Source of the DNA: Pisaster brevispinus | Taxonomy: Eukaryota; Echinodermata; Asteroidea; Forcipulatida; Asteriidae | Assembly (NCBI GenBank): GCA_023634235.1 | Contig: JAMKCF010000001.1 | Span: 16,068,258 to 16,132,257 of the forward strand | Direction of reading: 5' to 3' | Length of the DNA: 64,000 bases | Part shown: positions 1 to 64,000 of the stretch, one piece after another | How the letters are laid out: every line of letters starts with the position of its first letter | Position numbering within the stretch: the first letter of the stretch is position 1 | Made by a program: the position numbers and the translations under genes | Notes under the pieces: model-generated | The model's database searches: none | What the model was told of the DNA's origin: nothing | Seen by the model: the letters and a program-made list of their open reading frames with translations, nothing else

Positions 1-59
1 AGTAGACATACAGTGTTTGTAAACAATGTGAGTGATGTCAGATTGTGATTGAATGAACT

Positions 60-600
60 GGTGACGACATTTTACCATATAAACCCAATGTCTAGTTCAG
101 AAGTTATATTGTTTTCCAATTTAATACTTCAACTGCCGGTTTAAACTGGAAGTCGAGGTCAAATTGGGTCACACTTTGTTTAGCGTTTGTGAAGACAATT
201 ACAATGATTTATATATTGTAAAAATCTAATGTTTGGTTAAGAGGTTATTATTTTTTTCGAATAAAAAATATTAACTTTCGGTTTTAATCGGAAGGCAAGG
301 TCAAATGGGGTATAATTCTGTGTATCGTTTCTTCACTTGTTACACACCTTCCAAATGATGCATAGATTGTTAAAACCCAATGTGTGGTTCAGAAGTTATG
401 CTTTTTTGAAACATTAAATTTCGACTCTCGAACCGGAAGTTAAGGTCAAACGGGTCACATTTTATGCTGCACGTGTTTAAGTTACCAAGACCATTCAGAC
501 AACGTATGGATTGTAACAATCCAATGTGTCTGTCATTGATGACGTCATCAAATTACACGCCGTCCTCTTGTGAAAAGTAAAATCGTACATATTATTTGAA
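60..600. repeat. Degenerate tandem repeat, about 145-bp unit
   Basis: Three to four diverged copies follow each other. Each has a block like AACCCAATGT..GGTTCAGAAG and, further on, a block like GGAAGT..AAGGTCAAA..GGGT. The first block recurs near 82, 224, 374 and 516, giving a period of about 142-150 bp. No coding potential is seen. The array at 26600-27130 has a similar style (CCGGTCCAAACAGGAAG..TCAAAA) and may be related. Confidence 0.55.
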
Positions 601-3600
601 AGAGCAGAGAGTAAAATGTTTTCATTTTATATGTAGCGACAATTTCCGACTTCCATTTCATCTTGGCTACAGATCTCGATACAAAGCTTGAACATACTCA
701 CAAGTACAACTATCAAATATGCAATTCACTGAATCAAACTTATTTTAACAAAAAAATTTTCAACAGGAATTCAATTAAAGTTGGATTCTCATTACATGTA
801 CACTTGATGATGATGTCGTTAAAATAGGTCAAGCAGAGTGTAAGCTGTCAGTTTTAATTTATTAATGGCTGGCTTGATTTTTGGACATTGTTTTCCGCAC
901 GGAACGGTTTGCTTATTTAAGACCTTTGAAAGAATGAACTGTAAAAGACACTTGTTTTGTTTAAATATGCAAAACAAAGGCGCGTCGTGATGATACAAGT
1001 CTAAGCCTCTCGTAAATTTGGACTATTAAAAAATTTAGTCAAGTACTATTTCTACCTCTGTGGTGCATCATACACTCGGCAAGAAAATAAGGAGAGAAAC
1101 ACAACATGTGTGTAATCTTTCACTGGAAACCATTCCGATACTGGATGTGCTGTATTCTAAAAAAGAAACAGTATTAACAATAAACAAACTAATATAAGGT
1201 CTCAAACTAATATGTTATTGACACTAATACTATATCAATCATAGCACATTATTTTCAATGCATAACTAAATACAAAAACTTGTGTTTAGAATGTTTCAAA
1301 AAAATGTTTGTATTTCAACAGAACGTCTCACAGAAGCCCTACATGTATTACACACAGTCATTTTATTTATGTTTAACATAATGCAATAATTTTAATGGAA
1401 AATGGGCTCAGCCAGCAGTTTTATTTTAATTCCTTTGGAAACGTTTGACCTTGCAAAATAACTTTGTGAAATTTTGAACTTTGAATAAACTACTGTGAAT
1501 TCCCTCTTGGAAAAGTTACAAATCAAAGAAGCACACAAGTGAAGATTAGAAGTCAAAGCCTTGGATGATTTTGGACTCTCCATTAGCATGATTTTATTGA
1601 GGAACAATCTTAGTAGACAACTAACAGAAGCATTGAAGACTGAAGATGGCTCATATTGAAAGCTGCACCTCCAGTTTCTGTGTTCCACTCCTTCCCAGGC
1701 ATCAGACTCTTATCCTGCCATCAGACTCGGATGAAACTGGTAAAATAAACAAAATTAAAGACATAAAACATTTCAAGATTAGATAGTAACAAAAAGAAGG
1801 TGCGCATACTGTTTTAGAAGTGAACAACTTATGAATGAAAACCTTTCATCGAAGGGTTGTGAAATATTTATTCTACAATACGTAGTTGTGTCAAATATTA
1901 CTGACACTAGTGACAGTGCCAGCAATCATACCATATTACCCGATTCTACCTCCTCATTGATCATACTAAGCGTTCCTTAGTTTGAATAACCTCACTACTT
2001 GATAATTTAAGGACAATCTTTATTAACATAACTGTGCATTACATACGGAACACACAATCATTCTGAAAAGCGACGATGTTGAAACGAAGCTTACCGTTTT
2101 ATTCACCGCGTCGCGCCGATAAACACTGCCGTGAGTGCCGGTCTGAAACCCCCTTGACAAGCTGATGTCTGTGCAATCTCGGTGTGTGATCAAAACAACC
2201 AACGTTGGTCCTTTTCTGCTTGCAATTTCTCATATAATAAATGTCATACGAATTACTGAAGCAGGTGAACATCTCAGTGAAACTTCGTCTTCAATTCCAT
2301 ATTCACCGTTAAGCCATCAGAAGGGCGAAAAGGGAAACAATTTGGCGCCGAACATAGCACAGGTTGAGAGGAATTCATTTCAGCAGCGTTTCGCCACTGA
2401 TAAGCTTTCGTTTGTAGTGAATTCCTTGCTACAAGAATAAATTAGGCCCAAGTATGTGGCCAAGTGTTTAATAATAAAGACTTCCTGGTGCGCAGAAGAC
2501 GCACGTTTTTTGTTCCCAACTTCTTTGATACTCTCTGATGCGTGACGACAACGAAGGACGCAAAGTTAGAGCAGCTTAGGGACCATGGATAAATTAAGAT
2601 TGCGGTCACCCGCGTGCCGACGCGTGACGGAACTTGGTCACTCCAAAATTGTCATGACCGCGTGACACTATGGGATTTGCGCTCCAGTGATTTTTAGATT
2701 CCCTCATTATCAAAATCTGTTGTTGGTGCCTTTTGTTGGTCAGATTACACGGACAAGGCAGCTCAAAAATAGCGCACAAAGGAGTGAAGGATTAGTGTTT
2801 GCGGTCTAGCTGGGGTATACCAGACAATGGATTGAAGAGATAATACGGTCAACCCTTGAGCTTGCGGGAAGCCAATTGCTACAATGCTACTACAAGTACA
2901 TGTACAAATGTATGTATTTTATGAAAAGTTGAGCTTTAGTTTTATTTCAATTGGCATTTCAGAGCCGGTGACAAGTTCTGCAACTAATAGCTTGAGATGT
3001 CGGCTTTTTTAAACGGCCCTTTGTACCACAAAAATATACCCTTAAACATCACTCTGAATGTTTGCGATATAATTCAAGAGCTACTTTTACCCATTACAAA
3101 TTAAAGAATTATAAATCGATGGCAGATATGAATAATTGCAATAGATGTACACAAAAGTGTTTTGCAACACCATACTCTTTAATTTTAATATTTTAGTGTC
3201 ACACATATACGCAAGGAAATGCAGTATTTTTTTGCGTCAAAAATCATGCAATCACAAGTTCAAAGAGTAGAACATTTAATATTTATATAAAATAAGCAAT
3301 AATTTCCTAATTACAATTTTTAGTGGAATTGAAGATATACACTATTTACAAAAATACATTTACTGTTATCTTGACAAACCTTTTGTTTGAACTTAAGTAA
3401 TTTTCACAAACTAGGCCCACTATACAAATTTCTTGTTTTCCCTTTTTTTGTCCCCGAGTTATTAGACTTTGATGTACATTTATACAATGTCAGTTTATTG
3501 TAGGTTCCGGCATAAATGATAACAGTTACTTTACTGATCATACTTTACATAGCCTATACCTGTAGTTTTCATCATGTAGCCTTACAAAAACAAATATTCT

Positions 3601-3960
3601 ACATTAACTTTACAAAAAACTTTACAACTGTATACAATACACTGTATAATTATGGATTATAAAATCATTGAAAATTAACTGTACAATTGAATGTATTACG
3701 CCAGTTTATTAGAAGAACTGACAATCAGGGAAGGTTTACGGTAGCACTATGTGTAAGTAGTTATACACTTAATTTTACAAAATTACCTTTAAAATTAATG
3801 ATAATTAAAATTAATGATAAATGAAACATTACCTGGGATGGCACTTCTTTGTATGGTTAATCTTATTTGTCTTTGACGAAAAAACATATGGCAATTGGCA
3901 TCGCAAACACCTACCTAATCCCCTCTTATTAAACTTTGGCATGTGTTCAGCGAAATAAAT
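601..3960. other. AT-rich stretch without recognisable genes
   Basis: Open frames at 1392-1688 (minus) and 2165-2440 (plus) are short, match no family I know and lack convincing splice sites or starts. The stretch 2080-2780 is richer in CpG than its surroundings. I see no RNA gene, no terminal repeats and no conserved motif. Confidence 0.5.
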
Positions 3961-3967
3961 GAAAAAA

Positions 3968-4387
3968 TTACCATTTAAATTGTGGGTGATGCAGCATTGA
4001 AATCCCCATACGCCAGCTAACAGACCTGGCCCATTTATTGATGGACCGCCTTTTCACTTCCAATTTAGATTGGGAAAGTGCCCCGAAAAAACAAGCACGA
4101 GGGAGGATGTCTGACCAAATAAGCCAGGCTCCTGGAAAATTAGCGAAACAGTGCTCCATAAAAATGCCCACGCTTTCGCGCACACAAAATGAATCCAATG
4201 GGACCAGATCATTGGTGCCGAGATGGACAACAATTAGCCCCGGAGGAGGTCCTGAAAAGGCCAGGTCGGCCAACAAGTCTGGCAAGTCACTGAGACGAGC
4301 CCCGCCACGACCATTCCAACGCACTCGGGGATTGCATCTTATGTTATATTGAGCACGTCGTACTATCGAATCTCCCACAATCCACAC
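3968..4387 (-). pseudogene. SGNH-hydrolase domain of a Ngaro/DIRS-type retroelement
   Basis: The 139-residue frame has SGNH/GDSL-hydrolase landmarks: WIVGDSIVRRA at the start (block I, GDS with the candidate nucleophile Ser), the G of a GARLSDL block, and VVHLGTNDL (block III, GxND). It stops after HPQFKW, before the C-terminal DxxH block that the second copy at 23006-23395 still shows. SGNH domains are known from Ngaro retrotransposons of sea urchins and fish, where they lie near the tyrosine recombinase. Here the recombinase fragment lies 27 bp upstream on the same strand, which fits. The esterase-like role of this domain in the element is unknown. The frame is open but C-terminally truncated, so I call it a remnant. 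Confidence 0.72.
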
Positions 4388-4414
4388 ATCACTTGTTCAG
4401 AACATAAGATTATA

Positions 4415-4851
4415 CTAAATTACAACGCCACTCCTTACCCAACCCCGGTAAAGAACAACGTGCTGCAGGTCAAACCGGCCCATGTCCTTAATATCACTGT
4501 AAGGAACACCTGAGTCAAATGCTGTTGAAGCCGCCCCAATGCGAAAGGAATGCGAACTATAATGTGAATTACCAACTCCAGAAAAAGCCAAGGCTTTTTT
4601 CAATACCGCATTAAACTGAACGAGTTAGAGCGCTTCCATGGAAGTGACAGAAAAAAGAAGCATGTGAAGAAGGGGGGGGGCGCCTCCCTGCAGCAAAAAT
4701 CTGAAAATGCCTTAACAGGGCAAAGAAACTGGTCATGTGATTGCACCAAACGACACAAAATTACGGACCATTTGAATAATCCTATCACAATGAGAAGACT
4801 GGCTATTGATAATATGTTTTTTTTTTTTTTTGTTATCCCGGGGATCCTCAT
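4415..4851 (-). pseudogene. Tyrosine recombinase C-terminal fragment of a Ngaro element
   Basis: The frame at 4603-4415 contains HSFRIGAAS, the HxxR catalytic block of tyrosine recombinases, then DIKDMGRFD and a tyrosine in VVLYRGW that is a candidate nucleophile. Upstream, 4851-4600 carries LCPVKAFSDF, typical of the region before the catalytic box, in another frame, so at least one frameshift separates the halves. DIRS/Ngaro elements use such a recombinase instead of a DDE integrase for integration. The reverse transcriptase part expected upstream is missing; a LINE (4890-9692) abuts it. Poly-T and poly-G runs at 4672-4680 and 4818-4831 mark decay. Confidence 0.7.
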
Positions 4852-4952
4852 TACTGTTCACTGTCTCTTCTCATAATATCAGTACAATCCTATTCTTATA
4901 TACGACTTAGGCCTATATAAATTAAACGTCTATTTCGAAAGTAGGTTACCAG

Positions 4953-7900
4953 TCAGCCTTGACCTAAAATCAAAAAGGAGTCCCACTTCTGATAGAATTT
5001 GAACCCGTCTCCGTTAGAGTGGAACAAACTTTTTTCCATCGAACAATAGTTCCTCACTTCTCTTTTTAGAACTAAAAGTGATGGACATTTCCTGTTCATT
5101 TTCTTTTTATACACATGGAATCTACAAATAAGTAGTCTACAAATAAGTAGTATCAAGTTAATAAGTTTGCTACTTGCATTGGTATTACCAAATAAAAACG
5201 CTTCATTATCCAAATTTATAGACATATTGGTATCTTCCTTATTCCATGAAAATACCGAGGACCAAAAAGAAATTGTGTGGGTACAAGAGCAGAAAAGGTG
5301 AAAAAGTGTTTCCTCTACATTATTACAAAACGTACACAGATTACTACCCGTCTTATTTATTTTAAACAGAAAGGAATTAGTACCTAGGATCCGACGAATT
5401 AATCTAAACTGGAACCATCTTAACTTAATACCTACAGTACATGAGTAGGTAATGTTAAAAATCAAAGACCATTTCGGAAAATCGTATTCGGTGATAAGTT
5501 TCGCGTTCCACTTGTAAATAAATTCCCTTTGCACATGTTTAGAGGAAACTATACCCTGGTATATTCTTTGCGACCCCTTTTTATCCATTAACAACATTTC
5601 AAGATTAAAAGGTATGAAAGGTAGATTAATATTATGTGTATTCTGAGGTAATGTCCTGGAAAGGAGGCCTTGATAGCTCTCAACACTCAAAAGAATTGGT
5701 GTGGACGTTAAATGTATTCTTAAAGGCGTTAAGTGTAAGGAAATTGTCGTTCTTGTCAATAAGATCCAAAAAAATTAACTCCTTTACTTTCCCAATGCCT
5801 ATAATAAATACACCTCCCGCCAACCTTAATTTTGTCATTGAACCAAAGTGTATTCCTCAATATCTCGACTTTAGTAGCGGGCGTATGGACATGAGTGAAT
5901 GTAGACCATGCGGTGAACACATTGAGCCAAAACATGTTGTGTATTCTATGTGTACCCACGAGTTTAGAAGAACCACCTTCGAACAATGAAAAACGAGAAA
6001 TATCACAAATGTATTTACATAATGTATACCACTGTGAGGACGCAGGAGCCTTTAGAGCTCTACGTAGCCAGGTGATTTTTAAGGAGTCCATAAAAGCCCT
6101 GACTTCAACCATTCGCAACCCATCCCTCTATAGTCCTGGAGCATTTGGTTCCTGGCCACACAATCGTGTCCCTTCCAAATGAATTTGAAAAACATATTGT
6201 TTAATTCTTTGACTGTGTTGCAGGGGGGGGGGGGGTCAGGAATGGCTAGCACAAGGTAAGTAATCTGACTACAGCAATTCTACCTAGTACAGTTAAGTGC
6301 CTCTTCGACCAGAGATTTGATTATGTAAGGACAAAATAATTCTGTTGTAGTTCAGCACGACCATAGAATAACAATCGGTAGAGAACTAAATAAAATCGTG
6401 TGAAATAGAGTCAAATGCTTTTTCAAAATCAATACACATAAATAAGCCAGGGATGTTGTTAGACTTCGTGACATGCATCAAATCATACATCAATCTAATG
6501 TTTTCCCCAATAAAACGATCTGCCATAAAACCCTTTTGGCTCTCATTAATAATACACGGGAGACAAGATTTAATTCTCTCGGCAATAATAGCAGAAGCAA
6601 TTTTGTATGAGGTGTTTAAAAGCGAAATGGGGCGCCAGTTTTTCAAAAACTGACGAGGCTTATCCCATTTAGGCAAGAGAGTAATTATCCCATATCTCTG
6701 AGTGACCGAAAGTTGCCCTGAGGCATAAGCACCATTTAAAGAACGTAAAAGTTCCATGAGAGGTCAGAAGGAAAAAATATATAGAAATTGAAACTGAAAC
6801 CATCAGAGCCAGGGGACTTCCCCTTACTTGGCCTTTTTTAACACATGCAATAGCTCATTATGGGATAGCTGCCCCTCAATGCCATTCCGTACATTATCGG
6901 AAAGGATAGTTTTATCGGCAAAAATGGAATTAAGATCAATATTGTCATTGACTCTCCTTGTGGAATAAAGCTTCTGATAAAAACTCCGAGCGTCTTGTAA
7001 AATGTCGTTAGAGCTATTGAGGGTACAATTAGCATCATTAATAATACATTTCATAGATTTATTAACAAAGTTACGCTTTCCTCATGTTTAAGAAATATTT
7101 AGAGGATTTTTCTCCACCCTCCATCCAGCGAGTCTTAGATCTAATTAAAACACCATCCATTTTGACTTTACGGAGAGCAACAAGATCGGCCTGCCTAGCA
7201 TTAAGAAGATCGACTGAGTCTATATTGCCCTTGGAGACTTCATCCGACAGAACGCTAATTTTTTTTCGAGCATGACCTCTGTTTTCCTGATTTCTTTGTT
7301 CTTCCAAGCTGAGTATGAAACCGTTTTTGATCTCATATTCATCAAAAACAATTCAAAGAAAACTTGGTCATTAATAATAAAATGAATTTCCCTTGTATGC
7401 ATGTTACGCAAATTACAACGAAGATATGGAGTGGCGGCGTATTCTTCCACCAGCTCCCAAATACAAACATTAACTGAATCTGTGTACACTTTATCAGACA
7501 GTAACGAATTATTGAACTTCCAATAATCTTTCCCACGTTTCATATCGCTGAAATCAAATTTAATAACGATCAGAGAGTGGTCAGTCCTGTACCTTGGTTT
7601 AATATCACTGGTAATAAGTTTAGAACTAAGTTCCGAGGAGATTAAAAATAGTCCAGTCTGGATTGCTTCAAAGTCTGATGTTGTCGCCAAGTATATCTAC
7701 CAAGTCTGGGTTGTGCACTCGCCACACATCCATTAGATCAATATTATTACACATACTGAGAACTTTGTTTCTAGCCTGGGGATTATTCAAGGTAAGGTAA
7801 TTTGCACAATCCAGAGATTCATTTAAAATCAAATTCCAATCACCACAAAGAATTGTATGAGTGTTATCCAGATCATTAATTTTTGTACAAATATCTTCGT

Positions 7901-8265
7901 AAAAACCAGGGTCATCATTGTTTGGTCCGTACAAGTTGACCAAGAAAATGTTATATTCCCCAATACCCAAATCCAATATTAACAAATTACCATTGTCATC
8001 ACCTTTGACTCCCTTAACTTTATACTCAAAAGTATTAGAGAATAGCAACTCCCCTGGAATTACTCCTAAAAGAACTGAAGAAACACTCAAAACCCCATTC
8101 ACATCGGACAAGATGCTCCATGTCCTTATCAAAGTGAACGTCCTGTAAACGATAGACTGAATAATTCTTGTACCAAGAAAAATGAAACACATCTCTTCTT
8201 TTGGCTAAGTTACCCATCCCTCGGCAATTCATCGAGGCTAACGAAAACTGACTATTTACCATCAC
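4953..8265 (-). pseudogene. LINE ORF2: endonuclease, reverse transcriptase, Zn-binding tail (broken)
   Basis: Reading down the minus strand: an apurinic-type endonuclease starts at 8265 with MNCRGMGN, LQDVHF, then after a frameshift VNLYGPN and CGDWNLI, and after another break RTDHSLIVI (near 7590). Reverse transcriptase blocks RPISLLNTSYKI, GFMADRFIGENI and motif A FEKAFDSISHD lie at 6757-6386. The palm with the YxDD motif is missing: only about 270 bp, including a poly-G run near 6225, separates motif A from the next fragment, so there is an internal deletion. The tail at 5759-4953 has FCNNVEETLFHLFCSCTHT, the CCHC-like zinc-binding segment common at the end of L1/Tx1 ORF2. At least five frame breaks make it non-functional. 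Confidence 0.8.
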
Positions 8266-9127
8266 TGTGCCGATTACACAAAATTAAAAAAAGAATGTTC
8301 ACTTCCATCTTGTAGGCTTGTTTGTTACGCGTGGCCTTAACATGTCTTTTGCATAGATGATTGAATGTACCCAAGATCAATACGTTAGGATTTATAGTGT
8401 CACAAAAAATTGGATGAAAGCTCGATAATATGTTGTCCCGGGTTTTTGCAAGCCCACCCTCCCCCAAAATCGTGCACCGTTTCATCTCCCCCCCCCCCAA
8501 AAAAAAAAAAAAAAACAGCACACAAGACCCTTCCCACGAGGAAAAAGAACAAGACCATAAATATCCCTCCCTCTAAAGCCCCCACAAGAAAATGAATTTA
8601 AAAAAAAGAAAAAAAGGAACGCACCACCAAAAAAAAACCCCACTGAACTTCACTCACTTCGACCAGAACACCGTACACAATCAAGAAGGCAAGATTAGCG
8701 TTCCACTGGACTCTCTCAGAAAGAGAGAACAAAAAAAAATTGAAGGTAGCTAATTAAGTAGAAATGAAAACCCAAAACAAGAAGGGGGTAGGGACGCAAT
8801 TCAGAAAGCCCAGACCTCCAACGCGACGCTTGTTTCTACCGCCAGCGAAGTATTGTATCCCTATAAGTCGGGAGAACCAAAAACAATTTTTAGAATGAGG
8901 TGGCGAGGGCTCCGCACTGCATTCCTTCCCCCAATGAAAATAACCCAGTAAAATGAATGTGGTAAACCATTAAATATATGAAAGAAAAACACCGATAATT
9001 ACCAATCAATTAAAATCGTAAGGAACTCCGTTAAAAGTTCTCCATTTGCTGGCGGAAAATAGAAGTTTCGTGCATTGTCATACAGGTTCTTGACTTCTTT
9101 TCTCCACCTTGTCTTTTCTTGCCAGTC

Positions 9128-9692
9128 TTAAGCCGTCATGATCTTAATTTTGTCTTGGTAGGAGAGCATTTTTACAAGGATGTGGGCTGGCTTACCATTC
9201 TGTTCTTTTCCATCACGATGTGCCCGTTCGATCTTCGGTGAACCTTCCCAGCCAAACCACGTTGACAAAATGTTTGCTACCTTTTCTTGGCAGTTTTCAC
9301 CTGGTGTTCGGGCAACTTCTACCACTCTGACGTTATTTCGGCGGGAAAATCTCTCCTGGCAATTGATTTCTAGTGCCTGCTTTTCCAGCTGATCCCTCAT
9401 GGCTAGGACCTCGGTCTTCAGGGAACTCACGCTTTCCTGCAGGTTTGCCTTTGCATTCTCTAGGTCGGCAATACGTTCGCTGTTGAACTCGAATAGATGC
9501 CGCAAGCCTGGTCTCTAGCTGGTGTTGACCTTCCACGAGTTTGGAGAGTGTCGACCTAATGCAGACTTCAAAGTCGAGGGATGTAGATTCATCATGTTTT
9601 GCACCAGACCGGTCGGCATCGTTGCTCGGGGGTGCCATGCTCGAAGCCCCCGCACAGTCGGCCCGTTTACCCCCTCGTAATTTGGGTGGCAT
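9128..9692 (-). pseudogene. LINE ORF1 (coiled-coil RNA-binding type), frameshifted
   Basis: The frame opens with MPPKLRGGKRADC at 9692 and reads a low-complexity N-terminus. Near 9500 it shifts frame and continues as a coiled coil (ERIADLENAKANLQESVSSL) followed by RRNNVRVVEV and KIERAHRDG. The last two blocks are hallmarks of the L1 ORF1 RRM and C-terminal domain (Transposase_22 family), which coat the element RNA and act as a nucleic acid chaperone. It ends at 9128, shortly before the spacer to ORF2. One frameshift is evident. Confidence 0.75.
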
Positions 9693-9754
9693 GGTGCGTA
9701 TTCGGGCTGATAGGTTTTGACAGAAGAGGCGAAGAGCCCAGTGGAGACACGTGT

Positions 9755-9960
9755 TGCTCTTACGGCATCTTCATAGCAATTTTGAAACCTTGGGCAAAAC
9801 CACTCAGGAGATCAGCGGCCTCCCTTCGGCTCGTAGTTGGCAAAACTGGCCGATCACACACCAGGCAGGTTACCGTGTTGATAGGGGTAACTGCGAACAA
9901 AAAGGGGCTGCCAAAACCATTCAGCGGGATTTTCGTGCCCCCAACTCCAATTAACTTTTA
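9755..9960 (-). pseudogene. Ngaro polyprotein fragment upstream of the RT, inverted copy
   Basis: On the minus strand the sequence encodes a peptide with NTVTCLVCDRPVLP and EAADLLSGFAQGFKI. The last block is repeated in the plus-strand fragment that begins near 9998. At DNA level 9776-9829 is the near-perfect reverse complement of 9998-10053. The two copies therefore face apart with only about 170 bp between the shared segments. It is a truncated copy with no further reading frame. Confidence 0.65.
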
Positions 9961-9984
9961 ATAGGTGTTCTGCGCAGTTGGTTT

Positions 9985-10863
9985 AATATGCCATTACCCT
10001 AACAGGGAGGCCGCTGATCTCCTTCTGAGTGGTTTTGCCCAAGGTTTCAAAATTGGTTTTAACGGGCCACGGGTGGGACGAAATTCTGATTGCCTTTCAT
10101 CGGCTGCCCAGCAGCCACAACTAGTAGAAGAGAAATTGTATAAGAAATTAGTCTTGGTAGGATTGCAGGCCCTTTTGATTTTCCCCCTTTACCGAATTTG
10201 CAGTGTTCACCCATTGGTTTAGTTCCCAAACATGAACTGAATTCCTTCAGGCTTATTCATCACTTATCATTTCCGTCAGGTGAATCAATTAATGATTTCA
10301 TTGATAAACGTCAATGCGCTGTGCATTACACGTCATTCGATCAAGCTGTGGACATGGTAATGGGGGCAGGTCACGGGGCTTGGATGGCCAAATCAGATAT
10401 TAAATCGGCCTTCCGGTTACCAACAGTGTCCCCTACAGACTATGAGCTTTTGGGTTTTCAATTCAATGGTAAATATTATTATGAAAAATGTTTACCAATG
10501 GGGTGTTCCATATCCTGTTCCCTTTTTGAGACGTTCAGCACATTTCTTGAATATAAAGTACGTCAAGTAAGCCAATCAGAGTTGGTTGCTCATTATTTGG
10601 ATGATTTTTTGTTTGTGGGAGCATCGGCGCCAAGTTGTGCTGCGTTATTACATACATTTAAAGGCGTATGTTCCTCATTAGGGGTGCCAATTGCGTTGGA
10701 GAAGACCACAAGTCCAAGTCAATCCATTATTTTTCTTGGTTTGGAAATTGATTCAGTGGAACAGCAGGTTCGAGTACCATCTGAAAAAGTGCAGGCTTTG
10801 TGTGATATGATTCAAACCACATTGCGTAAAACGAAACTAACGCTGCGACAAATCCAATTGTAA
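9985..10863 (+). pseudogene. Ngaro/DIRS-type reverse transcriptase fragment
   Basis: The first part (EAADLLLSGFAQGFKIGF, near 10006) and the long frame 10198-10863 together give the N-terminal half of a DIRS/Ngaro RT: SPIGLVPKHELNSFRLIHHLS, then AKSDIKSAFR (motif A), LPMGCSISCSLFE (motif B) and YLDDFLFVG at 10594 (motif C, YxDD). FLGLEIDS follows, as in this family. The frame ends at a stop after LRQIQL, where RNase H should begin, so the copy is 3'-truncated. A frame change separates 10222 from 10198. Lack of any neighbouring recombinase shows it is a fragment rather than a full element. Confidence 0.8.
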
Positions 10864-10904
10864 ATGCAGTCCTATTTAACTCATTGTTCTATGCACAGCA
10901 CTGT

Positions 10905-11040
10905 ACTTTAACCCAGTGGAGTAAACAGGCACACTCGCATACACACTGAGTGGAGTAAACAGACACACTCGCACACACAAGCACATTGTTTAACCTATGG
11001 TGGCTGCCTATTTTTGTGTATGCCTTAAAGCTTTTAGATC
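10905..11040. repeat. Short CA-rich direct repeat
   Basis: A unit like GTGGAGTAAACAGGCACACTCGC is present twice (from about 10916 and 10950), each followed by CACACA runs. No gene is seen between the RT fragment and the LINE tail. Confidence 0.5.
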
Positions 11041-11043
11041 AAC

Positions 11044-14000
11044 TGTTTGATTGATTGATTATTTATTCATACATCTGGTGGCCAAAAAGCTAAATTACAT
11101 GTATGTTACAATTAAAAAGGACAATATAAAAATATAACAGCAAAATTTAAAAGAATGTAATAAAAGCATTATAGGAAAAATACAAATTGCACAATAAATG
11201 CAATTAACTAAAAACATCTAAAATTGAATATGAAGAAAAATTCATTCGTTTAAAATATAAATAAAAAAGGGGATGGGGCTTTTTTTGAAGCGAGTAGTTC
11301 TGGTTGGAATTTGTGAGATTCTGTTACAATTTCTGAGGCACCTACCATGGCTTTCAAGCCTAGTAGGGGGCAACAGAGAACTAGTACGGGCATTTCTACC
11401 GAGGTTTTCTGCGAATTTTTTACAATTTGCAAGTCTTCTTTCTGCAAGTGTGTCCAGATTACAAAGTTTAAGTTCATCAGTGTAGGAATTTAAGTTGCGA
11501 CCAAGAATTATCTTACAAGCCCTCTTTTGGATGGATTCAATATCATTAGATTGTTTGCAGGTAAGACTAGAGTGCCATACAACGTCAGCATATTCAAGGA
11601 TGGGTCTCACATAGCCACAGTATACAATTTTAAGTTCATTAGTATTGAAACCAAACCGTTTGAGAGTCCTCAACATAAATAGTTTTTTGTTGGCCTTTTC
11701 TAATATTGTTTTGCCCTGAACATTCCATTTGAGGTCGCTTTGCAGCCATAGACCTAGAACCTTTGCTTCTGAGACATGGAAGTGACTCTACCAATCTTTA
11801 GGTTATTATGCAGTGGAGGCGTTTTGTTGAAGCAAACTTGGATAGCCTGACATTTGGAGGGATTTAACTTTAAGAGGTTCTCATCACACCACTGCTTAAA
11901 CTTGACCAGGTCGTTCTGCATAAAACCTCCACGTGTAGCCATGCGGTTCTCTGCGAATGTCAGGTCGTCCACATACTTCCAATATTCAGTGTCAGCATCT
12001 TGAGCAGCTGAATTAATAAGTATTTGGAAACCTATCGGCCCAAGCTTAGATCCCTGTGGAATTCCCCCATTAAGATAAACATAATCAGAAAATGGATTAT
12101 TATACCGAACACACTGTTGTCTATTGTGAAGAAAGTCACAAATCCAGGGAACAATGGCCCCGCGGACTCCAATGTTGATCAACATTTCAATAAGGAGTGT
12201 ATAATCAACAAGGTCAAAAGCTTTAGTGAAGTCCGTCAGGACCACTGTTCCCACATTGTGACTTTCTTCAGCTCCCTGAAAAAGGTAATGGACAAGATTA
12301 ATTAGATAATGGGAAGTTGATATACCTTCTACATTGCCAAATTGACGAATATCTACTTTGTCTCTAATATCCATTTTGATCCATTGCGTTATGAAACCTT
12401 CAGCTACTTTAACAAAAATAGATGTGAGTGAAACTGGTCTAAGTTTATCAATGGTTGGCGGGAACTGTTTTGGAATGGGAACAGCAATTGCTTTCTTCCA
12501 TTGTTCCGGTACTATCCCCACACTAAAAGAACTATAAAAAATATCAGTGAAGGGAACACTTAATTCATATGCAAATTCCTTGGCTAACTTAGGAGGAAAC
12601 TTGTCTGGACCGCTTGCCTTGGCAGGCTTTATCTTCCTAAGCTCAGCATAGACAACTAACGGGTCCAATTGGGGCACGGGATTTCTAGCTGGTAAAAAAG
12701 TTGGCAGCTTTGAACAGTCAAGGGGCTTAAGTACATCAGACACACTAGAAAACACTGAATTAATTGCGTTAGCTTCACCTTTGGCATTATTTTCATCAAT
12801 TCTTATTTCTAATACTAAATTCATTTTTAGTGTAGTTGGTTATTGTTTTTATTTGTTGATGCCATTTTCGTTGATCAGTTTCCTGTAAATTTCTGACACG
12901 ATTAGCATAAAAATTTATTTTTTCCTTTTTAATCTCTCTTTTTACCTTGTTTCTTAGTTTGCACCAATTCTGTCTGTTGTTGAAGGCAAATGCAGCTTGG
13001 CGTTCATAAATAAGCTTTTTTACATTTGTAGACAGCCAAGGTTTGTCACTGTGATGGGTGCTGATTGTTTTAACAGGGAAACATAAATTACAAGCGGTGT
13101 CAATCATCGTATAAAAAGCATCAGTCTTTTCCTGTGGGCCAGAACAACAGAGTACCTCGTTCCAGCTTTGATTTTGTATCCATAAACCAAAAGCTCGTAT
13201 ACCTGAATCAGGAAATGAACGGAACTCTTTATTCTTAAAGGTGTTCTTCACTTTACAATGTGCTTTAGGTTTCCATAAAATACATTAATGGTCACTAAAA
13301 CCAATAGGGGATAATGCAGTCGGTTTATTATAATGGCTATTAAGTTTATAATTTGTTAACATGAGATCAAGAGTAGCTTCACCACGTGTATGAAAGTCAA
13401 CAATTTGGTACAGATCATTACCTCTGATAATCGGGAATATATTCATACGATTAAAGTCCCCTAAAATTACAATGCCAATATCTGGGTATTGAGTTCTTAA
13501 AGAGTCAACTGCTTGTAGAATGTGGTTTTGCAGAGTTTCCTGAAAAGGAGAGTTTGTTGTGATGTACACTGCACAGATGGCAAGTGATGAAATTCCACGG
13601 GGCAGTTTACTAGGGCGAACTTTAATCCGTAAGCACTCTAATTGTTCAGGAACAAGGATGTCAGTTGCCTTGCTGGCCGGGATTCCATTCTTAATGTACA
13701 CGGCAACACCACCTCCACGTTTATTGTCACGGCACTTAGAGAAAACATTGTAGCCATTGATGTTCAACTGGTTATCCGGTATATTGGGCGAGAACCAGGA
13801 CTCTGTTATAACTCCAATGTCGACTTTATGATGGTTAAAAATGATTTCAGCTTCGTCAAACTTGTTCACCAATGATTGAGCATTGGTCATGAAAAACGTT
13901 GGTAAATGAATAGCTTTAGGCAGGGTCGTATGATCACCATGGCGTTTAACTGCTACAATGTTATAACTTGTTTTCAATCGGACCAAACGAATAGCTTTGG

Positions 14001-14410
14001 TCTTATCTGACTGAGTTCTGTCTGAAATCGGAACAGGTATTTGTTGATATCTGGTTCATCTGTAATTGCCTCTTCTACACCCTCGGCTCCGTTTCAGGAT
14101 TCCTAAGGATTTAGCACAATCAAAGGTTGATTTGGAGATGTTTTGTTCATATGTACACAAACTTAGCAGATCAGAACGTGTGTACCTGATTCTTGGCACA
14201 TAGGAGCACTCACGATAAGCATTACTCTGTGTAGATGACTGTGTTCTTGAGTCCATGTTAAGGTTACACTTTTCCTTGGAGATTGACGGAGGTAAACCAT
14301 TGCTGGAATTAATCGTAGGACCTGGATTTTTCAAGACGTCCATGAAGATTGTAATGTCTGTAGGTGGGTCATGGCCACAAATAAGTAGACAACTCTGGCC
14401 ATGCATTGGC
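11044..14410 (-). mobile_element. CR1-like LINE, nearly full coding length, broken
   Basis: On the minus strand the element carries an N-terminal leader (14406-14056), endonuclease (13986-13285), RT (13251-11754) and C-terminal domain (11676-11242), about 3.2 kb. It ends in a short AT-rich 3' region finishing with an (AATC)n-type tail (TTGATTGATTGATT on the plus strand at 11046-11059). A short-repeat tail instead of poly-A is typical of the CR1/L2 group. Confidence 0.78.
11242..14406 (-). pseudogene. CR1-like LINE polyprotein: leader, endonuclease, RT (broken)
   Basis: The leader contains DVLKNPGP (14340-14317), resembling a 2A ribosome-skipping tail, then RIRYTRSDLLSL. The endonuclease frame has TNAQSLVNKFDE, VDIGVITESWF, GGGVAVYI, ILGDFN and ends at SPIGFSDH with an in-frame TAA (13287-13285). 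RT frames give RPVSLTSIFVKVAE, motif A FTKAFDLVD, NGGIPQGSKLGP (motif B) and YVDD at 11975-11964 (motif C). The last frame, with VRPILEYADVVWHSSL, QKRACKIILG and TLAERR, is the C-terminal domain usual in CR1-type LINEs. Frame changes lie near 14030, 12800 and 11720. The family nicks target DNA with the endonuclease and reverse transcribes in place; this copy cannot make a full protein. Confidence 0.82.
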
Positions 14411-16120
14411 CATTTTGCAAGAGATCGTTTTGAGGAAGTGCTTTTGTTGAGTGTCTATTCCGTGATTCAAAAACAAGAAACGGGTGAGTAACGTTACTTG
14501 CCAATCTGAAGGTTTCGACGTCGAGATTTTCCGCAGTATATAAATCATCTCCAATAAAATTGGTATGCAGCTTTCTGAAGGCATGTTGTGAGCATGCATG
14601 GAAAACCAGTACGTGCATATACACATGGATTGCATGCTGTCCCATGGTAGCCATTTTAAAGTACACTCGAAGTCTCAGCGATCCATTGCAGGTATATTAG
14701 ATTCTAAAAAAAATCATCATTGTTCAGCAGGTAAAATTGGGTCAAAATTTCACAAAGTATTCACAGGATACTCACAAGACTCATCGCAGCAAAGAATCAC
14801 AAGTAGATTTAAAAATGACAAAGATGTTGACGGATAACAAAAAGATGAGAACCAGCAAATAAAATGGTTGCAGGCAGCTACAAACAGCGCCCTCTTACTG
14901 TGAAGATCTGTCCTGAATTTTAGCTAATTTCCGATGTGAAAGTCTATGGAAGCAAGGAGGTATGTTTACAGGATAATTATGTAACTGTTATATTACTTAA
15001 ACCATGGAGGAAGGAAAAGAAGGAGTTCGAACGACCCGCCTAACCCCCACAGGGTATTTAAGAACCAATTAGCGTCTTAGCTGGCCCTGTGCAAAACGAA
15101 CGAAGACCTCCTGTGGCGCGACTGTTTTTACGAGCGCGATAAGATCTCATCCAGTGTCTTTGTGCACAGACGTCCTCGCCGCCCTGCTCACACTGGAGTA
15201 AAGAATTGTTTGATGACGTACAGCACGCACAATGTGCATAGGGACCACGAACAAACAAAAACGCATGCGCAGTTGTATTTCCGTAGCTTTCGCCTATGCG
15301 CCGTGCTTTTTCAACCGATTTGTCTTTAGTTTCTGAATATTTCCGTCTTTTGATCGTCAAATTTCAACGATTTTTTTATTTGTCAAAAGAAAAGTGATTT
15401 TTTTTACCCCTTAAGAAAAAAAATCGGCTCATTTTTTCTCGTAAGTGCTACGTTCACCGTTCATGTTCACATGTGTAATGAAATCATTTCCTATGATCGG
15501 TTCCCTTAGATTAGAAAAAAGAAACTAAATTCGTTCTAACCGCCGAGTCTGAGGTTTAAATAAAAATATGGAAGTGACAAAAAGTAAAATTCAGAAAGCT
15601 ACGATAATCCCCTTAGGCTTGTTTTATGAGATTTTTTTTTTATGTAATAGTTTTAACCATATTAACAATATAAACTTCGATCCAGCTGATAATTTATATG
15701 ATGAGTAAAACTTTTATTTGACATTTCAACAGTCATATGAGAATAATCAACAGCTAGCTTCGTTTTAATTTATTTGTTTATTATTTACCCCCAATTACAC
15801 AGAAATTCAATTACTACACTGCTAGGGCTAGGCCTATTTATTATTATTTTGTTATTTCGTGCATGTTTTCCTTTGTCGGTAACTGCTTGAGTAAAAATAT
15901 TGATTGGTCATTAAACTTGGCCTCCTGGAGTGGCTCAATATCTTTGCGTGCAAACCAGCGTTAACCAGTTTGAATTGGTTACAAAATTATTTTCAAAAAT
16001 GTGTAAAACCAATTCCAATTGTAAAGCTAATTTGTGAATAAAGTAGAACTAATGAGTTGCCGAATTTTGAGGGGCTTTTTGGAGTCTTGATTAAAAAAAA
16101 AAATTCTAACCATTTTAAAT
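14411..16120. other. Non-coding stretch with a GC-richer, promoter-like core at 15060-15370
   Basis: No convincing gene is seen; open frames here match no family. The core 15060-15370 is richer in CpG than its surroundings and holds an NRF1-like palindrome ACGCATGCGC (15261-15270) and a half CRE TGACGTAC near 15215. It lies about 0.8 kb upstream of the P-like transposase and could be its promoter. The rest is AT-rich. Confidence 0.35.
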
Positions 16121-16157
16121 TTATTATTTGTTCACAAATTTTCTGATTTCTGCAAAG

Positions 16158-19100
16158 ATGCAGCACTCAGACTGCCTTCGGGTCATCTGTCGGCTGTGTG
16201 GAAAAGAACGGGCTATTGTCCAAGGCCGTCATCCTATCGGTAAAGAATCACTTTCAAGAATGATAGTTGCAGCTTTGTCTGTTGATGTTGGTGATGATGA
16301 CGCCGACTTGCATCCACCATTTGTTTGCAAGCCTTGTGAAGTGATGCTAAAGAAATGGTGGGGAAAGCATCTGAGAAAAAAGAAAGCACCATGCAATATC
16401 GAAGTGGCGTTGTTCGACAAGAAGGAATGTGAGGGCTGTAGAGGGGTTGTTGCCGAAGAGATTGCGGCACAGTCATTGAAAGAGTGGTCCTCATTGGCAA
16501 GTACGTATGATCTTGTCGCTTGGCAAGGATTTGATAAGCTTCATATTATGAAGATGAGTCCATTGGGTAGGCCAGTTATTTATCTCATCGTCTGCAGTGA
16601 CTTTTCATGTGAAATTGTTGTGGATGGGGTGACAGTAGACCCAACAGACCATAAGGTTTTTGCAGATGTGCAAACGTTGTCCCAAGAATTAGTTGTCAGC
16701 CTTTTCCACAGATTGTCAACATTAACAGTTTGCGAGGGGAATAAGTGTTCCGAATTCCAGCTACTTGTTGAAAAGAAGAAAGGGCCAGAGGGGCAGATTC
16801 CACTTCGAATTACATCCAACGACACTCTTAATGGTAAAACCATCAGACACCAGCACTGCCAGCTCTTAACCGAGGGGAAGGTGAGATGTGATGTCTGCAT
16901 GGTGCATCGTGGTGACTTGATGTCGATGGTTGCTCAAGAACGTGCCAAGAAAAGCCACGATGTGTCCATTGCCTCTACTGTGCCGAACATCAGACTGACA
17001 TCTAGACAGCTACAGCAAAAGGTTTCACTCCTGACGAAGGAAAGAAGAAATCTGAAGCGACGTGGAGTTCTTCAGGAAAAAGTGGCTCACCTCATGACGA
17101 AAGAGGCGTTGTGTGTTTCGGATGAGCAGAATGGGCAGCTCAAGTCAACCTTTGACGAGTGTGAGGAAGGTCTCGCTGATATTATCGAGAAGGGCTCAGC
17201 AGCTCATTTGTTGTGGGAACAACAAAAAGAGGCTACAGCAAAGGGAAAGCAGATGCGCTGGCACCCAGCCATCATACGGTGGTGTATAGCTCTTCAGAGT
17301 AAATCGGCAAGCTCTTACAACTTAATTCGGCAAAGTGGGTTTATGAAGTTGCCTCATCCGAGCACACTTCACCCATATACCCACTTTGCTGATCCAACAA
17401 CCGGCTTCAATGCGGCCTTACTCGACAAGGTTGTGCAAGACAATCATATTTTGTCTTGCCCAGTACATGAGAGGAATGTGTCATTGTTGTTTGACGAAAT
17501 GAAAGTCAAGGCGGGTCTTGCTTTTTCAGTGAGGTCTGGTAAAGTAATTGGTTTTACCGATGTGGGCAGCATTGCGAATGAGGTTGCTGATTTCGAAAGA
17601 AAATGTCGTGGGGAGTCAGAGCCGGCAGTGGCTAGTCATGTGCTTGTCCTCATGGTACGAGGAATCTTTAGTTCCCTGCATGCGCCTGTTGGGTATTACC
17701 CCAGTACAGGTGTCACCAGTGACCAGTTGTATCCGTGTATGTGGGAGGCGATTGTTTTTCTTGAGTTGGCTGGCTTTCAGGTGCGTGCCTTGGTTTCAGA
17801 TGGGGCTTCACCAAATCGCAAGTTTTATCGCTTGCATTCGCCTGAGGCAACTACAGGGGCCACGTACTTGACTGCCCATCCTTGTGATCATGACCGGCAA
17901 GTGTTCTTCATCTGCGACGTCCCTCATCTTGTCAAGACAACCCGAAACAACTGGGAGAACTCTGGATATCACAACAAGACCAAGTCCCTTTGTGTAAGTC
18001 CTTTTGCAATTGTTTTCTTTTTCATAAGGTAAAAACCATCTTGATGGAAAACTTTGCATTTCTTTATGTTTTAAACTTGAAAAATCCAACAATTATTTTG
18101 AGTAATAACTAATAGTGTCCAGTGCCTTTAAGGCAATATACAATTATTATAATTACATTATACTTTTTTTTTGCCAACAGTTCAACAAGAAAGCCATTTC
18201 CTGGGTCCAGTTGTTGCAGTTGTATGAGAAGGATGCTGGTCAGGATCGCCAATCTCTTGGCTTAAGAAGACTGCACAAGCTGAAGCATGAACATCTCCAT
18301 TTGACACCACCATTAAGGATGAGAGTTTACCTGGCTGCACAGGTAAGTTGATTTAAAATATCTTATTGTGACTCACAATCAGTCAAAATGGAAAGGGACG
18401 CAAAAAACAATCCACTGATGCTGAGTACTTTTACTTATTGACACATACACATCAAAATTGCCCACGCTGAAAATTTTTCTGTTCATTCAAATTTCAGGTT
18501 TTGAGTAGCACAGTGGTGCATGCTTTTAAAATCACAGGGAAAGATTGAGACGAAATCAACAGAGACATTTGTTGAATTTTTCGACAAATTCTTTGACTGC
18601 CTTAATGTCTCAAACGCCTTCAAAGCATCGCGCTTAAGGAAACCTGCACTGGAACCATACAGAAGTTCGGATGACTGGCGCTTTGAGGTAAGCAAACAAG
18701 TTTTAAAATAAACAGTACAAATCCATTTTCATTTAGATAATAACTAATATGTTCAGGGGCCAAAGATAATAACTAATATGTTATGGGGCCATCCAAAGTT
18801 TCCAAAATGTTCATGGTCACACAAAGAGTACAGGGGTGGGGGACAAAGGCAGTGTACAACTTCAGGCGTTTAAAGTGATTATTTATACAGTATAATAAAC
18901 ATGGGGAAAAAACCCACAAAAGGTAGGTTTAGATAAACTCCGTTTATTTTACAATGCCTGACTCAATGCCATGTACATGTATGATTGAGAAGGCTTTACT
19001 GTACTAAATCAATCAAAACCTGTCCAAATATTTGACTTGCACAGATGTGTTAGTGTATTTTAATTTCAATAATGTACAGTACCTGATTTTCTTTTGCATG

Positions 19101-20179
19101 TACATGTACTACCCTTTTTCATTTCCAATATTCACAGTGGCTGATAACAGACTTCCTTGGCTTTCTGAAGAGCTGGGAGGATGAAGTGGAGTCTCATCAG
19201 TTGGATAAAGCTACCAAGAAGAAGATGTGTCTAAGCCGTGAAACAATCGATGGAATCAAAATAACAGGTAGATCATGTATTCATGTATCATGTGGGGGGG
19301 GGGGGGGGGGGACACGAAAAAGAAAAAGGCGCCATGAATGTTGATACTTGTCTCATTCATGAGCATGCCTTACATGCACGCAGTCACAGGGCATGTGCTG
19401 GCATAATTCATGAGCATGCATGCACACATCCAAAAGGCCTGTGCTGGCACAGTTGTACTCGGTTTGTCACCCTGACTACTTGGTATACCATACCAACACA
19501 CACAAACTCCGGACGCCGACTGGTCTACACATGAAACAGATGCCGGAAGTTACTATTTAATTCAAACGTTACATTTTGAAAATCATAAAAACAGATTGGG
19601 TAGAATTGGTTGACTTTTAAAAAAAGCTTCACAATGTTAGATAACTATTTATGTGAACCAGAAAAATCTAAAAATCTCAGGGGTAGAATGGTTCAATTTT
19701 TTCACTTTAGTCGCGTTTTGTGACACTGTTTTAGGGGTGTCAAAATTTTCGTTTAAAGCAACATACGTTGATAAATGTTATGGTGCTGTAGCAAGGGATT
19801 TTCAAGGATTAATTTTCCTTCAGCACATCAATTGTCCTTGATTTGTTAAGTCCAGAATTTTAAATTTATTTTTCCTTTCATGGATTCTTTTGTTTTTTTA
19901 GTGCACTCATTTGTCAATCTTGCCAAGATTCTTCTGAAGCTGCCCGGGGTAGAATTTCTCCTAAGTGAGAAATTCAACCAGGACCCTTTGGAGCAATACT
20001 TTAGTGCTGGGGGATGTAGCGACAACCCTACAGTGGAGCAGTTCGGTCATAACATGCTAGCACTACATGTGGCTTCAAGCAGTATTAAGGCATCAAAGAG
20101 AGGTAACTGCCGGCTATCTGATAGACACGATGACCAAGAAACCAATCTTGACAACACTCCACTGCCACGAAGGAAATAA
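16158..20179 (+). pseudogene. P-element-like transposase, five exons, single frameshift
   Basis: Exons by splice sites and phase: 16158-17993, 18181-18342, 18498-18687, 19138-19267, 19902-20179, giving about 864 residues. I start at ATG 16158; an in-frame ATG lies at 16128. The P-type RNase-H-like core is clear: WHPAIIRWCIALQSKSA, LLFDEMKVKAG (first Asp, about residue 446), LVSDGASPNRKFY (second Asp, about 548), FFICDVPHLVKTTRNNW, then in later exons FDKFFDCLNV, WLITDFLGFLKSW, and QDPLEQYFSAGG with the likely catalytic Glu and DNPTVEQFGHN. Instead of a THAP domain the N-terminus has CRLC..FVCKPC and CEGC pairs. Exon 3 is 190 nt where 189 is needed and reads into TGA at 18546; otherwise all phases agree. 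P transposases cut and paste DNA using GTP. I found no terminal inverted repeats. It could be a recently broken element or a decayed domesticated copy. Confidence 0.85.
18060..18132. repeat. End fragment of a TTAA-type MITE inside intron 1 of the P-like gene
   Basis: The sequence ending ..GTGTCCAGTGCCTTTAAGG reads on the minus strand as TTAAAGGCACTGGACACTAT followed by TTACTCAAAATAATTGTT. The terminal TTAAAGGCA and the TTACTC block resemble the end of the MITE at 59209-59610. Only one end is present. Confidence 0.4.
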
Positions 20180-21075
20180 ATGTAATCAAAGATCGCAATC
20201 AACTTGGCCAGTAACGTTGTTACAATATATTTTATATATTTAATTTTTTATCGAGTTCCGCCTTATGCCTTGTCTAAGGAGTTTTTCATCTTGATTGCCA
20301 TCAAAATTTGGGTGCCCGAAATTCAGGACACAATAATAAAAATTAATAGAAAAACCAGACCCCACCCTGCAAAAAATTCAGTAGAAATTTGTAGAAGTGC
20401 AACTATGGCAATACCTGTAATTTCTTTTTGGAAAGAATGTAGTCTCTGAGAAGAGCTGTTGGTTTAGTAAAGTTTGCGGTAACACATGTAATGATAATCT
20501 CTCTGTGAGTTGGGGTGGTTCTGAAAATAACCCTCGGTTGAAACCAACGATTGACAATTGAGATATACTTTGAGTTCTCTGTATCTTCAAAACATGTTTT
20601 AATTCACTTTTAAATATGTTTTTTAAATAAATACAAATTGATAACTTGTGACCAAAACTCTTCAAAAATGGAATACTGAAAAAAAATTGGCCTTGTGCTT
20701 AAACCCAGGCAGAGTCTTAGAAGCTAAAATGTAATATGTTTACAAGAAGAGGTAATATATACTTTATCATTGTACACATGAAAAAATTACAGGAGCATGT
20801 CTTTAACCTGCTTTGTTCGAAAATACATGTGCAAGTTAGCAAACATGTTGACTTCTTCTGAGTTACACTACACAATGAAAAGGTGTAAAGAAATTCCTAA
20901 CAAACTTCCCTCAATGAAAATAATTCATCAATGAATTAGCTCTTTATGTTTAAATTGCAGTTTTATTCACAGACTTAAATCCTTACGCAGAGCCTTTTCT
21001 GCTTTCTTTGAGACATTGCTACCAGATGCCTTTTTAAAGTTTAAGTAAACATTAATGAAGGCCTTTGTTCTGATT
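20180..21075. other. Intergenic repeat-like stretch with a histone-type stem-loop
   Basis: No gene is seen. The part 20440-20600 looks like a moderately conserved repeat. Read on the minus strand, 20532-20517 is GGTTATTTTCAGAACC followed by ACCCCA, close to the 16-nt stem-loop plus ACCCA of metazoan replication-dependent histone mRNAs, with one stem mismatch. Nothing encoding a histone is visible upstream on that strand. Confidence 0.4.
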
Positions 21076-22284
21076 TTAATCCATTGCTTTACAGTTATAC
21101 CTAGCAATTTTGTAGAATTTCTCCGTTATCTTACCCTGAGTTAAGCTACACCAGTAATGTTGTACTTTCTGGTCAGCATTAATTTTGTCAAAGAGTTTTG
21201 TCTGAATATCAACCCCTGGAAATGCATCAATGTTTGATGATGTGAGTAATTCTCTAGTGACAAATTCAATACTTCGAAAAAGTAGATAGACCCCATCGGA
21301 AACATGAAATAAGCCACCTCGGTTTTGGGCCACAATCCACTCATTAGTATATTCTAAAAATGTTTTTGCAGTGTTGGATTTACAAATTTTCCATGTTTTT
21401 ACAAATTTACAATAAATTTGGGCTACTTCATTAGCTTGTTTGGAAAACTTCTTATATAATGAGAAGGGGACATAGCCGGCTACATATCTAAGAACTTGTT
21501 CTTCTGGAGTTAAGGGCTTGGGTTGTTCGTTTACTGTCTGCTTAGGTTTATCAGTATTATTACGATCTTTCATCAATATATCTAACACTGCTTGCAATAA
21601 AAACTGGTATAGAAGATAAACACGTTGACCATTGTCATCTAAATTTACTGACAGCAAAAATCTCTTCCATTTAGCAATACTACTTAATCTATAACTATGA
21701 AATGATCGCCACATCAATTCGAAACCCTCTGGCTTGAGTTTTTTAGCATCGCCATCAGTTATTACAAGCCAAAGAGCACAAACTGTGTCTTTGCAAAAGT
21801 CATCAAACTCCTCGCTATCCATAACCTTCATTAGCTGCATTACCAATGCCATCACAGAAAGAGCAGCAGGATATCTTGCCATAAAAACAGGGTGGCTCTG
21901 CATCTGTTCAAGACCAGTCTTGAAATATGATGAAGCTCGCTGCTTTGCATCTTCACCATCAAAAATGGCCTCAGGTCGTTTTGCGACTGTTGAAAAATTA
22001 ACAGAGAAGGATATGCTTTGTTATTGGAGCTTGCTTGTAAAATATGTTGTCATTTATATACTACAATAAAAAATAAAAATATGATACAACATAATGGAGA
22101 AAAGTAAAGTGTAACTTTATTATATCGTGTAACTTACCTTGTTTTCGGGCTTTCTTAGGGCTGGCTTCTGAGTTTTCTTTGCAGTTGGGGCTGCAGCAGA
22201 AGGTTCCTCTGTAGATGCATTGCTAGTAGATGGTGTACTAATATCAGCATGGTCAGCTTCCTCCGGGGTTGTATTTTCCTCCAT
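21076..22284 (-). CDS. Two-exon gene of unrecognised, transposon-like family
   Basis: The main exon (21986-21076) is preceded by a good acceptor (TTTTTCAACAG) and encodes about 300 residues: AKRPEAIFDGEDAKQRASS, QVLRYVAGYVPFSLYKKF, then IYCKFVKTW and NRGGLFHVSDGVYLLF. An AGY/V block followed by a GGL..S block is a general pattern in the C-terminal regions of several DDE transposases, but I cannot name this family. A second exon (about 22284-22138) starts MEENTTPEEADHAD, is Thr/Ser/Pro/Ala-rich and ends in a strong donor (AAG|GTAAGT). Its phase does not join cleanly to the main exon, so an exon may be missing or an indel present. The (GTA)n run at 22291-22310 lies just upstream of this start. 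It lies opposite in strand to the P-like gene, and I see no link between them. Confidence 0.45.
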
Positions 22285-22557
22285 GGTAGTTGTAGTAGTA
22301 GTAGTAGTAGCATGGATGAAGGTAGTAGCAGGTTCATTATTGACGCTTCCTGATTTTTGTTGAAAATAAAAACAAAAACAACTTATTTATTAGATTTTTT
22401 GAATCATGTTTCACTCATTTGTACTGATATTTTGTCACTTGATTTGATTTGAAATGGTTTATTCGCAATAACAAATGTTTTTGCAGCCAGAGGCATTACA
22501 ACATTTGTACAAAGTTATACTATAGTAAAACTTATTTGAAATAGAAAAGGGATGCAG

Positions 22558-22811
22558 TTAAAGGGTTTGGGTACTCTTTGCAACACAAAATGAGGCGAAA
22601 ATGATTTTCGTGACATTGTATTTTTACTAATTTTTTCAAAAAACTACAGCACCTTATTCTTCCTCCATGCCTTATTCAAGTACTAATATTTTAAAGGGAA
22701 GCTTTCTAATAATTTAATATCATTATCTTCAAACCGTGTAAGTCTAATGTAAACCTGTGGACAATGTGTTTTGTGTGGTCCTCTACTACAAAAAGTACCC
22801 AAACTCATTAA
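22558..22811. mobile_element. MITE with TTAA ends
   Basis: The left end TTAAAGGGTTTGGGTACT and the right end, read on the minus strand, TTAATGAGTTTGGGTACT form terminal inverted repeats. The interior has ACTACAGCACCTTA, GGGAAGCTTTCT and ATCTTCAAACCGTGTAAG. The TTAA at each end suggests a TTAA or TTA target duplication, as for piggyBac- or Harbinger-type elements. No coding capacity. Confidence 0.6.
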
Positions 22812-23005
22812 ATAAAAAAATAAAAAATAAAAATAATAATAATTACCCAGTACCCAGTAGCAGTATTTTTTTGAACAAAATTAAATAACCGCAACGATAG
22901 TGAGAAAAAGTGGAAGTATTTTAATGGAAGTTGGTGGAAAAGTTTTCTTAATAATTATTCTGGCTTACCTGTGCTTAACCTTAAGATTAATCCTAGCGAT
23001 TCGTG

Positions 23006-23395
23006 AAATCGGCTGCTGGCCTTTCAGGACCTCCTCCGGGGCTAATTATTGTCCATTTGGCACCAATGATCTGGTCCCGTTGGATTCATTTTGTGTGTGC
23101 GAAAGTGTGCAAATTTTTATGGAGCACTGTTGCGCTAATTTTGCAGGAGCCCGGCTTATTTGGTCAGACATCCTCCCTCTTGCTTGTTTTTTCGGGCACT
23201 TTCCCAATCTTAATTGGAAATGAAAAGGTGGTCCATCAATAAATGGGCCAGGTCCGTTAGCCGGCGTATGGGGATTTCAATATTGCATCACCCACAATTT
23301 AAATGGTCATTTTTTCATTGATTTCGCTTTGATGGAGTTCATCTGTCCCCCGAAGGGTTGGATCTTTTCAGGAACAATATTCGTAATTGTATAAT
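23006..23395 (+). pseudogene. Second Ngaro SGNH-hydrolase fragment
   Basis: It is the plus-strand paralogue of 3968-4300: both encode SGPPPGLI(V/I)VH and HPQFKW and share long DNA identity. The GTND block is broken by a frame change. Unlike the first copy it continues past HPQFKW. After an in-frame TGA (23319) it reads DGVHLSPEGLDLFRNNIRN, which supplies the DxxH block V of SGNH hydrolases. The N-terminal GDS block is missing, and no recombinase precedes it. Confidence 0.65.
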
Positions 23396-24121
23396 AACTC
23401 GCTACTGTTAATTAATCAATTGTGAAGGCATGTGCGTCCTTTCTCCCATGGGTCGCATTTTGTGGCGCGTGTGGCCTGTTTTTGAATGGGATTAGGTCTT
23501 ACATTGCCTCATTTGGTAGTATTTACCACTTATTGTTATACTGAGTACAGCCGAAACTGTAAGCATGCTAGCACCCGTCGGTTCAGGCGGGGTAATATTC
23601 CAACCGGTGGTTGCATGGACGGCTGTTAAGATAGTGTTTGATCAGATTGAGGTGTCCTCCAATGATAGATCTGGGCTGAGATCAAAGGCGTACAATGTGT
23701 ACCCGCCTTTGTAGTCCTCACGAGTGATGGTGTTGCCTTTGTCCTGGTGTGTTTTATCAGTACCCGAGAAGAGAGTTTGATAGGCTCTGGTATAGTTTCC
23801 TCCGCTGGCGCTGAATTTAGGTTTCAAGTGTATGTATGGAATCTGCTCACCATCGAGGTGTACGGTTAAATAGTTTACGTTGAAATGCTGAAAGTTGAAA
23901 GGGTTTTTGCTGTACCGACCATTAAATGCTTCGTGTCCTGACGTTTCGACCCTAGCAGAGTCTTTCTCGAAGGCTAAATGACAAGACTACAAACATAGAC
24001 AGGTACATGTATACATTACTAATGTAACAAAAGCAGTCAAGTGGAAATAGATGATGGAGAGGAAAATACGCCGAGAAAGCAGGAGGCGGAACAGAAAGGA
24101 GGGTAACAAAAGGGAGGGGGA

Positions 24122-24940
24122 TTGGGGGAAGGGCTCATCTGGACCAGTGGTGAATCTAGCCTCACAGCATTCGTTAATCACATCAATTCCTTCCATGGGA
24201 CCATAAAATTCACAACCGAATACTCAACCAAGGATACCCACTTTCTGGATGTCAAGGTTATAAAGACGGATGATGGTTTGATCACTGATCTCTTTGTTAA
24301 ACCCACAGATAAACACCAATAAGTCCACTCAACGAGCTGTCATCCCCGACACTGCAAAACCAGCATAGCCTACAGTCAGGCCCTCAAACTCCTTCGAATC
24401 TGTTCTAATGATTCCAATTTTATCCACCACTCACAGGAACTTAAGAAACACCTTGTCTCCTGTGGTCATAGCTCCCTAGCAGTCCATCGAGCAATCCAGA
24501 AAGTCAAGGCTCGTTCCAGGGAGTCAGTACTTTCCAAGAGACCCGTGCAACAACAGAGTTCCAAGGAGAACGTTCCCTTTGTTGTCACATTCCTTCCCTC
24601 ACTTCCCCCCATTCGTACAATAACCAGTTCTAAACATCATATTCTTCACACATCAGATCGACTTCAACGTGCTGTACAAGGAGAACCCATAGTTGCCTAC
24701 AGACGGCCACCCAGTCTCAGGGATCTCATTGTCCGGGCAGAAGCCCCCCCCCCTTTAATGATTATAATGTTAACCCCTCTTTGCCACAGGGAACTTTCAG
24801 GTGTTCCAACACCTCCAAATGCATCGTCTGTAGACAACACATCAGAGAATTGGACTCCTTCACCCGCCATACCAGTGGTACCACCCATAGGACAAGGGGT
24901 CATTTCACCTGCACCACCACTAATCTAATCTATTTAGTAT
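24122..24940 (+). pseudogene. Penelope RT C-terminus and linker domain, frameshifted
   Basis: The first frame has LTAFVNHINSFHGTIKFTTE, THFLDVKVIKTDDG and TDLFVKPTDKHQ, the conserved end of Penelope RT. The next frame has KENVPFVVTFLPSLPPI and VAYRRPPSLRDLIVRA, as in the segment before the endonuclease. A third frame around 24790-24945 reads GTFRCSNTSKCIVC and TTNLIYLVS before a stop. That is the Cys-rich linker leading into the GIY-YIG domain, which is missing. At least three frames are used, so it is dead. Confidence 0.75.
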
Positions 24941-25013
24941 CTTGAGATGTCACCAATATAGCACCACCAGACCCAGGGATTTTACGGAGGAAAACAGGAG
25001 TGTCATGAATATA

Positions 25014-25223
25014 TTATGATGGAATCTGTGGCACTAAAGGCTTGAGAAAACTGTCAACAAAAAGAGATATATTCCCAGTGGGGGAACCATTGCCAGACAT
25101 GATGGGTCTCCCTGGGTTATCTGGTTTATGTACCTTGGGAAGAAGGTTAAATCTAGCTGTTCTACAATCGACTGGGAAAAGAAACTTGTGAGCTTTCTTG
25201 GAGAGGTGGTCACGGTCATGCAT
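25014..25223 (-). pseudogene. Penelope RT N-terminal fragment, inverted
   Basis: On the minus strand the frame reads ARFNLLPKVHKPDNPGRPIM and SLFVDSFLKPLVPQIPS, the early RT blocks of Penelope elements. The second block is repeated in the plus-strand fragment that begins 9 bp away at 25232, so the two are head-to-head with a shared sequence. No stop is present within the piece. Confidence 0.72.
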
Positions 25224-25231
25224 TTCGTCCA

Positions 25232-25687
25232 GTGTTTGTTATATCTCTTTTTGTTGACAGTTTTCTCAAGCCTTTAGTGCCACAGATTCCATCATTTATT
25301 CATGACACTCCTGATTTCCTCCGTAAAATCTCAGGTATTCAGAACCAGGTCCCCAACACAGCTATCATCGGTACTTTTGATGTGTCCTCTTTGTACACCA
25401 ACATTCCCGAAGATGAAGGGATTGCTGCCTGCTCTTTGGCTTTGGCTAAGAGCGGTCACAACTCACCGCCCATTTCTGATATAGTATCCCTCATAAACCA
25501 TTTTCTAACTAAAAACAATTTTTCGTTCATGGGTAAGAATTTCCTACAGGTACATGGCACCGCAATGGGTACACAGATGGCACCATCAAAGGCCTGCCTA
25601 TTCATGAGCCAACTTGAACAGCGCATTTTGGCGTCAGCCCCGTGCTGTCTTTTGTTTGCCCCCGACGTGAACGGGCCTGCCCGGTGA
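25232..25687 (+). pseudogene. Penelope RT middle fragment
   Basis: The frame starts with SLFVDSFLKPLVPQIPS and continues to FDVSSLYTNIPEDEGI (motif A region) and LQVHGTAMGTQMAPSKACLF (motif B). It breaks off after FMSQLEQRILAS, before the YxDD block. The break lies some 35-60 bp before an inverted-repeat structure (25719-25845). Confidence 0.78.
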
Positions 25688-25718
25688 GGTTGGAGTGTAC
25701 GTCGATGTAAATTACATA

Positions 25719-25845
25719 TTCTAACTTGATTTGATAGGTGGCTCCTAAAAGAGCCCGCTTCTACAACAGTAGAAACGTTTGCTGGTTCTGTTGGACATCA
25801 TAAACTCAAGTTTAGCAGCCACCTATCAAATCAAAAGTTAGAATG
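25719..25845. repeat. Inverted repeat at the broken end of the Penelope fragment
   Basis: The arms are about 32 bp: left TTCTAACTTGATTTGATAGG.. and right, on the minus strand, nearly the same with an 18-bp perfect core TTGATTTGATAGGTGGCT. The loop is about 60 bp and contains TAGAAACGTTTG. It could form a hairpin in RNA. Confidence 0.6.
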
Positions 25846-26600
25846 ATTTTTAAAAGTGATTTGGTTCTTCACAGAAATGTATTACACGCTAAAATCAAAC
25901 TGTTACTCAACAAGTAAGGCATGGCGAAATGGTGTGATTTTGTTTATGGTGTCACGAAGAGTTAAGGAATCTTCTGGTGAGTTCCGGTTGATTTTAGGCA
26001 CCCCTTGTCGTCTATTATTTATTCGTTTTGCCTGTAAACACCCTTTTCTAACTTCACCTACCCCTAAAATTTACTAACTACTAATCAATACATACAAGAT
26101 ACATAAATAAAGGCACACACACACACGCAGAGTGATTAATTTTTAGCACTTTATTCTAATTTATTTCACCATTTACATCACTTGTCAATAGTTATAATGG
26201 TAAAATTTATGAAAACACTGCAAACCACCACCACCATGAATTTTTAAGAAAGTTCAATCAAACATGTAATTGCTGCATAGTACTACCAATGAGTTCAGTT
26301 AAATTGTTGAAGAAGGTAGAATAGAACGAACGGGCAATATCATCCGGATACAGATGACAACTGAACTGACGCCACGATCCCTTCATCACATCACATCACG
26401 TGACGTCACATTAGAGTTCCATTTTCAGCCCATATCTACGGACCTATTGGCCCTCATCATTCTGCATTTTTTCATCAGTCTCTAACATTACATTAAAAAC
26501 AACAACAAAATGGCAAAACAGCAATGTATTTGTCCACGAACATCTAGTTTTTATAATTATTAGCTGTTTAGACATACTGTCAACAGGTTTTTATTTCGTC
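25846..26600. other. Non-coding, with a short (CA)n run
   Basis: A CA microsatellite lies near 26112-26126. No gene or structured repeat is seen. Confidence 0.5.
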
Positions 26601-27130
26601 GAGATTTTTCAAAGCTTATTCCTTTAAAATTTCATATCTCCTGAACCACAAGTCGTAAAGTCGTATTGTTTGTACTATTTTGTACCTTACAGGAAATGCA
26701 ACAATTTATTCAGAATGATGACCTCACTTGGACCTTTTCTTCCGGTCCAAACAGGAAGCTCAAAACTTTAACAAATCATATCTCCTAAACCAAATGTCAT
26801 AAAGTCATAACGTTTGTGTTACTGTTACTGTTATATTGAAGCTTACAACATTTTTGTCAATTTATGTACAATAATGACCTCACTTTGACCTCTACTTCCT
26901 GTCCAAACGGGAAGGTCAAAACTAGAAAAATAAAAATAAACATATCGCCTGAACAAAATGCCATAAAGTTGTAATGTTTTTGTTGTATTGTAGCTTACAA
27001 CAATTGCAACCATTTTTTTTTTAATGGTCTCATCTTGATCTTTATTGCCGTCCAAATTGGAAGATCAAAGCAAAAATATTTTTCCTGACCCACAAGTCGT
27101 TAAATCACAATTTTTGTGCATTTGTTTAGC
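26600..27130. repeat. Degenerate tandem repeat, about 120-130-bp unit
   Basis: Four diverged copies share blocks like CATATCTCCTGAACCACAAG, AATGATGACCTCACTTGGAC and GTCCAAACAGGAAG..TCAAA, starting near 26632, 26768, 26940 and 27085. No reading frame is conserved. Confidence 0.55.
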
Positions 27131-27659
27131 ATAGAGCACATGTAACATTTTATTTAAAATCAAGACCGCAGTTCAGCTTTGTGGTTTTGGAATTTTTTTT
27201 AAATATTCTTGATTACTCAAGTACCTTTTATGTTAATAGACCCTGTATTTGGTTCCTGTGATAAAACAGCAACTGTTCATTTTAATATCGCCTAAATTAC
27301 AGTCACTTGTGTAATTTTCTGTACATTTGTATTATTATAAATTGTGTTTAAATTAGCTTTATCCCCGTGAAGCGTCTTGAGCGTCTTTTTATGCTGACTC
27401 TGGCGCTATATTAGATTCCATTACCTCCCTTCAGTGGGTGGTTTTGTTTTGTGTGTGCATTAGGATTTATTTGCTTAAATGATTGGTTGTAGTGACTCTA
27501 ATCATCATTTTGGCATGAGATAGCAAGCATGGGGCCAACATACGTTCTGATTTTCTCCCAAGGTTTTGAGTTTTTGTTACCGGCTTCTATCCTAATTAGT
27601 TCTTTTCAAGAGATCCAAAATTTCATTGTTTACACCTCTTTAGTCCTCGGGTGTAATCA
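27131..27659. other. No gene seen
   Basis: AT-rich, unstructured. A short frame at 27529-27720 runs into the next tandem array and is not supported as coding. Confidence 0.45.
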
Positions 27660-28420
27660 TTCAACACGGGCCACATTATGCAAATATTTAATTAGTTGGG
27701 CTGAGTTAATTAGTGGGTGAATAATTGGGGGCGCCTAGGTTTGATGGTATAATGGTTTGGGGTATAAGGAAGACATCTGTGAAAAAAACCTTTAGATTTC
27801 ATTATTTTACTTTGAAAACATTTCAAATGAAAATTAGGTAGCTGTATATAGTAAATTCGCATACCGGCCACATTATGCAAATATTTAATTAGTTGGGCTG
27901 AGTTAATTAGTGGATGAATTCATTGGGGGCGTCAGGTTCGATGTATAAGGAAGATATCTGTGGAAAAATATCTGAAGATTTAATGATTTTACTTTGAAAA
28001 CATTTCAAATGAAAATTAGGTTGTTTTGATTAGTAAATTCGCATCGAGCTACATTATGCAAATATTTAATTAGTTGGGCTGAGTTAATTAGTGGATGTTT
28101 TAATTGGGAGCGCCTAGGTTTGAGGTATAAGGAAGACATCTGTGAAAAAACTAAAGATTTCATGTTTTTACTTTGAAAACATTTCAAATGAAAATTAGGT
28201 AGTTGTCTGTTTAATCTTGAACTCGTAAAGTTAATTCGCAAACGGGCCATAAATACGCAATCATTGAATTAGTTGGGCCGAGTTTATTAGTGGATGGATT
28301 AATTGGGGGGCGCTTAGGTATGATGGTTTGGGATATAAGAACGACGTTTTTGAAGAAATCAAATAAGATTTGACGTTTTTATTATGAAAACCTCACAGTT
28401 GAAAACCAGGTATAAACCGA
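27660..28420. repeat. Tandem repeat of about 190 bp, four copies, with octamer motifs
   Basis: Copies begin near 27670, 27870, 28050 and 28243. Each has ATTATGCAAATATTTAATTA followed by GTTGGGCTGAGTTAATTAGT, a GGGGGCGC block, ATAAGGAAGACATCTGTG and TTTGAAAACATTTCAAATGA. The first three are close; the fourth is diverged. The ATGCAAAT octamer next to TAATTA-like cores is kept in the first three. Confidence 0.7.
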
Positions 28421-29917
28421 GAACTTTTGATTTTGTTCGCACTGTCCTTGACGGTCGTTGACAAAGGTTTTTGAAATTTGGTGCTAACACCAATTTTATC
28501 GCCATCACCAAATTTGGTGCTGGTGTAACAGGCGGAAATGGTCCACTCGGTTGATCAACTAAAATAGCGTTGGTAGAGCTTACCAATAAATATAGTGTTC
28601 AAGGAAGGATCTGTCGCGAAATGTTTTACACAGTTGAGACAAAAAAATATAATAAGTCTAAAACAAATTGAAACACTATTTAATGGGCCAATCAGCCTCT
28701 GCTGTAAAAAAAAACTAACAAGTTGTAACCATGAATTCGGACAATTTAAACTGAGAATTGGAGAGACGGGATATAGGATTTTGCACCCCCCAAAAAAAAA
28801 TTAGATGAAAAGGTTTTGTAACAAAAACAAGGTTGAATGTAAAAAAAACAATTAATTAATAACAAAAAAACCTGAATAACTAAACAAACTATAAAACCCT
28901 ACACAGCACTAATGAAGGTCCCTCAAAAAGAATACATTCTGAACAAAACTTGTTAACACCTGTAAACACAACCAAAAAAATACAAAGAAAAAGAAGATTA
29001 GGAATACATACTAACTAAAGTTAAGAAAACGCACACACAAAAATAAAAACCAAAGTTGTAGTTATCAGAGACTAATCAGAGATGACTTAATGAGAACAAC
29101 TACACAATTCAAGAACTCCTGAAATCAAGTTAATAAGTAAAGTGTCTATCTATGAATGTATGAACCATTAGACATCTACATGTAAAGATACTGGCAAGTA
29201 ATAGGTATTATTAAGTAAACCTTACAAAAGTGTGGGAAAATTGAAGAGAAAAGAAGTTTGGCAAAACAGGTTTCCAATTCAAGCGATGGTATGTGAGCTA
29301 TTTACACAAAGAACTCCCTTATTATGGTCAAGTGTCTAATCACCTTTAAAACTAAGGCAACACACAATACAGTAAATGGGAGACTGGACGGTGCCAAGCA
29401 TTCTTGATCAGTGACCACACATGGACTAAAAATCACAGCACAGAAGGTCAATACATATTCATGAGCTATGCTGACCATACAATGGTTCTGAATAAACATA
29501 TTCATTACCCAGTGCATATTCATTAACTAGTCACCAACTGCAGGTCCCCCATGGCCTGGAGATAATTACTCTACCAGAAGATTGGAATGCGAACAAACCC
29601 ACCCAGGATTCACTGTGGGTAGATTTACATGGATTTTCCCACAGTGGCTTATGTGTACAGATTAACGAAAACACCCCAATAGTAAATTTAAAATACAAAA
29701 TTAACAGTTTGAACACAACACTGTTCATCAGTGCTTCCAAACTAAACAACCTAATTACTGATTGTAACTACAGTAATAATACAATTTAGTGCTGAGTTCA
29801 GTCTGGTACATACAGACTGCTGTGGAATCACACATAGCTGCCAGCTCGTCATTGCAAGTGAGGTTTATACTTATAGAGTGAATTTTCAGTGTTATTTTCT
29901 GGATTGTTAGGTCAAAA
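28421..29917. other. AT-rich stretch without recognisable genes
   Basis: Short open frames here (for example 28359-28586 and 29302-29749, minus) lack family resemblance. 28790-29060 is A-rich low complexity. A small inverted repeat CACTGTGGG..CCCACAGTG lies near 29611-29646. Confidence 0.45.
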
Positions 29918-32180
29918 ATGACTTGTTCATTTAGAACTGACGATTCTCCTTGTGGTGCTGCATATTTTGCTGTTGATAATACAACCATTATTCCTATGCA
30001 ATCATGCACTGATGATATAACTGGACACTGGCGATTTCTAAAGTTAACTGAGAAAAGCGGCAGTAAACTAAGTGAATGGGAACTGATCCTAAATAGAGCT
30101 GGTCTATTTAAGCATGGTGATCAGGAGAGGGTTGGACTTACAATTTGTCCCAAGCACACGTGATTTAGGACGAAACTGGTCTGGGGCAAGGCAGCAACAA
30201 TGCAAACATCCAGATCACACTGGCAAGAGAACCACATACAAGGATATGAGGCGAGCTAACCAAACGATGTCAGAGCAGGTCTATGAGCTATATAAAGCCA
30301 TGCTTCCTATAGGATCTGGTAAGTTACAACTATATCTCTGACTTTGTGTGTGAAGTCATTACATACTACCATTTCCAGGCTGCGCTTATGCAGGATTTTT
30401 GATGAGGGGATGCGTAGCTTTGAAATTTGGACCGTGCGGTGTGTTTAGACTCAATTTTCCTTTGAATGCGTCTGAACAAACACGTCTAAACAAATGTGGA
30501 TCTTTTTGGATTTTTTGGGTGGGTGCATACGATCCTCCCGAACCCCCCTCTTTGGAAGGGCCTGACTACATCATGATTCAAATCATGGTATGTTTTCCTT
30601 TTTCAGCTGTAAGTGGAAAGTGCCGAAAGAAACATTACGTAACCATCAGAAATACAGACGGACCATCATGCAGCGGCAGTGTAAGTGTGTTTTAGTTTGA
30701 TAATTAACCTTTTCTTTAATAAACTGCATTTTTAAGGTCTATCGTTATTGTGATAGTGATATACTAATGGACGATAATATGTTCATTTCATTTAATGTAA
30801 TAAATAACGTACAAATAAATTTGAAAAAGTACTGTTTTTTCATTCAAACTTTAAATTCAACTTTCCTTAACTTGTTTTATTATAGCTTGTTGATCCTGCC
30901 GGTGATGTGTCAGTCAATATTTCTGAACCTACTGGAGATTTAGAGGTTTCTTCGGATGATACCCATGAGCCCTCTGGTCATCTGACTAAAGTTATTCCAT
31001 CCACAGCTGCTCATTTTCCAGGCGATGCTACCGATGGATCCAAATCCCAATGTGATTCTGGTACCAGAAAGGTAAATCCTATGTGTCTGTTATTGTATTC
31101 TAATTGTGCATTCCTATAATGTGGCATTCTTCTTACTTGGGGTACCTTTGATGTTACGTAAACCATCGGTACATAATTTGATGAGGACTTAGAATAAAGA
31201 TAGATCTTCATGTATCAGTTATTATAGCTGTAAGTGTAGCTTAAAATTTTCATTCGTTTGCCACTCAAATTGAAGTCATAATTTTGCATTTTATTATCGT
31301 TTTCTCTCGATACAGTTATCCCCTACTACACAGCAGTCATCTACTCTTTTCATCACAACAGGAGTTGGGACTAAGGACCAACCAACTGTAAGTGCGTTGC
31401 GTAGGACGATTAGCTCAGACAGCTGCAGCAGCACATCAACTGATACCCTAGAGGCAGAACAAGTGTATGGGTAGATGAAAAGATGATGCAAGAGGAGAGT
31501 AGAACAGCTCTGAATCACGCACTTGGCATCATTGGAGGGGGTCGAAATAGTCCACTTCTGTCTACTCTGAACACTGACTGGAATGATATCAGTCGTACAC
31601 AACAAAATATTATGTTAGGAAAGTAAATGAAGCCATCGATTCTGTGCTAGATACAGTTGCACCTGGACAAGAAAAACTACTTTGGGAAGCAGTGAAAACA
31701 TCAATAACTGATGTCGACGAACCACAGCAAAAAGGAAGAAAGTGGGATCAGCAATCTATAGATACTTTGCTTGCAGCATACTATGCTGAAGATACATGGC
31801 AGACTCGTCAGCAAATACTTTCTCTATTTGCCAATGACTTTTCAAAGAGTATCCTACAAGAGCTGATTCCAGGAATTACAACTTATCGTATAGATCAGGC
31901 ACGTAGGCATGGAGTTACAGCAGGTATTGGACAACCCTTTCCTGAGAAGGTTTCTACAACCAGGGTGAAACTGGACCCAACAAAGGCAGAGCATTTTATT
32001 GTTTTCATTTCTCAACCAGCACTCCTTCAGGATGTTGCTTATGGTACCAGAAAGTTAAAGCTTGATACAGGTGAAACTATTCTCATGCCTAATGCCAATA
32101 GGAAAGTTATACCATCTAGAGTCATTCAACAGTACAAAGTTTTCTGCCAAACAACTAATTTTGAACCATTATCAGTGTAA
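29918..32180 (+). pseudogene. Multi-exon gene of an unnamed repeat-encoded family, broken
   Basis: Exons inferred from splice sites are 29918-30318, 30607-30680, 30886-31071 and 31316-32180. The first has VGLTICPKH, then after a one-base frame change LGRNWSG, QCKHPDHTG and LPIGSG. Joined to exon 2 (GKCRKKHYVTIR) this gives a Cys/His-rich module of the C..H..C..H..C..C type. The last exon is acidic/Ser-rich and then reads WNDISRTQQNIM, KWDQQSIDTLLAAYY, ELIPGITTYRIDQARRHG, and KAEHFIVFISQPALLQDVAY with KVIPSRVIQQYKVFCQ. I associate these blocks with abundant uncharacterised proteins of cnidarians, sponges and echinoderms, probably from an unnamed transposon, but cannot name it. Frame changes near 30160, 31470 and 31625 and the abrupt end at FEPLSV show decay and 3' truncation. 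Confidence 0.55.
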
Positions 32181-33926
32181 CAGTCAGTTTCAATTTATTC
32201 ATTTTTTTTTCTTTTATTTGAAGTGTCCTTTCCTTTCCACCTTACAAGTAAAAGGTCTTATGCAAATGTCCTTTCTGTCCATGTGGGAATATTCAATAGG
32301 TATGTGCTTTCTTAGACATTCTTCAGTTGGGTGTAGTTCTTTTGTGTTTGATTGTGTGGGTGGGTGTGTATGTGTGTGAGTGTATGCGTGTATGGTCAGT
32401 GTGACTGCAGCCACTATATGACATAGAGGGCTGTATAGAGGCCAAGACAAATCTCCTGCTGCCTGCTGCCAAACGTTTTGCTGAACAGAAAATTCAGACT
32501 GGTGCAAAACATATTTCCATAACAGAGCCGTTTTTACTGCAGCATTGACATATAGCTGTTAGCGGGGGCTTTTTGCTCCACTGTCTGCTGGTGAGCTGTA
32601 ACCAGATACGGGGAAACCTCGCTGCAAAACCGTGAGTAACATTTATTTTTTTTTTCCGCTAATATTATCCAAAGTGGTTTAATTTCTTGAAATGTTTTTA
32701 TTTGTTCGAAGGATTATTTTGCCTACAAAAAATAGTGACTGCCTAAACTTGCATGACCTGTGTACATTAGTTATGTGAAAGAATTAGGATTATTATTATT
32801 GGGGATCGGTTATTTTATTTTGACTTTTTCAGAAAGTATTACTGGGGATTTCAGCCAGCTGAGTCACTTCTTTGTCACCCATATGGTCTGATAGTCTGAA
32901 GTTGCAATGGGGTGGTCAAGTTACTACTGTGCTAGCTCTAGCTGTGTCAAGACCTGACCCTGGTACTACCCCAAGATCCAGACCAAGTCTGAAGAGACCA
33001 ATTGACGGTTCAGTGGAACACCAGAACTGTGCCTAATACTGGGTGAACTTTATTGATTTTACAGCGTGTATAGCCGTTGATAATTTTCATATATATCGGC
33101 AACTGGTCAGAGATGGAGTGATTTATTCTGTGTGTAATTAATTGTGCCACAGAAACCGTGAAACTCAAATAATAGCAAGTGTTTGTTTGTTTGTTTGTTT
33201 TTTTGGTGAAAGACACTTAAGAATTAGAAAAAACCGTTAAGTGTTGATTTGATTTGCAAGAAAACTCAGAAGAGATTCCATTTGGGAAGCAACTAAGATT
33301 TTAGTTAAAATAGACAGAAGTGTAAAGTGTTAGTGTATCAAAAACCTAGTGTAATTCAGTTAGTGTATAGTGCGCATAAGTGCAGTGTTTCAAGTGTCCG
33401 ACTTGAAAGATAATCTTGTTAAATCAGGTGAGGTGTAATACCGTTTCTTTTTGAAATGGAAGTGTAGTAAGGTTTTTGTAACCGAAGAGGATTCAAGTTT
33501 GAGAACAGTGGTTCTATCAGAGATTTATTTATTTATTTAATTCCGCGGTCATAGTCACAGAAGTATAAGTGTACATTTTTATCACCATAAGTGTGTAATC
33601 CTTTATTGAATGTTTTTAATATTAAAGTTTATTGTAAATAATTGTCACTGAAAGAAAATTATCCGTGTTGATTTATTTGCGTTGACAACAGTCTGACAAT
33701 CAGATAGCACACTGCTGGATCAGCTGGGAAAATGATCATACAGAACATGGGATGGGCATTGAAAGGTCCAATAAAAGTATCAGCTTTGTCTGAAAATGTC
33801 AAATCTTTTCTGACTTATTAGTTCAATGCAGGTATAAGAACTGGGCACAAAGCCGACGCACGCACGTTGCAAAAGTCATGAAAACCTTGAAAAATATCAA
33901 TGGTCAGTTTGTTTTCCTTCCCGCAG
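32181..33926. other. Non-coding; short GT-rich and (TTTG)n runs
   Basis: A GT-rich tract lies at 32335-32396 and a TTTG microsatellite at 33180-33202. No gene or terminal repeat is seen. Confidence 0.45.
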
Positions 33927-34400
33927 AATGGCGGACTGCGAAACAAATTTCAAGTTTTTTTTAGTAGGCTTGCAGCTGCTCAGAAAAAGCATCAAGGAGG
34001 CAAAGGACACCATGATGATGTGGACGTAGATGCGAGTGAAGAAGACTTTCGTACTTGGGAAAGTTCAGAGAACGAAGAAAGACTTCGCAAATCAGTTTAT
34101 GCTGAAATAGACATTTCCAATCCAATCATATTTGGTGATATCAATGTTTGTACTCTAATTACACAGGGCAAAGGTAAATCGAAACGCATAAGTGAATTGA
34201 AAGATCTGTGTGAAAACTTTGGATTAAAAGTTGAAGGACCTGAAACGCGAAAAGACAGTTTCATCAAAGTACTGAAAAGTCTCGTTGGTCAATGTACATG
34301 TACTTGTACCACAACAAAGGTGGCTCCGAAGACAAGACATAATCATCATATCGTAAGCCTTCCACTTTGCAGTAATAAAACCAACAATGTAACTAAATAA
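33927..34400 (+). CDS. Possible exon of an unidentified gene
   Basis: A strong acceptor (TTCCTTCCCGCAG) precedes the frame, which reads NGGLRNKFQVFF, AAAQKKHQGGKGHHDDVDVD, an acidic stretch, NPIIFGDINVCTLI, then ISELKDLCENFGLKVEGPE and FIKVLKSL. The last part has the helix-turn-helix spacing of a SAP-like motif (ELKxLCxxxGLxVxG), a DNA/RNA-binding fold, but this is weak. An ATG just after the acceptor (ATGGCGGAC) opens a different, shorter frame. The unusual T run (TTTTTTTT, 33954) would be a natural slip site. No partner exon was found. It may be host or transposon. Confidence 0.35.
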   Translation, partial: NGGLRNKFQVFFSRLAAAQKKHQGGKGHHDDVDVDASEEDFRTWESSENEERLRKSVYAEIDISNPIIFGDINVCTLITQGKGKSKRISELKDLCENFGLKVEGPETRKDSFIKVLKSLVGQCTCTCTTTKVAPKTRHNHHIVSLPLCSNKTNNVTK

Positions 34401-34938
34401 TAAAGAATTGAAACGTTATCATTATCAACACAGGTTATCATCATGACGATTAGCACGGTCCAAAATACAAAAGGCTTATAATTAAAGAGTACAGTGTATT
34501 ATCATGAATAATTGTTTTTGATTTTGTTTTCAATGTAAATGAATCAGAAATATAAAAAGGTATAACAGGTCAAACTGATTTTTTTATGTCATAGGTCCCA
34601 AAAGTATTATAGATCAGAAGTTCGAAATGCTATAACAACTGCAACTGTTTCTGATATCATCATGATTATAGCGTCTATATACCATTGCATGCATTCACTG
34701 ACTTGTGAATGTGATAGTGGAATAGTTTCTCCCTTTAGTAAAAAAAACCACAAATATTTATGAACATTTGTCATTACAATATGTTGACTTAAAAAATGGC
34801 TCTGAACGTTTTTCTCGAACATACAATTAAATTGCTATAAACAACATTTTGTTGATGCTGTACAGGGTGGCCCAATCTTTAGCTAATATTATTTTTAACA
34901 AAGTTTTTTTGGTATTATGTATGACTATAAAGGAAGCA
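34401..34938. other. No gene seen
   Basis: AT-rich with no structure beyond the inverted repeat that follows. Confidence 0.45.
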
Positions 34939-35190
34939 TACGCCCTTCTTAATATTTATGCTGACCTCATATTTTAAGGGTCAAAGCGAGGCTGTGTGCG
35001 GTAGGCTATTACACAACATTCGTTTCTGATTTTGACCATACAGCCCTTCGGACGCTCGCAAAATCCATCCAAAAGCTCATGTCTGATGGTAAACTAATGT
35101 AACAGAACGGTGCAGTGTAAAAGCCTACCGCCCACAGCCTCGCTTTGACCCTTAAAATATGACGTCAGCATAAATATTAAGAAGGGCGTA
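34939..35190. mobile_element. Foldback/MITE-like element, about 76-bp inverted arms
   Basis: The left arm (34939-35014) begins TACGCCCTTCTTAATATTTA and the right arm (35115-35190) is its near-complete reverse complement, ending AAGAAGGGCGTA. Arms differ by a few substitutions and indels. The spacer is about 100 bp and has no coding capacity. No unambiguous target duplication is seen. Confidence 0.68.
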
Positions 35191-36027
35191 TTGTGCACAA
35201 TTAGATAAACCACGTGGTTGGGGGAGGGTTAAAACCCCCTTTCAAGGAATGGAATATTCCAAAATCATTAAAATGTGTTTTTCTGTAAAAGAACAATGGT
35301 GCTTTGTGTCTATTTAGTTATTAGAACTCAAAAGTATCAACAAAAAGGAATTTGTAACTCAATTAAACTCGAAAACACGATTTATTGCTTAAAAATAAGG
35401 GTAAATATGACCCATATACAAAATTCCCTACCTCAACATTTTTGAAAAAAACCCAAATGTTCGATTTAATATCCTTTAAGTACACCACAAAACCTCTTAC
35501 TAATGGGAGTTTCAATGTTGAACTTGCCTGAACATAGAAAGTACATTGATTTCGAATTTCAGTAATTTCGGAAGATTTTAGTAACTGAAAAAATGTCATT
35601 TTTATGCCATTTTTAAAGTTCACTTAGCATAGTTTCTTAACCAAACAAGCAAATTTAAGAAATGCTATGTTAGTATATATAGAACACTTCAGACATGACC
35701 AAAACATTGTATAAATCGGTTGAGTTTAAAGCACATTTCTGTAAAGATAGAATTTAGGGTAATTTCAGTAAAAACCACTATTCTTTGCATTTGAGGTGTC
35801 CAAATTTACGGGGGTCTCACCCCAGCTAACAGGGGTACCATGAATTTTTTAACATTACCAATGGGGATCCTTTCACCTCCCCTGGTGATCCCCAACTTAT
35901 AATTGAAATTCGCTGACCCTCATCTTTCAATTTTTTTAACAGCCTGCATGAACCTTTAAAAATCTGACACTTAAATCACTATTTACACTATACTGTATGT
36001 TTCACAACCTTGTGCATCCAAACTAAC
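35191..36027. other. No gene seen
   Basis: AT-rich. A minus-strand frame at 35363-35623 has no recognisable motif. The C-terminal exon expected for the gene at 36028-36458 is not visible here. Confidence 0.45.
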
Positions 36028-36458
36028 CTGCAGTTCATTCCATGATATGTGTAGGCATTCATCTTGGGTGCAAAGTAGTTCAAGACACTGTGAAAAGACT
36101 CCAGCGATGAAGTTTGTCTTGTTGTTGACATCATTTTGATGTCGTTCAAAAGGCCTGTCTTGGTCAAGATGACTGTCAGTTTCTCTGTTGCTCGTGTACC
36201 TCCAATAATAATGACAAGATTAGTTTATGTCATTTCAAATAACCTTAACATTCTCTGCTCCTCCGTTACATTTAAAAAGCAAAAAAAAGAGAGAAGTTAT
36301 TTACTTGGTTTCATCCATTTCTTTTTGCGATCACTGTCCAGGATGTGGTGCTCACATTTGGGGTATAATTCTGAATTGCCATGATGAACCCCTTGAATAT
36401 GATTGATTATTGATAGCTGTTTTGCAGCCCGCAGTTCCCCCTGTAAATCTTGCAGGAC
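36028..36458 (-). pseudogene. Two exons of a repeat-encoded transposase-like family
   Basis: Exon a (36458-36305) encodes LSIINHIQGVHHGNSELYPK, CEHHILDSDRKKKWMKP and ends in a donor (CCAA|GTAAAT). Exon b (36199-36028, acceptor TTGGAG, donor CAG|GTTAGT) encodes TRATEKLTVILTKTGLLNDI, QTSSLESFHSVLNYFAPK and YTYHGMNCR. The phases join through one Ser codon. The SLE(A/S)FHSV..FAPK block recurs in many uncharacterised proteins of fish and marine invertebrates that I believe come from DNA transposons; I cannot name the superfamily. Both exons are open, but no upstream or downstream exons are visible, so this is a fragment. Confidence 0.55.
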
Positions 36459-37219
36459 CTTAAATTAAATAATGAGTTTGTGATTACTTGGCTGCAAAGT
36501 CAGCGTGAAGTCATGTAGCCCACAGCCAACAAGAAAACATGAGCTAAGCCTACTTCAACATGTTATTGTATTCAGATGTATGTATTGTACTATTTGTAGG
36601 AGGTTGGATATGACTACGAGGTCTTTTTAAAATTAGGTATTTTGTTTTCATTATTAACACTATAGGAAGTACTTTGGGTTTATAGGAAATGGGTATTTTA
36701 GAGATTTTTCCTGATCATATTTAAGCTAAGGTGAATCAAGCCAGAATTTTCTTTATTAAAATTTGCTCCATGTTGATTGACATCAACAGGCAAAGGCTTT
36801 ATATGAAAAATATCAAAGATATACCAAGTACTTTAAATTTTTACTAGTTAAACCTGTTTTTTCAATCATTTTGTTTGTTTTATGCATTTTTGTTTGTACC
36901 TCTGAATATGAAATTTTGTTGGGATAATATTACCTAAGGAAAGTCTGTGACTTACATGTTTGCATACTTTTAAAACCAAAATGAACACTTTGTATGAAAA
37001 ATGTTTGTTTGGGGAAATTAAAGGCTTAATACAAACTTTTCCCTAAACAATTAAACTCAATTGGTACACCTTATTCAGTTTGCTTTATAAAATCATTTAT
37101 TGTCAAGCCAAAACATACATCATCAATAATATGACAACAAAATTTGCAAAGACATGTTTTTCAACGATAAACATTAATTGATGATAAGTGATCGTAGTTT
37201 TCTTTCAAAGTAATCTCAA
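36459..37219. other. No gene seen
   Basis: AT-rich, without motifs, up to the 90-bp tandem array. Confidence 0.45.
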
Positions 37220-38090
37220 ATAAATCAATTGACTTAACAAAAATTACGTAAGGGGTTAGTGTACATCGATGGACGTAGCCTAGTCATAAATCTGTTGTTG
37301 GCACTTATTCATTTAACAAAATATAAAAGGACACACATAAAGGATCAGGGTACATCGATGGACGTACCCTAGTCTAGTCTTGGTGCAAGACGTTTCTCGT
37401 TTACCCTTCATGCACAGCGCGGCCGACCCGCTCATTCAACTCACCAATAGCGCCCGCCACGAACACCTGACTTAGCCCACGTGGGCTAAGTCAGGTTAGT
37501 GTATACGGGCGGTTTGTGCGCTATACCATGGAGCTATACACAGGTTCGTGGCGGGCGCTATTGGTGAGTTGAATGAGTGGGTCGGCCACACTGTGAGTGA
37601 AAGGTAAATGAGAAACGTATTGCACCAAGACTAACCCTAGTCATAAATCTGTTGTTGGCACTTATTCATTTAACAATTTAAAAAAGGATACACACACAAA
37701 GGATTAGGGTACATCGATGGATGTACCCTAGTCATAAATTTGCTGTTGGCACTTATTCATTTAACAGAATATAAAAGAGATACACGTAAAGAGTTAGGGT
37801 ACATCGATGGATGTACCCTAGTCAATAATTCGTTGTTGGCACTTATTCATTTAACAGAATATAAAAGAGATACACGTAAAGAGTTAGGGTACATCGATGG
37901 ATGTACCCTAGTCAAAAATCTGTTGTTGGCACTTATTCATTTAACAGAATATAAAAGAGATGCACGTAAAGAGCTAGGGTACATCGATGGATGTACTCTA
38001 GTCATAAATCTGTTGTTGGCGCTTATTCATTTAACAAAATATAAAAGAGATACACGTAAGGGGTTAGGGTACATCGATGGTTCTTGTTCG
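37220..38090. repeat. Exact 90-bp tandem array
   Basis: The block ACATCGATGG recurs at 37711, 37801, 37891, 37981 and 38071, exactly 90 bp apart, and at 37263 and 37353 before a MITE insertion. Each unit has a hairpin with arms TAGGGTACATC and GATGTACCCTA around GATG, then a GTTGTTGGCACTTATTCATT block. Ninety being a multiple of three, the array stays open as a 30-residue repeat; this is a by-product rather than a gene. The array overlaps the 3' end of the minus-strand gene at 38040-38403. Confidence 0.85.
37375..37633. mobile_element. 259-bp MITE with 9-bp target duplication, inserted in the 90-bp array
   Basis: It begins TAGTCTTGGTGCAA and ends TTGCACCAAGACTA. Inverted homology continues for about 95 bp on each side. 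It is flanked by perfect direct copies of ACCCTAGTC (37366-37374 and 37634-37642). Other array units show the empty site (GTACCCTAGTCATAAAT). Long inverted repeats and a 9-bp duplication fit a Mutator-like (MULE) MITE; an 8-bp hAT duplication plus one matching base is the alternative. The middle has a 30-bp perfect palindrome (37466-37495) centred on CACGTG. Confidence 0.85.
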
Positions 38091-39284
38091 AGACAAAAAG
38101 CACGAAAAGGTATGGGTCTTTAGTAGCCGACAAGTCTAATTCAATATACTTTCGCCTGAGTTCTTTTCTTGTTCCTGGCTGAAGTAATAAACGGGGTGTA
38201 AGTTCAAACCCCCAGAGGATGACTGATTCTAAGGGAACTTCATCCTCATAGGGTTTGGTGTTTTTCCCTTTACCAATATTCCACTCCCTCCATTCCTTCA
38301 ACCAGGATCCCCTATACCAGTGAACTGTGACAATGTTGTCGTCCCTTCCCTTTCCGACTTCTGGTCCAAAAAAAATATAATAATTTGGTCCCTTATCAAT
38401 CAACTGTTGGTATTAAGTTATGGTAGAAATTTATACATTAAGTACATTGAGATATAAATGTACTCGAACATGCACATGAAACATCCCATTAATGCATTCC
38501 CTGAAAAAGAAAAAACCCCAGATTTTATATCATTTGTATAGACATCAAAATCTAGTCAATTTTATGTGAAAGTACCCATTACAACATGGGTACATGTGTT
38601 TGAGAATGTATGCGCTCTACAAAACAGAGAAGACCCTTTGAAAAGTCCTCATCGGCGTTCTCTAGTTTTGGCTCCCATGGTGTAGATGCCCAATGCCTCC
38701 AATGCATTCGGCATTCACCATCAACTCTCCGAAACCTGAACCAATGTGGATGACTGTAATTCTTGAAATCCCCATAAAGTTGCGGTATTATCCAAGTCTT
38801 TATGTCGAATAGCGGAGTGGCAGATTTTACGATGATTTGGGGTGTGTAGCTATCATCACTTATTGCTGCTTGTAAATCTGTCATTAACAACATTATCATA
38901 AACTAAACAAGTATTTATGAAACATAGTTAATTCTAAGATTAAGAAACATCAGTGTGTAACTAAATATTGCTCTGGTTGTATAGGTTTTACAGAGAGCAT
39001 GGGCCGGAACTTCGACAAAAATCACACTGTAAGAGGGTTGTATGGTGGGTGGATATTTAATACCGGGTGGTCTGTGGGTGAATTGGACTTTTGTTTCGAA
39101 AGGATGAGAGGAAGGAGAATATTTAGGGGGTACTAATTGGGTTGCTGACTGGTTGTCTGGAACACACCTATTTGTGACATTCATATTTATGGCTTATAGT
39201 TATATTTACAAGTGTTTGGATTTATGTTATAGGGGACGCTTGGACAGGTGGCAAAGGAAAATGAGGGTACAGAATTTTCACATA

Positions 39285-39461
39285 TGGACTGGCAATGAGG
39301 TCAATAGTGCACGTCTATGCACCCCGAGGAATTGTGACTGACCAGAAGAGGGTCTTATTTCCCGAGGAGGCCAAAGGCCGAGAGAAATAAGACCCTCGTC
39401 TGGTCACTCACAGGCCTGACGGGTCATAGACGTACACTAATGACCGAATAAGGCCAGTCCA
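39285..39461. repeat. Foldback element, about 78-bp imperfect arms
   Basis: Left arm 39285-39362 (TGGACTGGC .. GGGTCTTATTTC) pairs with right arm 39384-39461 (GAAATAAGACCC .. GGCCAGTCCA). The loop, CCGAGGAGGCCAAAGGCCGA, can itself pair. No coding capacity. Confidence 0.65.
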
Positions 39462-40652
39462 TCACACCTTTGTCACGAACTCCTGCACAAAATTTCCGAA
39501 GACAAGTACGCATAACACAATTCCTCCCGTAACAAATTCTCGAGATCACAAATTGTTGTGTCAGTTGACTGACAGTAATTATGACTGCAAAATGATCACG
39601 AAGTAATCAATAACATCTAAAGTTGTTTGAGAATTTTTCCCAAAACTAATTTGCCAATTTCTTCCTGTCATATTTAGGACTATCGTGATTCATGCCTGAC
39701 GCCGCCCTTTTTCGTTTTACGATGAGCATTGGCAACCGTGATCATAGTTCCCAAAAGTGACGTCACTTTCGGGACTTTAAATCTATAGTGCCTAAAGTGA
39801 CGTCACTTTTAGGATCTGACGTGCGCATTGTCCTGTTTTACGCACCAGCCTATATTAGTTCACCCCACGTGACCGTGTGTCAGCCTACCAGGACAAAAAA
39901 AACAGCAAGAGGTGTGTTATAATCCAAGTTGTCCACTGATTTTACTCAATGGTTTACTTGACTTATAACGTAATCAAAACTGAATTTATCGCATGGCAGG
40001 GTATTTTCTTCTTATAAACAGGTATTTACTTTATCAACAAAGCATCAATCGTACCATCCTTTGTATAGATGTTTGCCTTCTTGATTTTAGCAGCAATGCA
40101 AGAAAATAGCTGGTCCACGTCTTCGTGTGTGTGTCAAACTGGTAGGAAGTGCATGGTTACCTGTTAACACAACAGTTCATTAGACTACTTAAAGTTTGGA
40201 ACATTAAAGTTGCATGGCCCGATCTTTTACTCAAACATAAACAATTAGAGCTTGTGAGCGAAATAATTTATCACGTGATATATTGTCAGGATCCCGACAC
40301 TTGCGCATTTGGGCGTTTAAATTCACTGTTGTTATCATTCCACTTTAGCTTTTGTTTATATATAGGGCGATACACCACTTGAGCGAAAGATAACTGTTGC
40401 CAACTTATTTTTTCTGTTTTCGGGGTTTTTTGGGGGGTGTTTTTTTTTAAGCTTTCAAAGAAATTTTCAGATCAGGAATTTATTTTTTAAAAAGACTGGA
40501 ATCCTAGTGTCACCCGAACCATCAATTTAGGATGATGATGATGATGATGATCGGTGTCACACACAACCTCTTCCATACAGAGGGCACTATTGACATTTCT
40601 GTTCTAGTTAACAACACAATGTTGTGTAGTGAGGTACTTGTGACAATCATTT
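39462..40652. other. Non-coding interval with twin CREs and a (GAT)n run
   Basis: Besides the CRE pair at 39758-39805 and a GAT microsatellite at 40530-40550, no gene is seen. A plus-strand frame at 40149-40382 shows no family features. Confidence 0.4.
39758..39805. promoter_or_regulatory. Pair of full cAMP-response elements
   Basis: The palindrome TGACGTCA occurs at 39758-39765 and again at 39798-39805, each inside AAGTGACGTCACTTT and 40 bp apart. CREB/ATF factors bind this site. CpG is locally enriched. No gene start can be assigned next to it. Confidence 0.45.
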
Positions 40653-40890
40653 CTACACGTTTATAAAAGCAATAAAAAGGTATACCTCCTCAAACACTTC
40701 CAGCTCCACAAGCAGGGCAGCAAAGGCAATCAAAAACCGATTCTTATTTTCCCTGAAGCAGTTGTCCAATTGAAGAAAAAGACTCCTCCCCAGCTTTTCT
40801 TTATACATGGACAATGTTTTCAGGAGACAGTTGATGGTCAGATTGCTGTCGTGCGGAATCTCCTTGCTGTCTAAGAAGACCAATGGGATT

Positions 40891-41274
40891 TTTTTCGGCG
40901 GGAACAGATGTGTGCATCAAAACACCTAATAAAGAAAAAAACATTATTTATTTATATGAAATAAAATTAAATTTACGTACATAGTAAAATGCAGTTGATT
41001 GTGTTGTTCTCAAATATCTCAAATGGATTCGGTGTTTTGTTCCAACGGTTGATCAAGGTGACAATTTTTTTCTTCTCAAAGTTTCCTTAAATCTCAGTAC
41101 ATGTAATCAGTTGACACAACACCTCGTCCAATATACATGAACTGATAATTCAGGAAACTTTAAGGGGAAAAAATAGCAAAACAAAAAACAATGGTCTGTA
41201 CATAGAGTGTAACTTAAATATAATATTGATGGGTTCTCCCTACAGTATGGGGGGCCGTTTATGACTAAATGAGC
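40891..41274. other. No gene seen
   Basis: AT-rich; no motif apart from the continuation of the broken minus-strand frame MHTSVPAEKNPIG just above 40883. Confidence 0.4.
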
Positions 41275-41780
41275 AGTTACACATATATAAGAGCAAACCC
41301 ATATATATAAGAGCAAACCCATATATATAAGAGCAAACCCATATATATAAAAGCAAACCCATATATATAAAAGCAAACCCATACATATAAAAGCAAACCC
41401 ATATATATAAGAGCAAACCCATATATATAAGAGCAAACCCATATATATAAGGGCAAACACATACATATATATATATAAGAGCAAACCCATATATATAAGA
41501 TCAAACTCATATATATAAGGGCAAACACATACATACATATATAAGAGCAAACCCATACATATAAGAGCAAAACCATATATATAAAGGACGAATACAAATA
41601 TATAAAAGACTACCGAAAATATATAAAAGACCACCGAAAATATATAAAGGATCAAAGACGAATATATAAAGGACCAAAACTCAAATATAAAAGACCAACA
41701 CAAATATATTGAACAGCGCCCTCTGTATATTGGACATGACACCAATATATATAATACATGAACACCCATATATAAAAGCA
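41275..41780. repeat. 20-bp minisatellite
   Basis: The unit is about GAGCAAACCCATATATATAA (20 bp), near-perfect from 41290 to 41450 and degenerating to the right (AAAGACCACCGAAAATATAT). Because the unit lacks stops on the minus strand it yields long artificial Tyr/Leu-rich frames. Confidence 0.85.
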
Positions 41781-42135
41781 AAATCGTCTCATATAAAGGA
41801 TGTCAACAGCCGCCAACGGTGAACGGGCCTGTTAAATCGGGAACGAAAATCGAGCCGTTTTCTCCGTGGCCGAAAATTTAGCTATTATTAAGTCTGGCAC
41901 CTCGTCCCCCCAAAAGTATTTCTCGTTCGAAGGTCTCGTACGGCCTCCCCCCACAGTACACACATACACCAATCGAAGCAATGGGTGAAGCTGCACCGAG
42001 TGTTGACGATTTTTTAAACAACTGTGTAAGTCATATACAGGACGCTCAAAGGCACCTGCACACCGAAAATGTCAATATAATTGAATTATTAAAAGACGGC
42101 TGGAAGATTGTCTAGTTGTATTTGGTGTTTTATAT

Positions 42136-45100
42136 TATCGTTCGGAGGGAGTGGCATACTACAATGAGGTCCATTCAAGTATTGAGTTAATTTTGCATCG
42201 GGTGCAAGGACTTCACGAACAGTACGAGACAATGAGCCATCGACATATTCAGATGGGAGAAAATCGGACAGTCGTTCGTTGTCCAGTAATACAAAGCAGT
42301 GTTTCAGGCCGACCTCAGTTACATTTACCCCAGGATGTGCTAGACAACCTGTATGATGTTCATCGTTCGTGGACTGTTGTGTCACGACTTGTTGGTAAGA
42401 ATATAAAATTTAATGATAATAACATGATGTAGACATTGTTGAATTGTTTTACCATGCCGTGACTCATGCCTACATATTCAGTTAGATAGCAATGCAGTGC
42501 TATTTAAATAATTATGTGGTAACCTAGGTCTCCCTGTCTTCATACACTGCGACTGAGTCAAGGGTATCTTAGTTAACTGTCTGTACAGTACAACCAAAAA
42601 TGTTGTTCCTTCGTCCTTATTATTGTTGATGGAATTCACAAATTCTGTCCCTCTACTGCAGAGGGGTATACTAATTTTATCTTCAATCATACTTGTTCCC
42701 TTGATTCTGATTGGTCGACCCATAGCAATAAGGGGTGAGATGCCCCTTAAAAATATTCTGCCTTTTGATTTGTTTAGAGCTTGTCACATGATGTTTTATT
42801 TGTACACGCAGCAAACAATGTACTAATAATACTATACCCATAGCAACCAATGTACTATCGATACCATACTTATCATAGCAACAGCAGCTTCTTGGTGTCA
42901 TAAGATCTGCCCTGTAAGTGTAAAGTTGTCCAAACAAATAATCACCGTGACATATCTGCCAGATTTAGCAAGACACAAAAACCCTTGAAATGGTCCTTTA
43001 TCTTTACTAATAATATGTATTATTTTTAATATTTTTTTTTTGAAAATAAGTCCGCATTAAACAAATTTATTGATATTCCTGTCTGTATTCATACCATCAC
43101 AAGTGCCACATCTGACTTAATCCATAAACTCCTTGTGCGCATGTTGAAAATAAACAAACATTGAAACATGTTCGACAGATTGTCTTAAGTAACCTTATCC
43201 ATGTTTTAAAAAACAAATATAATTGAACTTAAGAATTTGATTATGAAAATAATATTAATGTTTTTGACCTTGTGTGCTTGTTTAGGTTGCAGCTACTGAA
43301 CATTACTCCGAAGAAGACATGTTAGCGGTGTCGCTGTGAGCACACAACATGGAGCAAGGGCACAATACAGTGATATTGACTCTGTCCAACTTTGTGAAGT
43401 GGTACACGAAATCTTGCAGAGATTACCAAATGCAGGGGAATCCTTTGTCACAGGTATTACATCCTTGATTGTAGGTTGTATTTTATAATTATTATAATTT
43501 GTATTTTAATGAAATAGTTTATGTATTGTTAGTCCCATTAAATCTTGATGCAGTTAACAATAAAACATGTAAAAAACACAATCAATACTACAATGCTTAT
43601 ATTCATATTGGCCCATCTGGGCCCAAATTGTTGTTTAAAATCCTAGCAACAACTACATCTGTAAAACATAATTTGTTCACTGGGCAAGAAAATTGTTTTC
43701 AATGTACAATGTTGTACACAGTTTAATGTGAGGATGCTTCATGGATAAAGCACAAGACTGCTGTTTTGGTATTGGCTCAATGCTAAAATAACAAGCCTGG
43801 GTTCCAGTGTAAATTTTGGGCTCTGTATGTTCTTTGGCTTATCCATTGAGATGTCATCTTATAGCCACTGAATTTTGTTTTCATAGATAAACAAGCCATT
43901 CCACATTTTCCTTCAACTGAAGTCCACACTAGCCAAAAGCTAGTTAATAACACTAGTGGTCATGCTGGATAGGTCCGTTTAAAAACGTTTGTATGAAACA
44001 AGAACAAGTAAAAAAGCTGGCGGCCTACATCAGTAGTAAAACAAGCTAAACTGATCATGCTGATAATTACTCAAAAAGTTCAGGACAAACCTTGACCTGT
44101 AAATGTGTTGTAATTTTAGACAATTTTGTACTATGCACTATGCATACGTTTGTGCATATTTAAAATTTTATTTTGGCAAGAGTTTTTGGTGCCGCGTGCA
44201 CGCTCATACAACGCGTACGCGTGAACGTGTAGACGTGTATCAATTTAAGGCATCTGGTACGCACATGAAACCATAATTCAAAGCATAAAGCCGAACACCA
44301 ACAATTATTTTTTTCATGGTGCTGTTAATTTACAAAACTCATAGTCTTGTTTTTGAAAAATATGCATACAGCTCTAGATAGTTATTAATGATGTGTAAGA
44401 GATTAGGTTCATGCCAGCCACCAACCCGGTCATTACCATGCAGTGAAGACCAGGTCATCACACTGCTATTCCCGAAGTATTATGCAAATTGAATTATCAA
44501 TATTTTGAGCTTAAAGTCACACTCTTGTCCTGGCGAACAAATTATTTTGTGCCACACAATGTTACCTTTGTGTGAACCCTTGATAGCCAGCTCGTACAAT
44601 CCACAAGGGTGCTAGTGAATTTGTCTGTCGTGCAATGACAAGAGTGTACCTGTTATGTTTGACATATTTCATCAATTTAATAATTCCATTGCGTATAGGT
44701 GCATTGCGTAGACGTGGGCTGCATGTCCAGTGTCGTCGAATCAGAGATGCTATACAGACTGTTGATCCACTGAGCCGTGCTATGAGGCGGAGTGTTGCTG
44801 TCATCCGCCGTGTACAGTGTACCATGTCCAAATGCTTTGTGGTATGTATTACAAAGAGATAAGGCCCCTCCTCATTCCTCTTTTCCATCACAATTGATTC
44901 CATTTGGTTTTTTACATGGACAACCCTTTACTGATTTATGATTTGTTTTCATAAAATGTCTCGCCAGTTTGTTCATTCATCTAGAAGAGTAATTTTGTAT
45001 GATTCTTTTTAGGCACATTGATGGACACCACAAGTTGATCAGATGGCGTATTGTTATACATGGAGGAATAGATGGATATTCTCGATGCATTGTTTATCTG

Positions 45101-45807
45101 AAAGCATCCACCAACAATACAGCAGACACAGTTCTTCAGTTATTTAAAGCTGTGTTGATGAGTTTGGCCTACCTTCTCGGGTGCGCAGTGACTGCGGTAC
45201 AGAAAATGTGGACGTGGCTAGATACATGCTGTCACACCCGGACCGACGATTTGACCGTGGAAGTTTTATAACTGGCAGGAGTGTACATAATCAGCGAATT
45301 GAAAGGTTATGGTCAGATGTCAGACGTGTTATAATCTCCTACTTCCGGAACCTGTTTTACAATCTGGAATCATTGGGCCTCCTGGATCCTCTCGATGAAT
45401 TGTCGCTGTTCACTTTACATTTCATGTACCTCCCTCGGGTAAATCTTTCCATAAGGGAGTTTCTGGAGAACTGGAATCATCATCCCCTTAGTTCCTGTCA
45501 CAATAGAAGCCCGCGCCAAGTGTTTCATGAAGGAGTGTGGATAAATAGAGAGAGCAACAATGCAGCAATCACTGGCCTGCAGGCAACAACCAACCATGTA
45601 TGGGCAGAGTATGGAATTGATGAAGACGTGCCTATGCCATCAGTAGAAAGTGCCAATGATGTGCAAATCCCACCCTTTAACATTCCGCATGCAGAAGCAA
45701 TATTGCAAGAATTGACAAGATGTATTGACCCTATGCAAGATGATGGAAATCATGGGTGTAATCTGTTTCAGGAGGCAGTGAACATTGCTAGAACAATACA
45801 AGTTTGA
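42136..45807 (+). pseudogene. rve-type integrase-core transposase gene, four exons, several frameshifts
   Basis: Exons: about 42136-42391 (YNEVHSSIELILHRVQGLHE, GRPQLHLPQDVLDNLYDVHR), 43286-43456 (ILQRLPNAGESFVTG), 44699-44840 (ALRRRGLHVQCRRIRDAIQT, then a frame change before VYSVPCPNALW) and 45013-45807. The last has the integrase core: [11 protein letters not shown] (first Asp), [19 protein letters not shown], then after a frame change near 45150-45165 [10 protein letters not shown] (second Asp, 45190) and [12 protein letters not shown] (Glu, 45301), and NWNHHPLSS. This matches a family of animal rve-domain proteins thought to be DDE transposons; IS3EU or Ginger-like are candidates I cannot decide between. 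Exon 2 also has a stop after MLAVSL. It is decayed, though the core is well kept. An ATG at 41982 starts a short frame of uncertain relation. Confidence 0.7.
43500..44690. other. Intron of the integrase-type gene; nothing else seen
   Basis: Lies between the exons ending near 43456 and starting at 44699. It is AT-rich, with no nested element recognised. Confidence 0.45.
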
Positions 45808-46329
45808 CAAAGTTTTACTATGTATACCACTTTGACATGTACTATGTATGTATGTATTCTAATTTTAACCAAGATGCAGTTTACTCCAGTGTTTACTTAT
45901 TGACATGTTCTCCCCACAACCTCACAAGTTTTACTTTCTAGTATTGTTTGTTTGCACAGCTGAGATAACTCCACAAGTGAAATTTGAGGTTTTATTTTAC
46001 TTATTACATTAAAAAAAAAAAAAACCTGTGACTCCAGTTCTGAATATTATTTAACACTTTGCATTAGGAACAATGTATACGCTGTTTCTTTTTAGAAAAA
46101 TGTATGAGTGAACTTCAGTAATACTGAGCATGTACATTTCATTTGTCTTTCAGGTCCTAAAAACACATTCATGGTAGAACTGTGTTTTTTAATGACAATA
46201 TTGTCACAATCAAGAGTATGGAATAATAATGCTTGTTTGAGATTAATTTGGCGGCAGAATACCCACATCCTATTGGAGTGTCTAAAACGACTCTGGCACA
46301 TTCAAGGCGCAAAAACATTCCTGTAAGCA

Positions 46330-46720
46330 ACTGCTAGCAATCCAGTGGATCACCAGGCCCACTTCCATTGCTTGCGATCAACGTTCTTTGCTTTCTGGAC
46401 CAGTGCCGAATTTCTGCCATAGCTGCGTAAGCGAAGAATGCCTACTAGAGTGGATTACACACACCCACAAGCCAAAATTCCCTGCTAACCTCTGAAATAC
46501 GCTTGACGTAAGCGCTGATTCTTTGCTTACGGTAAGCAGAGCCATGAAATTGGGCCCAGTCCACGTGTACGCTCTGTAATAATCTGATCTTATTAGAACG
46601 TTCCTAGCGTTCACACTTACAACCATATTTATTTCATAACGATTGCTTTCAAAGGATTTTTATAGCCCAAATCGCCCAATCCAAGGCAACGTGTCCCTTT
46701 CAGGATGTTGCTTTTGCTTA
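46330..46720. repeat. Possible dispersed repeat
   Basis: The minus-strand sequence has GACACGTTGCCTTGGATTGG followed by an AAATAAATATGGTTGTAAG block and GCGCTTACGTCAAGCGTA. These look like parts of short repeats common in marine invertebrate genomes, as far as I recall. No ends can be set. Confidence 0.25.
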
Positions 46721-46841
46721 TATCAATAACGTACATGTACGTGTAAGCAGGTAAGGTCTGGAATTACATGGAGGCATGCCCTTCACTGAATTTGAATTCG
46801 TTTTGTTTTCTATGACTAATACACGTTTTGTTGTCTTTCTA

Positions 46842-46870
46842 CCCTTATAAAAAAAAACCAATGGTATCCA
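46842..46870 (+). repeat. Left terminal inverted repeat of the 14.7-kb transposon
   Basis: CCCTTATAAAAAAAAACCAA followed by TGGTAT. It matches the right end in reverse complement with two mismatches in the first 29 bases counted from the flanking TA. Confidence 0.8.
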
Positions 46871-47590
46871 ATGGTATTTGAATGGTATTCAATGGTATTC
46901 AATGGTAATGAATGGTAGCCAATGGTACCTCAATGGTGTATCCAATGGTAAGTACTGTACTAAATGGTGTTTCAAATAGTAAAATAATTTTACCATTCGT
47001 GACTAATGGTAATGAATAGTAGCCAATGGTGTTTTAAATGGTATAATAATTTTACCATACAAGACTAATGGTAATTGCACTGTAGTGAATGGTTGTCCAA
47101 TGGTTGTGAATGGTGTTTGTAATGGTGAATGGTGTATCAATTGTAGATCAATGGTGTATTGGTGGGTCTGAATGGTATGTGAATGGTAATGAATGGTAGC
47201 AATGGTGACTCAATGGTATTTGTAACGGTAGTATATTATTGAATGGTGTATAATTGTTTGAATGGTATAATTGTAGACACAATTGTAGATCAATGGTGTA
47301 TTGGTGGGTCTGAATGGTATGTGAATGGTAATGAATGGTAGCAATGGTGACTCAATGGTGTTTGTAATGGTAGCATATTATTGAATGGTGTATCATTGTG
47401 TTTGAATGGTATGTGAATGGTAATGAATGGTAGCAATGGTGACTCAATGGTGTTTGTAATGGTAGTATATTATTGAATGGTGTATCATTGTGTTTGAATG
47501 GTATAATTGTAAACACAATTGTAGATCATTGGTGTATTGGTGAGTCTGAATGGTGTGTGAATGGTAATGAATGGTGACTCAATAATAGTA
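46858..47590 (+). repeat. Left subterminal AATGGT array
   Basis: Dozens of AATGGT hexamers, nearly all in the same orientation, spaced by 3-15 bp (AATGGTATTC, AATGGTAGCC, AATGGTGTTT and similar). From about 47130 a higher-order unit of about 110-160 bp (GTATGTGAATGGTAATGAAT .. GACTCAATGGT .. GTATATTATTG) is repeated three times. No coding sense. Confidence 0.85.
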
Positions 47591-48533
47591 TCTGTCTTTG
47601 CTTTGTTGATTGCCAGTTTTTAGTCCCCCAAAATAAACGTCCTCATAAAACGGTTAAATCAATTAGAGCTAGCACTTCAGTTTCCTCCTGATTTGATGAA
47701 CAATGTAAATTAAACAAACAGCACATAATGAGAGGCCATGAAACAATTTGTGTGTGGATTCAATAGTAGTTAAAAAGATTTAATAATAAATAATATTTAC
47801 AATTCATGTATTTAAAGTCACAACACTATAAAGCTGAAACATTCGATTCATTCAAACATTTTAAATACCTTTCAATGTCATCATAAAATCTGCATTCAGC
47901 GTACTGAACATAACTTGCAAAATCATAATTATTGAATTTTGCAACTTTTAAAACCTTCACATTTGAACAAATAATTTAAAGGTCCTTTTAAGCAGAGCTC
48001 TCAAAAATTAATGTATTGTATTCACACACAAAATAATAATGAATAAAATGTAGTTCATGTACACCTTAATCAAAGGCAATAAATGTATGTCAGCCTCTGC
48101 ATTTTGTTTTGAAAAAAATTCAACAATCCTTTGCAAAACTTTGTAGGTTTACTGCTGCTGTGAAAATTCAAATGAAAAAATTTTCAATTTTTTTGTTTAC
48201 TGCAATTGTCTCTAGATTTAAGCAAGTGGGATTAGTCTCTTTCAAACTAGTTTGGCAACACCACTATATATTTGGAGTGGCCGTCTTTTCTACACACTAC
48301 ACATTTCTCCTGGAAACTATTGTAATACACAGCTCTAGGTGGATGACCATCACTTTGTACATGATGAATAAAATCTGACCGTATGTTTAGCTGTCTATCA
48401 ACATACTGATATTCATGGATCTTGGTTAGACTATTGATGATTATCAATGGAGTTGTATTGCAGACAGTCATGTGCACATAAGGCAATTGTATTGTTGAAG
48501 TTAGATTGCTTAACAGTACAAAATGTGCCATCT
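47591..48533. other. Spacer between left array and transposase 3' end
   Basis: AT-rich with no gene. It should hold the 3' untranslated region of the minus-strand transposase. A minus frame 48531-48247 directly follows the transposase stop but has no motif. Confidence 0.45.
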
Positions 48534-51500
48534 TTAAGCTTGATGAGAGTCATCTCTCTTCTTGATACCCACTCTTCCATATTGCTCACAGTGAACTAAT
48601 CTTCCCTCGAACTGACATCGTTTGTAATACTCAGCTTGTGTGTTTCCCAGTGGTTCTCCAAGAAGATACTCAACTGCAATGTGGTCATCATTTTCAATAT
48701 GCTTTCTAGTTGTAGCGCCCAAAAGCAGAAGAGAGCCAATTCTAACCCTTTTGACTTGTCGATATCCACCCACATGAGTAAGTTTGGCAAACAGATTTAG
48801 GGACTCTTCTTCTCCTTCTTGCATGCATGTTCTTGCCAACTTCTTTGCTGATCTGTATAGCTGAAAGCGATGTGCCATCTGCTGGGGGATATGTTGTGAC
48901 CCATGGACTAATTGCAACAACACATGGTTGTTGCCTTCAAAAGGGAACGCAGAATGACACCACGCAGGTCCCCACGCAGAAACACTTTCTGACAAATGAC
49001 ACAGTTGATGAATATTGAATGAGATGTGCTCCTTTCCATACAACTCCTCCATCTTTATGACAAATTTCTTTAACGACACTTCTGCACAATCAATATCATC
49101 CGTAACTTCATTCTGAAGAAGTTTATGCATTGCATGTACAAGCAAAAACCAATGGTTTAGGTATCTAGCATTTAGAACTCCTTGAAGGATGGAAAGGGAA
49201 TAAAACAAGAGATATGAACGCCACTCTGATGCCTTCCAATACCTTCTTGTTTCAAGTTGCCTTGGAACCCTTGTCACTTCATGAGGTGGGGCTATACTCA
49301 TCAACTTTAGATTGACTTCACCTTTCCTGGTTCCAATGTACCAAGGTTGTCTATGATTTCGACTGTCAAACCAAAGGTCTGTAAGCTGTCTCACAACACC
49401 CAAAAGAACACAATGCATATAATCAACAACGAAACCACCGATGATATCAAATTTGGGGAGGAAAAGAACAACTGAGGGACCCTTGATGCCATGCACTGAT
49501 CGACCAAGCTCAACTGCCTGTAGCATATCTTCTTCGTGTGTCAAAGCAGAGCGTGTTTCTGGTTCCGGTTCTCTGAAAGGATAACATCTCACAAAACCAT
49601 TTCCCTTTTCTACTCGTTCTCCGACATGGTAACACCAGTCACAGCCATAAGCTCCATTGAACTGGGTGCTGTTTTTAATAACAGGCCTTGCCACTGCATT
49701 ACTGCTGCAGCAAACATAGAAAACTTTGCTGTTAACAATCCTTCCATTCAATGGATTTTTCCATTCAAATCCCTCTTCAGCCAAGAAGGTTGCTTCATCT
49801 TTAAGTGGCTTTAAGAATGTAGACATTTCTGGTTCTGAGGGACCAAACCATAAACCAGCAACAAGAACATTTCGCTTTCTCTGCTCATATTTCAACTCAT
49901 TTACCATACACTGTACAGGCCAAACAGAAAAATTTGATGACTTGAACACTGGCACCCCATCAATATTAAATGTGGTTGTGAAATCTTGATCCAGTATAAC
50001 ATCATTCTCTACACTGCCCCTTAGGTTCCTCCCACTACATACATCATTGCATGTTCCATCTCTTATGGCACCCTGTGATTTACAGATAAGACTACTAGCT
50101 ATGCTACTGCATTCTACCAGGTCTTTTATTTGCTGCATTAATTAAATTGTGGTAAAAAAATTACCGGTTTTCATGCTTTTGCTACACTCAAAAGGAGCAG
50201 CACATTTAGCACAGTGACCCTCATGCATTTCAGATTCTTTCCCTATGTAACTAGCACACACAGAACAAACAATATGTGAAATGACATTCTCTGTATTTCC
50301 TTCGAAAGACTTTGATAACATGTACTTTGATTTAGGTAAAATGCCTGGAAACAACACATTAAATAGTTTCATGAGATCATTGAGACCATCGCCACTGATA
50401 TGATGTTTAAATATGTAGGAAAGAATCATCACTCTTGCCTGGTTACTTGTCAATCTGCATTCTGGATACAAAGGTTGGTCACCATCATTTTGATGCTCCT
50501 GCAATAAATGAAGAAAATTAGTAAAGCACTACATTTACTTTTTATTGCCCAAAGACAATGGTTGGTAGCAGCACTAAACTCTGCAGTGATACCTCATGAA
50601 TACACAAGCAGTGCATTTAGAGGTGTGTTTGTGTATGATAAAACATTGTACAATCATGGTATTGACTGTTGAAAATGTACATGTTATGGGGGTCTCATAA
50701 TGCTGTCATGGCTGTTGAAATGCCTAAATCCCTCAATTTGAAAACACCATTTTAATATGGAAATAAATTTTTCTAATAAGAACTTTTGAATAGAGATTAA
50801 CTTACTTGACCAATGTTATCATTTTGCCCGGGATCATCTCTTTGCGGTGGCTCATGCTCATCATTTGACTCTGAATCAGGATCATTCCCATCATCCGGAT
50901 CATCATCATCATCATCATACGGATTGTCATCATCATCATCATCATACGGATTGTCATCATCATCGTCATCATCAGGATAATCATCATCAGGATTATCACC
51001 ATCATCATCATCAGGATTATCACCATCGGGCAGATCCTCATCTTGCTCAGGATCATGATCTTGTTCAAGATCATAATTGTTTTCAAGATCTTCAGGATCA
51101 TTACCTGGATCAGGTGCATTGTTGTGTTCATTACTTACATCGGAATCTGGATTAATCAAACTATTCCCCAACTCAGAAGCATGCACACGCTCATTCTCAT
51201 TCAATGTGTGAAAATCTAAACATCTGCAAAAAAAATATAAACATAAAACAAACTTAAATACAAAAACATACCTGTTAAATATTTAGAATATCATATGTTT
51301 GCGTGGGTAATTTGTTTAAATTTGTCATTATTTAGATGTCACAATAAGAAGTGATATATTGTGCACTTACACATGACATGCACATAGTGAACCAACAACA
51401 TTCAATAACCAGTTAATAAAAAATCAGCAAATTTCAAATATAATTAATGTATCACTAATATGGAATCAACCACAGGCCAAATCTCGGTAAAAATAAGTCA

Positions 51501-51638
51501 ATCGAATAGGACATTTATAAAAAATTACCTTTCCTTATTCCAATTCCACAATGTTGTTCTGGGAACTTTCCCATCAGGATATCGATAATACTTCTTGTAT
51601 GGACCACGTTTTCGGCATCCTTTTGGGGGAACCTCCAT
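48534..51638 (-). pseudogene. Tnp2/DUF4218-type transposase, three exons, one premature stop
   Basis: Exons 51638-51529, 51223-50806 and 50498-48534 join in phase to 831 codons. The start ATG 51638 opens MEVPPKGCRKRGPYKKYYR, a basic N-terminus. Exon 2 is an Asp-rich linker made by an in-frame GAT/CAT microsatellite. Exon 3 has a Cys/His cluster (HIVCSVCASYIGK, CAKCAAPFEC), then TTTFNIDGVPVFKSSNFSVW, VLVAGLWFGPSEPEM, GAYGCDWCYHVGE, GGFVVDYMHCVLLGVVRQL, and a C-terminal FNIHQLCHLSESVSAWGPAW..AFPFEGNNHVLLQLVHGSQ. These are the landmarks of Tnp2-type transposases with a DUF4218-like region, known from CACTA/EnSpm elements. One in-frame TAA (50144-50142, codon 295) splits it; otherwise no lesion is seen, so it died recently or the stop is a polymorphism or assembly error. 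It lies in a TIR-bounded element and is divergent from the BEN gene. Confidence 0.85.
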
Positions 51639-54066
51639 CTTAATTCTCTTGAACTGTGGGAGAAAAATATACAGAAACTGGGTTATGCTTAACTGGTAAA
51701 TATGTATCCCATGAACCATGTAAACTAGACTCATACATTTGATCAGTTGCGATAATTCTATTTATAGCTTTGCGTCTTGATCACTTACGTCCCTTAGGGT
51801 CAGGAGGATTGAGGGTTATGATTATTGCAACTAACATTATGAATTTTTCACTATTCCCTGAAAGTGCCATTTACACACTTTTAATTTTATGAAGTCAATT
51901 AAGTTGGAAACCAATTTTCACTTAATGTTATAAAAACCAATGTTCAATTGACTTGAACTACAAAATGGATTATGTTCACAAAATTGTTAGAGGAGCAATC
52001 GCATCATCAGTGCCATCAAGGGTTCCTCAACATATAATGCATGCTTCCAGTGCAAGTAATAATAAACTTTCTAAAACAGAGTGCGCCACCATTTGACGAA
52101 GCAAGATGATAGGTGATCAGGAACAAGCCAACAGTACGATCAAAAACAAAATAAAACACACTGCTCAGTATTTGTGTAAACTTTTTCTTACACAATCTTA
52201 AAATTTGAAATTACTGTCATTCACCCTGGCATTCAAAATTGAAAGGTGAGAAGTTTTAACAGCGTTTTTCAACCAACATTTCTTTAAACATAGTTTTCAA
52301 AATGTCCATAACTTATTTATCGATGATGGTTGGCACTGTTTTAGGTTTGACTTTGATGGTTTTTTGGGACGTTGTTATTCTTCAAATGAATCAACAGAAG
52401 TTTGTCATGTGCACGATGTGAGAAGTAAACTATGTTGTTATTGCAAAGTTGAAGCATTAAGTGATCCAGAACTGATCAATGAACATGTCAAACTTTCGTA
52501 TGTACTGTACAGTTTGTATATCATGTATATAGTTAGTTGGTTGCATGCCCTTTCTCCATTGTTGCATGGTGTCAAAACATCAACAAAACCTCTATAGTCT
52601 ACTCTTATATAAGATGGGAGACCTATCGAAGTATCAAATAATTAACAATTATTAATAGTTAGTATGCAATTGAGTGACAAATACTGATATTCGTATGACC
52701 TAATCTTGAAGTTGAACCATGTGGAACTTACGATTACGATCCGTTAATTTGACATCTCTCCGTCCCCGTGGTGGGTGCTCTGCTCTGGGTGTCCAAATAG
52801 CATGCTACCAGTATGCACACATGTGATTAATAGCTCTCTCGCATCGCTGCTACTAGCTGCGTCCCGTCCGTATACATGTTTGTACATGTACACCCCCACA
52901 CACACCCACACTGATTGCGCCAGACACGTTTTTGAAGATATACATGTATTTTGTACATTCATCCGTGTACATTTTGGCGCGATTGACCGATCGCGCCCAA
53001 CAACATATACTGTACATGTACATGTACATGTACATGTACATGTACATGTACATGTACATGTACATGTACATGTACATGTACATGTACATGTACAACGCTG
53101 CCGGGCCGCGATGCTGCCGGGCCCGAATGCACTCTATGCTACTCGTAATGACTGGTGCCGGGTGGTGTTGGCAGCCGGCCAGCCCTTGCCCCCACCCCCG
53201 TTTGGCAGCCGGCCAGCCCCCCCCCCCAACCCGGCCATCTCCCCCCCCCCCAACCCGGCCATCTCTAGCTTTGCACATGCGCAAAATTAAGATTTGTTGA
53301 GGTCGAATAAGAGTCTAGCGTTTGTGGCCAGTGCCCATTTTGGAAATAATAATAAATAATTAAGTTTGTTTTTTAATTGTTTAAAATTAATACAATCGTA
53401 ACAAATCGACTTTGCCTGCGATGCTAACAAATCTTGTCATGATGTGCAGTGAACCATTCAATTGACCGTTCGACCTAGTTGTTCAGGAGAATTTTAATAC
53501 GGTCAAATAAATAAAACGGTAGATACTGGCAATTTTGGGAAATTTTGTATTAATGTTTTAATGTGTTTAAGTTTAACCCCTGCCCCCCCCCCCCATTAAA
53601 AAAAATTGTTTTAATATTATTAAATAGTAATAAATAAATTATAATAATAATAAATAAAATAATTCAAAATAAAGTAAAACAAACAATAATAATTAAAAAA
53701 AAATTTTTACAAATATTTTATTATTTGAGTTATGGGTTATCAAAAACTTCCAGCCAATTACATCTGGTTGTCATAGCTGGTACCCGTACAGCAGCCAGCG
53801 TGCGGTAGTGGTCGTGCATGCAGCAACACGCACGGCCGGTGGCATAGATGACGTAATTAAGATCGACAGTTGTCAGTTTTAGGGGTTATAATTATCCCGC
53901 CTTTTTGTCTAAGCATGCAGCATGCAGATATAGGCATATCCATACACGTAGCTGCAGACGTTGCACATGAAGAAGACCACCATCGTCATTCAAACGTCTT
54001 ACTCTTAACACGATTTGTGGGTTCCAAAAATTATCACATAGTTCTCTAAGTAAACGTATCATTGCA
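51639..54066. other. Divergent intergenic region of the transposon, likely shared promoter
   Basis: It separates the starts of the transposase (minus, 51638) and the BEN gene (plus, 54067). It holds the ACATGT microsatellite, CpG-rich and poly-C tracts (53100-53290, with CAGCCGGCCAGCCC and CAACCCGGCCATCTC direct repeats), a CACATGCGCA site near 53274 and an AT-rich tract. A frame at 52364-52597 is unsupported. Both promoters must lie here or in missing 5' exons. Confidence 0.5.
53010..53094. repeat. (ACATGT)n microsatellite, about 14 copies
   Basis: Perfect hexamer repeat that is its own reverse complement, so it can form an extended hairpin. It lies in the spacer between the two transposon genes. 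Confidence 0.9.
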
Positions 54067-57000
54067 ATGGAGAAGTTTGCAATACTCGATTTTGGTGATG
54101 AAGGAGTGGATATTATGGATGCAGAGGGTATCGAATTCCCTGACAAATCTCGGTTGAACAACACACAATTCGACTTTGACAATGCAGATGTTGTTTATTG
54201 CGACAACTCCAACAAGAAGGGGACAAAAAGGGTGGCAGAAGACGGTTTGCTGCAAAGGTTCTTCGGTTTGGAGGTACGTATTGATACTCAGCTGGCCTAG
54301 CTTAATTACCGACACAAATTCACGTTAGGCATGTCTGCATTAGGTATTTAAAAATTTTTTTAAATATTTTATTTATAAATTATTATAATGTTTTTATTTT
54401 TACAATTACACCTCTGTCATGTCAGTCTGACTGAGAGTCAGTCCATATAATGGAGGAAGAAATAGCACCTCCATGGTCAGTCTGTCCACGGAGGAAGGAA
54501 ATTTGCTTAAAAAAAAAAACTAAACTAGCGAGAGGATGACATTGACAGTCTCCGTTACAGTACAACCCCAACGGAATTGACGGAGACGGAGTCCAACCTG
54601 GGTAACTTTTCGGTTGAAACATGGAGAGCTATAAACTGCTTATTTAAATCGTTAGTCATTACTAATTGTCATGATGATTGTTAGATCTCCAGCGGTCAGT
54701 TTTTTAATAATATTTTGAAACCAGCAAGAACTCGGTCATATATGTCAGCACTGACAGGAGATCTTTGGTAGTACTTAATTAATTATTATGGACAGACCAT
54801 ACAGCTCAGACTGACTACACCGACACTATTTTAGTTTCGTAATTTTGCCTCGAAAGAAATAATTAACCACACCGCACAACACAAGCAAGACTCCCAAGAG
54901 TGTATTATCACCAAATACATGTACAGAACAGAAACGCTACACTGGTCCCTCTCTAGATGGCAAGTACAAAAAGCATGGGCACCACAGTACATGCAGTATG
55001 CTAGCTAGTATACGTACATGTATGTGCACTGTCGTAGCGTGTTAAAAAGTGTACAACGGCTGTGCGATACACGTGTGTTCTGCATGTGTGAAGCCTGTGA
55101 AATCATCTAGCAGCTATGACCCCTATTATGTGACGTTGTTTTGGTGTTTTGACGATTATTATTGATGTAAATATTGTTGTAAAATCTAGTCTATTTACTA
55201 TTCTTCATCTTAGCTCATACTAAAAATTCAGGTCACTGAGGTGACACGTCACTGTATGACACAAATTCCTCGATTTTTTTTGGTGGTGCCGACATGATGT
55301 GTTTCTACTGTACTGGTACTGTTGTGTTGGGTTGTTTTTTTTTAGGGGAGATTATACATTGGCTTTAGTACTATACATGGTGTAGTACTATATATGGGTA
55401 GATTTTCCCCCTGACCTGAGTAAAACCTAAACTATATGAATGAAGACACAAAAACAAACCAATATTTTTAAGATGTTGCCAACATTGACAAGTGTTTAAG
55501 TTAAATTTATTACGCATAAATACGTTTGTTACTGCTCTTTTTAACCCTGTCTTGTGCTATATAATCAAAAGCTGAACTGCAGCCGTATTTGGCAAGGGTT
55601 ATCAAAGGTCACCCTCTAGAAGGAAAAGATGAATCGCCCCTGGGAAGGGGCAAGAGAGCGGTTATTCCAAAAAAACATTACACAGATGATGAATGTGAAG
55701 AGCTCAGCAGTAGTGGAGAGGAAGAACAAGAACTTACTGCAAAAAAGAAAGAAAAGGTAAACTAAATTATAAATATTAAATGATTGGTTTTTTTTCAAAA
55801 TTGCAGATTTTGTTTTGTTGCACCTACTTTGAACCAACATGCCAGTTTTCCAAAAATGTGCATGTAACTTCTAAGTTTATGAAGACAAGCTCCACATACG
55901 TACGTTTCTTGTCCAATTCAGATACATCAATGTCCTTTAAATGTGTTTTATTTTTTTATGTGGTAACAAGTGGCAAATTATGTAATCAGTACAAAACAGC
56001 TGAATTTGCCAGAATTACAAATTATGTGAGCATTCCTTCTCATAACTCCGCAGTGACAAATGGGAGGATAAAAGGTTATAACTCGCCCGGAATGTAATCT
56101 TTCTGCTTAATTTGTTTCAACTTGCACTTGTCAACCAACGCTTTTAATGACCTTCGTTGCATTTATTTATTAAGTTTTCGTCACATTATTATCCAACAGA
56201 AGATTGTAGCTTCGGCTGAAGCAAAGAAAATGGTTGACAATCTGTTGACACTGAAGCGTCAGAAGCAAACGGTAAAGTCTAGCATTTGTAAAAAAAATTA
56301 TGAAATTGTCATTGTAGAATGGACACTATTGTAACGGTTCTATACCCAAGGGCCCGAGCGGCTGGACCAAAGGCCGTCCATTTTGAGAAAATATATCTTT
56401 GTCTATAGGGCAGATTAAACTAATTATTTGGCCGAGCTATGTTAGACCCAAAGAAAATGGAGTCGCATGAAATAATGACCATCATGACCTGAATTCTGGT
56501 TGGTACGGTTTATTTACTTCAACAACTTACGGGTTGGTCTCTCTCAAGGGCGTCGATCGCTACTGAAAAGTAGGGGGGACGGGCGAGCAAGTCTTGAAAA
56601 AATACATCTAACATAATAGGCCTAAAATACCATTCTGCGCGTGGTCCATCAGAAAAAAAGATAAAAATGAAAAAACATTTCACCATTTATTCGCTATTTA
56701 TTTAAACAAAAATTGTAATGAAATATTAAATCAAGAAAATGGTGTATATTTTTATATTTTGTTGCATATTTCTAATGAACAGTCAATCAAAAAGTGGGGG
56801 GACATCTGATATGCTGTCCCCTCCAGTCAAAAAAGTGAGGGGGACATCTGATATGCTGTCCCCTCCAGTCTAAAAAGTGAGGGGGACATGTCCCCCCCGT
56901 CCCCCACCCATCGACGCCCTTGGTCTCTCTTTTACCCCTTATATAGCGCCTCTTGCGTTCCAACCGCGTGCACCTCCTAAAACTTTGTGTGCAGCGCCTC

Positions 57001-59189
57001 TGATTGAACCGTAACTGTGGCTCAAGCACGACTCGCTGCACCGCTACCAAAAGTTCGACTCCTCAGCAGAGACTGGCTGCTTGCGCGCTGCCGCTGTAAC
57101 TTTTCGCGCGCTGTGTGAAGTGGCAGTTTGCGTTACACTATTAACAAAAATTAACAATTTGCTATGTTCAACTACATTTTTTTTTCTTAGAACTACTGAA
57201 GTATTACATCTTATTTTTTACATTTTCTAAATGTTGTTTCTAGAGCTTGGATTTTAGCACATGTAAGAGGACAAAAAATGAGTGTGAAATGATGGAACTG
57301 AGACGTGAAAATGCTGCACTTCGACGCTCATTAGCAATAATTGAAGGCAAGTGGTCTGGTTAAACATAATAAGACCAAAATTAAGACACCTTATTTGTCA
57401 ATTTAATATAACCATGTAACTTTAAGCAACTGTAACGGAGGGAAGAGATAAGCTGTTAAAGGGGGCTGTTGTCGTGATCTCAGCAGGTCTGTGGCTGTTC
57501 ATATTTTTCTAACCGTTACTTTAGGAAGCAGGCATGATATTTCTACTTTAGTCTTCCAATTTGAAAATTGATCAACAGGGATGAGAATCTTCAGACTTGA
57601 TTCTAAACTCAGACTTTTTAAATGTCTGCCTTGTGTAAAAAATAGTGGGTGTAAATTATTTTGTCTATGTCTAAACATATGCTCTTTTCTCTGCTTCTTT
57701 TGTGGTGAGGATAATGTTCCTAAAATCTCCTTAAAATCTAACTCCTTAAAATTATGAGGCTGTAATACTAATAAACTTTTCCTGATACTATTAACAGGAC
57801 TTCCCAGCTTGCTAAAGCAGATGAAGGAAGTGACCGCCCTGACCAATTCAACGTCACCATCTCGAAAGACAATCGCAAAAGAGGTATAGAAAAAGTTTTT
57901 CAACTCAATGTCCTCCCACCCCTAATTGTCCATCATGTTCATTGTGAGTAATATGGTGACTTGGCTGGATTGTACCATCCCAACAGCAATTGTGCAGACT
58001 CTAACATTTTAGATAAACAAAACGTGGCAGCACACCATCTACATACTGATTTTTCATTATTTAAGCAACTATTTTATTTTGTTTCTTACAAACAGGTTTC
58101 ACCATCACCAGGAGCCCCAAACAGCAAATCACCATCACCAGGAGCCCCAAACAGCAAATCACTATCATCTGCTTCAATTACTTGGAAGGCTGTGGACGTG
58201 GAGCATAACGATGTAATGAGAACTATGTTTTTTAATTTCTTTAATTTGCTCTTTCTAACCAGTTGCCGAAATAGACAGCTTCAAAAAATAACTTTTTAAA
58301 TATGCCATCTTTTCAATTTAAACAGTTGATCAATTCTGATGGAAAAGTTGTCGTGTCTGCTGAGACAATGTCCATCATCCCAGTGCAGTGCCCAAGAAAA
58401 ATGGTGAACGCCCTTTTCACAGCTGCATTCACCCAGGAAGTTCTCAGCACGCATTCCTTAACTGGGTCTGTGTGCAACCTATACAAATATAAGACCCCCA
58501 AACCTGGGCTACCAACATCTGATGTTACTGCAATTAAAGGTACAGAAACTTATAACACCTTGAATGTTAGTGTCACATATGCAAATTGCAATTCAAACCT
58601 ATGAACCTGTCATGGGTTGGGTAACAAGAAGTTCAAATTGTGTTTGTTTACGACAAGAGTGTATCAATGATGAGTGTTTGTAAGGGGGGGGGGGCCTGTG
58701 CTGAGGTTTGACGTTCATAGGGATTGGCATTTTGTGAAGCAATACTCTCCTAGCCCAAACTCAAGTTTAAAGCAACAGATGCGAACTTCTAAATATACAT
58801 CAACCTCTGTACTTTTGTAATGGTCTAAAGCACGACCATGCAGTCTCTGTACATGTCAACAAGTACTCGGAAACATATTCTCAAATTATGTTGTTGTTGT
58901 TTTTTTTTTTCACTAACCAATTAAATAAATTGTGCGACATTAATTGTGAGTACAACCTACCTAAGTTGCATCTAAAACTTTTGATATTTTTGGGGAACTA
59001 TTATTAAATCTATAGCCTTCATTTTTGGAATAACAACAATTTGTATTTTTGATTAAATTGATGTCTTTTTCTAATTACTTTCTCATCACAGATTATGTAA
59101 AACAACGCTTCCCCTCGTATACCGACAGGCTTTTTAATATACATGGACGGGAAAAGCTAACAAATATGCGAAGATCCACAAAGATCTGA
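54067..59189 (+). CDS. BEN-domain protein, eight exons, intact
   Basis: Exons 54067-54273, 55583-55756, 56200-56271, 57244-57346, 57798-57883, 58096-58212, 58326-58539 and 59092-59189 total 1071 nt with consistent phases and one stop, giving 356 residues. The start MEKFAILDFGDEGVDIM is acidic. Exon 2 has a basic patch (GRGKRAVIPKKHY) and an acidic Ser run. Exon 4 gives a short coiled coil (ECEMMELRRENAALRRSL). Exon 6 has a duplicated 10-residue block SPSPGAPNSK. Residues about 275-350 form a BEN domain: RKMVNALFTAAFTQEVL, STHSLTGSV, KPGLPTSDVTAIK, DYVKQRFPSYTDRLF. BEN domains bind DNA and chromatin factors. Intron 4 appears to use a GC donor (GAAG|GCAAGT). It sits inside the 14.7-kb transposon, opposite the transposase, so I infer an accessory role such as binding the subterminal repeats; co-option of a host gene is the alternative. 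Confidence 0.8.
56545..56922. mobile_element. 378-bp hAT-type MITE with 8-bp target duplication
   Basis: Ends CAAGGGCGTCGAT and ATCGACGCCCTTG are perfect inverted repeats. The flanks are direct copies of GTCTCTCT (56537-56544 and 56923-56930). CA..TG ends and an 8-bp duplication are the hAT signature. Inside, a block of about 45 bp (GGGGGACATCTGATATGCTG..) is repeated in tandem near 56797-56885. It lies in intron 3 of the BEN gene. Confidence 0.88.
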
Positions 59190-59208
59190 TTGTTCATTGG
59201 TTCAGTTG

Positions 59209-59610
59209 TTAAAAGGCAGGGTTTATTTTTGGTAATTACTCCACAAGTTAATGACCATAAAAAATTATTTGGTTAAGAGCAGTGGGGAGCTGTTCATATT
59301 ATAAACCATTGTTAGAAACTACCCCCTTTGAGGTTGGGTAGTTTTAGAGACAGAGGTAATTTGTAACCCAAAAATTTGAAACTGAGGAAGGCTTCAGGTA
59401 TGAAGTGTTTCTCAGGCACATAATTCAAAGCATCAAGGGTGTGTTTTCTTTCAATTGGTTATCGAAGTTTTAAGAGAATACTCTTGCAAATTCGATGACT
59501 ACCGATAATTGAGCCAAAGTTTTCACAGGTTTGTTATTTTGTGCACATGTGTGGATACCAAGTGAAGATACTGGTCTTTGACAATTACCAAAAGTATACC
59601 CTGCCTTTAA
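59209..59610. mobile_element. 402-bp MITE with TTAA ends
   Basis: The left end TTAAAAGGCAGGGTTTATTT and the right end on the minus strand TTAAAGGCAGGGTATACTTT form inverted repeats, each continuing TTGGTAATT. It begins 20 bp after the BEN gene stop codon. Interior blocks include AGCAGTGGGGAGCTGTT and TTTTCACAGGTTTGTTATTT. No coding capacity. Confidence 0.72.
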
Positions 59611-60468
59611 TTGGAAAGTATGCTTATGGTTCTTAACATCATTCATTTAATTTTCATTCTCACTCTCTCTGTTTCTGTACCACACAATCAGGGCTCAAAT
59701 TTTTGGGGAAATTACACATGGTCGCATGGCTTGAGCTTGAAAAATTTACAGGACCATAATTGTTTTTACACAGTTAAACATTTAAACTGTTTTAAGTTGA
59801 ACAAGCACTTTAGTGATTTGATAGTTATGTAAATTAATTAAGAAAGTATGTTGTAGATTCGAATTCTTTTTACATGATCGACAATTGTTCTAAAATCTAA
59901 CTTAATACATTTTAGTGAATCACTTTGTCAACACAACAATGGATGCTTAGCAGCTAGTTATAGTTTAAAGTTAGTAAGTTTCACATACAAAGTGTACTCG
60001 GGAAGAGACGGGTTATTTTAACAAATCTGTTAAAATAACTCAAGACAACTTCAGAAATCGGCATGGCAACATCAGGACTTTTAAATATGCATTTTTTTAA
60101 ATGTTGCTATTTCAAGTTAAATGCTTTTGTTATTCTGAATTAAAGTTTTTTATGTTGAAAAATTTATGAATTTATACTTGTTGAAATAAATTTTCCACTT
60201 AACCATCCATGATATGGCAACAGACCTGATTTGCATTTATACTTGACATTTTATTTGTAGTAGCAGTATTGAATGGTGTTATTGATAAAAACATTGGTAA
60301 ATACCATAGGTGTGATCACCTGCATGTAGTTGCAGGTTGGCTGTGGCTGGATCGATCACTGCAACATCTTGCAGTGAAATATAGAATGTCCTTAGCAACA
60401 CTGCGAGCAAAAGTGGAAGCTGTAGCTGTAGCTGTGAAGGCCTATTTGGATTCGGTAGAGTAGTACCA
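59611..60468. other. Spacer before the right array
   Basis: AT-rich; no gene is supported. A 64-residue frame (60269-60463) overlaps the first scattered AATGGT motifs and has no family features. Confidence 0.4.
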
Positions 60469-61567
60469 TTGATGGGACCAATAGTAAGACCAATCATACT
60501 GGCATATTTAAATTGTACCTACCGTTGATGTGACAGATGATATTGAAAGGTACTGTGGTGTTACCGACGGTATTGCATGTATCAATAGTGTAACCAATGG
60601 TAATGAATGGTATACATTTGTACACCATTGGTGTGACCAATTCATAACCATTGGTCACACTAATGGTATGTACCATTCAATACCATTCAATACCATGGTC
60701 ACACCAATGGTATATACCATTTAATACCATTGATATACCATTCAATACCATGGTCACACCAATGGTATATACCATTTAATACCATTGATTGACCATTCAA
60801 TACCATGGTCACACCAATGGTATATACCATTTAATACCATTGTTGTGACCAATGGTATTGAATGGTATACTATTGGTCTGACCAATGGTATTGAATGGTA
60901 TATACCATTGGTCTGACCAATGGTATTGAATGGTATACCATTGGTCTGACCAATGGTATTGAATGGTATACCATTGGTCTGACCAATGGTATTGAATGGT
61001 ATACCATTGGTCTGACCAATGGTATTGAATGGTATACCATTGGTCTGACCAATGGTATTGAATGGTATACTATTGGTCTGACCAATGGTATTGAATGGTA
61101 TACCATTGGTCTGACCAATGGTATACCATTGGTCTGACCAATGGTATTGAATGGTATACCATTGATCAGACCAATGCTACTGAATGGTATATACCATTGG
61201 GGTGACCAATGGTATTAAATGGTATATATACCAATGGTATTGAATGGTATATACCATTGGTGTGACCAATGGTATTAAATGGTACACCGTTTGTGTGACC
61301 AATGGTATTTAATGGTATATACCATTGGTGTGCCCAATGGTATAAAATGGATATATACCATTGATGTGACTAATGGTAATGAATGGTTTTTACCATTGAT
61401 TCATAACGACGGGCTGAATCTTATTTACATTAATGCAATGGTATTTATTAATGGTAATACCATAGGCAATTACCATTGAAAAAAATACGTTCCAAAACAC
61501 CACTGGATGCTAATGGTATATTTTAATGGTAAATGTTCAATGGTAATTCAATGGTATACCATTGATT
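60469..61567. repeat. Right subterminal array with 33-bp palindromic units
   Basis: Mixed AATGGT and ACCATT motifs. The core (about 60850-61170) is a tandem array of a 33-bp unit, about eight or nine copies. Each unit has arms ACCATTGGTC and GACCAATGGT around a single T, followed by ATTGAATGGTAT. Flanking parts have variants with TGTGACC or GGTGACC centres. The array stays open as an 11-residue repeat on both strands, which is not a gene. Confidence 0.88.
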
Positions 61568-61581
61568 TGTTTTTATAAGGG
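61553..61581 (-). repeat. Right terminal inverted repeat of the 14.7-kb transposon
   Basis: Read on the minus strand: CCCTTATAAAAACAAATCAA followed by TGGTAT. It is followed outside by TA, as on the left. Confidence 0.8.
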
Positions 61582-61583
61582 TA

Positions 61584-62820
61584 ACCACATACATGTACAT
61601 TCTACAAATAATGTATGCACGATGGTTCCGGTGAGTTTTAAACGTGTTTCCAGATACACTCTGATTACAACCATTGTAATTGATGGTATTTTAAACTTGT
61701 TGTCTTGAGTTGTCTTGAGTTGTGCCTGTTGACGCTAATTAGTATGACCGTATGTCTATAACCCATAATTCTGAACAACACAATATTTTTATTCAAGTCA
61801 GCCATTGTTATTTTTGTCTTAATGGTGAACAAATCTTCATCGAACTGCCCTAAGTTTCATGTCTTACATGTATATCATAAGCCACTGAGATACCTAAATT
61901 TAACATTAAATTACGAATGGTCAGAAAATTTTGACAAAATGTTAAAATGTACGTTGTTCACTGAAAAATGCCAACAAATCGAAAACCAGTCATCTCGTCC
62001 CTTACAAAAGAACCTCAAAAAGTTGCCCCAAACAAGCTTGCCCACTGTTTCCTAAAATTACATCTTTAATACAAAGTAGCGTCAGCAATGTCAACCCCCC
62101 CCCTGCAAGAATTGCAAAGTCGTCCCACTACTATACAAAAAGCAAGAAAGTATAAATAATAGTGTAATTCTTTCAGAAACAACTTAGATATACTAAATAT
62201 AATGAAAGTTCAATGTATTTTGGGAAACCTCCATAGTTGTAGTAAATTAAATTTCTGCAAACATTACCTTCAATACTTCTAATATAATAAACATGTCACT
62301 GGTGGATAATCTCTACATTTCTCAGGGGCTTTTCATGGGGGCAAGATACTTGGCAATCAATAAATAATGGCAACCCTATTGTACTCAACATAAAAAATCA
62401 ATATTGCATAAAGTGTCAGCTAAAATAACCAACAGGCTGGACAGGATATTATAAACTTATACACAAGTATATAAAATATGAAAAGGTCACTTTCTGAAGT
62501 AAATCATTTGCTTTCTGAAGTAAATCATTTGCAATTATAAGTACTTGTCTGGTTTGGCAAGAATGCTTTTGAATACACATCACATTTAAGCTTAGGCCTA
62601 TACAACCATTGTCTATTTCATGGCCATTTTGTCCATATCCCCATTATGTGCACTTGGGGGATGCACAGGGGCTTCAGTTCAAAGACTTCTGATCAACCAT
62701 AAAGTATACAATTTTTGTTTTGCACAAGCTTCATTGCATGCATATTGAAGTATTAAGCACATTGCACTCATTTGTTAATCATTTTTATTTAGAATGTTGT
62801 GAATTAGTTCGTTGGGGGAA
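61584..62820. other. No gene seen
   Basis: AT-rich flank outside the transposon. A frame at 61822-62055 has no family features. A short direct repeat GAAGTAAATCATTTGC occurs at about 62497 and 62517. Confidence 0.45.
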
Positions 62821-62822
62821 TA

Positions 62823-63280
62823 GCTGATGGAGACTTATCCACTTGGCCAAATCAGTTGGGGAGGGGGGTGGGTGCATGGTTGGTGGAGACTTATCCACTT
62901 GGCCAAATCAGTTTGGGAGGGGGGGGGGGGGTGCATGGTTGGTGGAGGCTTATCCACTTGGCCAAATCAGTTTGGGAGGGGGGTGCATGGTTGGTGGAGG
63001 CTTATCCACTTGGCCAAATCAGTTTGGGAGGGGGGTGCAAGGCTGGTGGAGACTTATCCACTTGGCCAAATCAGTTTGGGAGGGGGGGGGTGCATGGTTG
63101 TTGGAGGCTTATCCACTTGGCCAAATCAGTTTGGGAGGGGGTTGCATGGTTGGTGGAGGCTTATCCACTTGGCCAAATCAGTTTGGGAGGGGGGGGGGGG
63201 TGCATGGCTAGTGGAGACTTATCCCATGGCCAAATCAGTTGCGGTGGATTGGTGGAGACTTATCCAAAGCTGGCCAAATC
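62823..63280 (+). repeat. Tandem repeat, 50-62-bp unit, G-rich
   Basis: About eight copies of GGTGGAGACTTATCCACTTG followed by GCCAAATCAGTTTGGGAG, a variable run of 5-12 G and TGCATGGTT. Differences in the G run change the unit length. A further partial copy lies at 63646-63680, beyond the foldback element, so the array was probably split. Confidence 0.85.
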
Positions 63281-63645
63281 AATAAGCCATTTGCGAGTTA
63301 GATTTGAATAATGTCTGGTACAGTGACTTGCTTGATCACAAATTACCGCTTAAATTCGAATTCCTCAGACTATAGAGACAGTTGCTATGTCACATGATTC
63401 GGGGCAAGCTTTTGCGTAGTTACGTAATATACGGCGAACACCCATACACAAATTTGAATGAATTTGTATGACACAATGGTACCAGGGTTTGCTCATCTGG
63501 AGGTTGCTCTACAAGAGCTTGCCCCGAACCATTTGACATAGCAACTGTCTCTATAGTCTGAGGAATTCAAAGTTAAGTGGTAACTTGTGACTAACCAAGT
63601 CATTGTACTAAACCTTATACAAATCTTACTCGTAAATGGCTTATT
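63281..63645. mobile_element. Foldback element, about 137-bp inverted arms
   Basis: Left arm 63281-63417 begins AATAAGCCATTTGCGAG; right arm 63509-63645 ends TACGTAAATGGCTTATT-like sequence and is its reverse complement with scattered differences. The best-kept part is GAATTCCTCAGACTATAGAG. The loop is about 90 bp. It sits between copies of the G-rich tandem unit. No clear target duplication. Confidence 0.75.
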
Positions 63646-63675
63646 GGAGGGGGGGCATGGATGGTGGAAACTTAT

Positions 63676-63890
63676 CTACAGCATACCAAAATAAGAGGCT
63701 CCAAACTGAATAGCTGTCTTGAAGTTCTGTAAGAACTCTTCATATCCCTGGCACCCTTTTGGATGTTCCAATGAAGAAAAGCAACTGTGTGACACAGGAA
63801 ACTTGTCATCATTATAGGATAATGCTAGGGTGCCTGTAATTCTAATATCTGCTGTCCAGAATTGCAGAAGTTGTCTGATACCAATGTCAT
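63676..63890 (-). CDS. Last exon of a HECT-type E3 ubiquitin ligase
   Basis: An acceptor (TTCCATTTCTATTCAG) precedes about 71 residues that read as the HECT C-lobe: GIRQLLQFWTADIRITGTLA, then FPVSHSCFSSLEHPKG and YEEFLQNFKTAIQFGASYFG, ending ML and a stop at 63676. The HSCF block corresponds to the (T/S)CF catalytic cysteine motif that accepts ubiquitin from the E2, and the final aromatic/Gly-rich tail to the usual C-terminus. The rest of the gene must lie beyond the window. Such HECT genes (for example G2E3-like) are multicopy in some invertebrates, so host gene or repeat-amplified copy cannot be told apart here. Confidence 0.65.
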
Positions 63891-64000
63891 CTGAATAGAA
63901 ATGGAATAAACAACTATTTAAATGACTAAGGGGGGGAATTTGAAATTTGCAGATCTTTTTTATGAAGTTGAAATACATAACATCAACGTTATCTGTTATC

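Follow-up and report, generated by a model that had tools for sequence, protein, structure and literature searches.

The stretch at positions 46840..61583 of the window, the 64,000 nucleotides of Pisaster brevispinus DNA that we analysed (C1:16068258-16132257), is supported as a single element bounded by terminal inverted repeats (TIRs). It is best explained as a degraded DNA transposon of the cut-and-paste type, which its CCC ends and its transposase motifs assign to the TRC elements, an animal branch of the CACTA superfamily. Divergently from the transposase gene it carries a gene for a BEN-domain protein, which is very probably a resident, co-inherited component of the element. We lean, with somewhat better than even confidence, to the reading of a TRC-lineage transposon in which the protein made by this resident divergent gene would bind the repeat arrays inside the ends and a transposase of RAG1-like fold would cut the ends.

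Ends and subterminal arrays

A preliminary description of the stretch, made from its letters, had proposed perfect 14-bp TIRs extending to about 29 bp, hexamer-based arrays just inside both ends and, between them, two divergent multi-exon genes, for a Tnp2-type transposase and a BEN-domain protein; all of these are recovered in our analysis. TACCCTTATAAAAA at 46840-46853 has its exact reverse complement at 61570-61583, 14.7 kb away, and the extended left repeat (46840..46867, plus strand; TA, a presumed target-site duplication, followed by CCCTTATAAAAA...) is identical to the right repeat with which it pairs (61556..61583, minus strand; last two bases TA) at 26 of 28 bases in inverted orientation. 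The 14-bp match by itself is within chance expectation; the window is AT-rich, and inverted pairs that match exactly over 14 bp and are separated by more than 1 kb number 171 in it vs. 8 to 42 per simulation (n = 10, first-order Markov sequences modelled on the window). A 28-bp inverted pair with at most 2 mismatches occurred in none of the 10 simulations. The real window contains 67 such pairs, the terminal pair of the element being one of them, and when 3.9-4.4 kb of the window was left out of the search, the terminal pair alone was found. All 60 of the listed 28-bp pairs link 3.97-4.21 kb with 23.1-23.3 kb, an inverted duplicate in the window. An IUPAC pattern of both ends, built from those same ends, matched twice in the window and not at all in 100 shuffles. 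A chance inverted repeat was rejected as an explanation of the ends on the strength of the 28-bp match and of further copies in the genome.

The termini of the element read CCCTT, the TIR beginning with CCC at both ends, and TA, which is its own reverse complement, flanks CCC...GGG on both sides; with TA as the duplicated target, the element would span 46842-61581 and have a TA on each side. No 3-bp target repeat was found at the flanks of the element, and neither the CACTA termini nor the 3-bp duplication of plant CACTA (En/Spm) elements is present there.

The left 760 bp of the element contain 26 copies of AATGGTA and the right 1,133 bp contain 42, vs. none across the intervening 12,850 bp and 4 elsewhere in the window. 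In the left array (46858..47600, plus strand), which reads mostly TGAATGGT, 46 of the 47 AATGGT hexamers are direct and point inward, whereas the right array (60451..61555), composed of 33-bp and 55-bp palindromic units, contains AATGGTA and TACCATT in mixed orientation (43 vs. 28 hexamers). A triple-AATGGTA pattern matched the genome 107 times, vs. 10 times for the reversed control, and nearly all of the matches listed lay inside the loci of the BEN and array copies described below.

The transposase and BEN genes

The transposase gene occupies 48235..51638 on the minus strand, with at least 3 exons (51638-51529, 51223-50806 and 50498-48235), of which the second carries acidic repeats and the last holds the DDE domain. 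An intergenic region with an (ACATGT)n microsatellite (51639..54066) separates it from the BEN gene, which lies on the plus strand at 54067..59189 and has 8 exons. Besides its homologues, the Transposase_21 profile (PF02992) supports the Tnp2-type assignment, although its score on the window protein (16.6 bits, E = 0.0045) is below the cut-off of 28.6; a relative (P0008) that matches the window transposase with E = 1.4e-137 scores 31.1 bits, above the cut-off, and four others (P0001-P0004) score 18.9-26.8 bits, below it. The animal TRC motif [LVI]Dx[LM]Hx3LG reads VDYMHCVLLG at residue 239 of the window transposase, and its strict form is present in 39 of 120 relatives. The full regular expression of Motif I, around the first D, is unmatched in the window and matched in 32 of the 120 relatives, and the window, like 108 of them, contains the core of this motif, DGx3[FY]x7-9WP[ILV]. 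A DDE triad with C(2)C and H(3-4)H between the second D and the E was identified in all 16 aligned relatives. The modelled transposase is predicted to adopt a RAG1/Transib fold; the structure comparison (VIA-align) covers chains ranked high by Foldseek, such that absent families may still match.

To judge from its reading frame, the transposase of the window copy is dead in this assembly. It contains an in-frame TAA (50142..50144, minus strand), the codon AAT (N148; 49698..49700, minus strand) where the second catalytic D is presumed to lie, a change of frame near 48550, an adjoining micro-inversion (48471..48524, where transposase residues are matched on the opposite, plus strand) and a further stop near the C-terminus. 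The second-D position is occupied by D in 16 of 16 aligned relatives and, in a loose motif search, in 107 of the 111 listed relatives that show the motif (9 of 120 lack it), so that the N of the window copy presumably renders it catalytically dead. Neither the death of this transposase nor ends of the CCC/TRC rather than the CACTA kind had been foreseen in the preliminary description.

The BEN gene encodes 356 aa in an open frame (exons 54067-54273, 55583-55756, 56200-56271, 57244-57346, 57798-57883, 58096-58212, 58326-58539 and 59092-59189). Its BEN domain (residues 275-350; 58389..59168, plus strand), encoded by exons 7 and 8, aligns to BEND6 (7yul) with E = 1.5e-6, BEND6 being the sole solved relative found by sequence, and this similarity makes a DNA-binding function a plausible prediction. 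Against a cut-off of 23.2 bits, PF10523 reaches 40.5 bits with the spliced protein vs. 25.3 bits with exon 7 alone, which supports the join of exons 7 and 8. The 5' part of the gene is less certain owing to one GC-AG intron and a weak acceptor of exon 2; exons 1 and 2 have matches in two further copies (C and D, below). Coding bases number 1,071 in the BEN gene vs. roughly 2,800 in the transposase gene, and we estimate that the undamaged BEN frame is, given its length, not significant by itself. Searches of a protein database found no relatives of the BEN protein at E ≤ 1e-3 (whole protein) or E ≤ 10 (residues 252-356), a negative that carries little weight because the search needs shared five-residue words. 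A search for relatives in viral and prokaryote contigs found none.

Copies and co-occurrence in the genome

In the host genome (549.7 Mb in 512 contigs), we identified 19 stretches matching the window BEN protein, at six loci: the window copy (W, with both ends, both arrays and both genes) and copies B (C1:14.22 Mb), C (C1:21.99 Mb), D (C1:13.28 Mb), E (C14:7.30 Mb) and G (C37:1.08 Mb). An AATGGT array with a TRC-like end is found beside all six, the end of copy D lying 9-10 kb beyond the array. Copy B retains the BEN gene, the 5' part of the transposase (89.7% identical over 1.6 kb), a right-type end and a remnant of the left array, its left TIR being gone. Copy C has a transposase 59-63% identical to that of the window, in three pieces and three frames, a BEN gene (46-52% identical) in the same divergent order as in the window, a right array with its right end and, 10.5 kb beyond the transposase, a distant left array (C1:21980341) that is joined to the copy by inference. 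Copy D comprises a BEN gene, a right end, a left array (C1:13220562) and, 51 kb from its BEN gene, a 54%-identical transposase (13226786-13228231). Nested insertions would explain the long gaps in copies C and D. Copies E and G carry the BEN gene with a left-type and a right-type end, respectively, and no detected transposase in the stretch examined; a seventh copy, F (C7:7.42 Mb), has a left-type end and neither gene in the stretch examined. The aligned BEN codons contain 1 stop each in B, C and D, 2 in G and 0 in E.

The ends of W, C, D, E, F and G start with CCC, preceded by TA in W, E and G, by TT in C, by GA in D and by TG in F; copy B reads ACC at this position, preceded by CA. The differing dinucleotides before CCC suggest that the element proper starts at CCC and that the target is not always TA. 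Right-type ends were seen in W, B, C, D and G, and left-type ends, with hexamers pointing inward, in W, E (18 of 18) and F (24 of 25). No left TIR proper was seen in B, C or D, and a pattern search for the left TIRs of C, D and a copy at C14:6.07 Mb recognised no new left end: the pattern gave 8 matches, vs. 9 in the control, which include the end of E (the source of the pattern) and the right ends of C and D. W is the sole copy with two readable ends, and no empty insertion site was seen.

Genome-wide, we identified at least 62 transposase loci, merged from 86 stretches (81 of 142 candidates were scored), and 15 matches to the Pfam BEN profile (E ≤ 1e-3). Six of the 15 have a TRC transposase at a distance of 663 to 9,898 bp, in each case in divergent orientation (C28:2.28 Mb, C5:8.72 Mb, and C1:9.43, 13.55, 21.70 and 22.00 Mb, the last being copy C), and the best pieces of the transposases of these pairs are 39-61% identical to that of the window. 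Contig C1 holds 43 of the 62 transposase loci, and 4 of its 6 BEN matches are at most 10 kb from one, vs. 0.30 expected; 0 of 20,000 random placements in 7-25 Mb of C1 reached 4. The other nine BEN matches are more than 10 kb from a listed transposase; one of them is copy E, which has its array, three are at 47 kb (C1:11.84 Mb), 175 kb (C1:17.59 Mb) and 14 Mb (C5:23.1 Mb), and 5 of the 15 are on contigs with no listed transposase. Host BEN genes probably account for some of the matches far from transposases. The profile search at E ≤ 1e-3 misses W, B, D and G, which indicates low sensitivity. At 55 of the 62 transposase loci, copy D among them, no BEN was found within 10 kb by the protein and profile searches; two such loci (C14:6.07 Mb and C1:7.41 Mb) have a left-type array.

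Other genomic copies that share the ends and contain the BEN gene, on which the preliminary description had made its reading depend, are thus present. Constant co-occurrence of the transposase and the BEN gene between the ends, which it had proposed to check, holds for the copies with arrays on both sides, as 4 of 4 (W, B, C and D) contain both genes or remnants of them, with C and D assigned to this group by inference across long gaps; the 55 transposase loci above speak against a strict rule. Several related elements in this genome seem to carry the transposase-BEN pair.

We compared synonymous and nonsynonymous differences between copies by Nei-Gojobori counts on tblastn-aligned codons, in which the similarity-based alignment favours conserved codons, making the values rough. 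Between W and C, pS was 0.834 and pN 0.370 for the BEN gene (246 codons), and 0.772 and 0.248, respectively, for the transposase (463 codons). For the BEN genes of C and E (98 codons), dS was 2.55 and dN 0.26, a ratio of 0.10; the ratio was 0.14 for D-E and 0.29 for C-G. Ratios in close pairs were 0.66 (W-B), 0.58 (B-G), 0.48 (W-G) and 0.56 (C-D, 12 differences), relaxed as expected of dead copies, and the remaining BEN pairs were saturated at synonymous sites. By these counts, synonymous sites of the BEN gene appear saturated between subfamilies and amino acids conserved, and the transposase-BEN pair appears to be old, with BEN amino acids that were constrained. Together with the genomic co-occurrence, this constraint indicates that BEN is most likely resident in several TRC families; recent capture of a host BEN gene is disfavoured by the genome-wide pairing and the synonymous divergence.

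Proposed role of the BEN protein and known systems

Given a resident BEN gene, binding of its product to the arrays for transposition is moderately favoured, and TnpA-like binding is plausible. Cleavage at the CCC ends and insertion of the element with a 2-bp duplication would fall to the transposase, and the BEN protein would coat the AATGGT-type arrays at both ends and help to bring the ends together, a division of labour modelled on TnpA and TnpD of plant En/Spm. Besides or instead of aligning the ends, the BEN protein may regulate the element or its chromatin.

Alternatively, a resident BEN protein could act on chromatin or transcription, to insulate the element or to silence or de-silence it, with the transposase itself binding the arrays, an explanation that we consider possible but clearly less probable than array binding by BEN. 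BEN-solo factors bind CCAATTGG and act on chromatin, and two of them, Insv and ELBA, are described as repressors and insulators (PMC6911014, in part); the full site is absent from both window arrays, which contain 29 copies of the half-site CCAAT (6 left and 23 right), and the arrays were rejected as an Insv/ELBA binding site, the match being to the half-site only. The preferred site of BEND6 is described as still to be identified (PMC11472053, in part). Furthermore, TRC elements described with no mention of BEN in the available text show signs of movement (PMC1636069), so that BEN may be dispensable for some of them. Against a purely chromatin-related role, array and BEN occur together at all six loci that match the BEN protein, and that one element combines a dense array with a predicted DNA binder suggests that the two are matched.

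An origin of the BEN gene from the host, with one element picking it up as a passenger that then multiplied with the element, appears improbable: its 7 introns and complete frame resemble those of a captured host gene, and BEN matches far from listed transposases (for example on C2, C11 and C15 and at C5:23.1 Mb) may be host genes, but BEN has the same position in subfamilies whose synonymous sites have diverged to saturation, and a divergent BEN neighbour is also present beside TRC transposases that are more distant. We give almost no credence to the ends and genes being chance neighbours in transposon-rich DNA. The window is indeed dense in transposable elements and a 14-bp inverted match is expected by chance, but the 28-bp match of the ends is not reproduced by simulation, the arrays are confined to the ends, and copies B, C and G refute such an explanation. 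With array binding by a resident BEN protein as the preferred reading, a wider proposal, which we regard as unlikely, is that BEN proteins are TnpA-like end-binders of the whole animal RAG1-fold branch, from which Insv, BEND5 and BEND6 would descend, as other transcription factors do from transposases.

Animal CACTA-like (TRC/EnSpm) elements have, in the sources available, been known mainly by their transposase, to which a recurrent divergent partner, predicted to bind DNA, is now added. The pairing makes it testable what binds the terminal arrays and whether two-protein transposition, as in En/Spm and RAG1-RAG2, is general in the clade; BEN proteins, which are chromatin regulators, gain a mobile-element setting and a possible source. 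Among the literature matches listed, as far as their text was available, no account of a BEN-transposase pairing was found; the portions available of PMC5704228 and PMC11075544 give none, and those of the accounts of TRC, Spongebob and plant CACTA elements (PMC1636069, PMC4298943 and PMC8978399) do not mention BEN.

TRC elements (SmTRC1 of Schistosoma mansoni, and those of Tribolium and Aedes) share with the window element the CCC TIR, a Transposase_21-type protein with the motif [LVI]Dx[LM]Hx3LG, introns and internal repeats, and have 2-bp duplications (PMC1636069, in part), to which the TA on both sides of the window element may correspond. The latter is larger (about 14.7 kb vs. 4.5-9.2 kb; PMC1636069) and, compared to TRC elements as described in that text, differs in its separate divergent BEN gene and in dense AATGGT arrays at both ends; the other proteins of SmTRC1 come from alternative splicing, with no BEN domain mentioned in the parts available (PMC1636069). 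Spongebob_HMa (EnSpm-4N1_HM) of Hydra, of 5.8 kb, likewise has CCC ends, with a 2-bp target-site duplication, and no second gene is reported for it in the available text (PMC4298943). Plant CACTA elements have CACTA ends, a 3-bp duplication, subterminal repeats and a second protein (PMC8978399, in part). Common to En/Spm and the window element are a transposase with a second protein and subterminal repeats near both ends, although TnpA of En/Spm is an alternatively spliced product (PMC1636069, in part), in contrast to the two divergent genes of the window element. Accessory genes are described in other DNA transposons, such as TET/JBP genes in fungi and a gene for a Myb/SANT protein in Nuwa (PMC12730594, in part).

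The predicted fold of the window transposase resembles that of RAG1 (in RAG1-RAG2 and ProtoRAG) and Transib, whereas identity is about 10% and the partner protein and the ends are different. RAG1-RAG2 is, too, a two-gene element. To our knowledge, TnpA of En/Spm has no BEN domain. The BEN-solo proteins BEND6, Insv and ELBA have, like the window protein, a single C-terminal BEN domain; they are host transcription factors, whereas the BEN protein of the window is encoded by a transposon.

Subterminal arrays and loci where no BEN was found

The AATGGT core of the subterminal arrays is constant across copies of the element, and array length and repeat unit vary from copy to copy. The right array in the window spans 1.1 kb and includes palindromic units of 33 bp; that of copy C (contig C1, 22002501-22004300), which also carries the BEN gene, advances in steps of 12 bp, and that of copy G, likewise BEN-carrying, is dispersed across 5.7 kb (C37:1082001-1087665). 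At two further loci, C14:6068245-6072303 and C1:7408398-7413919, a TRC transposase is accompanied by a left-type AATGGT array (hexamers pointing inward), and searches of the genome with the BEN protein and the BEN profile found no BEN; these loci are either right-truncated copies or members of families without BEN.

Decay and surrounding elements in the window

Within the decayed transposase gene of the window element, a stretch of about 54 bp (48471-48524) matches relatives on the strand opposite to the gene and represents a micro-inversion. Transposable elements are densely packed in the window, which also contains two reverse-transcriptase ORFs (10144-12839) and a TNP-like RNase H (PF21787) ORF (16119-18029). 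Directly outside the left end of the element lies an rva_4 integrase-core ORF (PF24764; 45148-45807, 148 bits), a further mobile-element relic. The inverted pair at 3949-4264 and 23016-23328 (92% identity across 316 bp) is unrelated to the BEN-carrying element.

Clustering on contig C1

Genome-wide, 43 of the 62 counted TRC transposase loci (a lower bound) lie at about 7-25 Mb of contig C1, and four of the six host-genome loci matching the BEN protein of the window element are on the same contig. This region of C1 seems to collect or retain TRC elements.
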